In this document: positions 1 to 64,000 of the stretch, in pieces | Layout: every line of letters begins with the position of its first letter | Position numbering within the stretch: position 1 is the stretch's first letter | Assembly (NCBI RefSeq): GCF_015710975.1 | Contig: NZ_CP049783.1 | Coordinates: forward strand, 1,981,501 to 2,045,500 | Direction of reading: 5' to 3' | DNA from: Paenibacillus polymyxa | GTDB lineage: Bacteria > Bacillota > Bacilli > Paenibacillales > Paenibacillaceae | Length of the DNA: 64,000 bases | Position numbers and translations under genes: made by a program | Notes under the pieces: model-generated | The model's input: only the letters and a program-made list of their open reading frames with translations | Database searches by the model: none | What the model was told of the DNA's origin: nothing

Positions 1-54
1 ACCCCGGCTCACTAAAATGAAAACGGTGAGAAGCGGAGTGCAGGGAGACAATTG

Positions 55-969
55 CTACATAAAGTCGAAAAAATAACGAATTACGTGAAAAAAGACGGGC
101 GAGGTGTAGGTCAAGCTATCCACCCGGCTTAAGTAGCTTTTTTTCAAAGCATCGAACTTATCATCATCACCGATTAATAAATCTCGCTTCAGCACGGAAA
201 CCGTTAAGCTCCCGAAGAAACCGCTCAAGCTAATCAACATGCCCATAATAATCCCAAATTTCAGATCAAACGGCGTCAGGTACGGATAGATTAGATAGGA
301 AGCCGCTATGGTTACGGGAAAAGCGAATGCAAAGCCTTCCCAAGTTATATTGGGATTGGATGTCGGGACGATTTTCCGCTTGCCGAAATAGAGCGATGCC
401 AGATAATGTGCGACATCATTGAGTTGTGTCAGTACCACTAGAAAAAGTACAAGTTTCGCTCCATATTGCGGCGTAGCAAACTGAAAATATGCCAGGTGAC
501 TCAGTCCAAAAACCATCAGCATGAGTCCCCATTGAGTCGAGCTGACACTGCGCAAGAAACCAACGGTTCCTTTATTGATCAATCGAGGGAGCGGCAGCAG
601 CAAGAATACATAGATAGGGATAAAGACAATAAACATTCCATACCACCCGATATAAATCCAATAAAACTGTACAGGAATCGCCAAGTATGCCCATAAAAAT
701 AACCTGCGGTCAGCTTTTCTAGATCTAATCATGGAGAAGTATTCTTTTAACGCAAAGAAAGTAAGCACCATCAAGGAAAGCAGTGAAACGATCGGATTGA
801 AAAGTGTTGCCAGGCAAACGATAAAGAACATGCCCCACCAGGTCTTAATGCGAAGCCCAATAGCTGCATAGTCTTTGTTTGGCTGTGTTTTGGCTACCAC
901 TATATAAATCAGATGGATGATTAATAAGGCTATACAAATGAGGGTTAACGTGAATAACGAACTGTCCAT
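55..969 (-). CDS. Phosphatidate cytidylyltransferase (CdsA/YnbB-like) membrane protein
   Basis: The 304-residue product is very hydrophobic, with about eight predicted membrane segments spread from residue 5 to the C-terminus. The C-terminal part contains LKRD (about residue 261) followed some 20 residues later by SRVDS, which matches the outline of the CDP-diacylglycerol synthase signature. Such enzymes make CDP-diacylglycerol from CTP and phosphatidic acid in the membrane. The usual GHGG stretch between the two halves is not visible; GDDDKFDALKK stands there instead, so activity or substrate may differ. The gene reads toward the left edge, where its partner genes would lie. Confidence 0.75.
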   Translation of the reverse strand: MDSSLFTLTLICIALLIIHLIYIVVAKTQPNKDYAAIGLRIKTWWGMFFIVCLATLFNPIVSLLSLMVLTFFALKEYFSMIRSRKADRRLFLWAYLAIPVQFYWIYIGWYGMFIVFIPIYVFLLLPLPRLINKGTVGFLRSVSSTQWGLMLMVFGLSHLAYFQFATPQYGAKLVLFLVVLTQLNDVAHYLASLYFGKRKIVPTSNPNITWEGFAFAFPVTIAASYLIYPYLTPFDLKFGIIMGMLISLSGFFGSLTVSVLKRDLLIGDDDKFDALKKSYLSRVDSLTYTSPVFFHVIRYFFDFM

Positions 970-1066
970 TGCGACTCACCAACTTATAGCAAAATAGGAT
1001 TCCATGAAGGGGGTCCTATGTTATTATGAAGGAATAATTCAAACTTGATAAGGGGAAATTTCGTAA

Positions 1067-1609
1067 ATGGTAGCTGATCAGTCCGTTTTTATCTTGCTTA
1101 CGAATACGGGAACGTTTCTTACGAGAGTCATTAAAAGCTATACAAGAGCGCCATACAATCACGCCTCCATTTCCTTCGACCGAGAACTTTCGGAGTTATA
1201 CAGCTTCGGGAGAAAGACCCCCAGTAACCCTCTGGATGGTGGTTTCGTGAAAGAGGATATTAAAACAGGTACATACAGCAGATTTCCGAATACAACATGT
1301 GTTATCTACGAGCTTCAAGTAACCAATCGCGAAGTCGAAAAAATGAAGAGAGTTCTACACGTTTTTATCCGAAGCCGACAAAAATATATGTATAACTTAC
1401 TGGGCTTGATTGGCGTTGCACTCAAAGAACCAGTCGAGTTCAGTAATTCTTATTTTTGTTCGCAATTCGTCGCGGAAATTTTACAGCGATCCGGCATAAA
1501 AATATGGAACAAGTTGCCTGCCCTTATCACACCAGACGATTTTCGGCAAAGTGACCGATTCCATTTGATCTACGAAGGAAAATTGAGCGAGTATGAGCCT
1601 CAAGCCTGA
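1067..1609 (+). CDS. Permuted papain-fold (YiiX/YebB-like) putative cysteine hydrolase
   Basis: This 180-residue protein has no signal peptide. An NHAS motif near residue 28 and YFCSQFVAEIL near residue 130 give the His-first, Cys-later order of the permuted NlpC/P60 (YiiX-like) papain superfamily. Members are thought to act on amide bonds in lipids or peptides; the substrate here is unknown. An AAGGGG ribosome binding site lies 12 nt before the ATG. The gene is divergent from the CdsA-like gene, and the neighbouring lipid kinase is also lipid-related, which is suggestive only. Confidence 0.65.
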   Translation: MVADQSVFILLTNTGTFLTRVIKSYTRAPYNHASISFDRELSELYSFGRKTPSNPLDGGFVKEDIKTGTYSRFPNTTCVIYELQVTNREVEKMKRVLHVFIRSRQKYMYNLLGLIGVALKEPVEFSNSYFCSQFVAEILQRSGIKIWNKLPALITPDDFRQSDRFHLIYEGKLSEYEPQA

Positions 1610-1623
1610 GGATAAGCACCGTA

Positions 1624-2517
1624 TTACTCAGACTCCTCAGGCACAATCACCTCGATATGACGCGGTAGAATACGAACCTCAATAGGCAAAGACGGTCCTT
1701 CCTCACCATCTACATTCGTACTGACCGATTCTGCGGAGCTGACACTTACATGCTTTGCGGTAAAGTAAACGACGTCTTTATGATCCTTCAAGTTGCCTAA
1801 AAATAAGGATATACTGGCTGTCACCGTATTCAATATATTGAGGTTTTTGAAAATAAAGCAGTGAAGCAGGCCATCATCAACTGCTGCCCCGGGCACCAGT
1901 TTCTCAAATCCGCCAACTGAGTTGGTTAAAGCAGCAAGAAAGAGTGGGGATTCGCCTTCCCAAGTCTTGTCATCATAGCGAACGATAAGCGGATGGGCAG
2001 GATGGTTGATCAGTTCTTTCATACCTTCTTTAATGTAGGCAAATGTGCCAAACATGGATTTATCGTCTGACGACACAGCGGATAGCGACTCGGCAAGCGA
2101 GCCAGTGGCAACAACATTAGCAAACATTCGACCGTTTAAGAGACCCATATCTACGGCTTTCACGCGAGCAGAAGTGAGTGTACGGATCGCCAGTTCGGGA
2201 CTTAGCGGAATTTGTAAGGCACGGGCAAAATCATTGACCGTCCCAAGAGGGATGACCCCCAGTTTTGGACGATGGTCTTGATCCATGAAACCATTAATGG
2301 TTTCGTGGAGCGTGCCATCTCCACCGAGGGAAACGACTAGATCATAAGTTTCCTGACAAGCAGTGACGCAAAAACGGGTGGCATCAAGTTCTTGTGCCGT
2401 CTCTTCGACTGTAACAGCGTATCCTTGCTCACGTAGAATTTCTTCTACGTTTCTGACATGTTGGAGGGACTCCTCTTTGCCGGAAGAGGGATTTACAATG
2501 ACCATAGCTTTCTTCAT
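1624..2517 (-). CDS. Diacylglycerol kinase family lipid kinase (YegS/BmrU-like)
   Basis: The protein shows the DAGK catalytic-domain motifs NPSSGK near the N-terminus, GGDGTLHE near residue 65 and LGVIPLGTVNDFARAL near residue 85. The family phosphorylates diacylglycerol or related lipids with ATP and feeds phosphatidate back into phospholipid synthesis. I place the start at the third of three closely spaced Met codons (2517), because AGAGAGGA lies at a good distance before it; the open frame runs upstream to 2565. About 298 residues is normal for the family. The CdsA-like gene 0.7 kb away would use phosphatidate, but the two genes are not in one operon. Confidence 0.85.
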   Translation of the reverse strand: MKKAMVIVNPSSGKEESLQHVRNVEEILREQGYAVTVEETAQELDATRFCVTACQETYDLVVSLGGDGTLHETINGFMDQDHRPKLGVIPLGTVNDFARALQIPLSPELAIRTLTSARVKAVDMGLLNGRMFANVVATGSLAESLSAVSSDDKSMFGTFAYIKEGMKELINHPAHPLIVRYDDKTWEGESPLFLAALTNSVGGFEKLVPGAAVDDGLLHCFIFKNLNILNTVTASISLFLGNLKDHKDVVYFTAKHVSVSSAESVSTNVDGEEGPSLPIEVRILPRHIEVIVPEESE

Positions 2518-2600
2518 ACACATATTCCTCTCTTTGTGGAAGGTCTGGGTTACCAGGGTTACCAACCCTTACCCGTAAAGCATACCTTTAGACTCTAAAT

Positions 2601-2639
2601 TAGACATGTATCATATTTTTAGTTACTATATAAAAGTAA
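2601..2639 (+). promoter_or_regulatory. Promoter with YodB/DUF24-type operator
   Basis: TAGACA (2601-2606), a 17-bp spacer and TACTAT (2624-2629) make a plausible sigma-A promoter. The -10 box lies inside the dyad TTACT-N7-AGTAA (2623-2639), which fits TACT-N7-AGTA, the operator of the Bacillus subtilis quinone and diamide sensors YodB/CatR (MarR-DUF24/HxlR family). A repressor bound there would cover the -10 box. Confidence 0.6.
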
Positions 2640-2665
2640 ATAAAAATATGAATGGAGGATTTCGT

Positions 2666-3532
2666 ATGAAAATCGCATTAACAGGAGCAACGGGGCAGCT
2701 GGGGGCCATTGTGGTAGATACATTGCTTGCATCCGTTCCGGCAAAAGACCTTATTGTTAGCGTAAGAAATCCGGAAAAAGCAGAGGGGTTACGTAATCGT
2801 GGCGTTGACGTTCGTCATGGCGATTTTGATAAGCCGGAAACGCTGGATCAGGCATTTGCTGGTGTAGACCGACTGTTGATTATATCCGCAGACGGAGATA
2901 ATGATACTAGAATTCGTCAGCATAAAGCGGCTGTTGATGCTGCTGTGCGTGCGGGAGTGGGCTTCATCGCGTATACCAGTGCTGCCAATGCCGCTGACAG
3001 CACTCTATTCCTTGCACCTGTACATCGTATTACGGAGGAGTTCATACGTGAGTCGGGTATTCCTTATTCCTTCTTGCGTAATAATTGGTATCTTGAGAAT
3101 GAAGCAGGCACGATCCAATCCGTACTCGCGGGAGCTCCATGGCTAACCTCGGCAGGGTCCGGTAAAGTAGGTTGGGCAACCCGTGCTGATTACGCGGAAG
3201 CGGCTGCAGCCGTGTTGTCTGGCGAAGGGCATGAGAATACCATGTACGAGCTCTCCGGTAAGCCGATAACCCAAGAAGAGTTTGCGACTATACTTGCTGA
3301 GGTCCTGGGTAAGGACGTTCCTGTACAGCAGGTGGACGATGCTGCGTATGCCGAGATTATGCTCGGTGCGGGAGTACCGGAAGGTGCCATCCCTATTGTG
3401 GTAGGCATTCAACAGGCGATTCGCGAAGGAGCCTTGGATGTCGCAAGCAACGATTTAGAGAAGCTGTTGAAGCGTCCCCTTACACCGCTTAACCAAGGGA
3501 TTAGTGAACTAGTCAAGCAAATTCAAGCATAA
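2666..3532 (+). CDS. NAD(P)H:quinone oxidoreductase, QorB/NmrA-like
   Basis: This 288-residue protein starts at the ATG at 2666, seven nt after a GGAGG; the open frame extends 60 nt further upstream without a good ribosome site. GATGQLG at residues 7-13 is the Rossmann dinucleotide-binding motif of the atypical SDR/NmrA group. The overall pattern, including RHGDFDKPETL and LRNNWYLEN, matches QorB (YtfG), which reduces quinones with NADPH in the cytosol. The promoter carries a quinone-sensor type operator, which fits a role in quinone or electrophile detoxification. Confidence 0.85.
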   Translation: MKIALTGATGQLGAIVVDTLLASVPAKDLIVSVRNPEKAEGLRNRGVDVRHGDFDKPETLDQAFAGVDRLLIISADGDNDTRIRQHKAAVDAAVRAGVGFIAYTSAANAADSTLFLAPVHRITEEFIRESGIPYSFLRNNWYLENEAGTIQSVLAGAPWLTSAGSGKVGWATRADYAEAAAAVLSGEGHENTMYELSGKPITQEEFATILAEVLGKDVPVQQVDDAAYAEIMLGAGVPEGAIPIVVGIQQAIREGALDVASNDLEKLLKRPLTPLNQGISELVKQIQA

Positions 3533-3687
3533 TAACCGTACTGTCAAAAACGGATGCTACCTAGGAAGGTTAGCATCTGTTTAGTTACATTCATAAGTGG
3601 AACCGCGACTGATTATCCAATATACTTGTAGGGAACTCCAAGGTAGGCTTGGAATAGAAATAATATATGAATGGAGTACATAATACC

Positions 3688-4029
3688 ATGTCTAATTTGC
3701 CAAACTGTCCTGAGTGTAATTCAGAGTACACCTATGAGGACCGCAGTCTGTTCATTTGCCCGGAATGCGCTCATGAGTGGTCTGCCGAGTCAGAATCCGT
3801 AAGCAGTGAAGATGTAAAAGTCGTCAAAGATGCGAATGGTAACATTCTGAAGGATGGTGACTCTGTAACGGTCATTAAAGACCTTAAAGTGAAGGGAAGC
3901 TCTTCCGTCTTGAAAATCGGCACCAAAGTAAAAAACATCCGTTTGGTGGAAGGCGATCACGATATTGATTGCAAAATCGATGGTTTTGGAGCAATGAAGC
4001 TAAAATCGGAGTTTGTCAAAAAGAATTAA
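3688..4029 (+). CDS. PhnA/YjdM-family zinc-ribbon protein
   Basis: The 113-residue product has CPEC near residue 8 and CPEC near residue 25, followed by EW, forming a zinc ribbon. The C-terminal half ([47 protein letters not shown]) is the PhnA domain. Despite its name the family does not make phosphonoacetate hydrolase and its role is unknown. GGAG at 3673 supports ATG 3688 rather than the in-frame ATG at 3667. It appears monocistronic, with its own promoter region and a strong terminator after it. Confidence 0.88.
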
Positions 4030-4067
4030 AGTGTACAGCAGAGGAACTATTCAGTTCCATGAGGATT

Positions 4068-4102
4068 AAAAAAAGGAGAAGCCGAGGCTTCTCCTTTTTT
4101 AC
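4068..4102. terminator. Bidirectional intrinsic terminator
   Basis: AAAAGGAGAAGCC and GGCTTCTCCTTTTTT form a stem of about 13 bp with a 2-nt centre and runs of A and T on both sides. It can serve the PhnA-like gene on the plus strand and the AIM24 gene on the minus strand. Confidence 0.85.
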
Positions 4103-4149
4103 TAGCATTTGGCATCATTGGGCTTCCAATGCTCATGCCCACATAGATG

Positions 4150-4905
4150 TCATAGTGGTGCTAGCCATACAGTTCCGGTTCCCCTGTATACATTAACCAG
4201 CCCTTCGCCGGAAGCGGCCGAGCCCATTTTGGTTTTTCCCGATTTTTCGACGGTGAACTGTAGGGTGTTGGACCACATAAGGGCAAAGTTGCCATCCACC
4301 TTGAGCACATCATTTTGCAATTCTATAACGACTGCTTCATCAGAAGGGATCGGCGCTTGAAGTGCCAGCACTCCTTTTCCACGGGCGCTTAAATTAAATA
4401 ACCCTTCTCCGCCCAGTGCAGCAGAAGAAAGATTACTGCGTGCAACGACGGATATGTCCAGCGTGGTGTCGCAAGCTAAAAACAATCCGTCTTCGATGGC
4501 AATGTCATCATTATCCACATCAATGAGCCAAATATATTGGTAGGTAGGCTCCAGCATAATGGTCCCCGTGCCTTTATAATGCGGTTTAATAGCACCTGTC
4601 CCCGTTACAGCACCGGATACCAAGTTTCGCATTAAGCCTCCGACGCCTTTTACACCGGTAGTCATTTCCATGCTGCCTACAGTATACTGCATGGCACCTG
4701 CCCTCATCATAATCTCACTATTATTGATTTCGATCATGAGCTGCTTGCGGCGCATGTTACTTTTGCTCATATAGTAATTGTCTTTTGCAGCTGCAACCGA
4801 GGTGCAACTCAAATCTGTTATGTATTCCAGTACCGTAAATCCACCTAATTGGTCAGTGATGGCAACATTGCTGTTATCCTTTAAATTATTAATGACAAAA
4901 GCCAT
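4150..4905 (-). CDS. AIM24 family protein
   Basis: This 251-residue protein is rich in beta strands and glycine and has the AIM24/TRAP-like fold pattern: LGGEGLFNLSARGKGVLALQAP near residue 165 and GSAASGEGLVNVYRGTGTVWLAP at the C-terminus. Bacterial members are widespread and of unknown function; the name comes from a yeast mitochondrial biogenesis protein. AAGGAGG stands ten nt before the ATG. No signal peptide or membrane helix is visible, so it is probably cytoplasmic or peripheral. It converges on the PhnA-like gene. Confidence 0.85.
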   Translation of the reverse strand: MAFVINNLKDNSNVAITDQLGGFTVLEYITDLSCTSVAAAKDNYYMSKSNMRRKQLMIEINNSEIMMRAGAMQYTVGSMEMTTGVKGVGGLMRNLVSGAVTGTGAIKPHYKGTGTIMLEPTYQYIWLIDVDNDDIAIEDGLFLACDTTLDISVVARSNLSSAALGGEGLFNLSARGKGVLALQAPIPSDEAVVIELQNDVLKVDGNFALMWSNTLQFTVEKSGKTKMGSAASGEGLVNVYRGTGTVWLAPL

Positions 4906-5155
4906 AATGTATGTGCCTCCTTGTTGTTTTCATGGTGTGGGGATGGAAATCTTATTTATTCCATACCATAAATTCGACAAAGAGACTGCTTTTCCTGCGT
5001 GGATCTCGGCACTTCTCTCGCCTGATTTTCAGACTTAGAAAAGGAGAGCTTGAAAAAGATGCGAAAAAGGTTCAATATAAAGATATCGGTTTTTAAAATG
5101 ATTTACTTTGGAAGCAGCCGAATAAAAATGAAACATATAATAGGGGGTAGCATAA

Positions 5156-6208
5156 GTGGAGATAGGTATAAGCACATTTGTAGAAACAACACCGGATCCC
5201 CAAACCGGTGAGGTCATCAGTCACGCACAACGGATACGTGAAGTGGTCGAGGAAATTGTACTTGCTGATCAGGTAGGACTGGATGTGTACGGCGTGGGAG
5301 AGCACCATCGTAAAGATTATGCGGCATCTGCTCCAGCTGTTATACTGGCTGCTGCTGCGGCACAAACCCAACGAATTCGCCTAACCAGTGCGGTTACGGT
5401 GCTTTCATCGGATGATCCGGTGCGTGTGTTTCAGGACTTTGCTACGCTGGACGGTATTTCGAATGGACGAGCTGAGATTATGGCAGGCCGAGGTTCTTTT
5501 ATCGAATCGTTCCCATTGTTTGGATATGACCTGGATAACTACGATGAGTTGTTTGATGAAAAGCTGGAGCTGTTATTGAAAATACGTGAATCCGAAAAAG
5601 TGACCTGGAAAGGTGGACATCGGCCCGCAATCAACAATTTGGGTGTGTACCCGCGTCCGGTGCAAAATCCTTTGCCTGTATGGATTGGGAGTGGAGGCAA
5701 TCAGGAATCAGTGGTTCGTGCGGGCTTGCTTGGATTGCCGTTGGTGCTTGCCATTATTGGAGGCAGCCCTATGCAGTTTGCACCATTGGTGGAGTTGTAC
5801 AAAAAGGCAGCTAAACATGCAGGTCATGATGCATCGCTGCTTCCAGTTGCATCCCACTCGCATGGTTTTATCGCGGAGACTACCGAGCTTGCAGCGGATA
5901 AGTTTTTCCCTTCCACTCAGCAGAGCATGAATGTGCTTGGGCGTGAACGTGGTTGGGGTCCTTATACTCGTTCCAGCTTCGATGCCGCGCGCAGCTTTGA
6001 AGGAGCATTATATGTGGGCGATCCTGATACGGTAGCCAAGAAAATCATTCACCTCCGTAAACAGGTAGGCATTACACGGTTTCTATTGCATGTGCCCGTC
6101 GGCACGATGCCGCATGATGATGTCATGAGAGCTATTGAATTATTGGGAACAGAGGTAGCGCCACGGGTGCGTGAAGAGATATCCAAGTGGGAATTCGAGA
6201 ACAAATAG
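5156..6208 (+). CDS. LLM-class flavin-dependent oxidoreductase (luciferase-like)
   Basis: This 350-residue protein starts with GTG, preceded by AGGGGG. The TIM-barrel pattern of the bacterial luciferase family is visible in [15 protein letters not shown] near residue 45, [15 protein letters not shown] near residue 100 and [13 protein letters not shown] near residue 172. Such enzymes use FMNH2 or F420 to oxidise small organic molecules; the substrate cannot be read from sequence. It appears monocistronic, with a terminator 30 nt downstream. Confidence 0.87.
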
Positions 6209-6236
6209 GCGGATTGACCTCAGTATCGAGAAAGAT

Positions 6237-6274
6237 AAAGGAGCAGACCATGTGAGGAGGTCGCTCCTTTTTTG
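6237..6274 (+). terminator. Intrinsic terminator after the LLM oxidoreductase
   Basis: AAAGGAGCAGACC pairs with GGTCGCTCCTTTTTT around a 10-nt loop with one bulge, and T residues follow. Confidence 0.75.
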
Positions 6275-6315
6275 GTTCTAAATAATCTGTACAGGTGGGG
6301 CCGATCAGATCATTG

Positions 6316-6717
6316 TTATTTGGTCCGTTTTTTATGCGTGATGCGTCTTTGCAGGAGAGGCTTTCCTTGTTTTAGTCTCTTAGGTTTTGCAGGAACTCTG
6401 CGCAAGATAGGTTTCTCTTGAGTTGCTTTGGAAGGCAGCGTCATGCGGAGTGTGGTTGATGCAGGTTTTCTTTGACTGCTGCTTGTTATAAAGTCGATAG
6501 TATAGTTCAAGACGAACGGGCTAACCGCAATTCTCCGCAGTCCCACGTTTCTACAAGTGGTACAGCCTGTATCCCAGCACCAATCGAAGGCATTTTCAGG
6601 AACTTGAGTGAAGTATGAACCTCGCCATGTACGTCCAAAGTCATCCTCGGCATAATAGAAAAACGTATTACCTCCGGCGAAACCGCTCCATACTTGAATC
6701 GTTTGACCGGGGTTCAC
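6316..6717 (-). CDS. DUF1036-like small protein, probably missing its N-terminus
   Basis: The reading frame gives about 133 residues from GTG 6717. The part NPGQTIQVWSGFAGG followed by TFFYYAEDDFGRTWRG and FDWCWDTGCTTC resembles the DUF1036 family, which normally begins some 25-35 residues earlier with a strand containing VYVAYAY-like sequence. The frame stays open upstream for 18 codons (reading SNYSKAGWFRV, still family-like) back to the TAA of the preceding cysteine desulfurase-like gene, which is in the same frame. No convincing ribosome binding site precedes the GTG. The C-terminal 55 residues are rich in Lys, Arg and Pro. It may be a truncated gene; its function is unknown. Confidence 0.5.
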   Translation of the reverse strand: MNPGQTIQVWSGFAGGNTFFYYAEDDFGRTWRGSYFTQVPENAFDWCWDTGCTTCRNVGLRRIAVSPFVLNYTIDFITSSSQRKPASTTLRMTLPSKATQEKPILRRVPAKPKRLKQGKPLLQRRITHKKRTK

Positions 6718-6771
6718 ACGAAACCAGCCTGCTTTAGAGTAGTTTGAAAGAAGGAAACGGACAAGAGTCTT

Positions 6772-8280
6772 TTAATTGCTAAAGTTGAACCATTTGCTGA
6801 TGTCTATTTTGTGATGTTCATTCATAGATCGCCATTCGTTTGATTCCGGTTGATAGGTATAATCTTTTTGCCAGGTTATGATGTTTTCCACGATAGCCCG
6901 TATGGAAGAGACAATATAGGAGACTTCCTGATTGGTCATCATGGGATGAAGCGACAGACGCACCCAGCCCGGCTTTCGAGATAAGTCTCCCTCATGAATC
7001 AGGTCTGTCATTTGCTTAGATGCTTGCTGGTCGATGCCCAGCAAATAATGTCCATAGGGGCCTGCACATGAACAGCCGCCTCGGACCTGAATGCCAAATC
7101 GATCATTTAGTAGTTTTACAATCAGGTTATAGTGAATATGACCGACAACGAAAGAAACGATTCCCAGCCGATCTTGGCTGTTTCCTCCCAAAATATGCAG
7201 ACCTGGTATGGTGCCCAAGCCTTTTAGCAATAATGAGGTCAGCTCCTTTTTACGCTCCAACATGCGGCTGTATCCCATTTGTTCCTTCAGCTGAATACAG
7301 AGCGCGGTTCGAACAGCCTGTAGAAAAGGAGGGGTCCCTCCATCCTCGCGTGCTTCAATACTATCTTTATACTCGTATCCACCCCAAGGATTGGTCCAAC
7401 TCACCGTACCGCCCCCGGGTTGATCGGGAGCACAATGGAGGCACAGCCGCGAATCCATAATGAGAACGCCGCTTGTACCGGGGCCACCAAGGAATTTGTG
7501 AGGGGAAAATACAATTCCGTCCAGTTTCTCAAGGGGATCTGTAGGGTGCATGTCGATCTCCGCATAAGGTGCGCTTGCCGAAAAATCAACGAAACATACG
7601 CCGCCATGTTCATGCATTTTGCGGGATAACTGGTGAATCGGCACTTCAAACCCTGTAACATTGGAGCAGGCGGTAAAAGCGCCAATCTTGATCGGGCGAT
7701 GCCGAAATTGAAGCAGCAGTCGTTCGAGATGAGCTGGATCGACCATTCCTCCAGGACCTGGAGGAAGACACACAACGTCTCCAATGGTTTCTGCCCAGGA
7801 AATATGATTGGAATGATGCTCCATGTGTGTAACAAAAATAACGGGACGGTCTTTTTCAGCGATGGGGTAGAGGGGCTTTAATTTTTCATGTATTTTCAAT
7901 CCTAATAGTCGCTGAAGCTTATTCACCGCACCTGTCATCCCGGACCCGGCGAATAGAATGATATCATGTTCATTGGCATGAACGTGGTTCTTAATGATTT
8001 GTTTTGCTTTTTCATAGGCTTGGGTCATTAGAGTACCTGTCAAATTAGACTCCGTATGCGTGTTCGCCACAAATGGACCTAATTCATGAACTATTTTCGA
8101 CTCGATGGGGCCATACAGACGACCGCTGGCTGCCCAATCCGCATAAATCAGCTTTTTAAGCCCATATGGAGATTCAAAGGTCTGGTGATAACCGATTGTA
8201 TTTTCGCGATACTTTTGGAAATAAGCCTCGTTAGAAGGCTGATACCTACAGTTACTACTTCCGATTCGAGCCATGAGCAT
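6772..8280 (-). CDS. Class V aminotransferase / cysteine desulfurase-like PLP enzyme
   Basis: This 502-residue protein has the fold-type I PLP pattern of the class V group: YADWAASGRLYGP near residue 46, THMEHHSNHISW near residue 150, the Schiff-base lysine in FSPHKFLGGPGTSG near residue 262, and RGGCSCAGPYGH near residue 400 with a cysteine where CsdA/SufS carry the persulfide residue. It probably removes sulfur or an amino group from a small amino acid; it is longer than SufS (about 410) and could be a specialised desulfurase or lyase. GGGAGG lies six nt before the ATG. The DUF1036-like ORF follows in the same frame after the TAA. Confidence 0.8.
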   Translation of the reverse strand: MLMARIGSSNCRYQPSNEAYFQKYRENTIGYHQTFESPYGLKKLIYADWAASGRLYGPIESKIVHELGPFVANTHTESNLTGTLMTQAYEKAKQIIKNHVHANEHDIILFAGSGMTGAVNKLQRLLGLKIHEKLKPLYPIAEKDRPVIFVTHMEHHSNHISWAETIGDVVCLPPGPGGMVDPAHLERLLLQFRHRPIKIGAFTACSNVTGFEVPIHQLSRKMHEHGGVCFVDFSASAPYAEIDMHPTDPLEKLDGIVFSPHKFLGGPGTSGVLIMDSRLCLHCAPDQPGGGTVSWTNPWGGYEYKDSIEAREDGGTPPFLQAVRTALCIQLKEQMGYSRMLERKKELTSLLLKGLGTIPGLHILGGNSQDRLGIVSFVVGHIHYNLIVKLLNDRFGIQVRGGCSCAGPYGHYLLGIDQQASKQMTDLIHEGDLSRKPGWVRLSLHPMMTNQEVSYIVSSIRAIVENIITWQKDYTYQPESNEWRSMNEHHKIDISKWFNFSN

Positions 8281-8368
8281 ACGGCGCCTCCCAAGTCGTT
8301 CTATCTTCTTAGGGTACGTAGGGAGGCTGGAATAGGTTAAAAAAAATAGGCGAATGTCATCATTTAGT

Positions 8369-8404
8369 CAAAATAAAAAGCCTCATCCAATAGCAGGATA
8401 AGGC
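8369..8404 (-). terminator. Intrinsic terminator after the DsrE-like gene
   Basis: On the minus strand GCCTTATCC and GGATGAGGC form a 9-bp stem with a 7-nt loop, followed by TTTTTATTTTG. Confidence 0.8.
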
Positions 8405-8415
8405 ATGAGGATATA

Positions 8416-8892
8416 TTAGATAAAAAGCTGCATATCCGACTCAAGCGCATCTTTTAGATACGTTTTTGCCTCGATAATTTCCAGTTCAGGGATGAATTCT
8501 TCCGGTTTAAAACCCATAATATCCACCGATAGCTTGCAGGCATAAAATTTGACGTTTTTCTTCCGGGCTCCTTTCAGGAAATGGATCAGCTTCGGTGCCT
8601 CATTGTCTTCCAGCATTTCCGTCAGCATCAGCTTGCCCAGACCGCTAAAATTCATATGGGATAGCGGTAAAGCTTCAGGCCCCTTGGGAGTCACCAGATC
8701 CATAAGTTTCTCGTAAATGGTCTTGTCCTCAAGCGTCATTTTATCGGGATCACGAACCAATGATAATCCCCAGAATGCAAAAAACATCGTAACCTCGACA
8801 TCCAGCTCCCGAGCTGTATTGGCCAAAATCAGTCCGGCCATTGCTTTATCATAATCGCCGCTGAACATAAGCAGATTCATCCTTTTGTCCAC
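8416..8892 (-). CDS. DsrE/DsrF-like sulfur-relay family protein
   Basis: This 158-residue cytoplasmic protein has the DsrE2/YrkE pattern: LLMFSGDYDKAMAGLILANTA at the N-terminus, VTMFFAFWGLSLVRD near residue 34, and VKFYACKLSVDIMGF near residue 115, whose cysteine is the conserved candidate sulfur carrier. The family moves sulfur or persulfide between proteins. It lies beside the cysteine desulfurase-like gene on the same strand, separated by a terminator, which is consistent with a sulfur-related pair, but this is inference. Confidence 0.8.
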   Translation of the reverse strand: MDKRMNLLMFSGDYDKAMAGLILANTARELDVEVTMFFAFWGLSLVRDPDKMTLEDKTIYEKLMDLVTPKGPEALPLSHMNFSGLGKLMLTEMLEDNEAPKLIHFLKGARKKNVKFYACKLSVDIMGFKPEEFIPELEIIEAKTYLKDALESDMQLFI

Positions 8893-8949
8893 GATCTTCC
8901 GCCTCCATTACCAACAGATATATTCAGTATGGATTTGGAAAGGAGAACT

Positions 8950-9285
8950 ATGCCCAGTTCACATATTGATCACAATTGTGGGGGATGTATTGAATTGAAA
9001 GCAGGCTATACGCTTCAAGCGAGCGTTTACGATTTTGATCATGATGGAACCAACGAATTAGTCATTGCAGCGGGTGACTTAGCTACGAATGCTGAGATAT
9101 GGGTTTTTTCATTTACAAATGTAGAAAACATTAAAAAGATAGATCCCTTTCATCAGGAGTTAGCTGTAACAGGGCAATCCTATATTACTTTAGATGGACA
9201 TGAATTAGATGTGCCTTATGGCTCTCAAGGTTTATTTGAGACTTATAAGTATATAGATAAAGAATTTCTTACTCCGGTAAAGTAA
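8950..9285 (+). CDS. Small protein with a DxDxDG calcium-binding-like motif
   Basis: This 111-residue protein starts at ATG 8950, five nt after AAAGGAG; an in-frame ATG at 8929 lacks a ribosome site. DFDHDGTNELVIAAGD near residue 30 matches the DxDxDG loop of FG-GAP/VCBS-type repeats. Such repeats usually sit in long secreted proteins, but there is no signal peptide here and only one copy, so this may be a stand-alone domain or a remnant. I do not recognise a named family for the whole protein. It is divergent from the DsrE-like gene. Confidence 0.55.
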   Translation: MPSSHIDHNCGGCIELKAGYTLQASVYDFDHDGTNELVIAAGDLATNAEIWVFSFTNVENIKKIDPFHQELAVTGQSYITLDGHELDVPYGSQGLFETYKYIDKEFLTPVK

Positions 9286-9384
9286 GCTCGCCGTTACCAA
9301 TGTCATATCTACAAACCACTCCCATTCTGTATAATCTCAAGGGAATTCAAGACACAAGCCTGAGATCGGGAGGACAATAAGAAA

Positions 9385-10347
9385 GTGAGTATAGAGAACA
9401 AATATAAAGCACTTGAGCTGGAGAAGCCGGGCATTTATGAGCTAGAGGGACTGGAAGTCGGGGTCACCTCTAATTGCAACTTCAAGTGTGATTACTGCTG
9501 CGCATATCAGCGGAACGACGGACAATGCATTAGCAGTAAAGAGGTCAAAAGTATCATTGATGATATTCCAACGTTAAAACGTGTGCGACTGTCCGGGGGA
9601 GAAGTGACCTTGAAGTATGAGGACTGTCTGGATATTGTGGCTCACTGTTCGAGCAAAGGAATCGCTACCCAGCTCAATACCAATGCCAGCTTGCTCAGCC
9701 CTGAACGAATTGAGAAGCTGCGTGACGCGGGGCTTTCCAACATTCATATCTCCTTCAACTTTACGGATGCCGATAAATATGCACAGTATTATCATGTTCA
9801 CCCTCGCATGTATGAGAAAATCGTTCAAAATATTCGGTTATGTACCGAAGCCAAGCTGGAAACGGTGCTGGAAACTTTGCTATTTGCAGAGACACAGAAC
9901 AATATGCCAGCAATCAGTGAAAAAGTATACGAACTCGGTGTGCGCATCCACGAAATCCAAAACAGCATTGTGATGGATCATACGAATTGGAACGCGATCT
10001 CCACCAAGGAAGCACTTGTCCGTTCCGTTCATGACCTGATTGCACACAAGAAAGACGATACCGTGCTGTATTTCACCTGTATGGACCGTTTTGCTGAGGC
10101 GCTGGGCTTTAAGGAAGAGCCAGGTGTATATTTTTCCAACTGTGTTGACGGTAAGAAACAGCTTCATCTTCACGGGAACGGGGATATTCTGATCTGTGAA
10201 CTTTGTCATCCTGTGGTCATCGGTAATATTTATAACGGAACGTCCTTAAAGGATATTTACAAAAATAAGCCGAAGCAACTTCAGGAGTTTCTCGACAAAC
10301 TGCCTTGTCCTGCATATGATGCGCTTTTTCCTGTAGGAAGCAAGTAG
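9385..10347 (+). CDS. Radical SAM protein
   Basis: This 320-residue protein starts at GTG 9385 with GGGAGG 11 nt upstream. CNFKCDYC at about residues 31-38 is the CxxxCxxC iron-sulfur motif that binds S-adenosylmethionine; VRLSGGE near residue 70 is the GGE motif. Near the C-terminus, CVDGKKQLHLHGNGDILICELCHP resembles a short auxiliary cluster region, as in SPASM/twitch or MoaA-like enzymes. No peptide precursor gene is visible next to it, so the substrate is open. Confidence 0.82.
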   Translation: MSIENKYKALELEKPGIYELEGLEVGVTSNCNFKCDYCCAYQRNDGQCISSKEVKSIIDDIPTLKRVRLSGGEVTLKYEDCLDIVAHCSSKGIATQLNTNASLLSPERIEKLRDAGLSNIHISFNFTDADKYAQYYHVHPRMYEKIVQNIRLCTEAKLETVLETLLFAETQNNMPAISEKVYELGVRIHEIQNSIVMDHTNWNAISTKEALVRSVHDLIAHKKDDTVLYFTCMDRFAEALGFKEEPGVYFSNCVDGKKQLHLHGNGDILICELCHPVVIGNIYNGTSLKDIYKNKPKQLQEFLDKLPCPAYDALFPVGSK

Positions 10348-10510
10348 ACATGATTTGAGATTATGAGACTACAGCATCTATCACCCTAGTAGTCAGGGTG
10401 GTAGATGTCCTTCATGTAACTCCATGAGTCCTTTATTATTTGTTTTAATGAAAGGGTTTACATGCTAAAATATATAAAAATGCGAACTTCTTAGGAAAGA
10501 AGGAGTAGAT

Positions 10511-11485
10511 ATGAGATATAGAAATGTAGGCAATAGCGGTCTTAAAATTAGCGAAATTGGACTGGGAAGCTGGTTAACGTACGGAACAGCCGCCGAACAG
10601 GAAGCAGCTCATACCTGTATTGCCAAAGCCTTTGAACTTGGAATCAATTTCTTTGATACCGCGAACGCGTATAATCGTGGAGAAGGCGAGAAGGCTATGG
10701 GAGCCGCTTTGAAGCCTTATCGAAGAGAGAGCTATGTGCTTTCTACCAAGGTTTTCTTTCCTATGGATTCTGGTCCCAATGACAGAGGACTGTCACGCAA
10801 GCACATTATGGAGCAATGTGAGGCGAGTTTGAAGCGCCTCGGCACAGATTATATCGACATGTACTTCTGCCATCGTTATGATCCAGACACTCCGTTGGAA
10901 GAGACACTGCGGGCGCTAGATGATCTTCAGGCTCAAGGCAAGATCCTGTATGCTGCGGTTAGTGAATGGAGTGCTGCCCAGCTCACGGATGCCTATGGTA
11001 TCGGAAAACGGCTGAATCTGCGCCCGCTGATTGCCAATCAGCCGATCTATAATATGTTCGAGCGTTATATCGAGCATGAGGTACTTCCCGTATCCGGTCA
11101 GGTAGGCCTCGGCCAAATTGTATTTTCACCTCTGGCCCAAGGCATACTCACAGGTAAATACAAGCCGGGACAGCCTATACCGACGGGTAGCCGCGGGGCT
11201 GATGCCTCTGTCAATAATGTCATCAGCAGTTATATGAACGATACCGTTCTCAACTGCGTTCAGGAGCTGGATCAGCTGGCGAAGGACTTGGGTATCACCC
11301 TGTCACAACTCGCGCTTGCCTGGATTCTGAGAGAACCGGGGATCAGCGCTGCACTGATTGGGGCTACTAAACCGGCACAGATCGAGGAAAATGTGAAGGC
11401 AGTCGAGGTGACTTTGCAACCGGAGACCTGCGCGGAAATTGAGCAGATTCTGAAGCAAGCAGAGGGTTTTGAGCCTTTGCGCTAA
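10511..11485 (+). CDS. Aldo/keto reductase, Kv-beta/YhdN-like
   Basis: This 324-residue TIM-barrel protein carries the catalytic tetrad pattern: Asp and Tyr in FFDTANAYNRG (about residues 48-58), Lys in STKVF (about 83) and His in YFCHRYD (about 121). The family reduces aldehydes and ketones with NADPH in the cytosol. The C-terminal IGATKPAQIEENVKA is the usual cofactor-binding loop. GAAGGAG stands just before the ATG. It is flanked by hairpins on both sides and so is probably monocistronic. Confidence 0.88.
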   Translation: MRYRNVGNSGLKISEIGLGSWLTYGTAAEQEAAHTCIAKAFELGINFFDTANAYNRGEGEKAMGAALKPYRRESYVLSTKVFFPMDSGPNDRGLSRKHIMEQCEASLKRLGTDYIDMYFCHRYDPDTPLEETLRALDDLQAQGKILYAAVSEWSAAQLTDAYGIGKRLNLRPLIANQPIYNMFERYIEHEVLPVSGQVGLGQIVFSPLAQGILTGKYKPGQPIPTGSRGADASVNNVISSYMNDTVLNCVQELDQLAKDLGITLSQLALAWILREPGISAALIGATKPAQIEENVKAVEVTLQPETCAEIEQILKQAEGFEPLR

Positions 11486-11528
11486 GCATTCACACGAGCC
11501 TCTATTGAGGGAAGCCATCAATAACAAA

Positions 11529-11571
11529 GTCTCGCTCTTCCTGTCCGTAACAGAGAAGGGCGAGACTTTTT
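11529..11571. terminator. Bidirectional intrinsic terminator
   Basis: GTCTCGC (11529-11535) pairs with GCGAGAC (11560-11566), with an inner CTG/CAG stem, and TTTTT follows. It lies between the convergent aldo/keto reductase and membrane-protein genes. Confidence 0.75.
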
Positions 11572-12070
11572 AACTGGCATCAAGCATGGCATAGATGCCT
11601 GAAACCACACTAAATGCGATTCCGCTCACTAAAACAAGGATTTGCTTCTTGCTGAGATCCAGGGGATCAAAAAAGATGGGCAACAGCCATTTTAGGGTGA
11701 TAACAGCCCATAAGCCCTCCAGTAACCCTAGTATCAATACCTTTTGCCCCCAGTGAAGCTTCATTTGCGGTGTTAGCGGACCTTCAAGAAACAGGTCACC
11801 TGAAGTATGAATATTCCAAGAAACAATAACTACGAATATAAGAAGAGTTAACAGTGTTGACATAATATAGGCGATATCTTTTTTGGCCTTTTTCGTAAGT
11901 TTTGGCGATTTTTTAAACTCAGGCAAGCCAATCAGGAGAAAAACGATTCCCATAAAAATAGCCACGCCTATAAAGGAACCCAGTATAATATTCGCTATGA
12001 TGCCGATGCCATTGATGATTAATAATAAAATAAGCTCCCCCCTTGGGGTTACGATGATAGTTATTTTATT
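11570..12070 (-). CDS. Membrane protein of unknown function, start uncertain
   Basis: The coding part has four to five hydrophobic segments (INGIGIIANIILGSFIG, IFMGIVFLLIGL, IMSTLLTLLIFVVIVSW, KVLILGLLEGLWAVITL, ILVLVSGIAFSVVSG) separated by a basic loop KKSPKLTKKAKKD. I do not recognise a family. The open frame runs upstream to 12205 and overlaps the preceding permease gene, but that part does not look coding. The best ribosome site, AAGGGGGGAG (12034-12044), is followed by no ATG, GTG or TTG; an ATT at 12029-12031 is the first plausible start. A GTG near 12070 has no ribosome site. Confidence 0.5.
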   Translation of the reverse strand, partial: NKITIIVTPRGELILLLIINGIGIIANIILGSFIGVAIFMGIVFLLIGLPEFKKSPKLTKKAKKDIAYIMSTLLTLLIFVVIVSWNIHTSGDLFLEGPLTPQMKLHWGQKVLILGLLEGLWAVITLKWLLPIFFDPLDLSKKQILVLVSGIAFSVVSGIYAMLDAS

Positions 12071-12099
12071 GTACACGCAGGAACAAAAATGCTCAAATA

Positions 12100-12140
12100 T
12101 TTGGAAAAGCCCCCGGCACTTGTGCTGAGGGCATTTTTTG
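12100..12140 (-). terminator. Probable terminator of the Bce-type transporter genes
   Basis: On the minus strand GCCCTCAGCAC and GTGCCGGGGGC form an imperfect stem followed by TTTTCC. It lies 13 nt beyond the stop of the permease gene. Confidence 0.6.
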
Positions 12141-12152
12141 AATTTTTGCCAG

Positions 12153-14093
12153 TTATAATGCTGATTTAATGACCTTTTTATAATACAGAATGGATAGCAC
12201 TCCAAAGATGGAATATAAGGCGGTGTATAGTACCATCACGATGATCATAGGCATCCAAACTTCGGTCCCAAACAAGAACCAGCCGGATTGGACGGCGAAA
12301 TAGCTGTGTGATAGGCCGATCACTAACGGAATGCCGAAGTTAAAGAGTTGTTTTATTTTAATGCCTCGCAGCAGGTCACTTTGGGTGAAGCCTAACTTTC
12401 TCAATACAGTATAATTGGCCTTTTCGTCTTCGCTCTCATCCATTTGCTTAAAATAAAGGATGCAGCCTGATGTAATGAGAAAGGTGAGTCCCAAAAAGCC
12501 AACGACAAACATGATCACTCCCATATTTCTCTTCTGATTACTGCTCATTTCAAACTGTGATGTTTGTTGATCATTAAAATTGGCAGCTGCAAAGAGGCGA
12601 TCGGCTTCTTCAATCTGCGCTGCATTTAGCATATCAATTCCAATATATAAGGAGGACTTCTTTTGGATCTCTGGATTTACATCTTTCTTTAACCGCTCAA
12701 AAATGGTTTCGTCTACAATGACAGTGGGTACTCCCCCGGCTGCAAAATAGTATGGAATCACATAATCCTTTTTTAGACCCACATATTGTTGAGGTATGAC
12801 TTCTGTTTTCCCCTTCAAATCCAAGGGTCCAAAGTCTTTCAAGGACATGAATTTCTGTAACATATCATTATAGCCCGTTAAAACCGATTGGCCTGGAGAT
12901 ACATCCGTATCCTCCACAGATCGGTCGCTTACAACAGGCAGTGTCGTGAAATCCGCACCCTTATTTAATTGTTCCATAGGAGTCTCCATAATTTGTGCTG
13001 TCTTCACACTGACTTGAATCACTTCAATTTTCTTTTCTCGATACTGTATATCATGCTCATGAAGTAACGCTTTGAATTTCTCCGCATCCGGCACATTCGT
13101 CATGGCAAAATGGGAAGGTACATTATCCTCAGCTGCTTGATCCGCAGAATAATAGGCGATATAGCTTAAGGATAGTAAACCGATAGCAAGTGCCGATACT
13201 GTCGTAATAATGGTTAACAACAAAGCATTGGATTTCATGCGGAACATAATGGATGAGAGGGACAGCACCTCATGAATGTTTAAGTAGCCGCCTTTACTTT
13301 TTCTGATGATATTGGAAATAAAGCGGATGGACCCTTTATAAAAGAGAAATGTTCCGATGATGACAGAGCCCAAAATAAACACCATTGCCATAAATAGCTC
13401 ATTTAGGGATGTAAAGTCTCCACCAAATAATCTGGAGGAAACATAGTAACCTAACGCGATGAGTGAGACGCCAATGATCCCGATAATCATCTCAAAGATC
13501 GTTATTTTCTTGATTTTCCCTTCGGTGGTTGAGGTCACTCGGAACAAAGACAAAATACTTTGTCTTTTGATAAAAGAGTAATTCATGACCATAATCAGCA
13601 AGTAGATGACAACAAAAACGATGAGTGTTTGAGTCAGTGCTTGGTTCGAGAAATATAGAGTGGCAATAGCCTCGATGCCCGTCGTCTTAAATAAGATCAT
13701 GATCACTAATTTGGAAAAAGAAAATCCAACCCCAATTCCAACGAAAAGAGAACCGAAGTATAAAATTAAGTTTTCAGCACTTAGAATGCGAAAAATTTTA
13801 CTTTTTGTCATTCCGATCAGTTGAAATAGGCCAATTTCTTTACTGCGTCTTTTTATAAAAATATTATTAGCATACAAAAGGAAAATACATACAATAGCGA
13901 CCAGTAAGACGGATGCTGCCCGTATAGAAGCTGCGCCTTTAACAGAGCCCTTCACTTCGTCCATGGAGGGATCGTATTGTAATGTGACAAAGGCGAAATA
14001 GAGCGCAACACTGAAAATGAGAGCAAAAACATAAAGGTAATAATTTTTCAGGTTTTTTTTCAAATTCTTTAGAATGAGCAGATTAATGTTCAT
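12153..14093 (-). CDS. Bce-type ABC transporter permease (FtsX-like)
   Basis: This 646-residue permease has the BceB architecture: a first membrane helix near residue 20, groups of helices to about residue 305, a large extracellular domain (about residues 320-520) and three C-terminal helices. The FtsX core appears as [22 protein letters not shown] near residue 80. These permeases act with a BceA-type ATPase to remove antimicrobial peptides such as bacitracin from lipid targets and also signal to the BceS kinase. It overlaps the ATPase gene by 11 nt, so the two are translationally coupled. Confidence 0.88.
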
Positions 14094-14844
14094 ATTGGAC
14101 CCCGCCTAAGACCGCTTGGGTTTTCATGATATCCTGGAAGAAGCTCTGCCTTTCCTGCACGCCTTTATGAAGCTGCGTATACATTTGCCCATCCTTCATA
14201 AAAATGACTCGGCTGCAATGGCTGGCTGCAACAGGATCATGCGTGACCATAATAATAGTTGCTTTGCGCTTTTGGTTCAGCTGACCCAGCTTGTTTAATA
14301 GATCAGAAGCCGACTTCGAATCAAGCGCCCCCGTAGGTTCATCGGCAAAAATAATCGTAGGCTCATGAATAAACGCTCTAGCCGCAGATGTACGCTGTTT
14401 CTGTCCACCCGAAATTTCATTGGGATACTTGTCCTTGAGCTCATAAATCCCCAGCTCTGTAGCCACCGCCTGAAATCTTCGGTTGGCCTCTTTTTTAGGC
14501 GTTTTGGTGATAGATAGGGGCAAAAGGATATTCTCCTTCACGGTGAGCGTATCCAGCAGATTATACTCTTGAAAAATAAAGCCTAAATGCTGTTTGCGGA
14601 ATTCAGCCAGTTGCTTTTCTTTCATTTTCGTCATTTCGATATCATTGATCTTAATGGAACCGTGGCTTACTTTATCAATGGAGGAAAGGACATTTAGCAG
14701 AGTGGTTTTACCTGAACCGGAGGCTCCCATAATACTGACAAATTCACCTTCCTCAATAACGATATCTATTCCCTTCAAAACCTCCTGCATATTTAGCTTA
14801 TTACCATAGCTTTTGTGAATCTTATGGGCTTCTAAAATATTCAC
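14083..14844 (-). CDS. Bce-type ABC transporter ATP-binding protein
   Basis: This 253-residue ATPase has Walker [10 protein letters not shown] (about residues 39-47), the Q-loop in FIFQEYN, signature ISGGQKQR (about 144) and Walker [14 protein letters not shown] (about 165). It starts with GTG, nine nt after AAGGAG. It pairs with the overlapping FtsX permease. The peptide-resistance group (BceA, YxdL, PsdA) is the closest match; the drug cannot be read from sequence. Confidence 0.9.
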
Positions 14845-14876
14845 TTCGATGCACTCCTTATTGTTCTTGTAGCCTT

Positions 14877-14949
14877 ATTATAAAAATCGTGCCGATGCTT
14901 TTCCCTTGATTGGGCGAACAATACATAAAAGCATGTGACATCTCTGTCA
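14877..14949 (-). promoter_or_regulatory. Bce-type target promoter with BceR-like inverted repeat
   Basis: TGACA-TCTC-TGTCA (14936-14949) matches the TNACA-N4-TGTNA dyad known for BceR-like response regulators, within the longer palindrome GCATGTGACA/TGTCACATGC. A perfect -10 TATAAT lies at 14877-14882 on the minus strand, with a poor -35, as expected for a promoter needing an activator. The ATPase GTG is 33 nt further on. The same hairpin could also act as a terminator for the kinase gene, whose stop lies within it. Confidence 0.65.
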
Positions 14950-15951
14950 CATGCTCATCATACTTACGAAATCATTTCGTTTGGGGAAAATTAAAGTGAA
15001 GGTAGTACCCGTGTTCGGTTTGGAGTGCACATCTATATGTATGAGCAAGGACTGCGCTGCCTTTTTCGTTAAATATAACCCCATGCCTGTTGAAGTATGA
15101 TCGGAATGTTGGGTCGTGGATGTAAAACCTTTCTCGAAAATACGAGGTATATCCTTCGGATCAATCCCACGCCCAAAGTCTTGAACCTCAAGCTGTATTC
15201 GATCCTTATGTTCATAGCTGTGAATGATAATATCACTGGCATCGCTATATTTGATGGCATTGGTTAAGAACTGTCTGATGATAAAAGCTAGCCATTTGGC
15301 ATCACTTAGCACTTCCATTTGCTCAAGTCGGATGTCAAAACCGATCCCTTTTTGGATGCACCATGACTGTAATGCTTTGATCTCTTTAAAAACCAGAGAT
15401 TTTAAATCTACTTGCTCGACGTACAAATCGTTTTCAATAAAAGATATGCGCTTCTGGTGCAACTGTTGGTCCAGCAGTAAATGAATTCGCAGCCATTCAT
15501 AAGTTAGCTGAGCCTTAAGAGATTTGTCATCCAGTCGCTCAATCATCAAATGCATAGCGGTTAAAGGTGTTTTCACCTCATGAATCCATGATAACAGTTC
15601 ATCCTTTTCGTGTTCCAGAGTCAATTGATTTTGCGAGATCATCTGTTGTAGTCGTTCGGTCTGATGGACAATTTTGTGTTCAATGATTCGCTCAAATGGA
15701 CTTTCAGGTTCGCCCATTCCGGTTAATTGGAGAGGCCCCTCCCATTCTTCCAAGGCCCTATAGAACTTGGTTTCCTTGGGATAGCGAACGATTAAAAAAA
15801 CCAGGAAAACCAACATAGATAAGAAAACGACATACAGGATCGGCATTAACGGGATGGCCGTATCCACATAAGCAATGAGAAGGATCAGCATTTGTTGGCA
15901 TACAAAAAGTAGAATCCAGCTCCGCCTCTCTGTAAGGTATTTTTTAATCAT
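14947..15951 (-). CDS. Bce-type intramembrane-sensing histidine kinase
   Basis: The protein has about 334 residues from ATG 15951. Two membrane helices (about residues 10-30 and 35-55) are joined by a very short loop, as in BceS-type kinases that sense through the partner ABC transporter. The H-box is SWIHEVKTPLTAMHLM and the ATPase domain shows NAIKYS, DFGRGIDPKDIPRIFEKGF and TGMGLYL. The ATG overlaps the last codons of the response regulator gene by 8 nt, so the two are coupled. The open frame to 16002 lies inside the regulator gene. Confidence 0.87.
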   Translation of the reverse strand: MIKKYLTERRSWILLFVCQQMLILLIAYVDTAIPLMPILYVVFLSMLVFLVFLIVRYPKETKFYRALEEWEGPLQLTGMGEPESPFERIIEHKIVHQTERLQQMISQNQLTLEHEKDELLSWIHEVKTPLTAMHLMIERLDDKSLKAQLTYEWLRIHLLLDQQLHQKRISFIENDLYVEQVDLKSLVFKEIKALQSWCIQKGIGFDIRLEQMEVLSDAKWLAFIIRQFLTNAIKYSDASDIIIHSYEHKDRIQLEVQDFGRGIDPKDIPRIFEKGFTSTTQHSDHTSTGMGLYLTKKAAQSLLIHIDVHSKPNTGTTFTLIFPKRNDFVSMMSM

Positions 15952-16648
15952 AGGCAGGTGCCTCTTCTGTAGCCATGTAGCCTTGCCCCACTTTTGTTTC
16001 AATGAAACAGCCCAAATCCAACTCGTCCAATTTTTTACGCAGGCGGTTCAAGTTGACGGTCAGGGTATTGTCGCTGACAAAACGTTCATCATCCCAGAGG
16101 CTTTTAATTAATTCCTCTCGTGTGACAATTTTATTTTTTTGTTCAATCAGCAGCTTCAAAATAAAAATCTCGTTCTTGGTTAATTCGATGGAGCCAGCCT
16201 CATTGGCTACTACATTTTTTTCATAATCGACCGTCGCTCCACGCCATGTTTTCAGGGAAACAGGTTCGGTATTGTAATTATATACACGGCGAAGAGTCGC
16301 TTGTAATTTTGCAATCAGTACATCAAAATGGAAGGGTTTTTGGATAAAATCATCCGCTCCAAGCTGCATTGACATTACTATATCCGTAGGGTGATCCCGC
16401 GATGATAAGAAGATAATCGGGACGTTAGAGTGGGATCGAATCATTCGACACCAATGAAAACCATCAAATTTCGGCAATTGAATATCAATCACGACCAGAT
16501 CGGGCTTTATCGTTGTGAATTCTTGAATGACTTTACTAAAATCCCGGATGCCGTACACATCATAGGCCCATTGAGTTAACCTGTCCTTTATTTCATGGAA
16601 CAAAGTTTCATCATCTTCAATCAGCAAGATTTTAAACAACGATTTCAC
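15944..16648 (-). CDS. OmpR-family response regulator (BceR-like)
   Basis: About 234 residues. The receiver domain shows LLIEDDE, the phosphoacceptor Asp in LVVIDIQLPKFDG, and the Lys of IQKPFHFD; the C-terminal winged helix shows LTKNEIFILKLLIEQ and TLTVNLNRLRKKL. The open frame begins at 16714, but GTG 16648 (or TTG 16639) is the likelier start since family proteins begin just before FKILLIEDD. With the kinase and ABC genes it forms a complete peptide-antibiotic detoxification module. Its likely target is the dyad in front of the ATPase gene. Confidence 0.87.
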   Translation of the reverse strand: MKSLFKILLIEDDETLFHEIKDRLTQWAYDVYGIRDFSKVIQEFTTIKPDLVVIDIQLPKFDGFHWCRMIRSHSNVPIIFLSSRDHPTDIVMSMQLGADDFIQKPFHFDVLIAKLQATLRRVYNYNTEPVSLKTWRGATVDYEKNVVANEAGSIELTKNEIFILKLLIEQKNKIVTREELIKSLWDDERFVSDNTLTVNLNRLRKKLDELDLGCFIETKVGQGYMATEEAPAYD

Positions 16649-16803
16649 CACTTTTACTTTTTTATATAAAGTGTATAGCAAAATTTGTTTATGTGCTATA
16701 TGTGAAAGAATCAACTTGATATTGCGATAATCTGCTGTTAATAGTTGAGGTTTATAGTTGGTTTATATCTACTATTTCATACCGTTAAAGGATGGATGTA
16801 TTG

Positions 16804-17432
16804 ATGGGAATTCACACCTATTTTCGATCGCTAAATGAGTTGGAAAGAATTATTCGTTGTCCAGGCAAGTTTAAATTCGAGGAACATAGTGTATCGGCTC
16901 ATTCCTGGAAAGTCGTGCAATATGCCAAAACCCTGGCTGATATCGAAGAGAGAAACGGCCTCAATATTGATTGGAAAAAGCTATACGAGATTACCAGCAG
17001 TCACGATTACGGCGAGATTTTTATTGGAGACATTAAAACGCCTGTTAAGCATTCCTCCAAGGAACTACGGTTATTAATCCAGCAAGTTGAAGAGGGTATG
17101 ATAGAGTATTTTATAGAAGAGAATATTCCCGAGGATTTTAAAGCAATTTTCCGCAAGCAGCTAAGAGAAGGTAAAGATGATTCTGTTGAAGGCTTAATTT
17201 TAGAAGTAGCGGATAAAATGGATCAGGTGTATGAAGCGTTTGCCGAGCTTCAGCGGGGGAATACCGAAAAGGAATTTATCGTGATGTATCGCAATGCGCT
17301 TGTAAAAATCAAAAATATTAATTTGAAATGCGTTGAATATTTTTGGAAAATATCCTGCCGGATATGGTTAAGGAAGAAACGCCTTCATCCATTGATATAA
17401 AAAAGATCACGGAAGAGGCCTTAGCTCTGTAA
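16804..17432 (+). pseudogene. HD-domain 5'-deoxynucleotidase (YfbR-like), frameshifted at its 3' end
   Basis: HSVSAHSWKVV, SHDYGEIFIGDIKTP and LEVADKMDQVYEAF carry the metal-binding His and Asp residues of the YfbR/YGK1-like HD hydrolases, which remove phosphate from deoxynucleoside monophosphates. The unshifted frame ends at 17400 with a basic tail unlike the family. At the T-run 17340-17344, a shift by -1 restores EYFLENILPDMVKEE and runs to a TAA at 17430-17432, giving about 209 residues. Start 16804 is chosen because GGATGG lies eight nt before it. The shift may be a real mutation, a slippery site or a sequencing error; the HD core is intact. Confidence 0.72.
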
Positions 17433-17614
17433 ATGAATTTTCTCGCCGTCTTTCAGAAGCCGCGAAGCGCTTCTGTTCATACATAACAATAGTTTTTATA
17501 ATAAAGCAGGTCGTTTTTTACATAATTTAAAAAATATAGTAAATTATTATAAGAGTATTTTAACTTTCTTCATTTGTATTCGTCAAAGAACGAGAAAGGA
17601 TGTGTACATTTAAC

Positions 17615-18124
17615 ATGAATAAACCTGCTCGAATTATTTCTATTCTTATCCTTGCTGCAAGTGTAGTTGTGTTTGCTGGTTGTGGAAAACAGGAAGCAAC
17701 AAGTCCCACCACCAATGAAACGGTACTGCCAGCAACCTCAGAATCGGCAGTAAAAGAAGAACCTGGTCAATCAGCTGTCCAGCATAGCTTGGACGAGATC
17801 AAATGGAATGAAGTTAAAGATCCTCTGATTGAGGATGGCATGATAACCAAACTCAAAGCGGCTATAGCCGCCTTTGTATCAAACGATTTGAATCAATTTC
17901 ATGCTGCGCTTGCTCCAGACATTGGAACAGGTCACGATTATCTCTTAGAGCATCCAGTGAAGTTTACAGGGATTGCCGAAGCTATAAAAGAAAAGGATCG
18001 GGTATTGGTACCCGTAGTAGGCAAACGGCTTACTAAAGAAGAAGGTTCTTCACCTGATGTACAGTACACCTTTTATTTTGAAAAAGATAAGGGTGGATCA
18101 TGGCAAATTGTTTCGATAGACTGA
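17615..18124 (+). CDS. Putative lipoprotein of unknown function
   Basis: The 169-residue product has a signal sequence with basic start MNKPARI, a hydrophobic stretch and the lipobox FAGC (Cys at about residue 23), so it should be lipid-anchored outside the membrane. A Ser/Thr/Glu-rich linker follows, then a domain of about 110 residues (IKWNEVKDPLIEDGMITKL to SWQIVSID) that I cannot assign; its beta-rich end resembles NTF2-like domains only loosely. AAAGGA lies 14 nt before the ATG, rather far. A strong terminator follows. Confidence 0.75.
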   Translation: MNKPARIISILILAASVVVFAGCGKQEATSPTTNETVLPATSESAVKEEPGQSAVQHSLDEIKWNEVKDPLIEDGMITKLKAAIAAFVSNDLNQFHAALAPDIGTGHDYLLEHPVKFTGIAEAIKEKDRVLVPVVGKRLTKEEGSSPDVQYTFYFEKDKGGSWQIVSID

Positions 18125-18158
18125 TTCATATCTTATTCCAACCCAAGAGAAGACGTTA

Positions 18159-18198
18159 GAAGACGTTCTGATAAAATCAGAACGTCTTCTTTTCTTTC
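18159..18198 (+). terminator. Strong intrinsic terminator after the lipoprotein gene
   Basis: GAAGACGTTCTGAT and ATCAGAACGTCTTC form a perfect 14-bp stem with a 3-nt loop, followed by TTTTCTTT. Confidence 0.9.
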
Positions 18199-18206
18199 TC
18201 TACATA

Positions 18207-18893
18207 TTATTTGAGCAATACTGACCAGTTAGGATCTTTGTATCGTTTATCCACCACTTCCCTTACCAGGATAAGCTCCTCTGGAATCTGATCTAGCTTT
18301 GTAATCCGGAATCATAAGTCTGCTTTGCCCTACGATCGCTCTATAGCAAGTACGTTATACTGCTTACCTACTGCATCATATGCTATGCTCTCCACTCCTC
18401 ATGCATTATTTCATTATCCATCTTCCCGTAGAATGAGATGACAGTTTCATATGCCCCTTTGTCGGCTTGCGATTCCTTAAGTGAAGCCCTAACCAACTCC
18501 AGGCTATCATCCATCATTTTAAAAGATTTGGGCTCAGTCAGCTCAGATGGTCTAAAAGGAAATCTTGCTTCCGTCCATTTCTGTATACTTTCATCTTTAG
18601 CGAGTATATTAACCCTTAGCAGCCCCTGCCACGAACTATTTGATCCGATTTGAACAGTCTGTTCAATTTGCCAAAGAAATACCTGAAAATGTTAATCCTA
18701 CGGAAAAACCTATCCAATCGGTCTATATATCTATTTCAATCTCTTTCAGCTCCTTGAGCCATACTTCTTCCTTATTCTTCAGTGACAGACTACCGCCGCT
18801 AATAATGGATTTGTACTTAATTGCCGTTCCCATTTGTTTTTTGAGATCCGTTACACTTAAAGTACGGGTAATGGCAATTTACAGCTGCCCCTT
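18207..18893 (-). pseudogene. Decayed gene of unknown family
   Basis: No intact gene is present, but the minus strand reads like coding sequence in pieces that change frame or meet stop codons. From upstream to downstream these are VTDLKKQMGTAIKYK with SLSLKNKEEVWLKELKEIEI (about 18730-18890), WQIEQTVQIGSNSSWQGLL running to MHEEWRA (about 18395-18680), and YDAVGKQYNVLAIERS, stop, then ITKLDQIPEELILVREVV and YKDPNWSVLLK (18207-18390). At least two internal stops and two frame changes are needed. I cannot name the family. The stretch otherwise holds nothing. Confidence 0.55.
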
Positions 18894-18950
18894 ACAACCT
18901 AATCATCAAATTTTATTGAAAAAAATGAAATACTGCGTACGAAACAATGC

Positions 18951-18981
18951 TTGACTTCAAGTTAACTTTAAGTAGTAACAT
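18951..18981 (+). promoter_or_regulatory. MerR-type promoter with 19-bp spacer and central dyad
   Basis: TTGACT (18951-18956) and TAACAT (18976-18981) are separated by 19 bp, the over-long spacing typical of MerR-activated promoters. The dyad ACTTCAAGTTAACTTTAAGT (18954-18973, one mismatch) fills the spacer. It resembles AdhR/NmlR-type operators for aldehyde and electrophile stress. No merR gene is seen in the window. Confidence 0.7.
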
Positions 18982-19044
18982 ACGGAATGTAACGTATGGA
19001 TTAGAACAGGCGATGGCTATTCTGACAATTTGGGAGTGATAGAA

Positions 19045-20031
19045 TTGAAAAAGAAACAACTGGGTAACAGCGAGCTTCAAGTATCTGCACTGGGTCTGGG
19101 CTGCATGGGAATGTCCGAGTATTATGGTGAGTTGGATGATCAGGAATCGATCAAAACGCTTCATCGTGCGTTGGAGTTTGGGATCAACTTCTGGGATACA
19201 GCCGATGTGTACGGTGTGGGGAAAAATGAAAAACTGATCAGTCAAGTCCTGCGCAGCCACCGGGATGAGGTAGTGTTGGCTACCAAATTCTCCATTATGC
19301 GCGGAGAGGATGGGGGATTCCTGGGTGTCAGCGGCCGTCCTGAATATGTAAAACAGGCATGTGATCGTAGCCTGCAAAGATTGGGTGTAGATGTGATTGA
19401 TTTGTACTATCAGCACCGTGTTGACCCGAATGTGCCTATTGAAGAAACAGTAGGGGCGATGAGTGATCTGGTTCAAGCGGGAAAAGTCCGCTATCTGGGG
19501 CTATCCGAAGCGTCTCCTGCACTGATCAGACGTGCTCACAAGGTACACCCGATTACAGCGTTGCAAACAGAATACTCCTTATGGAGCCGGGAAGCGGAAG
19601 ATGAGGTTATACCCACATGTAAGGAGCTGGGCATCGAATTTGTGGCCTACAGTCCACTGGGCCGCGGCTTTTTGAGTGGGCAAATTCAGAAGTTTGATGA
19701 TTTTGCAGAAGATGATTTCCGTCGCACGGTGCCGCGTTTTCAGCCTGAGAATTTCCAGAAGAATCTGGATCTCGTGCAGCATGTTAAGGATCTTGCGGCT
19801 CGAAAAGGAGTCAAGCCTTCTCAGCTTGCTTTGGCCTGGCTGCTTGCGCAAGAGGGAATAGTACCGATTCCCGGTACTAAACGGGTCACGTATTTAGAGG
19901 AAAATGCAGGAGCAGTTGATGTGGGCTTGTCCGCAGAAGAAATGGAGACGATTAACGCCATCATCCCTAAAGGAATGGCAGCCGGCCTTCGTTACCCGGC
20001 AGAGCGGATGCCAAATTGGCAAGCCGAATAA
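19045..20031 (+). CDS. Aldo/keto reductase (AKR13/YakC-like)
   Basis: About 328 residues from TTG 19045, eight nt after GGGAG. The tetrad is visible as FWDTADVYG (Asp, Tyr, about residues 48-55), ATKFS (Lys, about 80) and YYQHRVDP (His, about 120). [13 protein letters not shown] near the start and [18 protein letters not shown] near the end match the AKR13 branch, which reduces aldehydes and ketones with NADPH. The MerR-type promoter in front suggests induction by reactive carbonyls. A hairpin terminator follows. Confidence 0.88.
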
Positions 20032-20052
20032 TAAGGACCACGAGATAACCCC

Positions 20053-20093
20053 TTAAGCCGTCTTTAACACGAATCGGCGTGAAAGACGGCTTT
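20053..20093 (+). terminator. Hairpin terminator, first copy of a repeated element
   Basis: AAGCCGTCTTT and AAAGACGGCTT form a perfect stem with an inner CACG/CGTG stem and the loop AATCGG. A closely similar copy lies at 21894-21934 on the other side of the FAD/Rieske gene. Confidence 0.75.
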
Positions 20094-20266
20094 GGGGGCT
20101 TTATATATACGCAAGAACGTGCTTCGTATAATGCCGAAGGCATCCTTTTACAAAACAGGAGCTTGCAATGCAGTATTGATATTTTGCAGATCCATCGACA
20201 GCTGCTCGTTTACGTTTCATGGGTGTACCAGCCACGCTCAATCAGGTTTATTCCGAGAGCATCATG

Positions 20267-21805
20267 CTATTCAGCTTCAACCTTGCCAAGCGCTTTTTTA
20301 GCGGGTCCTTCAATGACTTCGCCTTGATATGAAAAGCGTGAGCCATGACATGGGCAATCCCATGTTCTTTCGGCCTCGTTCCAGTCAACTTCACAGCCCA
20401 TATGGGTGCACGTAGTGTCTACCAGGTGCAATGCTCCTTGTGGGTCTCGATATGCGCCCGCCCTTTTGCCGTTTACCCGGACGACTGCCCCTTCGTCTTG
20501 CTGGAGTTCTTCGGCTTTTTTATAGCTGATTTCCAGCTTCCCGGCAATCAAGTGTTTAGCCACATTCGCATTTTGTGTCACAAATGTTTTAATGTCGGGG
20601 TCCGCATGAAATCTTGAAGGGGAGAAAAGATCCTGATACGGGCTTTCCTTTCTGGTAATCAGATTCGTATTTAATAAAGCCGCTGCGACACTTGTGGTCA
20701 TCCCCCATTTTCTATAACCCGTAGCCAAGAGGATGTTAGGAACATCGGCTAATTCCTGCCCGATATAAGGGAGCTTGTCTAACGAATACAGGTCCTGGGC
20801 CGACCAGCGATAGACGATTTCCTTTAATCCAAATGTTTGCTCTGCGAACTTTTCTAAAGCTTCATAGTATTGAAATGTGCAGATTCCTTGACCCGTTTTG
20901 TGGCCTTCGCCACCGACGATGACCATCGGTTCACCGTTTATTAGTACAGAGCGAAGCGAACGTTTGGGGGTTTCCGCACTTAGGTACATACCACCCGGAT
21001 AGGTTTTATCCGTCTTGACCGCTAGTACATAAGACCGCTCGGCATGCAATCGCGCAAAATAAAGACTGTTTGGATCATTAAACGGGAAATGAGAGGAGGA
21101 TACGACATAGTTGCAGGTAATCTTGTGCCCGTCGCTTGTATTAATAATAGAAGGGGTTCCTTTATCGACACCCACAACGGTGGTCTGTTCATAAATCTTC
21201 CCGCCTTGCCGGATGACTTGATTGGCTAGATACCTTAAGAAAGGAATCGGATTAAACTGAGCCTGGTTTTCCATCATAATAGCTGCTTTAGTTGAAAAGG
21301 GCAGAGGCGTTTGTTCGACATAACTTCCCGGGATGCCAAGTTCCTTGTAAGCTTTATATTCGTCGTTGATTTTTTCCACATGCGTATCCGCACTTGTATA
21401 AACATAGGCATCTTCTTCTGTAAATTGACAATCGATATGATACTCTTCTACCGTTTGTCTGATGAATTCAAGAGCATCGCGGTTAGCTTCATAATAGAGC
21501 CGGGTTTTCTCTTTACCAAAATGCGAGAGGAACTCGCTATAGATCAAATCATGTTGTGCGGTAATTTTGGCGGTGGTATGGCCCGTTGTTCCATGAAGTA
21601 TCCGCCCTGCGTCAACGACTGCGACGTTTAGTCCTTTTTTAGAAAGTAAATAAGCAGTGGTAATACCGGTGATCCCCGCACCTACAATAGCAACATCCAC
21701 CTGAATATCTTCATTAAGCTTGGGGAAATTGGGGACGTCAGTTGAAGCTAACCAATACGATTCTGGAAATTGCGGGAAGGTCGTACGATGCTCGGCTCGT
21801 GTCAT
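20267..21805 (-). CDS. FAD-dependent oxidoreductase with C-terminal Rieske domain (YhfW-like)
   Basis: This 512-residue two-domain protein has an N-terminal DAO fold with the FAD motif VDVAIVGAGITGITTAY (about residues 32-48). The C-terminal Rieske domain has CTHMGCEVDW and CPCHGSRF (about residues 460-490), giving the CxH and CxxH ligands of a 2Fe-2S cluster. This architecture is that of Bacillus subtilis YhfW, whose substrate is not known. The 235 bp between it and the preceding aldo/keto reductase hold only a terminator. It is divergent from, and not an operon with, its neighbours. Confidence 0.88.
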   Translation of the reverse strand: MTRAEHRTTFPQFPESYWLASTDVPNFPKLNEDIQVDVAIVGAGITGITTAYLLSKKGLNVAVVDAGRILHGTTGHTTAKITAQHDLIYSEFLSHFGKEKTRLYYEANRDALEFIRQTVEEYHIDCQFTEEDAYVYTSADTHVEKINDEYKAYKELGIPGSYVEQTPLPFSTKAAIMMENQAQFNPIPFLRYLANQVIRQGGKIYEQTTVVGVDKGTPSIINTSDGHKITCNYVVSSSHFPFNDPNSLYFARLHAERSYVLAVKTDKTYPGGMYLSAETPKRSLRSVLINGEPMVIVGGEGHKTGQGICTFQYYEALEKFAEQTFGLKEIVYRWSAQDLYSLDKLPYIGQELADVPNILLATGYRKWGMTTSVAAALLNTNLITRKESPYQDLFSPSRFHADPDIKTFVTQNANVAKHLIAGKLEISYKKAEELQQDEGAVVRVNGKRAGAYRDPQGALHLVDTTCTHMGCEVDWNEAERTWDCPCHGSRFSYQGEVIEGPAKKALGKVEAE

Positions 21806-21893
21806 TTTTACAAATACCCCTTTGATTACAATTTATGTATATTGTTATCATTATGAGTTTTTATATTCACTAATCCCAGCATGATAAACGAAC

Positions 21894-21934
21894 AAAGCCG
21901 TCCTTAACGCGGATCGGCGCGAAAGGCGGCTTTG
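21894..21934. terminator. Hairpin, second copy of the repeated element
   Basis: AAAGCCGTCCTT and AAAGGCGGCTTT flank CGCG-GATCGG-CGCG. It is nearly identical to the element at 20053-20093, with the inner A-T pair replaced by G-C. On the minus strand it lies after the acetate transporter gene and probably ends its transcript. Confidence 0.65.
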
Positions 21935-21951
21935 GAGATATACATATGAAA

Positions 21952-22575
21952 CTAAGGACGTGGTTTGAAAATACCGAAAGGCTGCCCTACGGGCAGGAAT
22001 GTACGGCCAAAATGTGCATTCAGAACGGCAGCTCCTGTGCCGTACAGCGAGAGTAGACCAATGCCCATTTCAGCATAAGCAGCGATGGTATGGAACACCT
22101 CTGGGGCGATGCCGAATGCATCGAAGCTAAGGCCGAGGAACAGAAAATCAATCAACACAAAAATAAAAAATAGAACCTTGTGCGTCTCCATTGCTCCAAT
22201 GGTCATGAAAAGCGTAAAGATGAGATAGCCGGCAAAGGCAACGCCGAGCTGTCTGCCATCCACCGCCGATGCCAGCTCTGAGCCGAATACGCCCATTTTA
22301 ATCATCCAGCTACTAGCTACAGCTAACCAGAAGAAGGCGTAAGCGCCAAATGCCGTCATGCCAAAGGTGTTGTTATGCTTTGCATCCTGAATGCAGGCAA
22401 ACAACTGTGCAAAGGCACCAAGGAAAATAGCCCAAGGAATAATAAAGCTTAAGCCTTCAGTGAGACCAAGTTTTTGGGATGAAGCTACAAGCGTTACAAT
22501 AGCCAAGCCAAACAGGCCGATCGCGCTCGGATCGGCCGTTATGATTTTTACGTTAGAATGAGATTCATTTTGCAT
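21952..22575 (-). CDS. Acetate uptake transporter, GPR1/FUN34/YaaH (SatP) family
   Basis: This 207-residue membrane protein has six predicted helices. The family pattern is clear: ADPSAIGLFGLAIVTLVASS near residue 14 (the NPxPLGL-like motif, here DPSAIGL), FAQLFACIQDAKHNNTFGMTAFGAYAFFW near residue 75, and a final helix. SatP-type proteins move acetate and succinate with protons. The start at ATG 22575 has GGAGG 13 nt upstream, rather far; the frame is open to a TTG at 22605. The asymmetric spacing leaves the start uncertain. Confidence 0.85.
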   Translation of the reverse strand: MQNESHSNVKIITADPSAIGLFGLAIVTLVASSQKLGLTEGLSFIIPWAIFLGAFAQLFACIQDAKHNNTFGMTAFGAYAFFWLAVASSWMIKMGVFGSELASAVDGRQLGVAFAGYLIFTLFMTIGAMETHKVLFFIFVLIDFLFLGLSFDAFGIAPEVFHTIAAYAEMGIGLLSLYGTGAAVLNAHFGRTFLPVGQPFGIFKPRP

Positions 22576-22787
22576 GAAAAAATAGAAGCCTCCAATAATG
22601 TTCAAGTACGCGTCAATCTGCCGATGCCAGAATCACACTGACATATTGTAACGGAAACCAACCCACTCGCATAGTAGATAATGTGTTTTTATATTCATGA
22701 AAAGGAATACTTTCAGCTAGCGTTAATTTTGTTTTCAGCTTGACCGGGTACAATCAAGGCAATTTTCCCGGGGAGGATGCATAATTA

Positions 22788-23453
22788 ATGAAAACAAAGA
22801 CGAAAAAGACAGTTTGGATTCCGGCAATCATTGCAGTTACGGTAGCAGCTCTACTCCTAATCTACTATTACTACATGTCCTCGGTTTCCGGCGGCAAGCC
22901 TGGCATGCGACCTCCGGGAGGCAATGTACCAGGGCATATGGGCGGACGTCCCAGCGGAAAAGGTGGTGGGGGTAACGGGGAAATATTTAATACCTTGGGT
23001 ACGATCTCCGTTTTTCTTGGAGCGGCCACTTTCTGTTGGTTCTGGTTTAAGAAGAAATTGAGATCACCGTCCATGTTGGTTCGAAAGGCCGGAAAGTTGT
23101 TTCACTCCTTGCATAAACTGCTGGGTTGGGCGACCTTGATTCTTATTGCCATTCACGGTGTCTATTTCCTGATTACCAAATTTCAAGATCACAAAACCTT
23201 TTCCGGACTGGCAGCCTTTGCTATTATACTGGCGATCTCCGGGTACGGCTTCTATATTAATAAAGTACGTAACAAGTGGATGCGAACCATCCATCGTATA
23301 CTTGGACTGCTGTGGGTTCCCGTGCTGCTGCTGCATGCCGGCGGATCAGCAATTATGGCGGTCATCGCCACCCTTGCCATAGGGGGACTTGTCTGGACAC
23401 TCGAAAGAACGGCGGGGAGATTGACGAAGCCTGTCCCGGGAGACACTCCATAA
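22788..23453 (+). CDS. Membrane protein with conserved histidines, ferric reductase/cytochrome b-like
   Basis: This 221-residue protein has an N-terminal helix (about residues 10-30), a Gly/Pro-rich external linker (about 34-65), and four further helices. Histidines in LFHSLHKLLGW, ILIAIHGVYF, MRTIHRILG and LLLHAGG are spaced in and between helices as in b-type haem proteins of the ferric reductase-like group, so it may pass electrons across the membrane. I cannot assign a specific name. GGGGAGG lies 11 nt before the ATG. It appears monocistronic. Confidence 0.6.
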   Translation: MKTKTKKTVWIPAIIAVTVAALLLIYYYYMSSVSGGKPGMRPPGGNVPGHMGGRPSGKGGGGNGEIFNTLGTISVFLGAATFCWFWFKKKLRSPSMLVRKAGKLFHSLHKLLGWATLILIAIHGVYFLITKFQDHKTFSGLAAFAIILAISGYGFYINKVRNKWMRTIHRILGLLWVPVLLLHAGGSAIMAVIATLAIGGLVWTLERTAGRLTKPVPGDTP

Positions 23454-23523
23454 TTTTATGGAATGGTGTTACCTTCATATTTGTGATAGTATTTACACCT
23501 ATATAGAATGAGGAAGTGACATA

Positions 23524-23880
23524 GTGATTAATATAACGATTCCAACTCCGGATATCACGATTACCAAACAGGTTAACCCTGAGCTCAGCCATATTTACGG
23601 ATTTACAGATTTCCACCTGATTCCTAGAGATAAGGCTGGTATCTTTATGTTTTACAACGCACAGGAGGAATTGCTGTTCGTTGGTAAGGCAAGAAAGCTA
23701 AGACCCAGAATCAAAAAGCATTTTGAAGATAACGTATCGCCGATCAAGGCCAATCGGAACGAAGTGGCGATTATTGAGGTCTGTATTGTAGAAGATGCGG
23801 TAGATCGTGAAATTTATGAAACCTACATCATCAATTCGCAAAAGGCTAAATATAACGTTGAAAAAGTGTTTTTTAAATAA
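23524..23880 (+). CDS. GIY-YIG superfamily protein, variant motif
   Basis: This 118-residue protein starts with GTG, with GAGGAAGTG before it. AGIFMFYNAQEELLFVGKARKLRPRI aligns with the GIY-YIG nuclease core (as in the UvrC N-terminus), with GIF and FVG in place of GIY and YIG, the conserved Arg in KARKLRPR, and a Glu in DREIYETYII. It is a stand-alone domain without the partners seen in homing endonucleases or UvrC. It may be a small nuclease; the target is unknown. Confidence 0.72.
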   Translation: MINITIPTPDITITKQVNPELSHIYGFTDFHLIPRDKAGIFMFYNAQEELLFVGKARKLRPRIKKHFEDNVSPIKANRNEVAIIEVCIVEDAVDREIYETYIINSQKAKYNVEKVFFK

Positions 23881-23900
23881 AGAAGCAACTGCTTTATGAC

Positions 23901-23946
23901 AAAAGAGCAATAAGCCGCAGTCGTGCACTGCCCTTATTGCTCTTTT
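23901..23946. terminator. Intrinsic terminator
   Basis: AAAAGAGCAATAAG and CTTATTGCTCTTTT form a perfect 14-bp stem around an 18-nt loop, after the GIY-YIG gene. Confidence 0.85.
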
Positions 23947-23989
23947 AAATTCGTGCATTTAGATCCTCTCAAGGACGGGGCGATATAGT

Positions 23990-24934
23990 ATGAACAAAAC
24001 CGACCGCTTGCTGGCTATCTTGCTAGAGTTACAACGTAAGGATATTATACGGGCCGAGGATTTAGCGGCGATTTTCGAAACGAGTGTGAGAACGATCTAT
24101 CGGGATATTCAGGCTCTCAGCGAATCGGGCGTACCGATTGTAGGAGCACCGGGTATTGGATATTCTTTGATGGAGGGATACTTCCTGCCTCCTGTAAGCT
24201 TTACTGTAGAAGAGGCTGTAGCGCTGCTAATCGGAACAGATTTTGTCGAACAAAAATTTGATACAGACTATGGCATGAAGGCGCAAACTTCACGCAGAAA
24301 AATCGAAGCTATTTTACCAGAGAGCGTTCGCAGGGAAGTTGCCCAGGTGCGAACGACCATCAGACTGCTGGCGGTGAGTAAAGGGACAAACCATAGAGAG
24401 AAAACGTATTTGGAAACGCTGCGCATCGCTGTATTGAACAAACGGAAGGTTCGGTTTAGCTACTCCAAAAAATTGCCAGAGGCTGACGGGAATCGCCAAA
24501 GTGTGCGTGTGGTCGCCCCGTATGGTCTTGTACTGCTGCATGGTTCGTGGGTTTTGATAGGACAATGCGAATTGCGGCAGCAGATGCGCCATTTCCGTTT
24601 GTCGCGTATGGACGAGCTGATCATGCTGGAGGATAGCTATCAGTTGCCTAGTGATTTTAATTTGCAGGATTATAAACAACCCGATGACCGCCATGTAAAT
24701 GTCCGCATACAAGCCAATTCGAATATTGTAGATAAAGTGAAGGAAGCGAACCATTTTTACATGGAGTCCATGGAGGAGCATGCAGATGGACTGCATGTAC
24801 TCTATCGCGTCAGACAGCCAGAGGAGTTACTATCATGGATACTTGGATGGGGTGCAGACGTGGTGGTGCTGGAGCCTGAATCGCTTCGCGAGCGTGTCCG
24901 TACGGAAGTGGAAAAAATGTTGAAATGCTACTGA
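23990..24934 (+). CDS. YafY-family transcriptional regulator (HTH-WYL)
   Basis: This 314-residue protein has an N-terminal helix-turn-helix (residues about 5-55: LLAILLELQRKDIIRAEDLA, TSVRTIYRDIQALSESG) and a WYL domain (about 140-240: RKVRFSYSKK, VAPYGLVLLHGSWVLIGQC, FRLSRMDEL). Such regulators bind a ligand or nucleic acid through WYL and often control the adjacent gene. The DinB-like gene starts 65 nt downstream but is separated by a hairpin terminator. Confidence 0.87.
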   Translation: MNKTDRLLAILLELQRKDIIRAEDLAAIFETSVRTIYRDIQALSESGVPIVGAPGIGYSLMEGYFLPPVSFTVEEAVALLIGTDFVEQKFDTDYGMKAQTSRRKIEAILPESVRREVAQVRTTIRLLAVSKGTNHREKTYLETLRIAVLNKRKVRFSYSKKLPEADGNRQSVRVVAPYGLVLLHGSWVLIGQCELRQQMRHFRLSRMDELIMLEDSYQLPSDFNLQDYKQPDDRHVNVRIQANSNIVDKVKEANHFYMESMEEHADGLHVLYRVRQPEELLSWILGWGADVVVLEPESLRERVRTEVEKMLKCY

Positions 24935-24962
24935 CATAATGCTGTCAGTAGCATTCTTGTAT
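24924..24962 (+). terminator. Hairpin overlapping the WYL-regulator stop codon
   Basis: AATGCTACTGACA (24924-24936) and TGTCAGTAGCATT (24943-24955) form a perfect 13-bp stem with a 6-nt loop, then TCTTGT. The T-run is weak, so it could be an attenuator or protein-binding dyad. Confidence 0.6.
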
Positions 24963-24998
24963 AGTAAAGCTACTTTGATAGAGAGGGGCATTTACTAT

Positions 24999-25520
24999 AT
25001 GAATACAAGCGAAACATTACAGCGTTTTGAAGAAACGGTACAACACTATCTTCTTGAATTGGACAGCTTCAGCTTGGAGCAATTGCAGTACACACCGCAG
25101 GAGGGACAATGGTCGCTTGGACAAATGTATCTTCATTTGGTGAACTCTGCTCTTTATATGCATCTTAGGAACATAGATCTTTGTCTACAGTCTAATGGGG
25201 AGAAGGGGGATAAAACGGAGGCGGGCACAGCCGCATTTAACTTGGGAAGCTTTCCACCCATACGTATCCAAGTTCCACCATCTCCGCAGTATACTCCCCC
25301 CCAACCGACGAGCAGAGAAGAGATTGTAGAAGGATTAAACGTGGTGATCCGTAAAATGAGAGAGATTGAGCCGACCGTTGAGAAATCAACAGGGTCGTCT
25401 ACCGTCTCTCATCCCGGATTTGGCGCGTTGAATGCGGGAGAGTGGTTTAGACTCATCGAGATGCATTATCGTCATCATCTTTTGCAGATGGAGCGCTTGA
25501 AGCACGCAATAGCCGGTTAA
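24999..25520 (+). CDS. DinB-family protein
   Basis: About 173 residues from ATG 24999, preceded by GAGAGGGG. The four-helix DinB/YfiT pattern is visible: LQRFEETVQHYLLELD, WSLGQMYLHLVNSALYM with the first metal-ligand His, and EMHYRHHLLQMERL at the C-terminus with the other two His. These metal-binding bundles include thiol transferases; the substrate here is unknown. Its last 68 nt overlap the convergent Crp-family gene. Confidence 0.82.
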   Translation: MNTSETLQRFEETVQHYLLELDSFSLEQLQYTPQEGQWSLGQMYLHLVNSALYMHLRNIDLCLQSNGEKGDKTEAGTAAFNLGSFPPIRIQVPPSPQYTPPQPTSREEIVEGLNVVIRKMREIEPTVEKSTGSSTVSHPGFGALNAGEWFRLIEMHYRHHLLQMERLKHAIAG

Positions 25521-25989
25521 TCGTCTCCCGGCGCAGCCCGATGAACTGCCCAATTTCCTCCTGTGTCAGCACGTCTGTTAACGTAGCGGGTGCGATGTAG
25601 GAGTGGAACCAGCGTTGAAGCTTCCGAAGCTTCTCGGCAGGCGATACCTCCGTGAGCTGGTCAATTCGTTGCTGCATCATGCGCAGCTTATCCTGTAGCT
25701 GCAAAGCAATGGCTCGACATTGAGCCGGGTCTTGCTCTAGCTTCAGGTACCATTCTTTTTGCGACAGAACCTCAACCTCAGAGGTGACCAGCGCCATCGC
25801 GGTACCATAATAAGGATTGGGACTGATGAGAGAGTGATGCGGGATAATTTCATCGGGCACAATTACATTAACTAAAATTTGCGAGCCGTCTTCATGAACT
25901 CGGACAATTTTTAACAAGCCGCTCTTTAAGTGATATAAAGGGCCTGATTCCCCTTGTCGAAATAAGGTCTCGCCTTTGTGTAATATCAT
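25453..25989 (-). CDS. Crp/Fnr-family transcriptional regulator
   Basis: About 178 residues from ATG 25989 (GGAGG 12 nt upstream; the frame is open to ATG 26013). The cyclic-nucleotide-binding-like beta roll shows ILHKGETLFRQGESGPLYHLKSGLLKI and the C-terminus has an HTH, LTQEEIGQFIGLRRETINRLL. There is no Cys cluster as in Fnr. It is third in a TetR-SDR-Crp gene run on the minus strand, 12-36 nt after the SDR gene, and its 3' end overlaps the convergent DinB gene. Confidence 0.82.
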   Translation of the reverse strand: MILHKGETLFRQGESGPLYHLKSGLLKIVRVHEDGSQILVNVIVPDEIIPHHSLISPNPYYGTAMALVTSEVEVLSQKEWYLKLEQDPAQCRAIALQLQDKLRMMQQRIDQLTEVSPAEKLRKLQRWFHSYIAPATLTDVLTQEEIGQFIGLRRETINRLLRASSAPSAKDDDDNASR

Positions 25990-26025
25990 GAACGTGTATA
26001 GCCTCCATTTCATGTATTCCAGCTT

Positions 26026-26766
26026 TTAGATGAATCCGCCATTGACGCGGATGGTCTGTCCGGTAACCCACTGCGACTTAGCGCCGACCAGAAACTCAAT
26101 CACATCAGCGATATCTTCCGGTTCACCGAGACGACCCATAGCATTCATTTTCTTTATGCCTTCGATCTGTTGCTCTGTTTTTCCTGCCTGAAAAAGCTCT
26201 GTGTTGACAGGGCCGGGAGCCACGGCATTGATCGTAATTTGCCTGCTTCCGAACTCCTTGGCCAGCTGACGGGTAAATTGCTCCACTGCGCCTTTCGTAC
26301 CCGCGTATACGCTATAAGCCGGAAACATTTGTCCGATCACGGACGTGGACAGATTCACAATTCTTCCGTAGTTCTCCATGTATTTCATCGCTTGCTGACA
26401 GGCAAAGAAAGTACCTTTTACATTCAGTGCGAATTGTTGGTCAAAATCAGCTTCGGTCACCTCAGCCAGAGGTTTGGTAATCATCAGCCCGGCGTTGTTA
26501 ACCAGAATATCCACTTTGCCGAATTCAGCAATCGTATTTGTAAATAAGGCTTCAATATCGCCCATCTTGCTCAGATCAGCGTGGAGAGCTATGGCCTTTC
26601 CGCCTTTTTGAATAATGCCTGCTACCACTTCTTTAGCTCTGTCCGGACTACTGGCATAATTGACGACTACACTAGCACCTAGATTAGCCAGCTGCTCGGC
26701 AATGGCACGTCCAATTCCCCTGGAGGAGCCAGTGATAATCGCTATTTTCCCTTCCAAATGCTTCAT
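26026..26766 (-). CDS. Short-chain dehydrogenase/reductase (FabG-like)
   Basis: This 246-residue SDR has the cofactor motif TGSSRGIG (about residues 12-19), NNAG (about 90), Ser near 140 and the catalytic YSVYAGTKG (Tyr about 153, Lys about 157). NYASSPDRA after strand 2 suggests NADPH preference. It is the middle gene of TetR-SDR-Crp, so the TetR regulator very likely controls it. The substrate is unknown. Confidence 0.88.
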   Translation of the reverse strand: MKHLEGKIAIITGSSRGIGRAIAEQLANLGASVVVNYASSPDRAKEVVAGIIQKGGKAIALHADLSKMGDIEALFTNTIAEFGKVDILVNNAGLMITKPLAEVTEADFDQQFALNVKGTFFACQQAMKYMENYGRIVNLSTSVIGQMFPAYSVYAGTKGAVEQFTRQLAKEFGSRQITINAVAPGPVNTELFQAGKTEQQIEGIKKMNAMGRLGEPEDIADVIEFLVGAKSQWVTGQTIRVNGGFI

Positions 26767-26793
26767 ATGTGTTTGGCCTTCTTTCTATATATT

Positions 26794-27372
26794 TTAAGAT
26801 ATCCCTTTTTCTAAAAGCATCCACACTTCTGCAAACTCCTGATCAATCGTCGGATTCTTCCATTCGTAAGCATGTGCGGGATGATGAAAACGGGCTGTGG
26901 CATAGAAAAGCGTACGCGCCAGTTGGGGCGGCTGATCCGCTGTGATACCCCCGCGCACAATAATATCAGCGAGCTGATCCACAATGTGGGCGATATGTTG
27001 GTCGATTAAATCCGCGGCTTGCTCGGTGACCCGGGTATACATCTCGAACATTTCCTCGTCATCGCGGGCATAATACTGCTTAAGTTCGACCAAGGTCTGT
27101 ATATATCGTTTTAAGTGCGATATTCCTAGCACAGATGAATCCTGGCATATCTCCGTTAACGGATCGATAATCTTTTCATTTAGCCATTTTTCGGTCACGC
27201 CTTCAAGAAGCTCGGCTTTACTTTTAAAGTGTCGGTAAATAGTGCCGTGACTTACTCCTAACACTTTGGCAACATCCGTCACGGAGCTTTTGGTTACACC
27301 AAAACGTCTAAGGGTGTCTTCTGTCGCGATAAGAATCTGTTCCTTGGTCAGTATATCTGAGGATTTTTCCAT
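26794..27372 (-). CDS. TetR-family transcriptional regulator
   Basis: This 192-residue protein has the TetR N-terminal HTH: ATEDTLRRFGVTKSSVTDVAKVLGVSHGTIYRHFKSKAELL (residues about 12-55). The C-terminal ligand domain includes the pattern of the YcdC/TetR_C group. The ATG lies 30 nt after its only good ribosome site (AAGGAGG, 27403-27409), with a perfect 20-nt inverted repeat between them. It heads a run with the SDR gene 27 nt downstream. Confidence 0.87.
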   Translation of the reverse strand: MEKSSDILTKEQILIATEDTLRRFGVTKSSVTDVAKVLGVSHGTIYRHFKSKAELLEGVTEKWLNEKIIDPLTEICQDSSVLGISHLKRYIQTLVELKQYYARDDEEMFEMYTRVTEQAADLIDQHIAHIVDQLADIIVRGGITADQPPQLARTLFYATARFHHPAHAYEWKNPTIDQEFAEVWMLLEKGIS

Positions 27373-27376
27373 AGAG

Positions 27377-27396
27377 ACACGGTTGACTTACCGTGT
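27377..27396 (-). promoter_or_regulatory. Perfect inverted repeat between SD and start codon of the TetR gene
   Basis: ACACGGT-TGACTT-ACCGTGT is a perfect 7-6-7 dyad. As DNA it is a likely autoregulatory operator for the TetR protein. As RNA it would fold into a hairpin that brings the AAGGAGG at 27403-27409 to a normal distance from the ATG at 27372. Confidence 0.65.
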
Positions 27397-27424
27397 GAGT
27401 CACCTCCTTGAAGTCAGGATAACA

Positions 27425-27477
27425 CAAAGAGTATCAAATGACAAATATACGTTTTTGTCATTTGATACTCTCTTTTT
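27425..27477. terminator. Long perfect hairpin between the TetR and peroxidase genes
   Basis: GAGTATCAAATGACAAA (27429-27445) and its complement (27454-27470) form a 17-bp perfect stem with an 8-nt loop, with AAA and TTTTT flanks. On the minus strand it follows the glutathione peroxidase gene. Confidence 0.7.
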
Positions 27478-27505
27478 AAAGAATCTAAAGAAGTGACCAG
27501 GAAAC

Positions 27506-28051
27506 CTACAAGAGCGATTCGATGACAGGGTCAATAGCACAGGTTGCCGTTGTTACTTCAAATCTGGCTTTTACATAGCCGCCGCGATCAATCAGGAATT
27601 TGGAAAAATTCCACTTGATACCGTCGCCAACGTATATTTCTGGATATTTATCCTGCAAGAAATCGTCCATCCATTGACCGTCTTTGGCCTGGGTATCGAA
27701 GCCTTGAAACGGTGCCTGTTGGGTCAGATATTGAAATAAAGGATGAAGGGAAGAGCCTCTTACCTCCGTCTTCTCAAATAATGGGAAGGTTACTCCATGC
27801 TTAATTTGACAAATTCCCTGAACCTCCGAATTGCTACCCGGCTCTTTTCCATTGAATTGGTTACAAGGAAAAGCAAGGATTTCAAAACCTTGTTCTCTCC
27901 GTCTTTCATAGAGCTTTTGCAGATCAGCGAATTGGCTGGAGAAGCTACACATGCTGGCAGTGTTTACAATAAGGAGAACCTTACCTCTATAGTCTGACAA
28001 TTCAATCGGTTTCCCGTTAATTGAGGTTGCTTGAAAATCATAAACAGACAT
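27506..28051 (-). CDS. Glutathione peroxidase (BsaA-like, thioredoxin-type)
   Basis: This 181-residue protein is a thioredoxin-fold peroxidase: NTASMCSFSSQFADLQ (peroxidatic Cys about residue 36), FPCNQFNGKEPGS (Gln about 70) and IKWNFSKFLID (Trp and Asn, about 145). It contains Cys rather than selenocysteine and most likely uses thioredoxin to reduce hydroperoxides. The start matches the family. It appears monocistronic. Confidence 0.9.
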   Translation of the reverse strand: MSVYDFQATSINGKPIELSDYRGKVLLIVNTASMCSFSSQFADLQKLYERRREQGFEILAFPCNQFNGKEPGSNSEVQGICQIKHGVTFPLFEKTEVRGSSLHPLFQYLTQQAPFQGFDTQAKDGQWMDDFLQDKYPEIYVGDGIKWNFSKFLIDRGGYVKARFEVTTATCAIDPVIESLL

Positions 28052-28335
28052 GTTATCGTTCCTCCTCGCGTTATTTTTTAATACATCATATATCTAGAGT
28101 TGTTATTGGTCCAATATATTATCGGGATTAACTTTATAGGTATTTACAATAATTGCGTCATGTAAAGAGCCATAGTACCCCTCTCTCTCTCTTGAAATCA
28201 AAGAAGACTTGGCTTAGAGAAAGTAGGAGATTTGCCTCTTACATAGCAAACTGTGGCATTCGCCGTTACCAAGATAGAATATAGATGCATATTCATGTAG
28301 TGTGTGCAAAAACCCAACAGAATCGAGGGATATTC

Positions 28336-29067
28336 GTGCCCATTGGAAAGATGATTCAATACAAGGAAATGCAACAACATCCCATTTTACGCTCGCACTT
28401 GCCCGAAACCCGCTGGATTACGAATGCAAGGACTTTACGGATGCTGGATACCTACCGCACTGTTTTTATCAAGCCTAATTATGGCAGTGGAGGAACCGGC
28501 ATCATACGCGCGAAAAAGGTAGGGAGGAGATATGAGGTTCGTTGCGGCTCCAGTCGCAGAGTCGTTAGATCCCACGCTGTAAGAAGAGCAATTAGAAGCT
28601 ATCGGAGACCTCATCGTCGTTATTTGGTACAGCAAGGACTTAAGTTAGCCAAGTACAAAGGTTCGATTTTTGATGCCAGAGTGTATATGCAGAAGCCGGA
28701 ATCGGAATGGGTCATTTCAGGGATAACCGGCCGTGTCGCTGCACCTCGAAAGGTCGTTACCAACTATCGGAAGGGAGGACATGCGGCGCCGTTGTCCAAA
28801 GTGCTTTTAAGGGTTTTTAAAAATGACAGAGCGAAAATGAAAGAGATTTTGGACCAGGTCATTGAGCTTTCTAGAATCATTGCCGACACGATTGACCAAA
28901 ATCATCCGGTTCGCGAGCTGGGCATCGATCTTGCTATTGAAAAGAGCGGTCAAATCTGGATTATTGAGGCCAATCCGCATCCAGGACATATGTTATTCAG
29001 GCAGCTCCCTAATCATAAGATGATTCGCAACATTTTGAGAAATAAACGTCGTATTCATCATCATTAG
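28336..29067 (+). CDS. YheC/YheD-family ATP-grasp protein
   Basis: About 243 residues from GTG 28336, seven nt after GAGGG; the frame is open to ATG 28285 without a ribosome site. The ATP-grasp core is visible: FIKPNYGSGGTGIIR, YLVQQGLKLAKYKGSIFDARVYMQK, RELGIDLAIEKSGQIWIIEANPHPGH. YheC/YheD proteins are linked to the endospore coat in Bacillus. The middle is unusually basic (RRVVRSHAVRRAIRSYRRPHRR), so it may bind an acidic polymer. The 284 bp before it hold no gene; a short CT repeat lies near 28180. Confidence 0.82.
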   Translation: MPIGKMIQYKEMQQHPILRSHLPETRWITNARTLRMLDTYRTVFIKPNYGSGGTGIIRAKKVGRRYEVRCGSSRRVVRSHAVRRAIRSYRRPHRRYLVQQGLKLAKYKGSIFDARVYMQKPESEWVISGITGRVAAPRKVVTNYRKGGHAAPLSKVLLRVFKNDRAKMKEILDQVIELSRIIADTIDQNHPVRELGIDLAIEKSGQIWIIEANPHPGHMLFRQLPNHKMIRNILRNKRRIHHH

Positions 29068-29100
29068 GATAAAGTGTTTTAAATCATTTATGAATAAGAT

Positions 29101-29147
29101 AAGGAGGAGAACGCCCCGGCAAACTTGCGGGAGCATTCTCCTTTTTA
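29101..29147 (+). terminator. Intrinsic terminator after the YheC/YheD gene
   Basis: GGAGAACGC pairs with GCATTCTCC with one mismatch, an inner CCCG/CGGG stem lies within, and TTTTT follows. Confidence 0.75.
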
Positions 29148-29215
29148 GGTTCTAGCTCAACAGCCACCTTCTGTCTAAGAAGACGGCTTGTTTTTTACCT
29201 AGAAGCCCAGTAACT

Positions 29216-29956
29216 TTATAGCGTTTGTCCGCTGTCTATCGTAATGATCTGGCCTGTCATGGCTTCCTGTTCCAAAGCAGAGCAGACCATGCTGGCAATA
29301 TCCTCAGGTGTGGAAATGCGCTGTAGCAGCAAGTGGGGAGCCAATTGTTTCATTTGTTCTTCCCTACCTGCCCACCATCTTGTGGCCACCGCGCCTGGTA
29401 CGATGCAATTGACTCGAATATCAGGTGCCAGCGATCGTGCTAACGACTTGGTCAGCCCGTGAACGGCTGCTTTGGATACTGCATAGGGTAGCGAGGAACC
29501 TAGCCCTGTTTGTCCAGCTATACTTCCCAGATTGACGATAGCTCCTTGTTGACGATGCTTCATATAAGGAGCCACGGCTCTGGCACAGTGAAACATGCCT
29601 TTCACATTGACATCCAAGAGATCATTCCACACCGCTTCCGTAACGGCCTCTAGATCATCCATCGGAATATGATGTGTAATGCTGGCGTTATTCACCAGTA
29701 CATCAACCGTGCCGTATTGCTGAACAATCTGCTCGACCATCGCTCGAACTTCCCGATCTTGGGAAACATCTGCCTGTAATGCAATTGCACTTCCTCCCTG
29801 TTCAAGTATCCTACGTACGGTTTCCTCTGCATCGTCTTTAGAACGGGAATAGTTTACGACTACCGTAGCCTTACGATCCGCCAGCTCCATACATATGGCT
29901 CTCCCAATTCCTGTACCGCCTCCTGTAACCAGTGCTACTTTTTGATGTAAATCCAT
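29216..29956 (-). CDS. Short-chain dehydrogenase/reductase
   Basis: This 246-residue SDR starts at ATG 29956 after AAGGGGCGG; the frame runs open upstream to 30022. It has TGGGTGIGRAI (about residues 12-22), NNAS (about 89, in place of NNAG), Ser near 142 and YAVSKAAVHG (Tyr about 155, Lys about 159). NYSRSKDDA suggests NADPH. It is divergent from the LysR-type gene, which is therefore its likely regulator. Confidence 0.87.
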   Translation of the reverse strand: MDLHQKVALVTGGGTGIGRAICMELADRKATVVVNYSRSKDDAEETVRRILEQGGSAIALQADVSQDREVRAMVEQIVQQYGTVDVLVNNASITHHIPMDDLEAVTEAVWNDLLDVNVKGMFHCARAVAPYMKHRQQGAIVNLGSIAGQTGLGSSLPYAVSKAAVHGLTKSLARSLAPDIRVNCIVPGAVATRWWAGREEQMKQLAPHLLLQRISTPEDIASMVCSALEQEAMTGQIITIDSGQTL

Positions 29957-30049
29957 GTATGTCCGCCCCTTATCCAACTCGTTAGTTTTGTGTGAAAAAT
30001 AATATGATCTAATATGGATCATTGTAGAGGATGTATTATATTATGTATA

Positions 30050-30088
30050 ATTGAATTAACTGAACTTTAAATTCAATAAAATTGAATT
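30050..30088. promoter_or_regulatory. Probable LysR operator: three ATTGAATT half-sites
   Basis: ATTGAATT occurs at 30050-30057 and 30081-30088, and its inverse AATTCAAT at 30070-30077. They lie between the divergent SDR and LysR genes, just before the regulator start, as expected for an autoregulatory LysR site. Confidence 0.55.
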
Positions 30089-30113
30089 AAACGAGCGACT
30101 TAGGAGTAGGAGA

Positions 30114-31028
30114 ATGGATATTAAAGCACTTAAAACATTTCAGATGATTGTGAATTGCGGAAGTTTTATGCGTGCAGCGGAAGCGTTGAATTATGCACAA
30201 TCCACCGTGACGATGCAAATACAGAGACTGGAATCCGATCTAGGAGTTCAGTTGATTGAACGGGGCAAGAAGATAAAGTTAACTGAAGCGGGCAGGATGT
30301 TTTACGAGCAAAGTCTGCATATTGTAAAAGATATGGAGCAATTGCAGGAAAATATGGAGAACCTGCAAAAGGGAACCGCAGGCGACATTCGCATAGGGGT
30401 GACTGAACCGACCGCCAGTTACCGACTACCTGAAATTTTAAAGCGATTCTTAAACCATTATCCTTACATTCGGATTTCTGTTGAGTTTGGGAATACCCCT
30501 ACATTAAGCGAGCGTATTCTCAAAGGGGATGTGGACATCGCATTATGCTCTGCTCCGGATTTGGGTACAGAACTATATTTTGAACCTTTATTTAAGGAGA
30601 ATTTTGTAGTTTTGATGCCTGAACATCACCCTCTTGCACAAAAGGAGTGCATTGGACCCGCAGATTTGCAAGGGCATCGCCTACTTATTACGTCGTCCAT
30701 CTGTCCCTATCGGCGTAAACTTGAAATGGTCATGAAGGAATATGGAATAACCACGTTAGACACGATGGAAATTGGCAGCATGACGGCTCTAAAATCCTAT
30801 GTGGAATGTGAATTAGGAATTGCTCTTGTGCCACAAATTCTAGTCGATCCTGTCCCGGGAGGAACAGCAGTGAGGCAATTAAGCGGCAGCTTGATCGATA
30901 TGACCTTTGGTCTTCTGTGTAAAGCAACCGAGGCACCGCTGAAGCTGGCAAGCTCAAGGCTATATTCCGTATTAAAGCAGAACTTGGGCAATTGTCCTGA
31001 GCACACAATATCAAACCGACTGCAATAG
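30114..31028 (+). CDS. LysR-family transcriptional regulator
   Basis: This 304-residue protein has the LysR HTH (MDIKALKTFQMIVNCGSFMRAAEALNYAQSTVTMQIQRLESDLG, residues 1-43) and a periplasmic-binding-like effector domain (DIRIGVTEPTASYRLPEIL near residue 93, GDVDIALCSAP near 140). GGAG precedes the ATG. It is divergent from an SDR gene and so likely controls it; the effector is unknown. Confidence 0.9.
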   Translation: MDIKALKTFQMIVNCGSFMRAAEALNYAQSTVTMQIQRLESDLGVQLIERGKKIKLTEAGRMFYEQSLHIVKDMEQLQENMENLQKGTAGDIRIGVTEPTASYRLPEILKRFLNHYPYIRISVEFGNTPTLSERILKGDVDIALCSAPDLGTELYFEPLFKENFVVLMPEHHPLAQKECIGPADLQGHRLLITSSICPYRRKLEMVMKEYGITTLDTMEIGSMTALKSYVECELGIALVPQILVDPVPGGTAVRQLSGSLIDMTFGLLCKATEAPLKLASSRLYSVLKQNLGNCPEHTISNRLQ

Positions 31029-31045
31029 GCAGCCGGTTCGTTTGG

Positions 31046-31915
31046 TTATTTTTTCGTAATGGGAATCCATACTTCACTTCGGTATTCCTCAGCATGAGTA
31101 TTCCCCATGGTATATACTTCTAGCTCAGGCCCGCCTGAGTGCTCATAGTTGCTGGCAGGGAACCATTCCTGGTAAATTCTTTGCCATACCTTCTGGATCG
31201 AGTGAGGCATAGGGCCGATGGATGTAAACACGGCCCAGGTTGCAGCCGGGATGGTTCTGGCTTCTAATCCGTTCGAGGCTGCTACGTCTTCACTGCCCTC
31301 TGCGGCGATAAGGTAGCTAAACGTTTCCTCACCGTACTTCATGTCCAGACATATACCGAGGATATCATCGCCTGTCCCCAAGGCATGAATGCGATCTGAT
31401 GTGCCATCTCCGTTAAGCCGATCCCAGAATTTTGGGATTTCCCGAAGATTTTCGCCGTTCTTAGTAGTAACTTGAATGGACTTCCCAATGACCGTAAACG
31501 CCGCCTTCTCTACAATTTTATAATCCATTTCCTGATCTCCCTTCAGCGATAGGTGGAAGGTGATGCGCGGAAAGGCTTTCAGGTTCACTCCCGGGTTTCT
31601 GGCCTCAGAGGGAGAAATACCGTGTACCTTTCGGAACGCTTTAGAAAAAGATTCGGGGGAATCATATCCGTATTTGAACGCAACATCCAGTACTTTGGTG
31701 GTAGAAAGACTCAACTCCTGAGCAGCCAGGGTCAATCGACGTTTGCGCACATATTCTGCTACCGTAACGCCAGTCAGCATATAAAACATCCGTTGAAAAT
31801 GAAAGGGAGACGAGTAGGCCGCCTTTGCAATTTCATCGATATTGAGGGGCTGCTGCATTCTATCTTCCATTAGATCGAGTGCGTTCTTGATCCGAACCAA
31901 CCATTCCAACCACAT
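31046..31915 (-). CDS. AraC-family regulator with GyrI-like effector domain
   Basis: About 289 residues. The N-terminal AraC HTH pair (residues about 8-105: NIDEIAKAAYSSPFHFQRMFYMLTG, VLDVAFKYGYDSPESFSKAFRKVHGISP) is followed by a GyrI/SOUL-like effector domain (MDYKIVEKAAFTVIGKSI to EYRSEVWIPITKK). This layout is that of Rob/BmrR-like multidrug-responsive regulators. ATG 31915 lies close to AAGGAAGG; a TTG at 31909 is better spaced, so the exact start is uncertain. Confidence 0.85.
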   Translation of the reverse strand: MWLEWLVRIKNALDLMEDRMQQPLNIDEIAKAAYSSPFHFQRMFYMLTGVTVAEYVRKRRLTLAAQELSLSTTKVLDVAFKYGYDSPESFSKAFRKVHGISPSEARNPGVNLKAFPRITFHLSLKGDQEMDYKIVEKAAFTVIGKSIQVTTKNGENLREIPKFWDRLNGDGTSDRIHALGTGDDILGICLDMKYGEETFSYLIAAEGSEDVAASNGLEARTIPAATWAVFTSIGPMPHSIQKVWQRIYQEWFPASNYEHSGGPELEVYTMGNTHAEEYRSEVWIPITKK

Positions 31916-32164
31916 CACCTTCCTTGGTTGTAATCATATCATTCACGGTGTCCGTCATCCTGTCTTTGCGTGCTGTTGTTGAACAGGGTTTCATCAGCCT
32001 GCCCCCTTGTGTTCATAATTAAAATTTGGGACAATAAAAGAAGTGTTTGAATAGCGCAGAGCGCTCAAACATGCTATGATGCAATGATAGTTGAGACGAG
32101 TCGTGATGGCTAGGGTTTATATATAGAAATACGAATTTTAACGTTTGTGAAAAGAGGATCGAAC

Positions 32165-33262
32165 ATGAAAAAGGAATCCATTTATGGATTAACGTTAGAC
32201 CAATTGACAGCATGGCTCATGGAGCATGGACATAAAAAATCTCGGGCATTACAGGTATGGGACGCATTGTACCGGAAACGAATTACTGATTTTGCGGCGA
32301 TGACAGAGGTTCACGAGAGTTGTACTCGCTTGTTGGCAGAGCACTTCTCTATTGAAATCCTGGAAGAACACGTGAAGCAACAATCAGCAGACGGGACGGT
32401 CAAGTTTTTGTTCCGCTTGCAGGATGGGAATTTGATTGAGACGGTATTAATGCGGCATAAGTTTGGACTATCCGTATGTGTGACGACCCAGGTGGGATGT
32501 AACATTGGATGCAGCTTCTGCGCGAGCGGATTGTTGAAGAAGAGCCGTGACCTTTCCAGTGGTGAAATTGTAGGACAAATCATGAAGGTGCAGCTGTATC
32601 TGGACCAGGAACGTCCGGGCGACCGGGTCAGTCACGTTGTGGTAATGGGGATTGGCGAACCGTTTGATAACTTTGTGAACCTGTCCGATTTCATTCGGGT
32701 CATTAAGGATCACAAAGGGCTGGCGATTGGGCCGCGGCATATTACTGTGTCCACAAGTGGCCTTGCCGATAAAATTATTGAATTTGCAGATTCCGATCTA
32801 CACGTCAACCTTGCGATCTCCCTCCATGCTCCAAATAATGAGATTCGTACCCGCATTATGAAGATCAACCGGGCGATCCCGATTGAGAAGCTCATGCAGG
32901 CGATTGACTATTATTTGGACAAAACCAATCGTCGGATTACGCTAGAGTACATCCTCCTGAAGGATGTTAATGACGGTAAGGAGCATGCGCTCGAACTGGC
33001 TGAGCTGGTGGGCCATCGTCGCAATCTGGCGAATGTGAACCTGATTCCGTACAATCCGGTGGATGAGCATAGTCAATACCAGCGGAGTGAGTCGGAGTCG
33101 ATTACTGGCTTCTATGATGTGTTGAAAAAGCAAGGCATTAGCTGTAGTGTTCGGCTGGAGCACGGAGTCGACATTGATGCGGCCTGTGGACAGCTACGCA
33201 GCAAGCAAATTCGCAAGGATGCGAGCGGCAGCCGCAATGCGGAGCGCGAAGCGATTAGTTAA
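32165..33262 (+). CDS. rlmN: 23S rRNA (adenine2503-C2)-methyltransferase RlmN
   Basis: This 365-residue radical SAM enzyme starts at ATG 32165 after [16 protein letters not shown] (about residues 111-118) binds the 4Fe-4S cluster; [18 protein letters not shown] and [13 protein letters not shown] (methyl-carrier Cys near residue 340) are the RlmN signature. RlmN methylates A2503 of 23S rRNA and A37 of some tRNAs. The linker [12 protein letters not shown] is one residue shorter than in B. subtilis but looks usual for Paenibacillus. I considered the resistance enzyme Cfr and rejected it. Confidence 0.9.
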
Positions 33263-33271
33263 AATGCACGA

Positions 33272-33302
33272 GCGTACTCTCTAACAGGAGTACGCTTTTT
33301 TT
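33272..33302 (+). terminator. Intrinsic terminator of rlmN
   Basis: GCGTACTC and GAGTACGC form a perfect 8-bp stem with an 8-nt loop, followed by seven T. Confidence 0.9.
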
Positions 33303-33402
33303 ATACATGAGCCATGGAACAAAACGCCAACTGTAAATGTGAAAATAGTCACGTAATAGTTGCTGCTTTTACGTTATAGTGAGTGGTTAGTGGAGGGGTT
33401 AT

Positions 33403-34104
33403 ATGGCTAACGTAATTTCAAATGTGGCGCTCGTTCCGGGCATTTATGTAATGAAGATAGAGGGCAAATTTAAAGGGAAAATGGGTCAGTTCTACATGCT
33501 GCGCAGCGGGAATGGTTACCCACTGCTGCCCAGACCCATCAGCATTTATGATATCGGGGAAGAGAGTATTTCCTTTTTATACCGGGTTGTTGGAGAGGGG
33601 ACCAATTTATTTTCCCAGTTACAGCCTGGTCAGGAGATTCAGTTGGAAGGACCTTTCGGAAACGGGTTTCCGCAGGTCGAGGGCAGCCTAGCTTTAATCG
33701 GCGGTGGCATGGGTACAGCACCTTTGTTGTTGGCTGCAAAATATTACCCACATGCAGACGTTTATCTGGGTTTTGCACAGCAAGCCTTTGGGGTTGAAGC
33801 GTTCGAGGCAGCGGCAGCATCTGTACAGGTCAAAGTAGGGGGAAGCATCGTCGAACAGGTCGATCCGGCTCGCTATGCGAATATGTTTTCCTGCGGGCCC
33901 ACTCCGATGTTGCAAGCACTTGCGTTGAAAACGGCGGGTACAGCGTCCCGTTTATATATTTCAACAGAAAGACACATGGCTTGCGGTATTGGCGCATGTT
34001 TGGGCTGTACTATGCGTACCCGTGAAGGCAATCGGAGGGTATGTAAGGAAGGGCCTGTATTCCCGGTGGAGGAGGTGGAGTTCGATGATCTCCATGGCAT
34101 GTAA
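33403..34104 (+). CDS. pyrK: Dihydroorotate dehydrogenase electron-transfer subunit PyrK
   Basis: This 233-residue protein has the FAD-binding pattern RPISIYD and [10 protein letters not shown], the NAD-binding pattern [17 protein letters not shown], and the C-terminal 2Fe-2S cluster CGIGACLGC with a further Cys in RRVCKEGP. PyrK passes electrons from dihydroorotate through FAD and the cluster to NAD+, as partner of the type 1B PyrD. The start of pyrD overlaps its last 20 nt. The rest of the pyrimidine operon is not in this window. Confidence 0.92.
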
Positions 34105-35017
34105 TATAGCAGGTGTACCGTTCAAAAATCCAATTATCATGGCATCCGGTACGTTTGGGTTCGGGCGTGAGTATGCAGAATTCTATTCTCCTGAGCTACT
34201 CGGCGGCATCGTCGGCAAGGGACTAACCCTTCATCCGAAGGCGGGGAATACGGGGCAACGAATACATGAGACAGCATCCGGTATGCTGAATAGTGTAGGA
34301 TTGGAAAATCCAGGCGTGGCGGCTTTTTTGAAGGATGAACTGGATGACATGACTCGCTGGAATACAGCTGTTATTGCCAATGTGGGCGGCTCCAATCTGG
34401 AGGAATACGTTCAGGCCGTAGCCATGATTACGGAAAACGCGCAAAAACGCCGTACAATGAACCGCAGAGGCGTTGACATGCTGGAATTGAACATTTCATG
34501 TCCCAATGTGAAGCAGGGTGGAATGCAATTTGGTATCCAGACGGAGGTAGCACGGGAGGTTGTGCGTCAGGTGCGCAATGTGACGGCACTTCCGCTGATC
34601 GTCAAGCTATCTCCGAATGCAGAGAACATCACGCAGATGGCAGTGATGTGCGAGGAAGAAGGCGCGGACGGGGTTTCGCTGATCAATACATTTTCTGCAA
34701 TGAAAATAGATATACGTCGGCGTCGCAGTGTCTTTGCCAACACGTATGCAGGCCTTTCCGGCCCGGCAATCAAGCCGATTGCCTTGCGCATGGTTCACCA
34801 GGTGGCGCAGGCGGTATCGATTCCTGTGATCGGGATGGGCGGGATCAGCTCGGTGGAGGACATTATTGAATTCACCATGGCAGGGGCCGCCGCCATTCAG
34901 GTGGGAACGTATAATTTTGTCCATTTACATGCAGGGGCTGAGCTGGTATATGGACTAGAACAATGGATGCAGCAGGAAAAGGTGCAGTCGTTGGATGAGA
35001 TACGAGGAATTTTGTGA
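34085..35017 (+). CDS. pyrD: Dihydroorotate dehydrogenase, type 1B catalytic subunit PyrD
   Basis: About 310 residues from ATG 34085 (GGTGGAG five nt upstream); the open frame further upstream lies within pyrK. FMN and substrate motifs are [35 protein letters not shown] (with the active-site Cys of class 1B), VKLSPN and [14 protein letters not shown]. It oxidises dihydroorotate to orotate together with PyrK in the cytosol. Translational coupling with pyrK fits a 1:1 complex. Confidence 0.92.
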
Positions 35018-35048
35018 ATTTTGGACTCGTTTGTGCATAAACTTAAGC

Positions 35049-35094
35049 ATACAAAACCGGCTTGTCTTTTTAGGCAAGCCGGTTTTGTATTTTA
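35049..35094. terminator. Bidirectional terminator after pyrD
   Basis: ATACAAAACCGGCTTG (35049-35064) and CAAGCCGGTTTTGTAT (35075-35090) form a perfect 16-bp stem with a 10-nt loop. It can serve pyrD and the small minus-strand gene that follows. Confidence 0.9.
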
Positions 35095-35113
35095 CCGAAC
35101 CAGCCAGACTCGA

Positions 35114-35296
35114 CTAATGGTTAATATCGCATTTGTTCAAGATGAACGAAATTTGATTTTCCAGCCGATGAATGGCTTCCTTGGATGCCTGGTCGTTGGC
35201 ATCTTGTGCCTGAAGCGTAGCGAGCTCCTGCTTGAGCTGGTGAAGGTCTTGTCCTGCATGGGAGCAGTCGTAATTGCTTTCGAGATTGTCAATCAT
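35114..35296 (-). CDS. Small hypothetical coiled-coil protein, 60 residues
   Basis: This is a short but well-supported gene: AAGGGAGG lies seven nt before the ATG, and a bidirectional terminator follows its stop. The product is rich in Gln, Asp, Leu and Ala (DLHQLKQELATLQAQ, KEAIHRLENQISFILNK) and should form an amphipathic helix or coiled coil. There are two Cys (near residues 11 and 56). I recognise no family. Confidence 0.65.
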   Translation of the reverse strand: MIDNLESNYDCSHAGQDLHQLKQELATLQAQDANDQASKEAIHRLENQISFILNKCDINH

Positions 35297-35527
35297 CCGT
35301 TATCCTCCCTTTCGTTAGGTATACGTCCTTATTATGGAGGATTGATCTTTCCTTATTCAGCATATTGTTCTATTTCAGATACAGACTACGTTAATTCCCG
35401 ATGAGGCGCGTAAAGCTTGCAGAATAAGAAGGGAATTTGTCAAACAATGTCGAATAAAAAGGGATTATAGGGGCAAGATAGGCTCTTCTTCTCATGGAGA
35501 GCTTGATAAAGAAGCTGGGTGATAGGG

Positions 35528-37171
35528 TTGCGGTTAAAAGGCAAGTTGAAACCGAGAAGACAATTCAAAGTTTCGCTACAATTCATGATTATTATTTTGG
35601 TTGTTTTAGTTATTATTATTTCCTTGATTATATCCTTGCTTCTCATTCGTAATTTCGTGATTAACAAGCATTTTGATAATACGAAGGAAAAACTTTCAGG
35701 TATTGCCAAGGTGGTTGCCAGTGACAACGATGTGATTCGTAATGTTGAGCGGGGAGTTCCTGTGAGACAGATCCAGGATTACTCGCTTGGAGTCATGCAT
35801 AACGTTAATGTAGATTTTGTAGTCATACTGAACCACGATTTAATTCGGCTATCACATCCGAATGAAACCATGATTGGCAAGCCTTTCTCTGATCTGAATG
35901 ATGCCAGAAAGGCGCTATCCGGTCAGGGACATTTTTCTGAGAATATCGGTGTTTTGGGTCAAGGCTACCGTTATTTTACGCCGATATTCAATCAACAGAA
36001 TGAGGTCATTGGCATTGTATGTGTAGGACTGACCATGAGAACGCTAAATCATGATTTGATGCAGGCGCAGTATACCATTTTTGGAGGACTGATGCTGGGG
36101 CTCTTTAGTGGAGTTCTGGGGGCGATCATTCTGGCGCAAAAAATCAAAACGATTTTATTTGGGCTGGAGCCACAAGAGATAGCAACACGATTACGTGAAA
36201 AAGTAATTATTGAAAATGAAGTCTCTGAAGGCATTATAGCCATTTCCGCTGATAAGAAAATTATGCTTATGAACAAGGAAGCTCAGGCCAAGTACCAACT
36301 GGCGAATCAAGACAAGAAAGCACCGATTGGCGAGCAAATCGATACCAACTTTTATAACGCGCTCTTCAAGAAAGTGTTTGATGATAAGAAGAAGATCAAG
36401 GACCGCTCATTTTATGTGAACGGTATAGAAGTCATTGCGACAGTAACCCCTATACATGTAGAAAATGAGTTTTTTGGGGCAGTGGCTACGCTGCGCGACC
36501 AATCCGAGATGATTCATCTTAGCAATCAGTTAAGTGGCACCAAATATTATATTAACTCTCTTCGCGGGCAGACGCATGAGTTTATGAACAAAATGCACGT
36601 GATCTCCGGATTGATTGAGATGAGGAAGTATGAAGAGGTCAGTCAGTATATTCAGCAGCTAAATCACCGGTATCAAAATGAAGTAGGCTTTCTAACAGAG
36701 AGAATTAAAGTTCCGGCGTTAGCAGGTTTTATTATGGGAAAAATCAACGAAGCACGCGAGCAAAATATTTCGGTGTTACTGGAAGAGAGCTCGAATGTCT
36801 CTAATGTGGAGATGCAGGACATTGTTCATGATGTTATACACATATTGGGCAATTTTTTTGACAACGCTATAGACTCCATTTTACAAAAAAAACAACCCGG
36901 CAAAATTGAATTGAAATTGAATTATGAGTGCGAGGGAAATGTGTTCATTTTGAAAGTGAAGGATAATGGTATGGGGATTGATTCCGAAATGCAACAAAGA
37001 ATATTCGAGCATGGCTTTTCAACCAAAGGAGAGGACAGGGGTTACGGCTTGAATCTGGTTAAAACCATGGTGGATAATCACCAGGGCATCATTGAAATGG
37101 ACAGCCAACCTGGCCTGGGAACAAGTATCTATGTAGAGTTGCCCTGTACATTGGAGGTGACGAGTGAATGA
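35528..37171 (+). CDS. CitA/DcuS-type sensor histidine kinase
   Basis: About 547 residues. Two membrane helices (about residues 20-43 and 175-200) flank an extracellular PAS-like sensor domain (about 45-170, with RLSHPNETMIGKPF and YRYFTPIFNQQNEVIGIV), followed by a cytoplasmic PAS domain, the H-box region QTHEFMNKMHVISGLIEMRKYEEV and an ATPase domain (NFFDNAIDS, DNGMGI, RGYGLNLVKTMVD). This is the layout of sensors for citrate, malate and fumarate. TTG 35528 follows GGTGATAGGG; GTG 35519 is also possible. The stop overlaps the regulator start by 4 nt. Confidence 0.88.
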   Translation: MRLKGKLKPRRQFKVSLQFMIIILVVLVIIISLIISLLLIRNFVINKHFDNTKEKLSGIAKVVASDNDVIRNVERGVPVRQIQDYSLGVMHNVNVDFVVILNHDLIRLSHPNETMIGKPFSDLNDARKALSGQGHFSENIGVLGQGYRYFTPIFNQQNEVIGIVCVGLTMRTLNHDLMQAQYTIFGGLMLGLFSGVLGAIILAQKIKTILFGLEPQEIATRLREKVIIENEVSEGIIAISADKKIMLMNKEAQAKYQLANQDKKAPIGEQIDTNFYNALFKKVFDDKKKIKDRSFYVNGIEVIATVTPIHVENEFFGAVATLRDQSEMIHLSNQLSGTKYYINSLRGQTHEFMNKMHVISGLIEMRKYEEVSQYIQQLNHRYQNEVGFLTERIKVPALAGFIMGKINEAREQNISVLLEESSNVSNVEMQDIVHDVIHILGNFFDNAIDSILQKKQPGKIELKLNYECEGNVFILKVKDNGMGIDSEMQQRIFEHGFSTKGEDRGYGLNLVKTMVDNHQGIIEMDSQPGLGTSIYVELPCTLEVTSE

Positions 37172-37905
37172 AGGTACTCATTGTGGAGGATGATCCCATG
37201 GTTGCTGAGCTCAACCAACAGTTTATTGAGCGTATGGACAACTTGGATGTGGTAGGTAAAGCAGATACCGTCCAGAAAGCGCAGGATTATCTTCAGAAAC
37301 ACACACCGGATTTGGTATTACTGGACGTGTATTTACCCGGAAAAAGCGGATTAACCTTGCTATCCCATATGCAGGAGCATCAGTACCATGCTTCGGTTAT
37401 TTTAATTACGGCTGCAAAGGATATCCAAACGGTGAAGGAAGCTGTTTTTTATGGAGTGGCGGACTATCTAATCAAGCCTTTTACATTCGAACGTTTTAAG
37501 CTGGCTGTGGAGAAAATCCAGCGTCTGGCCACGGTAATGGAGGAAGGGAACGGAATTAATCAGGCTGTCATTGATCAATATTTTAATAAAGAAGAGCCTA
37601 TGGGTATGGAAAAGAAAAAAACTACTGAACATCTATCCCCAAATCTATCAAAAAATCTGTCTAAAAACTTGTCCAAACTGACCATGACTACCATACTGAA
37701 GAGTATCCAAGAGCTGGACGGCCCCTTTTCGGTTGAAACCTTAGCCAGAGAAGTAGACTTGTCCCGTATTACAGTCAAAAAATATATTCAGTTCCTAGTA
37801 GACGATGGCTTCCTAATTGAATCGATAGAATACCACAAGGTAGGAAGACCACTAATGCTCTATCAGATCAATCCTGATATAAAAGAACCGCCATTTCCAG
37901 TATGA
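37168..37905 (+). CDS. CitT/DcuR-type response regulator
   Basis: This 245-residue protein has a receiver domain (IVEDDPMVAELN, Asp in LVLLDVYLPGKSG, Lys in YLIKPFTFE) and a C-terminal HTH (FSVETLAREVDLSRITVKKYIQFLVDDGFL) of the CitB type. Between them is a linker with three tandem NLSK units. It probably activates genes for organic-acid uptake, most likely the convergent D-lactate dehydrogenase and AEC carrier. ATGA overlap with the kinase gene couples them. Confidence 0.9.
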   Translation: MKVLIVEDDPMVAELNQQFIERMDNLDVVGKADTVQKAQDYLQKHTPDLVLLDVYLPGKSGLTLLSHMQEHQYHASVILITAAKDIQTVKEAVFYGVADYLIKPFTFERFKLAVEKIQRLATVMEEGNGINQAVIDQYFNKEEPMGMEKKKTTEHLSPNLSKNLSKNLSKLTMTTILKSIQELDGPFSVETLAREVDLSRITVKKYIQFLVDDGFLIESIEYHKVGRPLMLYQINPDIKEPPFPV

Positions 37906-37926
37906 TCTGGAGATAGCGGTTCTTTA
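37881..37926. terminator. Terminator overlapping the regulator stop codon
   Basis: AAAGAACCGC and GCGGTTCTTT form a 10-bp stem with an inner CCAG/CTGG stem. It lies between convergent genes. Confidence 0.8.
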
Positions 37927-37956
37927 CTTTCCAATGAGTGTGCCAGACTTCCTACT

Positions 37957-38976
37957 TTATTTCATAGCGAGAACAGGAAGTGGAACCAGATTGTCCGAAG
38001 AATGAGTTGTAATGATATCATGGAAGTTTTCGTAGCTGGTTTCAATCATGTTGGATAACGCAGTAACCGTATTCGAGCCCGCATGAGGGGTTACCAAAAC
38101 TCTTGGATACAGCTCTACAAGCTTCTGGATTGTTGGGTCCGGGAGCATTTGCCATGGGTCAAATGCTTTGAAAAATAGTTCTTCCTCTTTAGGGAAGACA
38201 TCTGTTCCGAACCCTTCCAAATGATTGCTGAGCAAAGCATCCAGAATGGCTTGGTTATCTTGTAATTCCCCGCGTGAGGTGTTGATGAGAATAGCTCCCT
38301 TTTTCATTTTTGCTAAAAAGCTGGCATTAATCATTTGGTCGTTCTGTCCCGGCAGGTAAGGAACATGCACACTGACGATGTCACTCTCTGCCAGTAACTC
38401 ATCCAAGGTTGTGAATGGAACGACGGCCTTGGCCGCGTCCGATTGGTACACATCATAGCCGATAACAGAAGCACCTAATCCTTTAAACAATCTGGCTTCC
38501 GTCAGGCCGATGCGACCGACCCCGATAATCCCGACTTTACAATTGTGAATCTCTTTGCTGAACGTATGCTCGTCCACAATAAAATTTTTGAAAGAGCTTT
38601 TGGTAGTCATATAAGCGGTGTGACGGAGCAGCATCATAGCCAGCGTTAGGGATAACTCTGCAATAGCATTCGGAGAGTAGGATGGGACGCGTGCGACCTT
38701 CATTCCAAATTCGCTGCAAGCATCCAAATCAATGTGGTTGATTCCGACCGTTCTGGTGAAAACATATTGAATGCCGTACTTATTGAATTTTGTAAGATTT
38801 TCTCGATTGGCAGCACAGTTTCCTCTTAACAAAACAGCATCGTGATGCTGCGCCAGTTCTGCATTGCTGGAGGTCAGTAGCTCTTCTACCAGCGTCAGTT
38901 GAAAGTTATATTTATTAAGCTCATGGAAATAGGGCTTCTCATATGAACGGGCACCATAGCAGATGATTTTTAACAT
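37957..38976 (-). CDS. D-lactate dehydrogenase / D-2-hydroxyacid dehydrogenase
   Basis: This 339-residue enzyme has the NAD-binding motif VGIIGVGRIG (about residues 147-156) and the catalytic Arg in INTSRGE (about 236), Glu in FGTDVFPKEEE (about 264) and His in TPHAGS (about 298). TRTVGINHIDL and YSPNAIAELSL match fermentative D-LDH (LdhA) and VanH-like enzymes. It interconverts pyruvate and D-lactate with NADH. It follows the AEC carrier gene by 17 nt on the same strand and is likely cotranscribed, so together they may link malate or lactate transport with pyruvate reduction. Confidence 0.88.
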   Translation of the reverse strand: MLKIICYGARSYEKPYFHELNKYNFQLTLVEELLTSSNAELAQHHDAVLLRGNCAANRENLTKFNKYGIQYVFTRTVGINHIDLDACSEFGMKVARVPSYSPNAIAELSLTLAMMLLRHTAYMTTKSSFKNFIVDEHTFSKEIHNCKVGIIGVGRIGLTEARLFKGLGASVIGYDVYQSDAAKAVVPFTTLDELLAESDIVSVHVPYLPGQNDQMINASFLAKMKKGAILINTSRGELQDNQAILDALLSNHLEGFGTDVFPKEEELFFKAFDPWQMLPDPTIQKLVELYPRVLVTPHAGSNTVTALSNMIETSYENFHDIITTHSSDNLVPLPVLAMK

Positions 38977-38993
38977 GTTGTTTTCCCCCTGGT

Positions 38994-40049
38994 TTAGAAA
39001 ATTCCAATTTTATCGATGACATTGAGCGTAATGATCCACACTGGAATCATGACGACGGAAGTAATAGTTGATAGAAGCGAAGCGTTGGAAGTCAGTACAG
39101 CTTCCTTATCAAAACTGATAGCATAGGCTGCGGCTACGGTAGCTGTAGGAGTAGCCATCATAATGACAATAGTAGATAAAGCGACAGTATCGACCGACAG
39201 AATATGAGATACAGTCAACAAAGCCAGCAAAACGATGTTCACAATAGGTACTAGCCAAACTTTAACAAGGCTGTAATACCATGATGTCTTGTCTGTAGCT
39301 GCCGATTTGAAGCTGATCTCACCCAAAGTCGAGCCAATCGATAGCCAGGCCAGTGGAGAAGCTAGTCCGGCAAGGTAGGTCATGGGCTTGAACAGCCAGA
39401 CAGCGGTTTGGTCAATTCTTAGAAAAGCAAACTGCTGAATGGTTCCATCCTCTGTAGCCACACTCATTTGTGGCAAATAACCCTGGAACAACCAAACAAA
39501 CAAGCCTATAAAAGTCGCGATAACGATCGGATTCAAAAACATAGTTTTGAGATTTTTAAGCTCCATTTTTAAGCCGCTCATTTTGATATAGCCATAAGAA
39601 TATAAGAAAATGCGGTAGCCTATATTAAAAATGGAACTGTACATGACTCCGGTAGGACCGTAAATGGCACCGACAATGGGAATTCCAAAAAAAGTAGTAG
39701 AACCGAAAATAGTGAGTACCCGCAGCACATCCTGCTTATCCTTGTTGTAGCTCAGGAAGAACGGCTTGGAAATAAAGATGAGAATGATATAAATGAGAAT
39801 CCCCCATATTAAGACATTCATGCCTTGTTTTAATATGGTAGGATTGATATCCTGCATGAAAGAATTAAAGGCTAGTGCTGGTAGAGCCACGGTGAGAACA
39901 ACCTTAGATAGCATCTTTCCTACGGCTGCGGTAAAAATCCCCTTCTTGCGGCAAAAGAAGCCGAGCAGGATAATAAAAACGGTAGAAGCGATAGAACTAA
40001 CAATGCTGTTATCTGTTAAGGTCGCTGTAATCATTTCTAGTAAAGACAT
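38994..40049 (-). CDS. AEC-family transporter (malate/auxin carrier-like)
   Basis: This 351-residue protein has about ten membrane helices in two halves, with the family patterns KKGIFTAAVGKMLSKVVLTVALPALAFNSF near residue 34 and MMATPTATVAAAYAISFDKEAVLTSNASLLSTITSVVMIP near residue 295. AEC carriers include malate permeases of lactic bacteria (MleP). Its placement beside a CitA/CitB-type two-component system and a D-lactate dehydrogenase supports export or import of a C3/C4 acid. The direction cannot be read. Confidence 0.85.
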   Translation of the reverse strand: MSLLEMITATLTDNSIVSSIASTVFIILLGFFCRKKGIFTAAVGKMLSKVVLTVALPALAFNSFMQDINPTILKQGMNVLIWGILIYIILIFISKPFFLSYNKDKQDVLRVLTIFGSTTFFGIPIVGAIYGPTGVMYSSIFNIGYRIFLYSYGYIKMSGLKMELKNLKTMFLNPIVIATFIGLFVWLFQGYLPQMSVATEDGTIQQFAFLRIDQTAVWLFKPMTYLAGLASPLAWLSIGSTLGEISFKSAATDKTSWYYSLVKVWLVPIVNIVLLALLTVSHILSVDTVALSTIVIMMATPTATVAAAYAISFDKEAVLTSNASLLSTITSVVMIPVWIITLNVIDKIGIF

Positions 40050-40229
40050 AGATAAAACCCTCTCTTGTACCTTTTTTCACATAAATGATGATGCAAAATG
40101 TGACAATGCAATTCCCTGATCTTTTGGCCAAAGTGTTTGGTTTGCACTTTTATAGTAAAAAAACTTTGTGAAAAAAAGAACAATATCTAATTAATTTAAC
40201 TTATGAAACTAATTTAAAAAATTTATACG

Positions 40230-40245
40230 TTACATCAGGATGTAA
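40230..40245. promoter_or_regulatory. 16-bp palindrome upstream of the homocysteine methyltransferase
   Basis: TTACATC-AG-GATGTAA is a perfect 7-2-7 dyad. A -10-like TATAAT follows at 40273-40278. It may be an operator for the next gene. The remaining sequence between 40050 and 40340 is AT-rich and holds no gene. Confidence 0.5.
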
Positions 40246-40340
40246 ATGTGAGGTGCTCATCGGCATACATGCTATAATATAAAAAAATAATTCCAACCTG
40301 GTTAGTGGGTTAAATGGATAAGACAAGCAGGAGGGTCCGC

Positions 40341-41288
40341 ATGAATCCGATACAACGTATACTGAACAAATTTCAGCTGATCGTGCTGGACGGCGCAATG
40401 GCGACTGAACTAGAACGTCACGGGCATGATCTAAACGATAGCTTATGGTCAGCCAAAATCCTCTATGAACATCCAGATTCGATCAAGCGTGTACATCGAG
40501 ATTATTTTGAGGCTGGGGCAGACTGTGCGATTACGGCGAGCTATCAGGCCACTGTGGAGGGCTATGTTCAACGCGGGCTGAGCGAAGATGAGGCATTGAA
40601 GCTTATTCAGTCATCGGTGCAGATTGCTGTACAGGCACGAGATGAGTTTTGGGCCGATGTGACGGCTACTGCGAGTCAGCAGACTCGTCCCAAGCCGCTG
40701 GTTGCGGCCTCTGTCGGACCCTATGGGGCGTTTCTCGCTGATGGATCAGAGTATCGCGGTGATTACAAGCTGAGCGAGGAGCAGCTTATGGAGTTTCACA
40801 GGCCGCGCATGAAAGCTTTGATTGAGGCGGGAGCAGACATTTTAGCTTGTGAAACGATACCTTGTCTGGTTGAGGCCAAGGCTATCACACGATTGCTAAA
40901 GGAATTCCCCGGCACGTATGCCTGGATCAGCTTTAGTGCAAAGGATGAGCAGCATATCAGTAACGGTGAGTCTATCGCCGCATGTGCAAAGTGGCTGAAT
41001 GAGCACGAGCAGGTGGCTGCAGTAGGGATCAATTGCACGTTGCCCAAATTCATTCCATCTCTTATTCACGAAATACACAGCCATACGGACAAGCCGGTGG
41101 TGGTATATCCCAATCTGGGGGAGGAATATGACCCGGTCACCAAGACATGGCAGGGCCATACTTGTACAGAAACGTTCGGACAGAGTGCCCGGCAGTGGTA
41201 TGAAGCAGGAGCGCGTATGATTGGTGGCTGTTGTCGGACTCAGCCACAGGATATTAGAGAAATCGTGGCATGGTCGAGAGAGGTATAA
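40341..41288 (+). CDS. mmuM: Homocysteine S-methyltransferase (MmuM/YbgG-like)
   Basis: About 315 residues from ATG 40341 after AGGAGGG. The zinc ligands are Cys in VGINCTLP (about residue 230) and the Cys pair of GGCCRTQP (about 298). LDGAMATELERHG at the N-terminus and ITASYQATVEGY match MmuM/YbgG. It transfers a methyl group from S-methylmethionine or SAM to homocysteine, making methionine. No SAM riboswitch or methylmethionine permease is beside it. Confidence 0.88.
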   Translation: MNPIQRILNKFQLIVLDGAMATELERHGHDLNDSLWSAKILYEHPDSIKRVHRDYFEAGADCAITASYQATVEGYVQRGLSEDEALKLIQSSVQIAVQARDEFWADVTATASQQTRPKPLVAASVGPYGAFLADGSEYRGDYKLSEEQLMEFHRPRMKALIEAGADILACETIPCLVEAKAITRLLKEFPGTYAWISFSAKDEQHISNGESIAACAKWLNEHEQVAAVGINCTLPKFIPSLIHEIHSHTDKPVVVYPNLGEEYDPVTKTWQGHTCTETFGQSARQWYEAGARMIGGCCRTQPQDIREIVAWSREV

Positions 41289-41348
41289 CGAGGATAAACT
41301 TTTAGGGAAGGTTATCATGAAGTTTTCCTCCATTGCCGCAAAAGAACA

Positions 41349-41407
41349 AGCAGGCTGAACCGAGTTATACTCCAGTAATGGAGCAACCTGGTTCAGCCTG
41401 CTTTTTG
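41349..41407. terminator. Intrinsic terminator after the methyltransferase
   Basis: AGCAGGCTGAACC and GGTTCAGCCTGCT form a perfect 13-bp stem with an inner CTCCA/TGGAG stem, followed by TTTTT. Confidence 0.88.
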
Positions 41408-41439
41408 TAAAGAATGAATTTCTAAAGCCTCACTTCGTT

Positions 41440-41475
41440 CGCTATTTCTCTACCTCTCTACCTCTCTATCTCTTT
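41440..41475. repeat. Short tandem repeat, 8-mer CTACCTCT
   Basis: Three near-perfect 8-bp units (TCTACCTC) stand in a row just beyond the stop of the large membrane-protein gene. I see no function in them. Confidence 0.6.
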
Positions 41476-41486
41476 GCCAATCCGGA

Positions 41487-43784
41487 TCAGCTTTCCACCA
41501 AACGTTCCAGCAACGCATCTCCATTGCGGCTGACCCGAATATAGGCGTAACGAGCGTTCTGTTCAACAGTACGCCCGGTTCCTTCAGGGATGAAATAATT
41601 CTCAATACCGTACAGAATACGAGAACCATTCCATTGTCCGTTAAGAATGATTTCATGATTGGCAAGCACTTCACCATCTTGATATAGACGATCAGCGATG
41701 TATACTCCTTGGCTATCTGGTGTGAGAACGACTTTAACTTTGCCTCGGTTCCAATCCTTCTCCTGAAGAGGGTTCTTGGAAGGAGGGGTAGAAATATCGT
41801 AATTCAGTGCCACATAATCGCCCTGCAACAGGGAGCGCGGGTCTATAGGAGCCAGCTTGAGCTTAACGGAGGCACCTGTGGCGAGTAGGGTTTCACTTCT
41901 CGCCGTCTGATAGCCGATAATTCCTAGCTGTAGCACAATGACAATGGCAATGAGTAACGGGCTTAAGCGCATAAAGCTAAAGCTGCGGTGGTCGGCATCG
42001 AACGCTGTTTTGCCGCTATGGGCCATTCGTCGATCGAACCACCAGGTAATTCCCAGTACAATGATTCCCAGTAGCGCCAGTGTAAAAGATTTATAGAGCA
42101 GCGTCCACAATAAATCATAGTATTTGAAGCCGATAAAAATAAACCAGAATACGACGCTTGTAATAGCCTCCGATTTTTGTTTGTGACGGATAAAGGCGAA
42201 GACCATCCATGTAACGATAACAAAATAAAAAATATTAATGAACATATAAGAGTGTGGAATGACATCCTCAAAAAACGTCGCCCAAAACAGGAACAATAAG
42301 CTGAAGAATAATGAACTATCCCGAAGATGTTCTTTTAACTCTGTCTTGAGCACAAAGTAGCTTACCCCATATAACACGGCATTGAGCACGAATAGGGCGA
42401 AGATGATGAATTCATAGGTCCAGTTCCAACCATACCATTCTTGATACTGCTTTAATAAAACAGTCGCCATATTCAGGTTTACAAAAGTATAGGCAAAAAA
42501 TTGCTGCCTTTTCCCCTTGGAGCGAAACCATCCGGCGATGGAAACGATCAGAAATAATACTGAAAGTAACGTCTGGTCTGACCATAGAATGGCCGCCAGA
42601 CCGGTAATATAGCTGATGGTCAGCAGTGTATAACGGACTACAGAATCCAGCTTGGACTCCGGTATGACAATCATCGTAATCATCAGCAGCAAAGACACAC
42701 TCAGCAGTACATATTCGGTGTGATTTACGTTCGTGCTAATCATAATCAGTCCAATGAGGGATATACTGCCAATCAATACTCCAACCACTTTGATTACACG
42801 GGATACGGTTTTGCTGATCCATTCACTACTGCGGTCTTCGGAAACAGTTGTCTGCGCATCGGATTTTGCGATATCTTCTTTGTTCTCATTGGGTATTTCT
42901 CCAGCCTCCGGAGACGGTTTTCCCAAATGATTTAAATAACGGAAAAACCATACGTTACCCGTCAGTAGCAGTGCCACAAAAATCAAACCGAAAACAAAGA
43001 ATAAAGATGAAGAGTACGCCTCTGCCAGCTCTATAAATTTAAAGACAGCAAAAGCCGAGAGCGCCAATGCATTCAAGGTCAATAACGTTTTATTCAGCCG
43101 AACCTTGATAAATATATAAAATCCTAAAGCAATCACAGCGATATGCGGTATATTCATGATCAGGCCATACCCATCGAATGCAAAGGAGTTGGTCATCGCC
43201 AACATAGCTATGTGGAGAACAGTAAAGCTGATATATTGTAGTGGAGCAGAATGTATACGATGAAGGAACGTCAATAGAAATAGCACCAGATTGAATATTG
43301 CGAACACTCCAGCAATGGACAACGATTCCAGTTGGCTATAAGCCGCGCTTTGCATCGTTGGATAAAAATAAAGCCATACCCCCAAATGAATCAATACATA
43401 AGACAGCATATAAAAAGGATTATAGCGGGTGATCCAGCTAAGCAGTAAAGCCGGCACTGACCAAATGAGAAACAATCCATAGCTGTCCGCATGGGAGTTG
43501 TAAATTTGACCGAGCAACGCCACGGAAACGCCGAAGGCTACACAGCCAGCCAGCAGAAATATATTGGACAGAAATGCTTGTTGCCCGGGAACAGCACGAA
43601 CACGTGCAAATACAAAAGACAAGCCATAGAACAAAACAATAAGCGCAACAGCTAGCACAATTTTGGCTGTCCGATCCAGTCCGCCCCAATTGGAGGCGAA
43701 AAAATAAATAATCGCAGCCAGTATCAGTGAGATGCCCAGCAGATAACCTGTACGTATAGCATTAAATCGCAGCATGGAATTCAC
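41487..43784 (-). CDS. Large membrane protein, DUF2157/DUF4401 with GDYXXLXY domain
   Basis: This 765-residue protein has some 18-20 membrane helices (residues about 10-590) and an external C-terminal domain. The N-terminal half reads like DUF2157; the C-terminal domain contains LLQGDYVALNYDIS, the GDYXXLXY motif, after a helix near residue 600. In many bacteria the two parts are separate adjacent genes. Charged linker residues about 285-320 lie in the middle. The function is unknown. It appears monocistronic. Confidence 0.8.
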   Translation of the reverse strand: MNSMLRFNAIRTGYLLGISLILAAIIYFFASNWGGLDRTAKIVLAVALIVLFYGLSFVFARVRAVPGQQAFLSNIFLLAGCVAFGVSVALLGQIYNSHADSYGLFLIWSVPALLLSWITRYNPFYMLSYVLIHLGVWLYFYPTMQSAAYSQLESLSIAGVFAIFNLVLFLLTFLHRIHSAPLQYISFTVLHIAMLAMTNSFAFDGYGLIMNIPHIAVIALGFYIFIKVRLNKTLLTLNALALSAFAVFKFIELAEAYSSSLFFVFGLIFVALLLTGNVWFFRYLNHLGKPSPEAGEIPNENKEDIAKSDAQTTVSEDRSSEWISKTVSRVIKVVGVLIGSISLIGLIMISTNVNHTEYVLLSVSLLLMITMIVIPESKLDSVVRYTLLTISYITGLAAILWSDQTLLSVLFLIVSIAGWFRSKGKRQQFFAYTFVNLNMATVLLKQYQEWYGWNWTYEFIIFALFVLNAVLYGVSYFVLKTELKEHLRDSSLFFSLLFLFWATFFEDVIPHSYMFINIFYFVIVTWMVFAFIRHKQKSEAITSVVFWFIFIGFKYYDLLWTLLYKSFTLALLGIIVLGITWWFDRRMAHSGKTAFDADHRSFSFMRLSPLLIAIVIVLQLGIIGYQTARSETLLATGASVKLKLAPIDPRSLLQGDYVALNYDISTPPSKNPLQEKDWNRGKVKVVLTPDSQGVYIADRLYQDGEVLANHEIILNGQWNGSRILYGIENYFIPEGTGRTVEQNARYAYIRVSRNGDALLERLVES

Positions 43785-43861
43785 GTACCTTTCCTGTTGG
43801 TTTGATGCCTATTATAGCGTTGATAGCGCTCAGAACCAAGTACAAATTAGGATCAGGTCAT

Positions 43862-43900
43862 AAAAAAGGGAGAGCCGCCGTATGATGGTGGTTCTCCTGT
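43862..43900 (-). terminator. Intrinsic terminator after the AraC-type gene
   Basis: On the minus strand GGAGAACC and GGCTCTCC pair (one G-U) with an inner CCACC/GGCGG stem, followed by TTTTTT. Confidence 0.75.
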
Positions 43901-43918
43901 ATCGTTGCTGGATTCCGA

Positions 43919-44815
43919 CTAAGCGTTGGCAGTGCGGATCTCTTGCCGGGACTGATGCCGGAAGCGATATTCTCGGGGTGGGATTCCTGCTGTTTTCTTA
44001 AATGCCTTGGAAAAGGTGGACATGTCGGTATAACCGATAGATTGGGCGATGATCGACAGATTGTAAGTGGTCTGTTCCAGCAATCTTTTCGCTTCGTTAA
44101 TCTTGAGGGTTTGCAAATATTTGGCGGGGGAGATAAGGAAGGTTGAATGGAATTTACGTGAAAAATGCGCACGATCCACACCTACATGCTCAGCAATTTG
44201 CTCAATTGTAACACGGTCACAATAATGCATTTCGATGTAATCCTTCCCCTGCTGGAGCCAATAATCAGAGCATACAGAGTTGCGCAGAGCATTAGATGTG
44301 TTGCGGGACAACTCCTCGAAGATCTGATGTAGTGTAATTAAACGGGCCAGATCGCTGCCCTGTCTGTTGTGGTCGTTGGCGATGGAAAATAGGTTGGAGA
44401 TCAGTTCGAGGATTTCCTCGCTCACTGCATTAGCTATAAATGGCTTAGAGGGGTTAATCCCGATCCGCTCCAGTAGCGCCAGAGATTTCGGTCCCTCAAA
44501 GGCAATCCATACCTTTTGTAACGGGTGCTCTTGGTCGGTGTAAAATTCATGGGCAAGATGCGGAAAAAAACAGAATACATCAGACTTTTGCACACGATAC
44601 TTCTTTTCCTTATAAATGAACTCAGCTTGACCTTCAAGTACAAAAATAAAATAAAAATAAGGGACAGCCTTGGGGCCGACATGACAGCTTGTCTTCGAAA
44701 TATCCATACCCAGTCTGACTGGCCAAATGGCACTGGATTTTTCCAGTTCGGTTGTTGTGAAATAATGGTCTTCCACGATGTCGAAGTGATCTTCATTCTT
44801 TGTTCTTCTCATCAT
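43919..44815 (-). CDS. AraC-family regulator, probable rhamnose regulator
   Basis: About 298 residues from ATG 44815, seven nt after AGGAGAG. A cupin sensor domain (about residues 30-110: YFYFIFVLEGQAEFIYKEKKYRV) precedes two HTHs (TIEQIAEHVGVDRAHFSRKFHSTFLISP, NLSIIAQSIGYTDMSTFSKAFKKTAGIPPREYR). It is encoded just beyond rhaD on the same strand, so it is a good candidate for the RhaR/RhaS-like regulator of rhaBAD. The hairpin between it and rhaD suggests its own promoter. Confidence 0.85.
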   Translation of the reverse strand: MMRRTKNEDHFDIVEDHYFTTTELEKSSAIWPVRLGMDISKTSCHVGPKAVPYFYFIFVLEGQAEFIYKEKKYRVQKSDVFCFFPHLAHEFYTDQEHPLQKVWIAFEGPKSLALLERIGINPSKPFIANAVSEEILELISNLFSIANDHNRQGSDLARLITLHQIFEELSRNTSNALRNSVCSDYWLQQGKDYIEMHYCDRVTIEQIAEHVGVDRAHFSRKFHSTFLISPAKYLQTLKINEAKRLLEQTTYNLSIIAQSIGYTDMSTFSKAFKKTAGIPPREYRFRHQSRQEIRTANA

Positions 44816-44926
44816 TGTCACCTCTCCTTTGGTGGAGATAAGGGAATTTTGATTTTATTGTATATAAAGGAAAGTACAATTACAAGTTAATTCATTGGAA
44901 TTTAGGGTTATAAAATTAAAACGGTA

Positions 44927-44965
44927 AAGGCTCCATGGCTGGTTTGAGACGAGCCGTGGAGCCTT
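44927..44965 (-). terminator. Terminator of the rhaBAD operon
   Basis: AAGGCTCCATGGCT and AGCCGTGGAGCCTT form a 14-bp stem with one mismatch and an 11-nt loop. On the minus strand T-rich sequence follows. Confidence 0.75.
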
Positions 44966-44997
44966 ATAGAGTTCTGCGCTATACGATTAGCCTGTGT

Positions 44998-45843
44998 TTA
45001 TACGTTCAGGATTCCTTCTTTTGGAGTAACATTAAAGGCTTTAGCCAGATCCGACAGCTCCTGATCTGTAATCCGTTGCTGGATATCATGCTTAGCAATC
45101 AGCATATAAATTTGCGCTGCTTTTTCAATCGTTTCAATCAGGCCAAACGCTTCATCAATGGAGCTACCTGTTCCGAAAATGCCGTGATGAGGCCATAATA
45201 CAGCGTGATGATCCTTCATTTTTTTCGCTGTTTCACGGCCGATTTCGCTGGAGCCTGGCACCATCCAAGGGATTACACCGATACCGTCTGGAAAGACTAC
45301 GATACATTCGGTACACATTTCCCACAGCGTTTTGGTGAATTGGTTTTCGTCCAGACTATGAATGAAGGTCATGGCAATGACATGGGTGGCATGATTATGG
45401 ATTACAACCCGATGGTTGGGATCGACCTTCAAGCGCTCAATATGGCTCATAAAATGAGACGGCAATTCGCTGGTAGGAACCGCGTCATGCTTGAGGCCCC
45501 ACAAAATTTCTAGCTGCTCACCATCTTGGGATACACGCAGGACTCCTAAATTGGCTTCCGGATCGGCAATAACGTTTTTGAAGTACTTGCCTGATCCAGT
45601 GACGATAAAATATTTGCCTGCCAGTTCATTCACGGGGAAAGCAGGTTTAATCGTTCGAATAACTTTATGAATATCAATATATTTGGCAACCTCGGCTTCA
45701 TCCAGAATATAACTTACATTTCCTCCGTTGCGTTCATCCCAGCCGAATTTCCACATATTTTGCGTAATTTCCGCCATCTCGCGAACAAATGGGATATCCA
45801 GTCCTGATTTTCGTTCTTTTTGATTCTCCAGCACAGTAGTCAT
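44998..45843 (-). CDS. rhaD: Rhamnulose-1-phosphate aldolase
   Basis: This 281-residue class II aldolase has [18 protein letters not shown] near the N-terminus, the substrate loop SGKYFKN, and zinc-ligand His residues in [13 protein letters not shown] and [11 protein letters not shown]. It splits L-rhamnulose 1-phosphate into L-lactaldehyde and dihydroxyacetone phosphate. It is the last gene of rhaB-rhaA-rhaD, 52 nt after rhaA. The start ATG is preceded by GGGAGAG. Confidence 0.93.
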
Positions 45844-45894
45844 GGATGATCTCTCCCTTTGGATGATATGAATATAAAATGATCAGTGCAGTAG

Positions 45895-47151
45895 TTACCG
45901 TTTCAGCAGGACTCGTTGTTCATAGTTTTTAGCCTCGGTTAGCCATTCCTCACGAACAGGAACGCCGTTTTGAGCGCAATAGTAATCCCATACAGCCCCA
46001 AACGGATAGGATTTAAACTCTTCGACCAGGGCAAGTCGCGTAGTGAAGTCTCTTTCCTCTTCGGCTTTTTTCAGTTCCTCAATCGGCTCCAGCATGGCGC
46101 GAAGCAACGCTTTGATGGTGTTGCGTGTTCCAATGACCCATGCAGCCACGTGGTTGATACTGCCATCAAAGAAATCAAGGCCGATATGAGTGCGGGAAAG
46201 CAGCTCACCGCGAACGAGCTCACGGGCAATGTCCAGCAATTCGTCGTCCATCGTCACGACATGATCGCTATCCCAACGAACAGGTCTGCTGACGTGTAGC
46301 AATAATTGATCGGTGAACATCAGCACAGAGGACAGTTTGTTCGAAATGACTTCTGTCGGGTGGAAGTGACCAGAATCGAGACAGATAGATTTCCCCCGTG
46401 TCAGGGCGTAACCCATATAGAACTCATGAGAGCCGACGACATAGCTTTCCGAACTGATGCCGAACAGTTTACTTTCGACTGCATCGATGTTGTAATCTTC
46501 ACTAATTTCCTCGCTGAAAATCTCGTCCAGAGCATCCCGCAGACGTTCTCTTGGAGCCAAGCGATCCACCGGGGTATCCTTGTAACCATCCGGCATCCAG
46601 TGATTTGTGACACAAGGCTGACCGAGTTCCTTTCCAAAATATTCTGCAATTCTGCGTGATTTCTTACAGTGTGTGATCCAGAAATCGCGAATTCCCGGGT
46701 CCTTGTGGCTTAGGGTGAAGCCGTCTTCCGCTTTAGGGTGGGAGAATAGGGTCGGATTAAAATCAAGTCCAAGCCCTTGCTGTTTGGCCCACTCTACCCA
46801 GTTCTGAAAATGGCGTGGCTCCAGTTGATCCAAATCTACTTGTTCTGTAGTATCTGCATAGATCGCATGCAGATTAACCTTGTGTTTACCGGGGATGAGC
46901 GATAGGGCTTTTTCCAAGTCCTGACGTAGTTCATCTGGCGTACCTGCTCTGCCCGGGTAGCTACCTGTTACGGCAATTCCCCCGCTAAGCTGTTTATCTT
47001 TGAACAGGAATCCTTGCACATCGTCTCCCTGCCAGCAGTGCAGTGATATTTTGATTTGTGAGAGCTTCCGTAAAACGTCATCCACCTGAATACCGTGGCG
47101 GGCATACAGCTTTTTCGCTTCGTTATAACTCGCTTCAATGGCTTCGTTCAT
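45895..47151 (-). CDS. rhaA: L-rhamnose isomerase
   Basis: This 418-residue protein has the RhaA pattern throughout: [16 protein letters not shown] (about residue 30), [22 protein letters not shown] (about 130), [32 protein letters not shown] and [18 protein letters not shown], with metal-binding Glu, Asp and His residues. It converts L-rhamnose into L-rhamnulose. Its first codon overlaps the end of rhaB by 4 nt. No rhaM mutarotase or rhamnose transporter is seen. Confidence 0.94.
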
Positions 47152-48644
47152 GGCTTTACTCCTTTATTGAGATATGTGAATAGGGGTGTTGCTTGTATCT
47201 TGAGGCGTTCCCAGCGATCCAGAAGCTCTCCAATGCCTTCCACCGGTTGCGGCTCATATAGCCGAGTCGGGAAGGAATTGGCTATGGTTCGGCCAGCAGC
47301 TTTCAGATCTCCAAGAGCACCAGAGCTGATTAATTGCACGATAATATTGCCGATGGCCGTCGATTCGGAAGGTCCTGCCTGAACCTCAATTTCTAAAAGG
47401 TCGGCTGTTAGCTGACATAGTAATTCGTTGTTAGCGCCTCCGCCGACAATGTGCAATCTGGTAATCGTTTCGTCTGTTAAATGTTGTAGCTCATGTAAAG
47501 CATCCCGGTAGCTTAAGGCAAGACTGTCAAAAATACAGCGGGCGAGCGAGCCAGGTGTGCGTGGGACAGGCTGCCCGGTTTTTTCACAGAACCTCTGAAT
47601 CTCAAGGGTCATACTATCCGGATTTAAGAAAGAGGACTGGTTACAGAGGACGAGACTGACAAACGGTGTCTCTGCTGAAGCCAATTGGGCCAATTCGGCA
47701 AAGCTATGTGCAGAACCACCTTCTCTTCTAACCTCCTGAATCATCCATAAGCCCATGATATTTTTCAAAAAACGGTACGTGCCGTAAGCGCCCCATTCAT
47801 TGGTGTAGTTCGCCTGCATAGCTGTCTTGGTATTCAAGGGTTGGGATCGTTCCATACCCAATAGCGACCATGTTCCGCTGCTGATATAAGCCCAAGACTC
47901 CTCTCGCGATGATGGAACACCTGCAACCGCTGAGGCGGTATCGTGTGTAGGCACAAGGATGAGCTGGCAGTCTGGAAGATCGTATTTCTGAACAAGCTCC
48001 GGTAGGATGGAGCCCAGAACGCGTCCAGGCTCAGCCAGCTCCGAAAATTGATTGCGCCGAAGTTGGAGCAGGGAGAGCAGGTCCTCATCAAACTCACGAG
48101 TGTTCACGTTGAGAAGCTGCATCGTGGATGCATTGGTCATTTCATTGACCATAATGCCTGTCAGGCGATAGTACAGATAATCGGGTACCATCAATATTTT
48201 ATCTGCTTGGGCGAGTTGTTCCCGATCATGGACGAACAGTTGATATAGGGTATTAAAGTTTAGTTCCTGGATGCCCGTTTTCTCATATACCTCTTCTCGG
48301 CTGGTGAGCTGATGCAGCTTATCGGGGGCATGTAGAGTGCGTGCGTCGCGGTATGCGTACACCTCATGGATGCGATGACCTTCCTTATTAAGTAACACGT
48401 AATCTACAGCCCATGTATCAATGCCGAGCGTACAGGAATCGATTCCATTTTGTTTGGCTTTTTGCAGTCCCTGGATGATCTCATCAAATAAATTGTCTAT
48501 ATTCCAGTAATCGTGCCCGTTCCTCTCAGTAAAGGAGTTGTTGAAACGATGAAGTTCTTGCAAGTGAATTTGTTCACCTTGTAGAGTTGCACTCACGAGT
48601 CTTCCGCTTGAAGCTCCAATATCAACAGCAAGATAGTTGTTCAT
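47148..48644 (-). CDS. rhaB: Rhamnulokinase
   Basis: This 498-residue FGGY kinase has the N-terminal [11 protein letters not shown] (residues 6-16), [12 protein letters not shown] (about 77), the catalytic-region motif SSGTWSLLG (about 255) and [10 protein letters not shown] (about 400). It phosphorylates L-rhamnulose with ATP. It is the first gene of the rha operon, with AAGGAG before the ATG and the promoter in the next 110 bp. Confidence 0.93.
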
Positions 48645-48713
48645 ATCTAATCTCCTTGCATGGATGAAATCCCGGCAGCCTGAAAGACTGCCTTTTGTTT
48701 CTTAACTAACTCC

Positions 48714-48756
48714 ATACTACTTCCGTTTGTCTGTGCAGTCAACATAAACGGAAGTA
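48714..48756 (-). promoter_or_regulatory. rha operon promoter with 11-bp inverted repeat
   Basis: On the minus strand TTGACT (48737-48742), a 17-bp spacer and TAGTAT (48714-48719) form the promoter. TACTTCCGTTT (48718-48728) and its exact complement AAACGGAAGTA (48746-48756) flank the -35 box, separated by 17 bp. The proximal arm touches the -10 box. This suits binding by an AraC-type dimer or by a repressor. Confidence 0.7.
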
Positions 48757-48940
48757 TAATATTTGGTTTTTCTTTTGAATTTAAAAATGAAATTAATTTT
48801 AAATGTTGTTTTGTATTGTTTTTCGTTTTTTAATATCTGCTTTCTACTATATATATACCTCAAACAGGGATCGGTGTGTTGTTGCGATATTCAAATTGTG
48901 GAAGGTTCTCCAAATGCCGCTGTTTGTATGAAAAATAGTC

Positions 48941-48969
48941 TTGAAACCGCCCGCCAGAGGGTGTAGTAT
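48941..48969 (+). promoter_or_regulatory. Promoter of the xpt riboswitch transcript
   Basis: TTGAAA (48941-48946) and TAGTAT (48964-48969) are spaced by 17 bp. Transcription would begin near 48976, just before the aptamer. The stretch 48757-48940 is AT-rich and holds no gene I can support. Confidence 0.7.
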
Positions 48970-48988
48970 ACAAGATATCAATTTCATA

Positions 48989-49062
48989 TGACTCGTATAA
49001 TATTGGGGATATGGCCCAAAAGTTTCTACCGGATGACCACTGTAATCGTCCGACTATGAGTG
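48989..49062 (+). ncRNA. Guanine-type purine riboswitch aptamer
   Basis: The purine-aptamer core is present: ACTCGTATAAT, then GGGGATATGGCCC (P2 and loop 2), AAAGTTTCTACCGG, a P3 arm, and CCGACTATGAGT. The loop pairs and junctions match the xpt aptamer of B. subtilis. The base before TATGAG is C, which pairs with guanine or hypoxanthine, not adenine. It lies 170 nt before xpt. Confidence 0.93.
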
Positions 49063-49131
49063 ATAGCGCATCAGCTTCGGATGAATGCGGGCATTTTATT
49101 TGTGCGCCAATCCGTCAGGGATTACGACCCC

Positions 49132-49182
49132 AAGGACAGGCTTCACTTGAGAAACGACTCAAGGGAGCTTGTCCTTTTTTGG
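49132..49182 (+). terminator. Riboswitch expression-platform terminator
   Basis: AAGGACAGGCTTC and GAGCTTGTCCTTTTTT form the outer stem, with CTTGAG/CTCAAG inside. It should form when guanine is bound and switch off xpt-pbuX. Confidence 0.85.
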
Positions 49183-49232
49183 TTTTTGCAGGTTTTATTC
49201 TATTTTAAGTACAGAGGAGCGATATTCGCATA

Positions 49233-49850
49233 ATGAAAGCTTTGGAAGAACGTATTCGTCAAGAGGGACAAATTTTATCCGATACGGTGTTAAAGGTAGA
49301 TTCATTTTTGAACCATCAGGTGGATACAGCATTAGCATTGGAGATTGGTAAGGAGTTCGCACGTCTGTTCGGCAGTGCTCCAATTACCAAGGTGCTTACT
49401 ATTGAAGCTAGTGGTATTCAATTTGCTATGGCCACTGCTATTGCTTTGGGAGTACCGTTCATTTATGCGAAGAAAAAGAAGGCGATCACGCTGAATGAAC
49501 AGGTATACTTTGCAGAGGTTCATTCGTTCACTCGGCAGGAAACCTATCAGGTGAGCATTTCCCAAAAATATCTCGATGCCAGCGACCATGTGCTGATCGT
49601 GGATGATTTTTTGGCTACTGGCGCAGCTTTGGTCGGACTTACCGATATTGTGAAGGAAGCAGGAGCAGAGCTGGCCGGAGTTGGCTGCGTAATTGAAAAG
49701 AGCTTTCAGGAAGGCCGTGGACTGTTGGAGCAAAGAGGCATTGCCGTACGTTCTCTGGCGCGTATCGCTTCCATGGCACCGGGCGAAGTTCATTTTATAG
49801 AGGAAGCTGGCACGGTAATTCCTCCCGTTAAGGAGAATGTGGGATGTTAA
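49233..49850 (+). CDS. xpt: Xanthine phosphoribosyltransferase
   Basis: This 205-residue protein starts MKALEERIRQEGQ and has the PRPP-binding loop VLIVDDFLATGAALVGL (about residues 125-141) and KKKKAITL near residue 80. It salvages xanthine to XMP. It is the first gene of xpt-pbuX behind a guanine riboswitch, as in B. subtilis, and its stop overlaps the pbuX start by 7 nt. Confidence 0.95.
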   Translation: MKALEERIRQEGQILSDTVLKVDSFLNHQVDTALALEIGKEFARLFGSAPITKVLTIEASGIQFAMATAIALGVPFIYAKKKKAITLNEQVYFAEVHSFTRQETYQVSISQKYLDASDHVLIVDDFLATGAALVGLTDIVKEAGAELAGVGCVIEKSFQEGRGLLEQRGIAVRSLARIASMAPGEVHFIEEAGTVIPPVKENVGC

Positions 49851-51151
49851 GTAAACAAAAATTATTTGCGCTGGGTTTCCAGCATGTCATGGCGATGTAC
49901 GCCGGAGCTATTGCTGTTCCTCTGATTGTAGGGGGAGCGCTGCACCTGACGCCAGCCCAGATGGCCTATCTAGTGGCTGCTGATTTATTCACTTGCGGGA
50001 TTGCTACGTTATTACAAATTATGGGCACACGCTTTTTCGGTAGTAGACTTCCCGTCATTTTGGGCTGTACGTTTACAGCAGTAGGACCTATTATCGCGAT
50101 TGCTTCGACATCAAATCTGGCGACAGCGTACGGTGCCATCATTTTGTCCGGTATATTTGTGGTGCTTGCGGCACCGTTGTATGGCAAACTGTTACGCTTT
50201 TTCCCAACAGTGGTTACCGGCTCGGTCGTTACGATTATCGGTCTATCCCTTATTCCGGTGGCGATGAACAATGTAGCGGGTGGTCAGGGCAGCGCGGATT
50301 TTGGACAGCCGCGTAATTTGCTGCTGGCGCTGGTTACACTACTGGTTATTCTGCTTGTCAATCGAGTAGCCAAGGGCTTTTTACGCTCGATTTCCGTTCT
50401 TATTGGTCTGTTCGCAGGTACTGTAGTCGCCTATGCGATGGGAATGGTGCATTTTGCTCCCGTAGCGGATGCTTCGTGGGTGAGTATTGCGCAGCCGTTT
50501 TATTTTGGCAAGCCGGAGTTTAGCATTATGGCAGTATGTACGATGATTATCGTCAATATTGTGAGCATGGTCGAGTCTACAGGGGTTTATCTGGCAGTAG
50601 GTAAAGCGATTGATCAGAAAGTGGAGCAAAAGCAAATCGTCAATGGACTTCGTTCGGAAGGACTTGCGATTATGTTGGGCGGTATTTTTAATGCGTTCCC
50701 TTACACGGCCTTCTCCCAAAATGTGGGTCTGATCTCGCTGACTCGCGTCAAATCACGTAACGTTATTTTTGCTGCGGGCGGCATCATGGTCGTCCTCGGT
50801 TTGCTGCCTAAGCTGGCTGCCTTGACGACAGTGATTCCTAACGCTGTGCTGGGCGGGGCGATGATCGTCATGTTTGGCTCGGTTGCTGCATCAGGCATGT
50901 CTATTTTGTCAGAAGTGGATCTGCGGAAAGAAAGCAATCTGCTGATTGCAGCATGCAGTATTGCCGTGGGCCTAGGCTCAGCTGTTCTGCCGCAAATGTT
51001 CGACCAACTGCCGAGCTTTGCCAAAATGCTGCTGCAAAACGGCATCGTATCTGGCTCGATTACGGCAATTGTCTTGAACATTGTTTTGGCAAGAAAACAG
51101 GGTGAATCGGTCAAAGGCGTTAATGTCTCAGAAGTTCCACAGAAGGTTTGA
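49844..51151 (+). CDS. pbuX: Xanthine permease
   Basis: This 435-residue nucleobase/cation symporter-2 (NCS2) protein has about 12-14 helices. The motifs QHVMAMYAGAIAVPLIVGGAL near residue 14, a central VSMVESTGVYLAVGKA (the conserved Glu region) and NAFPYTAFSQNVGLISLTRVKSR match PbuX. It takes up xanthine with protons for Xpt, and the two genes overlap. Confidence 0.94.
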   Translation: MLSKQKLFALGFQHVMAMYAGAIAVPLIVGGALHLTPAQMAYLVAADLFTCGIATLLQIMGTRFFGSRLPVILGCTFTAVGPIIAIASTSNLATAYGAIILSGIFVVLAAPLYGKLLRFFPTVVTGSVVTIIGLSLIPVAMNNVAGGQGSADFGQPRNLLLALVTLLVILLVNRVAKGFLRSISVLIGLFAGTVVAYAMGMVHFAPVADASWVSIAQPFYFGKPEFSIMAVCTMIIVNIVSMVESTGVYLAVGKAIDQKVEQKQIVNGLRSEGLAIMLGGIFNAFPYTAFSQNVGLISLTRVKSRNVIFAAGGIMVVLGLLPKLAALTTVIPNAVLGGAMIVMFGSVAASGMSILSEVDLRKESNLLIAACSIAVGLGSAVLPQMFDQLPSFAKMLLQNGIVSGSITAIVLNIVLARKQGESVKGVNVSEVPQKV

Positions 51152-51168
51152 TGAATAGGAAATAAACA

Positions 51169-51210
51169 AAAACAGCCGGAGAGAGGGCGTAGCCTCTTTT
51201 CCGGCTGTTT
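51169..51210 (+). terminator. Terminator of xpt-pbuX
   Basis: AAACAGCCGGA and TCCGGCTGTTT form an 11-bp perfect stem with an inner GAGAGG/CCTCTT stem. Confidence 0.82.
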
Positions 51211-51233
51211 GGCATGGGGTTATCCAGAACTAG

Positions 51234-51457
51234 TTATTTATTAAGCAGCATGAAATTATTGATAAAACCCTCTTTCTGTATGAAGATCGGGGTTTGGATT
51301 ATCGAAGTGTAGTCATAATAGTACACGCTGCGTCCTTCCTCCTGATTTTTCGGGAGGCGCTGCCTAAATAATAGACCACTTTGCTGTCTGGGGACATATA
51401 GATAAAGCTGCGGGACGAAATGGGGAGCTTAGTTTGGTGCGTTTTCCAGTTGCACTC
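51234..51457 (-). pseudogene. 3' remnant of an unknown gene
   Basis: The minus strand reads NWKTHQTKLPISSRSF, IYMSPDSKVVYYLGSASR, then (after a one-base shift in a run of A near 51351) NQEEGRSVYYYDYTSI and IQTPIFIQKEGFINNFML to a TAA at 51234. The text is coding-like but has no start and needs one frame change. MSPDSKVVYYL recalls beta-propeller repeats, but I would not name a family. It is probably what is left of a longer gene. Confidence 0.5.
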
Positions 51458-51590
51458 TTAGGTTGGTTTATCTACTAGAGGAATTTGCTAGAGTGGTAGG
51501 AAGAGGCATGGTATAATCTACCTTAAGGACTTTGGATAGTGGTGGATGTTTTCGGATCACGGCGCAGCTTCCCGAAAGGGGGTGAAGCCG

Positions 51591-51722
51591 ATGGTCAACC
51601 TTGTGTCGTGCTATGATGTGCTGCGTTGGATGGTTACGTTACTAAGCCTGGTGTTTAGTATTCGTAAGCTTTATCGCTGGCTGCGTCGGAAATTTCGGAA
51701 CAAGCGAAAACCCACCGCGTAA
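51591..51722 (+). CDS. 43-residue hydrophobic/basic peptide, type I toxin-like
   Basis: ATG 51591 follows a very strong ribosome site, AAAGGGGGTGA, and the frame runs 43 codons to TAA. The product begins MVNLVSCYDVLRW, continues as one hydrophobic helix (MVTLLSLVFSI, about residues 14-24) and ends in a basic tail (RKLYRWLRRKFRNKRKPTA). A terminator hairpin begins inside the last codons. Short size, one helix, basic tail, structured 3' end and isolated position resemble the small holin-like type I toxins of Firmicutes. I know no exact family; an antisense RNA cannot be proven by eye. Confidence 0.55.
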   Translation: MVNLVSCYDVLRWMVTLLSLVFSIRKLYRWLRRKFRNKRKPTA

Positions 51723-51750
51723 TTAGGTTGGCCCCTAACGGTGGGTTTCG
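51708..51750 (+). terminator. Terminator overlapping the small-peptide gene
   Basis: AAACCCACCG (51708-51717) and CGGTGGGTTT (51739-51748) form a 10-bp perfect stem; TTAGG/CCTAA pairs inside the loop. Confidence 0.8.
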
Positions 51751-51811
51751 TTCGCATTAACATTCAGTTATGCAGCGCGCCGTGGTGGTGATCCACAGCC
51801 TTTCAAGTCCT

Positions 51812-51849
51812 AAGAGTCTTTGCCGTTGGAGCGGCGAAGGCTCTTTTTA
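51812..51849 (+). terminator. Second terminator-like hairpin
   Basis: AAGAGTCTTTGCCG and CGGCGAAGGCTCTTTTT form a stem of about 13 bp with a 6-nt loop. It lies 90 nt beyond the peptide gene and may end a separate small RNA or read-through transcript. Confidence 0.7.
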
Positions 51850-52005
51850 GTATACGGATACGGTGGTTATCTCTATACCTAATTTTAACACGTGAATTGT
51901 GTGCACGCAACGTTAAGACATACCTTCAATTGCGCGCAAGCAATGAATAGCCTTGGTCTTGATTCACACTATATCATTCAAATTTAAATTATTACGCAAC
52001 ATTTG

Positions 52006-52034
52006 TTGACAAGCCAGTAGCAACAAAATAAGAT
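52006..52034 (+). promoter_or_regulatory. Promoter of the cobalamin-riboswitch transcript
   Basis: TTGACA (52006-52011), a 17-bp spacer and TAAGAT (52029-52034) lie about 40 nt before the riboswitch. Between 51850 and 52005 I see no gene. Confidence 0.65.
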
Positions 52035-52074
52035 AATCCTAAATCGTAATAAAAAGGAATAAAGGAAGAAAACA

Positions 52075-52310
52075 GGTGTGAGCCGGACAACTCTATATAC
52101 GAAGTTTCGTAGAGACGATGTAGATAGTTGTTGAGCGTGTTCACTTAAAAGGGAAGTTCGGTAGATTCCGACACGGACCCGCCACTGTATACAGGCATCA
52201 GCAGGGTACTGCTGGAGCTTTCAGAACAAGCCACTGGAACTGTGAGGAACCGGGAAGGCCTGAAAGATACGCTTGGAGTCAGGAGACCTGCCTGTTTTGA
52301 CATCACTGTC
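52075..52310 (+). ncRNA. Cobalamin (B12) riboswitch
   Basis: The conserved pieces occur in the right order: AAAAGGGAAGTTCGG (about 52146), GATTCCGACACGGACCCGCC ACTGT (about 52164-52190), AAGCCACTGG, CCGGGAAGGCC with GATACGC after it, and the B12 box near 52278-52294 (GGAGTCAGGAGACCTGCC). This is the cobalamin riboswitch, which lowers expression when coenzyme B12 is bound. It stands before a NikABCDE-type importer, not a cob gene. Confidence 0.92.
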
Positions 52311-52428
52311 AGACCCACGGGATGCTGGGGAGGTGGTTAGGCGTGCTGCATACGGAATGTCTGAAACCGATCTGATCCCTTCTATGTTTTTGGAGCTGGC
52401 TTTGAGGTGAGTTTTGACATTTTATAAT

Positions 52429-52473
52429 GAAAGCATTTCTGACTGCTGATCAAGTGGTTGGGAATGCTTTTTC
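52429..52473 (+). terminator. Probable expression-platform terminator of the riboswitch
   Basis: AAAGCATTTC (52430-52439) pairs with GGAATGCTTT (52461-52470), followed by TTT. It lies between the B12 aptamer and the first importer gene, as expected for control by premature termination. Confidence 0.65.
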
Positions 52474-52525
52474 GCGTTTTGCGTTAGGTTTATACGATTT
52501 TACAAGATAGAGGGGGAAATGTGGG

Positions 52526-54109
52526 ATGATAGGCAATCGTAATAGGCGTTCATGGTTCATATGTACAGGATTGCTGCTGCTGATGGCAGTTATGACTCTT
52601 TCGGGATGTGGCGCAGCCACGAAGACGGAGGATAGCTCGGGCAAGGGTGAGAACACGTCTGCACAACAGACTCAAGCAGATAAAAAGCTGGTGATGGCGT
52701 ATACGTGGAAACCGTCAGGCGTCGATCCGCATGGAGATAATAGCTGGGATGTGATGCGTTCCGGTGCCGGTGAGACACTCATTCGTTTGAATGAAAAACT
52801 GGAACCTGTAGCTTGGCTAGCCAAGGAATGGAAGCATGATAGTCCTAATGTGTGGTCGTTCAGCGTGCAGGATAAGGTCACGTTTCATAATGGAAAGAGC
52901 ATGGATGCAGTAAGTGTAAAAGCATCTTTGCTGCGCTCAATCGAAAAAAGCCATCTGGCGAAGGATTTACTGGATGTGAAGTCCATTGATGTAACTGGTC
53001 CGCTGACGCTGAAAATTACGACAAACCAGCCGAATGCAGCGCTGGTATCCAATTTGGCTGATCCGTCAACGATTGTACTGGATGTGGCATCCATGAAAGA
53101 TGAGCAGAGCTACCCTGCAATGACAGGTGCTTTTAAAATCAAAGCCTTCAACAAGGATCAATCCTTGGTCGTCGAGCGTTATGACGGATACTGGGGCGAA
53201 AAGGCGCGCTTGGCCGAAGCGACGATGAAATTCATTACGGACGGTAATTCGCGCCTGATGGCGTTGCAATCTGGTGAGGTGGATGTAGCGACGGATATTC
53301 CGGTAGATAACGCAGAGGTATTAAAAAAGAACGACAAGCTACAAGTGCTGTCGGCTCCATCCTTGCGCACCCATATGATTGTGTACAACATGGAATCACC
53401 TGTGTTCAAGGATGCAACCAACCGTAAGGTGGTGGACAGTCTGATTCCGCGCGCGTCCATTGTGAGCGCCGTCATGAGAGGCTTCGGTACGGAAGCAAGC
53501 AGCCCGTTTCCGAGCATTCTTCCCTTCGGTAAGATTGAGCGTAAAGCATTGGACGGAACGACGGAGCAGTTGTTGACGAAGGATGGCTGGCAGAAGGATG
53601 CCCAAGGTACGTGGACCAAGCAGGGTAAGCCATTCGAGGTTACGCTGCTGACCTTCCCTCAGCGTCCAGAGCTATCCGTCATGGCTGAGGTGATTCAGAG
53701 CCAATTGCTGAATGAGGGAATCCAGGTCAAGATTCGCAAGGTGGAAAATATCGACGAGGCATTGACCAAAAATGATTGGGATTTTGCTATGTACAGCATG
53801 CTCACGGCCCATACAGGGGAGCCGCAGTATTTTATGGACATGTTCTACTCTTCTACAAGTGAAGCGAATGTAAGCCGTTATGCTTCCAAACCGCTGGAGA
53901 ATATTCTTCACAGCCTGAAGTTGGCAAAGGATACCGCACAGCGTAATGCGGTAACACTGCAAGCGCTGGATATCATCAATACAGATTTGCCGCAGTCGTT
54001 CATTGTGCACCCTGACAATGTGTTTGGTGTGAAAAAAGGAGTAAAGGGCTTTACACCGCATCCGATCGAGTATTACTACATTACAGCGCAATCCGATATT
54101 GCGGAATAA
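52526..54109 (+). CDS. NikA/OppA-type solute-binding lipoprotein (B12-riboswitch operon)
   Basis: This 527-residue family 5 binding protein has a signal peptide with lipobox LSGC (Cys about residue 28), then a Ser/Thr/Gln-rich linker. Family patterns: ETLIRLNEKLEPVAWLAKEWKHDSPNVWSFSVQDKVTFHNGKSMDA near residue 82, GYWGEKARLAEATMKFI near 215, and a NikA-like C-terminus. It resembles NikA/CntA, which bind nickel, cobalt or metal-chelator complexes. It is the first gene of a five-gene operon after a cobalamin riboswitch, so cobalt uptake is the leading guess. Confidence 0.85.
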   Translation: MIGNRNRRSWFICTGLLLLMAVMTLSGCGAATKTEDSSGKGENTSAQQTQADKKLVMAYTWKPSGVDPHGDNSWDVMRSGAGETLIRLNEKLEPVAWLAKEWKHDSPNVWSFSVQDKVTFHNGKSMDAVSVKASLLRSIEKSHLAKDLLDVKSIDVTGPLTLKITTNQPNAALVSNLADPSTIVLDVASMKDEQSYPAMTGAFKIKAFNKDQSLVVERYDGYWGEKARLAEATMKFITDGNSRLMALQSGEVDVATDIPVDNAEVLKKNDKLQVLSAPSLRTHMIVYNMESPVFKDATNRKVVDSLIPRASIVSAVMRGFGTEASSPFPSILPFGKIERKALDGTTEQLLTKDGWQKDAQGTWTKQGKPFEVTLLTFPQRPELSVMAEVIQSQLLNEGIQVKIRKVENIDEALTKNDWDFAMYSMLTAHTGEPQYFMDMFYSSTSEANVSRYASKPLENILHSLKLAKDTAQRNAVTLQALDIINTDLPQSFIVHPDNVFGVKKGVKGFTPHPIEYYYITAQSDIAE

Positions 54110-54124
54110 CGAGCAACGTATCCT

Positions 54125-55054
54125 ATGATTCGTTTTATATTGGAACGTGTGGCGCAGCTGCCCATCATTGTATTCGTTGTATCTACGCTGACTTTTATAC
54201 TGATGAGGCTGGCCCCTGGTGACCCTGCTCTCATTTTGCTCACCGCGCATAATGTTCCTGCTTCTGGGGAGGCGCTAACCGCGCTGCGAAACGAACTGGG
54301 CTTGAATGAGCCGCTTCATATTCAATATGTGAACTGGCTGAGGGATGTGTTCACAGGACATTGGGGAACCTCGTATGTGTCCAAGGAGTCAGTGCTAAAC
54401 GAACTATGGAGCAGACTGCCCGCCACGGTGGAGCTAGCTTTGGCGGGCTTTGCCGTCATGGCGGTGCTTACGCTTGGGATGGGACTGGCTGCCTCGCTAA
54501 AAGTCAGCGGTCCACTAGATCGTCTGGGCAGGCTGTTCGCTTTGCTGGGATCGTCAATTCCTTCTTTTTGGCTTGGGTTTCTGCTGATCTATCTATTTTC
54601 CGTTCGCTTGGGCTGGCTCCCATCCATGGGAAGGGAGGACTGGTCACATTTAGTACTCCCAGCGCTGACGCTTGGTGCAGGATTGGGAACGGTGCAAGCC
54701 CGTGTATTGCGTGCTCAGATGCTGGAGCTGAGTGACCGGAATTTTGTGAAGGCAGCGAGGGCTCGCGGTTTTTCACGTATGCATATTCTCTTTTTTGAGA
54801 TATTTAAACATGCCGTTCTGCCTATGATCACGCTGTTAGGTACGAATCTATCATTTATGCTGGCAGGTAACGTCATCGTAGAAACCATTTTTTCATGGCC
54901 AGGGTTAGGAAAGTATTTTATAGATGCAATTACGCAGCGGGATTACCCGGTGATTCAGGGATATGTTATGTTTGCCGCGTTTTTAATTGTAGGTGTTCAG
55001 TGTTTGGTGGATGTGGTCCAGACGGTGATAGATCCAAGGCTGCGTTTGCGTTAA
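54125..55054 (+). CDS. NikB/OppB-type permease (first importer)
   Basis: This 309-residue permease has six predicted helices. The inner-membrane signature for the ATPase is KAARARGFSRMHILFFEIFKHAVLPMITLLG (about residues 205-235). GDPALILLTAHNVPASGEALTALRNELGLNEP near residue 35 is typical of the NikB/DppB group. It starts 16 nt after the binding-protein gene and pairs with the NikC-type gene that follows. Confidence 0.9.
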   Translation: MIRFILERVAQLPIIVFVVSTLTFILMRLAPGDPALILLTAHNVPASGEALTALRNELGLNEPLHIQYVNWLRDVFTGHWGTSYVSKESVLNELWSRLPATVELALAGFAVMAVLTLGMGLAASLKVSGPLDRLGRLFALLGSSIPSFWLGFLLIYLFSVRLGWLPSMGREDWSHLVLPALTLGAGLGTVQARVLRAQMLELSDRNFVKAARARGFSRMHILFFEIFKHAVLPMITLLGTNLSFMLAGNVIVETIFSWPGLGKYFIDAITQRDYPVIQGYVMFAAFLIVGVQCLVDVVQTVIDPRLRLR

Positions 55055-55068
55055 GGGGGAAGCTGAAA

Positions 55069-55884
55069 ATGAAAAAGATACGGCTTTCCTTTAGAGGAAG
55101 CTTGCTGGCAGGGGGCGCACTGTTTGGCCTGATCGTGCTGCTTGGGTTGCTGGCTCCCTGGGCCGCTCCGCATGATCCTCTGCATGTGGACCTTCTGAAC
55201 CGTTTGGTACCACCCAGCCGTAAATATCCTTTCGGTACGGATCATCTGGGTCGGGATGTGCTGTCACGACTCATTTATGGAATTCGGACAAGCGTATTAA
55301 TCGCTTGTGCGATTACGGTAGCTACGCTGTGTATTAGTCTGCCCACAGGCATGCTCATTGGTTATGTGCGAGGACGTGTGGATCAGCTGATTATGCGGGG
55401 AATCGACGGCGTACTGGCTTTTCCCGATATTATTTTAACGGTGGCGATTGTGGGTATTTTGGGCCCGGGTTTCGTCAACATGACCTTAGCGATTATTGCA
55501 GTACGGTGGGCGGGCTATGTCCGCTATATCCGTAGTTTGGTTCAAAAAGCCTGCCAGGAGGACTATGTACGGTATGCCCGTTTGTCCGGCAATTCACACG
55601 TGCGCATACTAAGACGTTATGTATTGCCACAAGTATGGCCGCAATTATTGGTATATGCGGTATGGGATATTGGACACGTGGTGTTAATGATCGCTGGACT
55701 CTCCTTTCTTGGACTGGGTGTACAGCCGCCCAAGCCAGAGTGGGGCGTGATGCTGCATGATGCAACCTCGTATTTTCAGGTGGCTCCGCATGTTATGATC
55801 TTTCCGGGTTTGGCGATTATGCTGTTTGTGCTTGCCTGCCAGCTTCTGGGTGATCATTTTTCAGAAAAGGGGGCGGCGAAATAG
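55069..55884 (+). CDS. NikC/OppC-type permease (first importer)
   Basis: About 271 residues from ATG 55069 after AAGGGGG; the open frame upstream lies inside the preceding gene. The N-terminus APWAAPHDPL and YPFGTDHLGRDVLSRLIYGIRTS are OppC/NikC hallmarks. DYVRYARLSGNSHVRILRRYVLPQVWPQLLVY is the ATPase-contact loop. Its stop overlaps the following GTG by one base. Confidence 0.9.
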   Translation: MKKIRLSFRGSLLAGGALFGLIVLLGLLAPWAAPHDPLHVDLLNRLVPPSRKYPFGTDHLGRDVLSRLIYGIRTSVLIACAITVATLCISLPTGMLIGYVRGRVDQLIMRGIDGVLAFPDIILTVAIVGILGPGFVNMTLAIIAVRWAGYVRYIRSLVQKACQEDYVRYARLSGNSHVRILRRYVLPQVWPQLLVYAVWDIGHVVLMIAGLSFLGLGVQPPKPEWGVMLHDATSYFQVAPHVMIFPGLAIMLFVLACQLLGDHFSEKGAAK

Positions 55885-56801
55885 TGGGAAAACGACCAGT
55901 CATAGGGTGGAAGGATACGATAGAGCGAGCTTACGTACAAAAACCGTTGTTACACGTGGAACATTTGGAGATTAGTCGTACAGGTGCAGGAGCAAGCGGA
56001 AGCGAGAGCAATCCGCTACTGCGAGATGTGAACTTTTCCGTCTACCCAGGGGAAATTGTGGCTCTGACTGGACCAAGTGGATGTGGCAAGAGCCTGACCG
56101 CACACGCAATCGCGGGTATGCTGGACCCAAGTGTTGGTGTTACACAAGGTTGCATCTACTATAACGGGGAAGACATTATCCCGTTCCATGAACAGCGCTG
56201 GCAAAGACTGCGCCGTGAGGATATTGCCCTGCTCATTCAACAATCGCTGAGCGGGCTGAACCCGATCCGTACCGTCCGCGCCCAGCTGACGGATACGCTT
56301 AGACTGCACAGGCGGCGCCAAATGCACTCCCAGAAGGAGCAGGGCCAGGCTGATCTTGCCCCGTCCCACACTGCATCACAGCAGACCCATCGACGACAGG
56401 GCGTAATGTCACGGATGCGACAGATGCTGAACCGTGCCACGGAGCTGGCTGGAGGCCGCACTACTCCAGGGCAGGAAGCTTATTTGTGTTCTCTGCTCCG
56501 CAAGGTCGGTTTTGCCGATCCTGAGTATATTCTGTCATCATATCCTTTTGAACTAAGCGGAGGTATGTGCCAAAGGGTGCTGCTGGCTGCAATGTTAAGC
56601 TCCGGCCCGCGCCTCTTTATTGCCGACGAGCCCACTACAGCGCTGGATGTGATCAACCGCGACAAGGTTCTGTCATTGCTTTTACAGTTGAGAGAGGATT
56701 TCGAGCTCACTATTTTGTTAATTTCACATGATCGCCAGGGTATGAGTCGCGTAGCAGATCGAGTACTGGAGATGACCCCGGAAGGAAGGATGCAACCGTG
56801 A
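55884..56801 (+). CDS. NikD/OppD-type ATP-binding protein with a long insertion (first importer)
   Basis: This 305-residue ATPase starts at GTG overlapping the previous stop. Walker A is GPSGCGKS (about residues 64-71), the signature is LSGGMCQRV (about 223) and Walker B is LFIADEPTTALD (about 243). Between the Q-loop (LLIQQSLSGLNPIRT) and the signature lies an extra stretch of about 55 residues rich in Gln, His, Arg and Ser (about 140-195), not usual in NikD. The frame stays open and the family motifs on both sides are intact. Confidence 0.86.
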   Translation: MGKRPVIGWKDTIERAYVQKPLLHVEHLEISRTGAGASGSESNPLLRDVNFSVYPGEIVALTGPSGCGKSLTAHAIAGMLDPSVGVTQGCIYYNGEDIIPFHEQRWQRLRREDIALLIQQSLSGLNPIRTVRAQLTDTLRLHRRRQMHSQKEQGQADLAPSHTASQQTHRRQGVMSRMRQMLNRATELAGGRTTPGQEAYLCSLLRKVGFADPEYILSSYPFELSGGMCQRVLLAAMLSSGPRLFIADEPTTALDVINRDKVLSLLLQLREDFELTILLISHDRQGMSRVADRVLEMTPEGRMQP

Positions 56802-57577
56802 TATTGGAATTGAAGAACGTCACCAAAGCTTATCCTGTCCGCAGACGAAGAAATGGCTGGTTCAACACGAGACGGGGTGAGCAACAGGCAATAAAGAAAG
56901 TGAGCCTGGAATTACGACAGGGAGAATGCCTTGGACTGGTTGGAGAAAGCGGAAGTGGCAAAAGCACGCTGGCACAGTGTATCCTGGGGCTAGAGTCGTT
57001 GACCTCGGGGGAAATCTGGCTGAATCAGCAGCCCATACATACCGGAAGGATGAAAGATATTCATCTGTACAAACGAATTCAGTTAGTCACGCAGGACTCG
57101 GCCTCCTCACTGCATCCCCGTATGACCATTCGAGATATTCTGATGGAGCCGATCTGCAACTATTTTCCTGAGCGAAAAGTGAGGGCACTGGATATCTGCC
57201 TTTCCTTACTGGAATCGGTAGGGTTAGAGGCTGACAGTCTGAAAAAATACCCTGCGCAGCTAAGCGGTGGACAAAAACAGCGGGTGTGCATTGCTCGGGC
57301 GTTGGCCGTTGAACCAGAAATCATCCTGTTCGATGAATCCGTTGCCAATCTGGATACGACAACCCAGTCCTCCGTGCTGAACATGCTCAAAAGAATGCAG
57401 CTCGAACGTCAGTTGTCCTATCTTTTCATCACCCATGATCTTCAATCCACCCGTACGTTCTGTGATCGTGTTGCCGTCATGGTTCAGGGAGAGATCGTGG
57501 AAATATTTGAGGATTGGGATGAAGAGCTAGTGAAGCATGAATACACGCGTACTCTATTTCAAACGTTGGCGGATTAA
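56798..57577 (+). CDS. NikE/OppF-type ATP-binding protein (first importer)
   Basis: This 259-residue ATPase has Walker A GESGSGKST (about residues 48-56), the signature LSGGQKQRV (about 153) and Walker B IILFDESVANLD (about 173). RRRRNGWFNTRRGEQQAIKKVSLEL is the usual OppF/NikE start. It overlaps the NikD gene by 4 nt and ends the first importer operon. No terminator is visible after it. Confidence 0.88.
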   Translation: MILELKNVTKAYPVRRRRNGWFNTRRGEQQAIKKVSLELRQGECLGLVGESGSGKSTLAQCILGLESLTSGEIWLNQQPIHTGRMKDIHLYKRIQLVTQDSASSLHPRMTIRDILMEPICNYFPERKVRALDICLSLLESVGLEADSLKKYPAQLSGGQKQRVCIARALAVEPEIILFDESVANLDTTTQSSVLNMLKRMQLERQLSYLFITHDLQSTRTFCDRVAVMVQGEIVEIFEDWDEELVKHEYTRTLFQTLAD

Positions 57578-57637
57578 TCCATAAATTTAATATTATACTA
57601 ATTCAAAATAAATAAGAGCTTTGCTTGTCGAATATTG

Positions 57638-57692
57638 TTGACAAAATATAATGTGGTACCTATTCTAAATATGATTATGATAATCATTATCA
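57638..57692 (+). promoter_or_regulatory. Promoter overlapped by two interleaved Fur boxes
   Basis: TTGACA (57638-57643), a 17-bp spacer and TATTCT (57661-57666) form the promoter. TGATTATGATAATCA (57672-57686) and TGATAATCATTATCA (57678-57692) are each perfect 7-1-7 palindromes, offset by 6 bp, as for two Fur dimers. The second matches TGATAATNATTATCA exactly. Bound Fur would cover the transcription start. Confidence 0.85.
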
Positions 57693-57719
57693 CATATATA
57701 GAAAAGGGGAAATACATTG

Positions 57720-59345
57720 ATGTCCGTTCGACACCGCAAGACTGCCACCTTTATGTTGGTGACGCTCCTCTTATTATCCGTTATTCTGGGCTGCGCGAAG
57801 CAGGAGAACACACCTGCATCCACCTCTACTAACGGAGCTGCCAATGAAAAGTCGATCACGCTATCGTGGCCACGGGACATTGGTACAATGAATCCTCACG
57901 TATACAACCCTTCCCAGCTATTTGCACAATCCATGATTTATGAGCCGTTAGTCAGCTACAAGCAAGGAGGCAAGCTAGAGCCTGCTTTGGCTGAATCTTG
58001 GACCATATCCAAGGACGGCAAGACATATACGTTTAAGCTGCGTAAAGGTGTGAAATTTTCCGATGGAACGCTATTTAATGCGGCGATTGTGAAAAAGAAC
58101 TTTGACGCCATTATGAAAAATGAGAAAACGCATAGCTGGCTTGGTATAGTAGGCGTTCTCGACAAAACTGAAGCTGTAGATGACAGTACGTTCCGAATGA
58201 CGCTCAAAGAGCCATACTACCCAGTTATTCAGGATCTGTCTGTCGTTCGCCCGTTCCGTTTTTTGGGTGAAGCCGGGTTCCCGGATGATGGAGATACGTC
58301 CAAAGGAATTAAGAAACCTGTAGGTACAGGACCTTGGATGCTGGATGAATACAAGCAGGATGAGTATGCAACCTTTAAGCGTAACCCGAATTATTGGGGT
58401 ACTGCACCGAAGATGGACAAAATTACGGTCAAAATTATTCCCGATGGTGAAACACGTGTAATGGCCTTTGAAAAAGGCGACCTGGATCTGATTTATGGAG
58501 AAGGTGTTATTAGCCTGGATGCTTTCAAACAGCTTCGCGACACGAATCAGTATGTTACCACGCTGTCCGAGCCTGTCGGCACAAGAAGCCTGTTGCTCAA
58601 CTCCTCCAATCCCAAGCTGGCAGACCTTCGGGTACGTCTGGCACTCCAGCATGGATTTAACAAACAGGCGATGGTGGAAGGCGTAACCTCGGGGCTGGAG
58701 GAAACAGCGGATACGGTTTTATCCAAAAACTACCCGTATACGAATGTCGACTTACAGCCAATAGGCTATGATGTGGAAAAATCCAAAGCATTGTTGGATG
58801 AGGCTGGCTGGAAGCTGCCCGCAGGCGGCACAGTACGAGAGAAAGATGGACAACAGCTGGATTTTGAGCTGATTTTCGATAAGACCGATCCGATCCAGAA
58901 GGCGATGGCTGAAACCATTCAGGCTGAATGGGGAGAGCTGGGTGTCAAAGTGAATCTGACCGGACTGGAGCTGACGGTTCAAATCAAGCGGCTTAGATCC
59001 AACCAGTTTGATCTGTATTTCTGGTACAACTACGGTGCGCCTTATGATCCGCATTCCTTTATTAATGTTATTGCCAAGAAGAGCTTCGGAATTTCTGAGG
59101 TGCTGAGCGCCCTTCCGATGAAGAAGGATCTGGATCAGCAAGTACACGAAGCACTTTCATCGACAGACGAAACCAAGCGTCAGGAGCTGTACGCCTCAAT
59201 CTTGAAGACACTTCAGAAGCAATCTGCAATTGTACCTATTTCGTATATTAAGAAGACGGCAGTGTATCAGAAAAAGATTACTAATTTTGTATTCCCAGCT
59301 AATCGGGATGAAAATCCATTTGAGGGAATTGAAATTGGAAAGTAA
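57720..59345 (+). CDS. NikA/CntA-type solute-binding lipoprotein (Fur-box operon)
   Basis: About 541 residues from ATG 57720 (AAAAGGGG upstream; TTG 57717 is also possible). The lipobox LGC lies at about residue 25. SITLSWPRDIGTMNPHVYNPSQLFAQSMIYEPLVSY is the NikA-like start of the mature protein; FKRNPNYWGTAPKMDKITVKIIPD follows near residue 220. It closely resembles NikA-type proteins that bind nickel or chelated metals. With the consensus Fur site it may bind an iron-chelate or opine-type metallophore complex; this is inference. Confidence 0.86.
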   Translation: MSVRHRKTATFMLVTLLLLSVILGCAKQENTPASTSTNGAANEKSITLSWPRDIGTMNPHVYNPSQLFAQSMIYEPLVSYKQGGKLEPALAESWTISKDGKTYTFKLRKGVKFSDGTLFNAAIVKKNFDAIMKNEKTHSWLGIVGVLDKTEAVDDSTFRMTLKEPYYPVIQDLSVVRPFRFLGEAGFPDDGDTSKGIKKPVGTGPWMLDEYKQDEYATFKRNPNYWGTAPKMDKITVKIIPDGETRVMAFEKGDLDLIYGEGVISLDAFKQLRDTNQYVTTLSEPVGTRSLLLNSSNPKLADLRVRLALQHGFNKQAMVEGVTSGLEETADTVLSKNYPYTNVDLQPIGYDVEKSKALLDEAGWKLPAGGTVREKDGQQLDFELIFDKTDPIQKAMAETIQAEWGELGVKVNLTGLELTVQIKRLRSNQFDLYFWYNYGAPYDPHSFINVIAKKSFGISEVLSALPMKKDLDQQVHEALSSTDETKRQELYASILKTLQKQSAIVPISYIKKTAVYQKKITNFVFPANRDENPFEGIEIGK

Positions 59346-59390
59346 CTGAAACGGGAAGGTAACGTTAATTTACAGGATAGGAGGACAACT

Positions 59391-60335
59391 ATGATTAGCT
59401 ATATCGGGAAGCGAATGGTAGCGGTCATTCCTATTGTTCTCTTTGCCACCCTCGTTACCTTTGCACTCATTCATATTTCACCGGTTGATCCGGCTGAAGC
59501 TTATTTGACGGCTGCTCATATTTATCCTACCCCGGAAATTCTGGAGCAGAAGAGGCATGAGTTCGGGCTGGATCAGCCATTGCTGACACAGTATATGCAT
59601 ACACTTCAAAGAATCAGTCGGTTGGACTTTGGTGCTTCGTATCTGACCAACAAGCCAGTGTGGGATGAGGTGAAGGCTCGATTGCCTGCCACTGTTGAGC
59701 TGGCCTTAAGCAGCATGTCATTATCCATCGTGGTGAGCATCCCGCTGGGTGTGTTGGCGGCGATGCGTAAAAATGGCTGGATCGACATACTGAGTCGAGG
59801 GATTTCGTATTTCGGGGCATCTATTCCCCAGTTCTGGCTGGGATATTTGTTAATCTTCTTTTTCTCTGTACGATTGGACTGGCTACCTGTAGAGGGTCGG
59901 GGAACGTGGCAGCATCTGGTGTTGCCGACGTTGACTCTGTCGCTGGTTCTGATTGCTTTATATACGCGCCTGTTGCGCTCCAGTGTGCTGGAACAGCTTC
60001 AGGAAACGTATGTCCAGTATGCCAGAACCAGAGGAATACGCGAGCGTATGATTATGCTCAGGCACATACTCAAAATGGCCATTACTCCGCTAATAACAAG
60101 TATGGGCATGAACCTGGGCAAGTTGCTGACTGGAACGATTATTGTGGAGCAGGTGTTTTCATGGCCTGGGTTTGGCCGTTATTTCGTGGAAGCCATTTTT
60201 AACCGGGATATTCCCGTCATACAATGCTATGTGTTTTTGGCGGCATGCCTGTTCATCGTATGCAATTTGCTCGTTGATCTGGTGCATTTGTATATGGACC
60301 CCCGAATTTCTTCGAAGGGACGAGCAGAGCAGTGA
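59391..60335 (+). CDS. NikB-type permease (second importer)
   Basis: This 314-residue permease has six predicted helices. HISPVDPAEAYLTAAHIYPTPEILEQKRHEFGLDQPL near residue 27 and YVQYARTRGIRERMIMLRHILKMAITPLITSMG near residue 205 are the NikB hallmarks. AGGAGG stands before the ATG. It overlaps the next gene by 4 nt. Confidence 0.9.
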   Translation: MISYIGKRMVAVIPIVLFATLVTFALIHISPVDPAEAYLTAAHIYPTPEILEQKRHEFGLDQPLLTQYMHTLQRISRLDFGASYLTNKPVWDEVKARLPATVELALSSMSLSIVVSIPLGVLAAMRKNGWIDILSRGISYFGASIPQFWLGYLLIFFFSVRLDWLPVEGRGTWQHLVLPTLTLSLVLIALYTRLLRSSVLEQLQETYVQYARTRGIRERMIMLRHILKMAITPLITSMGMNLGKLLTGTIIVEQVFSWPGFGRYFVEAIFNRDIPVIQCYVFLAACLFIVCNLLVDLVHLYMDPRISSKGRAEQ

Positions 60336-61165
60336 TGATAAGGTTGCGTAAAATGTTCAAAGGTCAAAAGGTAATCGTGGTTTGCTCTGTCGTGCTGGTA
60401 GCCCTTTTTATCATAATGGCGCTGGCTCCGTGGCTAGCTCCCCATGATCCGGTTAAAGTCAATTTACTGCATAAGCTGGAAGGCCCCTCAAAAGAGTATT
60501 GGCTGGGAACGGACCATCTGGGTCGGTGTAATCTGTCCCGGCTACTGTATGGAGCGCGAATTTCGCTCGGCTTTGCGACATTAATTTTCTTGTCCTCGCT
60601 TAGTATCGGTGTTGTGATCGGATCAGTTGCAGGTTATTTGGGCGGTTGGGTCGATAGTGTACTGATGCGATTTTGCGAAGGCATTATGGCGTTTCCCAAC
60701 TTGGTGCTTGTGCTCGGCATTGTTGGTATTTTTGGGCCAGGTCTCATGCAGGTGCTGTTTGCCTTGATGCTGGTGCAGTGGGTGTACTATGCCCGAATGT
60801 GCCGCAATATGGTCGTCAGTCTGAAAGAGCAGAATTTTATAGCGGCCGCAAGGATTAGCGGCTCCTCCTCAGGGGCCATTATCCGGCGGCACATCATTCC
60901 GAATGTGCTGCGGCCGCTTGTGGTCATTGGTACGCTGGAGATGGGCTGGGCGATCATGGATATCTCCGCGTTGTCATTCCTGGGTCTAGGCATCCAGCCG
61001 CCGACTCCTGAATGGGGAGCCATGATCCATGAGGGAACGGGATACATCCGCAGTCATCCGGAATTAATGATTTATCCGGGTTTCATGATTCTGGTGGTGG
61101 TAATGGCCTTCAATATATTGGGAGAGGCGTTGTCCGACCGATATGGAATTGCCAAACGTCAGTAA
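60332..61165 (+). CDS. NikC-type permease (second importer)
   Basis: This 277-residue permease has an N-terminal helix with APWLAPHDPVKVNLLHKLEGPS, then YWLGTDHLGRCNLSRLLYGARISLG (the NikC signature, with Cys after GR in place of the usual Asp). FIAAARISGSSSGAIIRRHIIPNVLRPLVVIG is the ATPase-contact loop. It overlaps the NikB gene by 4 nt. Confidence 0.9.
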   Translation: MMIRLRKMFKGQKVIVVCSVVLVALFIIMALAPWLAPHDPVKVNLLHKLEGPSKEYWLGTDHLGRCNLSRLLYGARISLGFATLIFLSSLSIGVVIGSVAGYLGGWVDSVLMRFCEGIMAFPNLVLVLGIVGIFGPGLMQVLFALMLVQWVYYARMCRNMVVSLKEQNFIAAARISGSSSGAIIRRHIIPNVLRPLVVIGTLEMGWAIMDISALSFLGLGIQPPTPEWGAMIHEGTGYIRSHPELMIYPGFMILVVVMAFNILGEALSDRYGIAKRQ

Positions 61166-61184
61166 AACAGGAGTGAGGACAACG

Positions 61185-62006
61185 ATGGATGACACAGCCA
61201 AGACGCAGGTGCTGGAGGTCAGTGGCTTACAGGTAAAGCTCAAAACTGATGCAGGGGCGGTATCTCTGCTGGAACCTATCCATTTTGAACTGAAAAAGGG
61301 GCGGGTTCTGGGTCTTGTCGGCGAGAGTGGTAGCGGTAAAACAGTAACCTGTAACGCACTGCTCCAGCTACTGGATCGCCAGACGATGGATGTGGAAGGC
61401 AGTGTTCGTCTGAACGGACGTGAGTTGAATGGAATGCCAGCCGAGGAGATGCGCCGCATTCGGGGCAAGGAAATTGCTTTTATTATGCAAAATCCGATGA
61501 GGGCTTTTACGCCAGTATATACGATTGGGGATCAGTTTATGGAAACGATCCGCACGCATACCGGATTAAGTAAACGACAGGCCCGTGATCTTGCCATAAC
61601 AGCTCTGGAAAATATGAATTTGCCCGATCCAGCCAAGCTGATGAAGCGTTATTCGTTTCAGTTGAGTGGCGGGATGCTGCAACGAGTCATGATCGCTATT
61701 TCCATGTGCCTGCGGCCAGCAGTAGTTATTGCCGATGAACCAACGACGGCGCTTGATGTGGTCAATCAGCTACAGGTGCTAAGAGAGCTGGACCGCTTGC
61801 GTACGGAATACAATACGTCCATTTTGCTGATCTCGCATGATCTGGGCGTCATTTCCCAATTGGCGGATGAAGTGGCTGTCATGCAGCAGGGGCGTATTGT
61901 TGAGCAGGCTGAGGTCCACCAGCTGTTCGATCATCCGCAGGATGAATATACAAAAATGCTGTTGCAGGCCAGACCTAAGTTGTCCCTTCAGGGCATAAAT
62001 CAGTAG
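61185..62006 (+). CDS. NikD-type ATP-binding protein (second importer)
   Basis: About 273 residues from ATG 61185, 16 nt after AGGAG and close to GAGGA; the frame is open to 61143. Walker A is GESGSGKTV (about residues 42-50), the signature LSGGMLQRV (about 159) and Walker B VVIADEPTTALD (about 180). It lacks the long insertion seen in the first importer. It lies 19 nt after the permease gene. Confidence 0.88.
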   Translation: MDDTAKTQVLEVSGLQVKLKTDAGAVSLLEPIHFELKKGRVLGLVGESGSGKTVTCNALLQLLDRQTMDVEGSVRLNGRELNGMPAEEMRRIRGKEIAFIMQNPMRAFTPVYTIGDQFMETIRTHTGLSKRQARDLAITALENMNLPDPAKLMKRYSFQLSGGMLQRVMIAISMCLRPAVVIADEPTTALDVVNQLQVLRELDRLRTEYNTSILLISHDLGVISQLADEVAVMQQGRIVEQAEVHQLFDHPQDEYTKMLLQARPKLSLQGINQ

Positions 62007-62047
62007 GGCGATGAGTTGCCTGTTGGATACTTTCAAAAGGGGAGCGA

Positions 62048-62857
62048 ATGCATGTGCTGCAAGTGAAGGAAGTAACTCATAGCTATAGAAAGCGCAAATG
62101 GCTGGGCCGCTCCGAATCACGTCTTCCTGTGCTCACTGATGTGTCGCTTACCATAGAGAGCGGATTTTGCCTAGGACTGCTTGGAACCAGTGGAGCGGGT
62201 AAAAGCACGCTCGGCAAGGTTATTCTAGGGCTGGAGAAGCCGCAGGAGGGTCAGGTGCTGTTTCAGGGGCAGGACATCTATAATGGAAGTCCTCAAGTAC
62301 GCAGGGGATTGCGACGGGATATGCAGGTTGTATTCCAGGACTGCTATTCTGCTGTAAACCCTCGCATGACCGCCGGACAGATTATCGGAGAGCCTTTGGA
62401 CAATTACGAGCGGTTATCAGTGCAGGAACAAAAAAGAACGGTAGAAAATCTGCTGGAGCGGGTGGGTCTTAAGCCGGAGGATCGGAATAAATATCCGCAT
62501 CAATTCAGCGGCGGACAATTACAGCGGATTAACATTGCACGGGCGATTGCGCTCAGACCCAAGCTGATCGTGCTGGATGAGTCCGTCAGCAGTCTGGATA
62601 TGGTTCATCAGATGCGTATTTTATCCCTGTTGGAAGAGCTGAAAACTTCATTTGGATTGTCATATCTGTTTATCACACATGATATTCGAGCGGCTTACGC
62701 CGTCTGTGATGGCATTGCTGTGATGGAACAAGGGAAATTAGTCGAGCACTGTGCTGAGAAAGATCAGATTTTTGAATCTGCTCACCCGGCTGTGCAACGT
62801 TTAATTTCGTCCATTTTGCCGGAGCATCCAGCAGACCGTCTTCCACTTCATAGATAA
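62048..62857 (+). CDS. NikE-type ATP-binding protein (second importer)
   Basis: This 269-residue ATPase has Walker A GTSGAGKST (about residues 50-58), the signature FSGGQLQRI (about 155) and Walker B LIVLDESVSSLD (about 175). VTHSYRKRKWLGRSESRLPVLTDVSL is a NikE/OppF-type start. AGGGGAG precedes the ATG. It closes the second operon, and a terminator follows. Confidence 0.88.
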   Translation: MHVLQVKEVTHSYRKRKWLGRSESRLPVLTDVSLTIESGFCLGLLGTSGAGKSTLGKVILGLEKPQEGQVLFQGQDIYNGSPQVRRGLRRDMQVVFQDCYSAVNPRMTAGQIIGEPLDNYERLSVQEQKRTVENLLERVGLKPEDRNKYPHQFSGGQLQRINIARAIALRPKLIVLDESVSSLDMVHQMRILSLLEELKTSFGLSYLFITHDIRAAYAVCDGIAVMEQGKLVEHCAEKDQIFESAHPAVQRLISSILPEHPADRLPLHR

Positions 62858-62862
62858 CAACT

Positions 62863-62883
62863 GACCCGCAAGGGTCTTTTTTT
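62863..62883 (+). terminator. Terminator of the second importer operon
   Basis: GACCC-GCAA-GGGTC is a 5-bp stem with a GNRA-type tetraloop, followed by seven T. Confidence 0.82.
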
Positions 62884-62997
62884 GTGCAGCATCTGGTTAG
62901 ATAATCAAAATGAAATTTGCTAGTTGTATTATTTGAATAACTCGTTATAATATAAAATCATAGTAAATTACTTGGATTTTAAAAGGGGATGTCATTT

Positions 62998-63807
62998 ATG
63001 AAGAAATCTGCTTGGGTAGCAGCGATTGGGCTATCTCTTGTGTTAATAACGGGTGCCTTGAGTGGTTGTTCCTCGAAGGAAGCGGCATCAGGGGATAAGG
63101 TACTCTATGTGGGGACACAAAATGACTACCCGCCGTTTGCCTTTACGAATGATAAAAATGAGCTGACCGGATACGATGTGGAAGTAGTCAAGGAGATCGA
63201 TAAGAAGCTGGACGGCTATAAGATTGAATTTGTACCTTCGGGCTGGGATGCGATATTCCTTGCGCTGGATGCGAATAAAGTGCAGATCATCGCAGATGAA
63301 GTTGCCAAAAACCCTGAGCGTGAGAAGAAGTATTTGTTCTCGGATGAGTCCTATTTCTCGGCTCAGTCGGTTATTATTGTGAAAAAGGGTAGAACGGATA
63401 TCCATTCTCTCAAGGATTTGGAGGGCAAGAAGGTAGCCGCCTCGGTAGGCGATTCCTATACGCAGTTGCTGGAGCAGTATAATGCGAAGAACGGGAACAA
63501 AATTATTTTAAAATATAATGATACAGGCACTTCGTCCGACAACCTTCAAGATGTGCAAAATGGCCGAGTGGACGCTTATGTGAATGATCCAGTGATGGCG
63601 GCAGCAACGATCAAGAAGGAAGGCTTACAGGTGGAAGCTGTGGGCGAGCCTGTGCAAAGCGATAACATCAATCTAGTGTTCAAGAAGGATAAGCAGGGTG
63701 AAGAACTGAAAGCTAAAATCGACCCGATTATTAAAGAGCTTAAAGCGGACGGAACACTGAAAAAATTGTCTGAACAGTGGACAGGTGGAGAATTTATTCC
63801 TCAGTAA
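62998..63807 (+). CDS. Amino-acid ABC transporter solute-binding lipoprotein (cystine-like)
   Basis: About 269 residues from ATG 62998 (AAAAGGGG upstream). A signal peptide ends in lipobox LSGC (Cys about residue 24). The family 3 pattern is clear: LYVGTQNDYPPFAFTNDKNELTGYDVEVVKEI near residue 36, and VAASVGDSYTQLLEQY near residue 145. It is closest to cystine or polar-amino-acid binders of the TcyA/TcyJ type. A -10 TATAAT lies about 40 nt upstream. The permease gene follows 30 nt later. Confidence 0.85.
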   Translation: MKKSAWVAAIGLSLVLITGALSGCSSKEAASGDKVLYVGTQNDYPPFAFTNDKNELTGYDVEVVKEIDKKLDGYKIEFVPSGWDAIFLALDANKVQIIADEVAKNPEREKKYLFSDESYFSAQSVIIVKKGRTDIHSLKDLEGKKVAASVGDSYTQLLEQYNAKNGNKIILKYNDTGTSSDNLQDVQNGRVDAYVNDPVMAAATIKKEGLQVEAVGEPVQSDNINLVFKKDKQGEELKAKIDPIIKELKADGTLKKLSEQWTGGEFIPQ

Positions 63808-63837
63808 TCACAATGTAAAGAATAGAGTGGGGTTCCT

Positions 63838-64000
63838 ATGGAAAAGCTGTTTGATTTAGATTATATGCTGAAAAGCCTTCCCCAGATCGTGGAGTATCTC
63901 CCCGTTACATTATGGATTGCGTTTGTCTCCATGCTGCTGGGTGCGATCATCGGGTTAGCTACGGCCTTAATCCGGATATACAAGGTGCCTGTCTTGGCAC
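63838..64000 (+). CDS. Amino-acid ABC transporter permease, cut by the window edge
   Basis: The first 54 codons are present (MEKLFDLDYMLKSLPQIVEYLP, then a hydrophobic helix and GLATALIRIYKVPVL). This is the usual start of a His/Glu/Gln/cystine-type permease, which would work with the preceding binding protein. The ATG is preceded by AGAGTGGGG. The rest lies outside the window. Confidence 0.85.
   Translation, partial: MEKLFDLDYMLKSLPQIVEYLPVTLWIAFVSMLLGAIIGLATALIRIYKVPVLA

What the first reader, a model, noticed from the sequence alone, without database searches (positions are those of the whole stretch)
52006..57577. Cobalamin riboswitch in front of a complete NikABCDE-type importer
A clear B12 aptamer (core about 52146-52294) with a terminator-like platform at 52429-52473 precedes five genes for a NikA-type binding protein, two permeases and two ATPases. 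The B12 riboswitch is known to control cobalamin synthesis and cobalt or B12 transport. Its use on a Nik/Opp-type system makes this a strong candidate cobalt importer, or a carrier of a corrinoid precursor or cobalt chelate, rather than a peptide or nickel transporter.
Basis: partly seen in the sequence, partly recalled or inferred. Interest (0 to 1): 0.72.

Follow-up and report, generated by a model that had tools for sequence, protein, structure and literature searches.

The report
B12-switched cobalt importer in Paenibacillus
A vitamin-B12-sensing RNA switch sits in front of five genes for a membrane importer, and comparison with related genomes indicates that the importer brings in cobalt for making vitamin B12, a known idea that is here given much stronger support and a newly outlined protein family.

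Summary
Rfam finds a full-length cobalamin riboswitch at 52105-52309 (67.9 bits, cut-off 31.5), followed by an intrinsic terminator at 52429-52476 and five open genes (52526-57577) for an Opp/Nik-type ABC importer. The cobalt reading is supported. The binding protein belongs to a distinct clade, class A, that misses both curated NikA cut-offs. Of 33 named class A loci, 29 have their own riboswitch and 4 lie in cob/cbi gene runs; all 33 genomes encode CbiD. In the genus, a riboswitch-led Nik-type importer (class A, or class B with gene order BCADE) occurs in 41 of 42 CbiD+ and 0 of 33 CbiD- genomes; the exception has CbiM. In 11 CbiD- genomes the riboswitch survives beside fragments of the operon. 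This fits cobalt supply for de novo synthesis, not corrinoid import. CbiM, NicO and HupE/UreJ were not found here. B12-riboswitch NikABCDE was already predicted in two clostridia (PMC2667541), so the kind is known. Metal, ligand and B12 response are unmeasured.

The parts
52006..52034 (+). candidate sigma-70 promoter (TTGACA-17-TAAGAT)
   Evidence: consensus scan, 10 of 12 matches; position upstream of the aptamer
52105..52309 (+). cobalamin riboswitch aptamer
   Evidence: RF00174, 67.9 bits, gathering score 31.5, full length
52329..52384 (+). hairpin that would hide the antiterminator strand (inferred)
   Evidence: -15.3 kcal/mol hairpin; a similar pairing is part of the minimum-energy fold together with the terminator
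52332..52348 (+). antiterminator strand, complementary to the 5' arm of the terminator (inferred)
   Evidence: duplex -16.0 kcal/mol with 52431-52446, 1 of 200 shuffles as good; p<=0.05 in 18 of 29 leaders
52429..52476 (+). intrinsic terminator of the riboswitch
   Evidence: 19-pair stem, -23.0 kcal/mol; changes on both sides of 7 of 11 pairs in 26 leaders
52526..54109 (+). substrate-binding lipoprotein (class A, NikA/Opp5A-like)
   Evidence: PF00496; NF045468 462 bits, cut-off 600; nearest solved structures 3t66 and S. aureus NikA
54125..55054 (+). permease, NikB-like
   Evidence: NF045470 Opp2B 406 bits, cut-off 350
55069..55884 (+). permease, NikC-like
   Evidence: NF045474 Opp2C 301.8 bits, cut-off 300; TIGR02790 307.9 bits, cut-off 358
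55884..56801 (+). ATPase, NikD-like, with an extra stretch of about 50 residues
   Evidence: PF00005; TIGR02770 181 bits, cut-off 319; comparison with relatives
56798..57577 (+). ATPase, NikE-like
   Evidence: PF00005; TIGR02769 243 bits, cut-off 333

Best explanation
The operon encodes an Opp/Nik-type ABC importer that supplies cobalt, probably as a small-molecule chelate caught by the binding lipoprotein, to the cell's own cobalt-early (CbiD-type) B12 pathway. When adenosylcobalamin is plentiful it binds the nascent leader, the antiterminator strand (52332-52348) stays hidden, the terminator (52429-52476) forms and transcription stops before the first gene. When B12 is scarce, the antiterminator pairs with the terminator's 5' arm and the importer is made. 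Shown here: the aptamer, the terminator, the complementary antiterminator strand, the five open genes, the family-wide link to B12 genes, the co-occurrence with CbiD and the co-loss. Inferred: ligand binding, the direction of the switch, cobalt as the substrate, the chelate form.
For: Riboswitch and genes. In the genome's other three places the riboswitch precedes metE, a cbi operon with CbiH, CbiD and CobB, and btuFCD-like genes with cobT. The genome has CbiD but no match to CbiM, NicO or HupE/UreJ. Class A: own riboswitch in 29 of 33 named loci. The other 4 (no RF00174 at E<=1) lie in cob/cbi gene runs: L049 directly after cbiD...uroporphyrinogen methyltransferase; L052, L057 and L060 between BluB and cob(I)yrinate adenosyltransferase (HMM-checked in L049 and L052). 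CbiD in 33 of 33 of these genomes. Genus: 41 of 42 CbiD+ against 0 of 33 CbiD- genomes. All 37 riboswitches that one search lists for CbiD- genomes were read downstream: 12 lead to metE, 12 to btuFCD-cobT, 11 to remains of a class B operon, 2 to genes not identified, none to an intact Nik-type operon.
Against: No metal, ligand or expression data. The genus counts are not phylogenetically independent, and one search listed 37 of the 59 riboswitch matches that its table counts for CbiD- genomes; 22 weaker ones were not seen. CbiM is also present above its cut-off in 6 of 33 named class A genomes and in 2 of the 41 genus genomes, so the importer is not only a substitute for CbiMNQO. One class A genome, G007, has a clear NicO protein. 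Class N NikA-like proteins are also commoner in CbiD+ genomes (39 of 42 against 19 of 33, p 5e-4), though far more weakly. A class B relative without riboswitch in a CbiD- genome sits beside a urea transporter and a NicO protein, which suggests nickel there. CorA and unspecific routes were not tested.
Confidence: 0.82

Rival explanations
1. The importer carries a corrinoid or corrin precursor (salvage).
For: B12 riboswitches also control salvage importers such as the btuFCD-like genes of this genome.
Against: Not found, or reduced to fragments, behind the listed riboswitches of the CbiD- genomes of the genus, many of which keep a B12 riboswitch before btuFCD-cobT; salvage should be most needed there. 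The nearest relatives of known structure are nickel-binding proteins, some with histidine chelates, and the only Pfam match is SBP_bac_5.
Confidence: 0.06
2. A dual nickel/cobalt importer whose B12 control reflects cobalt need, but which also supplies nickel.
For: Nearest structures are nickel-binding; a class B relative lies beside urea transport and NicO genes.
Against: B12 control and strict co-occurrence with CbiD give no role to nickel; urease alpha is not found in this genome; the genome has a class N paralogue that passes the nickel cut-off and a second NikABCDE.
Confidence: 0.1
3. An ordinary oligopeptide importer that happens to follow a riboswitch.
For: The Opp/Dpp/Nik superfamily is shared.
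Against: Linkage to B12 genes is conserved in 33 of 33 named loci of many genera, and peptide-importer profiles score far below Opp5A_nikA.
Confidence: 0.02

Closest known systems
B12-riboswitch-preceded NikABCDE of Clostridium tetani and Desulfitobacterium hafniense (predicted, PMC2667541, passages read)
   Same: Nik-type ABC importer behind a B12 riboswitch, set apart there from the nickel-specific members for that reason.
   Different: Those are predictions for two Clostridia; whether their NikA falls in class A, B or another group was not tested. Here a clade spread over many Bacillales genera, a conserved terminator switch, gene linkage, CbiD co-occurrence and co-loss are added.
Staphylococcus aureus NikA (4ofj, 4xkr) and Bacillus halodurans 3t66
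   Different: 28-31% identity; the loop PRGD of that class (class N) is HTG(D/E/S)P in class A; no B12 riboswitch in 18 of 19 class N loci scanned.
CbiMNQO
   Same: Cobalt importer of B12 operons (PMC7689651, passages).
   Different: An ECF transporter without a separate substrate-binding protein; CbiM not found in this genome.
CbtJKL of Sinorhizobium meliloti
   Same: ABC cobalt importer under an adenosylcobalamin riboswitch (PMC7689651, passages).
   Different: Its CbtJ is similar to BtuF; here the binding protein is SBP_bac_5.
NiCoT-type gene bmd_0328 of Priestia megaterium
   Same: Cobalt transporter behind a B12 riboswitch in Bacillales (PMC8390425, passages).
   Different: A single-component transporter, not an ABC importer. 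The same paper mentions a further riboswitch-linked 'uncharacterized transporter' (bmd_0512) whose type the passages do not tell; it could be a Nik-type system.

Membership tests
Cobalamin riboswitch (RF00174) | score above the curated gathering score over the whole model | tested here: met
   67.9 bits, cut-off 31.5, positions 1-189
Cobalamin riboswitch (RF00174) | expression platform that could respond to the aptamer | tested here: met
   terminator and complementary antiterminator strand; the switching itself is not shown
Cobalamin riboswitch (RF00174) | binding of a cobalamin and change of expression | not testable with these tools
   needs in-line probing or a reporter
Opp/Nik-type ABC importer | SBP_bac_5 protein, two BPD_transp_1 permeases, two ABC ATPases, all open | tested here: met
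NCBIfam NikA (NF045468 Opp5A_nikA; TIGR02294) | score above the curated cut-off | tested here: not met
   462 bits against 600; 141 against 393. The own-genome paralogue passes NF045468, 704 bits
NCBIfam Opp2B/Opp2C nickel permeases (NF045470, NF045474) | score above the curated cut-off | tested here: met
   406 against 350; 301.8 against 300
NCBIfam NikD/NikE ATPases (TIGR02770, TIGR02769) | score above the curated cut-off | tested here: not met
   181 against 319; 243 against 333
CntA staphylopine-metal binding protein (NF047575) | score above the curated cut-off | tested here: not met
   98.8 against 800
BtuF-type corrinoid binding protein | match of the binding protein to a BtuF or other corrinoid family | tested here: not met
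   the only Pfam match at E<=0.001 is SBP_bac_5; no BtuF model among the 11 NCBIfam matches
B12-controlled NikABCDE of C. tetani and D. hafniense | same clade of binding proteins | not tested
   those sequences were not identified in the data fetched
Cobalt importer | binds or transports cobalt | not testable with these tools
   needs binding and uptake assays

The most novel reading that the evidence does not exclude
Classes A and B are dedicated importers of a cobalt chelate, recruited more than once from nickel-type Opp5/NikA ancestors, with a binding pocket altered in the same loop (PRGD of class N; TG.P with a preceding H or I in A and B) and in W61, W74 and H121. Bacillales would then have a widespread, overlooked cobalt-chelate uptake family that stands and falls with the CbiD pathway.
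Probability: 0.35. Interest if true: 0.65.

Novelty: new member of a known kind. Interest (0 to 1): 0.45.

Why it matters
39 of the 42 CbiD+ genomes searched in this genus have no CbiM match, so how they take in cobalt was not evident. The finding names the likely importer, shows that annotation by similarity as nickel or peptide transport would mislead, and gives simple tests. The riboswitch left behind where importer and pathway are gone is a natural experiment on how a regulon decays.

Tried and rejected
Corrinoid-carrier and peptide-importer readings were weighed and set aside (see rivals). A first antiterminator guess (52308-52313 with 52321-52326, note) was replaced by the stronger, conserved pairing. 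In my terminator scan all 30 leaders gave a hairpin-plus-T-run at -8 kcal/mol or better, but shuffled leaders often did too (0 to 7 of 10 each; mononucleotide shuffles), and in the window and L039 it chose another hairpin, so the claim rests. L039 was left out (29 of 30 leaders); one search used 26 of the 30 (left out: L039, L042, L058, L068). The antiterminator was not significant (p>0.05) in 11 of 29.

The class-wide sample (348 genomes) held class A in only 3 genomes, so no co-occurrence test was made there. Of 19 class N loci scanned for a riboswitch (18, L075), one, L083, has one about 440 bases upstream, and its genome is CbiD+; so the PRGD loop does not exclude B12 control. Twelve of these 19 were called class N by identity and the PRGD loop, not by tree. 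CbiD is present in 5 of the 11 genomes whose class N loci lie outside the genus and lack a riboswitch, so class N without riboswitch also occurs with CbiD.

The tree gives class A, class B and class N as separate groups but leaves their order open. It was built from 102 of 103 rows (P0100, 393 residues, dropped). Trees of genes next to the class B site mix intact and relic loci: udk alone (33 of 35 loci, read by eye) and two genes (24 of 35 loci, at least 4 losses). They disagree with each other, so the number of losses is unsettled. The structure model (mean pLDDT 79) was used only to find relatives; ligand residues were not derived, and no paper with the term SaNikA was found. Papers at two recalled DOIs, taken to be the original B12-regulon and nickel/cobalt-transporter surveys, are not held.

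Class B was assigned by identity (30-33%) and alignment end (519-522), not by tree, for 23 of 27 genomes. 24 of the 26 with a riboswitch were searched for gene content and match all five genes (in L141 the second permease matches over 66% only); a 25th, G017, does too; G071 was not read. The 33 named loci and the 75 genus genomes overlap: seven of the named loci are close relatives in this genus (L038-L043, L068) and several are evidently the same genomes, so the two counts must not be added.
Full report
WHAT IS THERE. Rfam finds a complete cobalamin riboswitch at 52105-52309 on the + strand (67.9 bits, cut-off 31.5, E 1.2e-14). A promoter-like site starts at 52006. After the aptamer comes a 19-pair hairpin, 52429-52471, -23.0 kcal/mol, with a T-rich tail. 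Then follow five open genes: a binding lipoprotein (52526-54109), two permeases (54125-55054, 55069-55884) and two ATPases (55884-56801, 56798-57577).

THE SWITCH. In the window and 29 named class A leaders a hairpin with a T-run follows the aptamer (shuffles often reach the loose threshold, so this alone is weak). An alignment of 26 of these terminators keeps 11 pairs, 7 of them with one or two sequences changed on both sides and still paired; up to 3 sequences break a given pair. A strand just after the aptamer (52332-52348 in the window) is complementary to the terminator's 5' arm; its duplex energy beats dinucleotide shuffles at p<=0.05 in 18 of 29 leaders (window: -16.0 kcal/mol, p 0.005). 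A competing hairpin, 52329-52384, would hide that strand. This is the layout of a transcription-terminating riboswitch; that B12 favours the terminator is inferred from known cobalamin riboswitches.

LINK TO B12 SYNTHESIS. All 33 class A loci found in named genomes were scanned. 29 have a cobalamin riboswitch just upstream: 20 of 24, 7 of 7 (L038-L043, L069), 2 of 2 (L068, L070). The four without one, L049, L052, L057 and L060, show none at E<=1 either. In all four the importer lies in a cob/cbi gene run: in L049 directly after cbiD and, last, a uroporphyrinogen-III methyltransferase; in L052 between BluB and cob(I)yrinate adenosyltransferase/CobQ (HMM-checked; the adenosyltransferase scores just below its cut-offs); L057 and L060 read the same by eye. 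In L053 and L058 the importer is followed by a second riboswitch and a cbi operon (CbiH checked in L058). All 33 genomes encode CbiD; 6 of 33 also encode CbiM above the cut-off.

GENUS TEST. 75 genomes of the genus were searched for the binding protein, the riboswitch, CbiM, CbiD and NicO. Class A occurs in 15 genomes, each with the riboswitch upstream (14 from the lists, 203-227 bases; G008). Class B occurs in 27; 26 have a riboswitch 1965-2135 bases upstream of the binding-protein match, with two permease genes between. Together, 41 of 42 CbiD+ genomes and 0 of 33 CbiD- genomes have such an operon (Fisher p 1.7e-20, not corrected for kinship). The one CbiD+ genome without it, G074, has CbiM. 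Class N is also more common with CbiD, but weakly (39 of 42 against 19 of 33). In CbiD- genomes no class N or class B hit lies within 5 kb of a listed riboswitch, but the list was cut: 37 of 59 riboswitch matches in CbiD- genomes were listed.

CO-LOSS. I read the stretch downstream of all 37 listed riboswitches of CbiD- genomes (29 of the 33 genomes). 12 lead to metE, 12 to btuFCD-cobT, 2 (L108, L159) to genes I did not identify, and 11 to the class B site, where the riboswitch is kept but the operon is gone. tblastn finds fragments of the first permease in 10 of these 11 and of the last ATPase in one (L115); the eleventh, L103, matches intact operons only in leader and flanking DNA. The 24 intact class B loci searched match all five genes. 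So CbiD and the importer are missing together while the riboswitch lingers. The marker trees suggest several losses but disagree with each other.

EXCEPTIONS THAT TEACH. The class B operon of G031 has no riboswitch, in a CbiD- genome, and lies beside UrtBCDE and a NicO protein, a nickel-like setting. L083, a class N member by its loop, has a riboswitch about 440 bases upstream and its genome is CbiD+. Both fit a view in which the metal served follows the regulation and the need of the host, and B12 control has been gained more than once.

OTHER ROUTES FOR COBALT. The genome has no match to CbiM, NicO or HupE/UreJ, and no urease alpha. CorA was not tested. It has a second NikABCDE operon at 57717-62857 whose NikA passes TIGR02294 (740 bits, cut-off 393) and which is preceded by a perfect Fur-type box (the label is recalled).

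WHAT WAS KNOWN. PMC2667541 (passages) states that NikABCDE members of C. tetani and D. hafniense were predicted to be preceded by a B12 riboswitch and names them as the exceptions to nickel specificity. PMC3766115 (passages) lists cobalt transporters as a category of cobalamin regulons. PMC7689651 (passages) reviews CbtJKL and CbiMNQO. PMC8390425 (passages) describes a cobalt/nickel transporter gene behind a B12 riboswitch in P. megaterium, and another riboswitch-linked uncharacterized transporter, bmd_0512, of untold type. PMC9600662 (passages) gave nothing on cobalt transport. In the listings of paper searches I saw no title or abstract start about a B12-controlled Nik-type importer in Paenibacillus or other Bacillales; only open-licence full texts were searched, long lists were shown in part, and only the named papers were opened, in passages.

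VERDICT. Observation confirmed, interpretation supported. The kind is known; the Bacillales family, its switch, its link to B12 synthesis and the co-loss are additions. Transport of cobalt itself is inferred.

Noticed in passing
57678-57692 and operon 57717-62857: A second NikABCDE-type operon directly follows; its NikA passes the nickel equivalog TIGR02294, and a perfect 7-1-7 Fur-type box (label recalled) lies before it, also found in 5 of 7 related loci (L039, L040, L042, L043, L068). Possibly an iron-regulated nickel-type importer beside a B12-regulated one.
   Followed up: partly
L103, L113-L117, L119-L122, L127: Cobalamin riboswitches left in place after loss of the class B importer operon, in genomes without CbiD.
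   Followed up: partly
L123 (G031), 5742-15743: Class B importer without riboswitch in a CbiD- genome, beside UrtBCDE urea transporter genes and a NicO-family gene.
   Followed up: partly
L083 (G196): A class N (nickel-type) binding protein with a cobalamin riboswitch about 440 bases upstream, in a CbiD+ genome.
   Followed up: partly
48973-49076 and 49233-51151: Purine riboswitch (RF00167, 72.8 bits) before two genes that read as a xanthine phosphoribosyltransferase and a xanthine permease (names by eye).
   Followed up: no
55884-56801: The NikD-like ATPase of the window and its closest relatives carries an extra stretch of about 50 residues between the Walker A and signature motifs, not seen in L044, L045, L049 or L070.
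   Followed up: no
51591-51722: Small open frame (43 residues, hydrophobic middle and basic tail); it might be a small membrane peptide or toxin.
   Followed up: no
L108 (G015) and L159 (G044): Cobalamin riboswitches followed by genes I did not identify (a 766-residue and a 1294-residue frame).
   Followed up: no
L060, 10422-11283: The second permease of this class A operon is split over two frames in this draft genome: a sequencing error or a broken gene.
   Followed up: no
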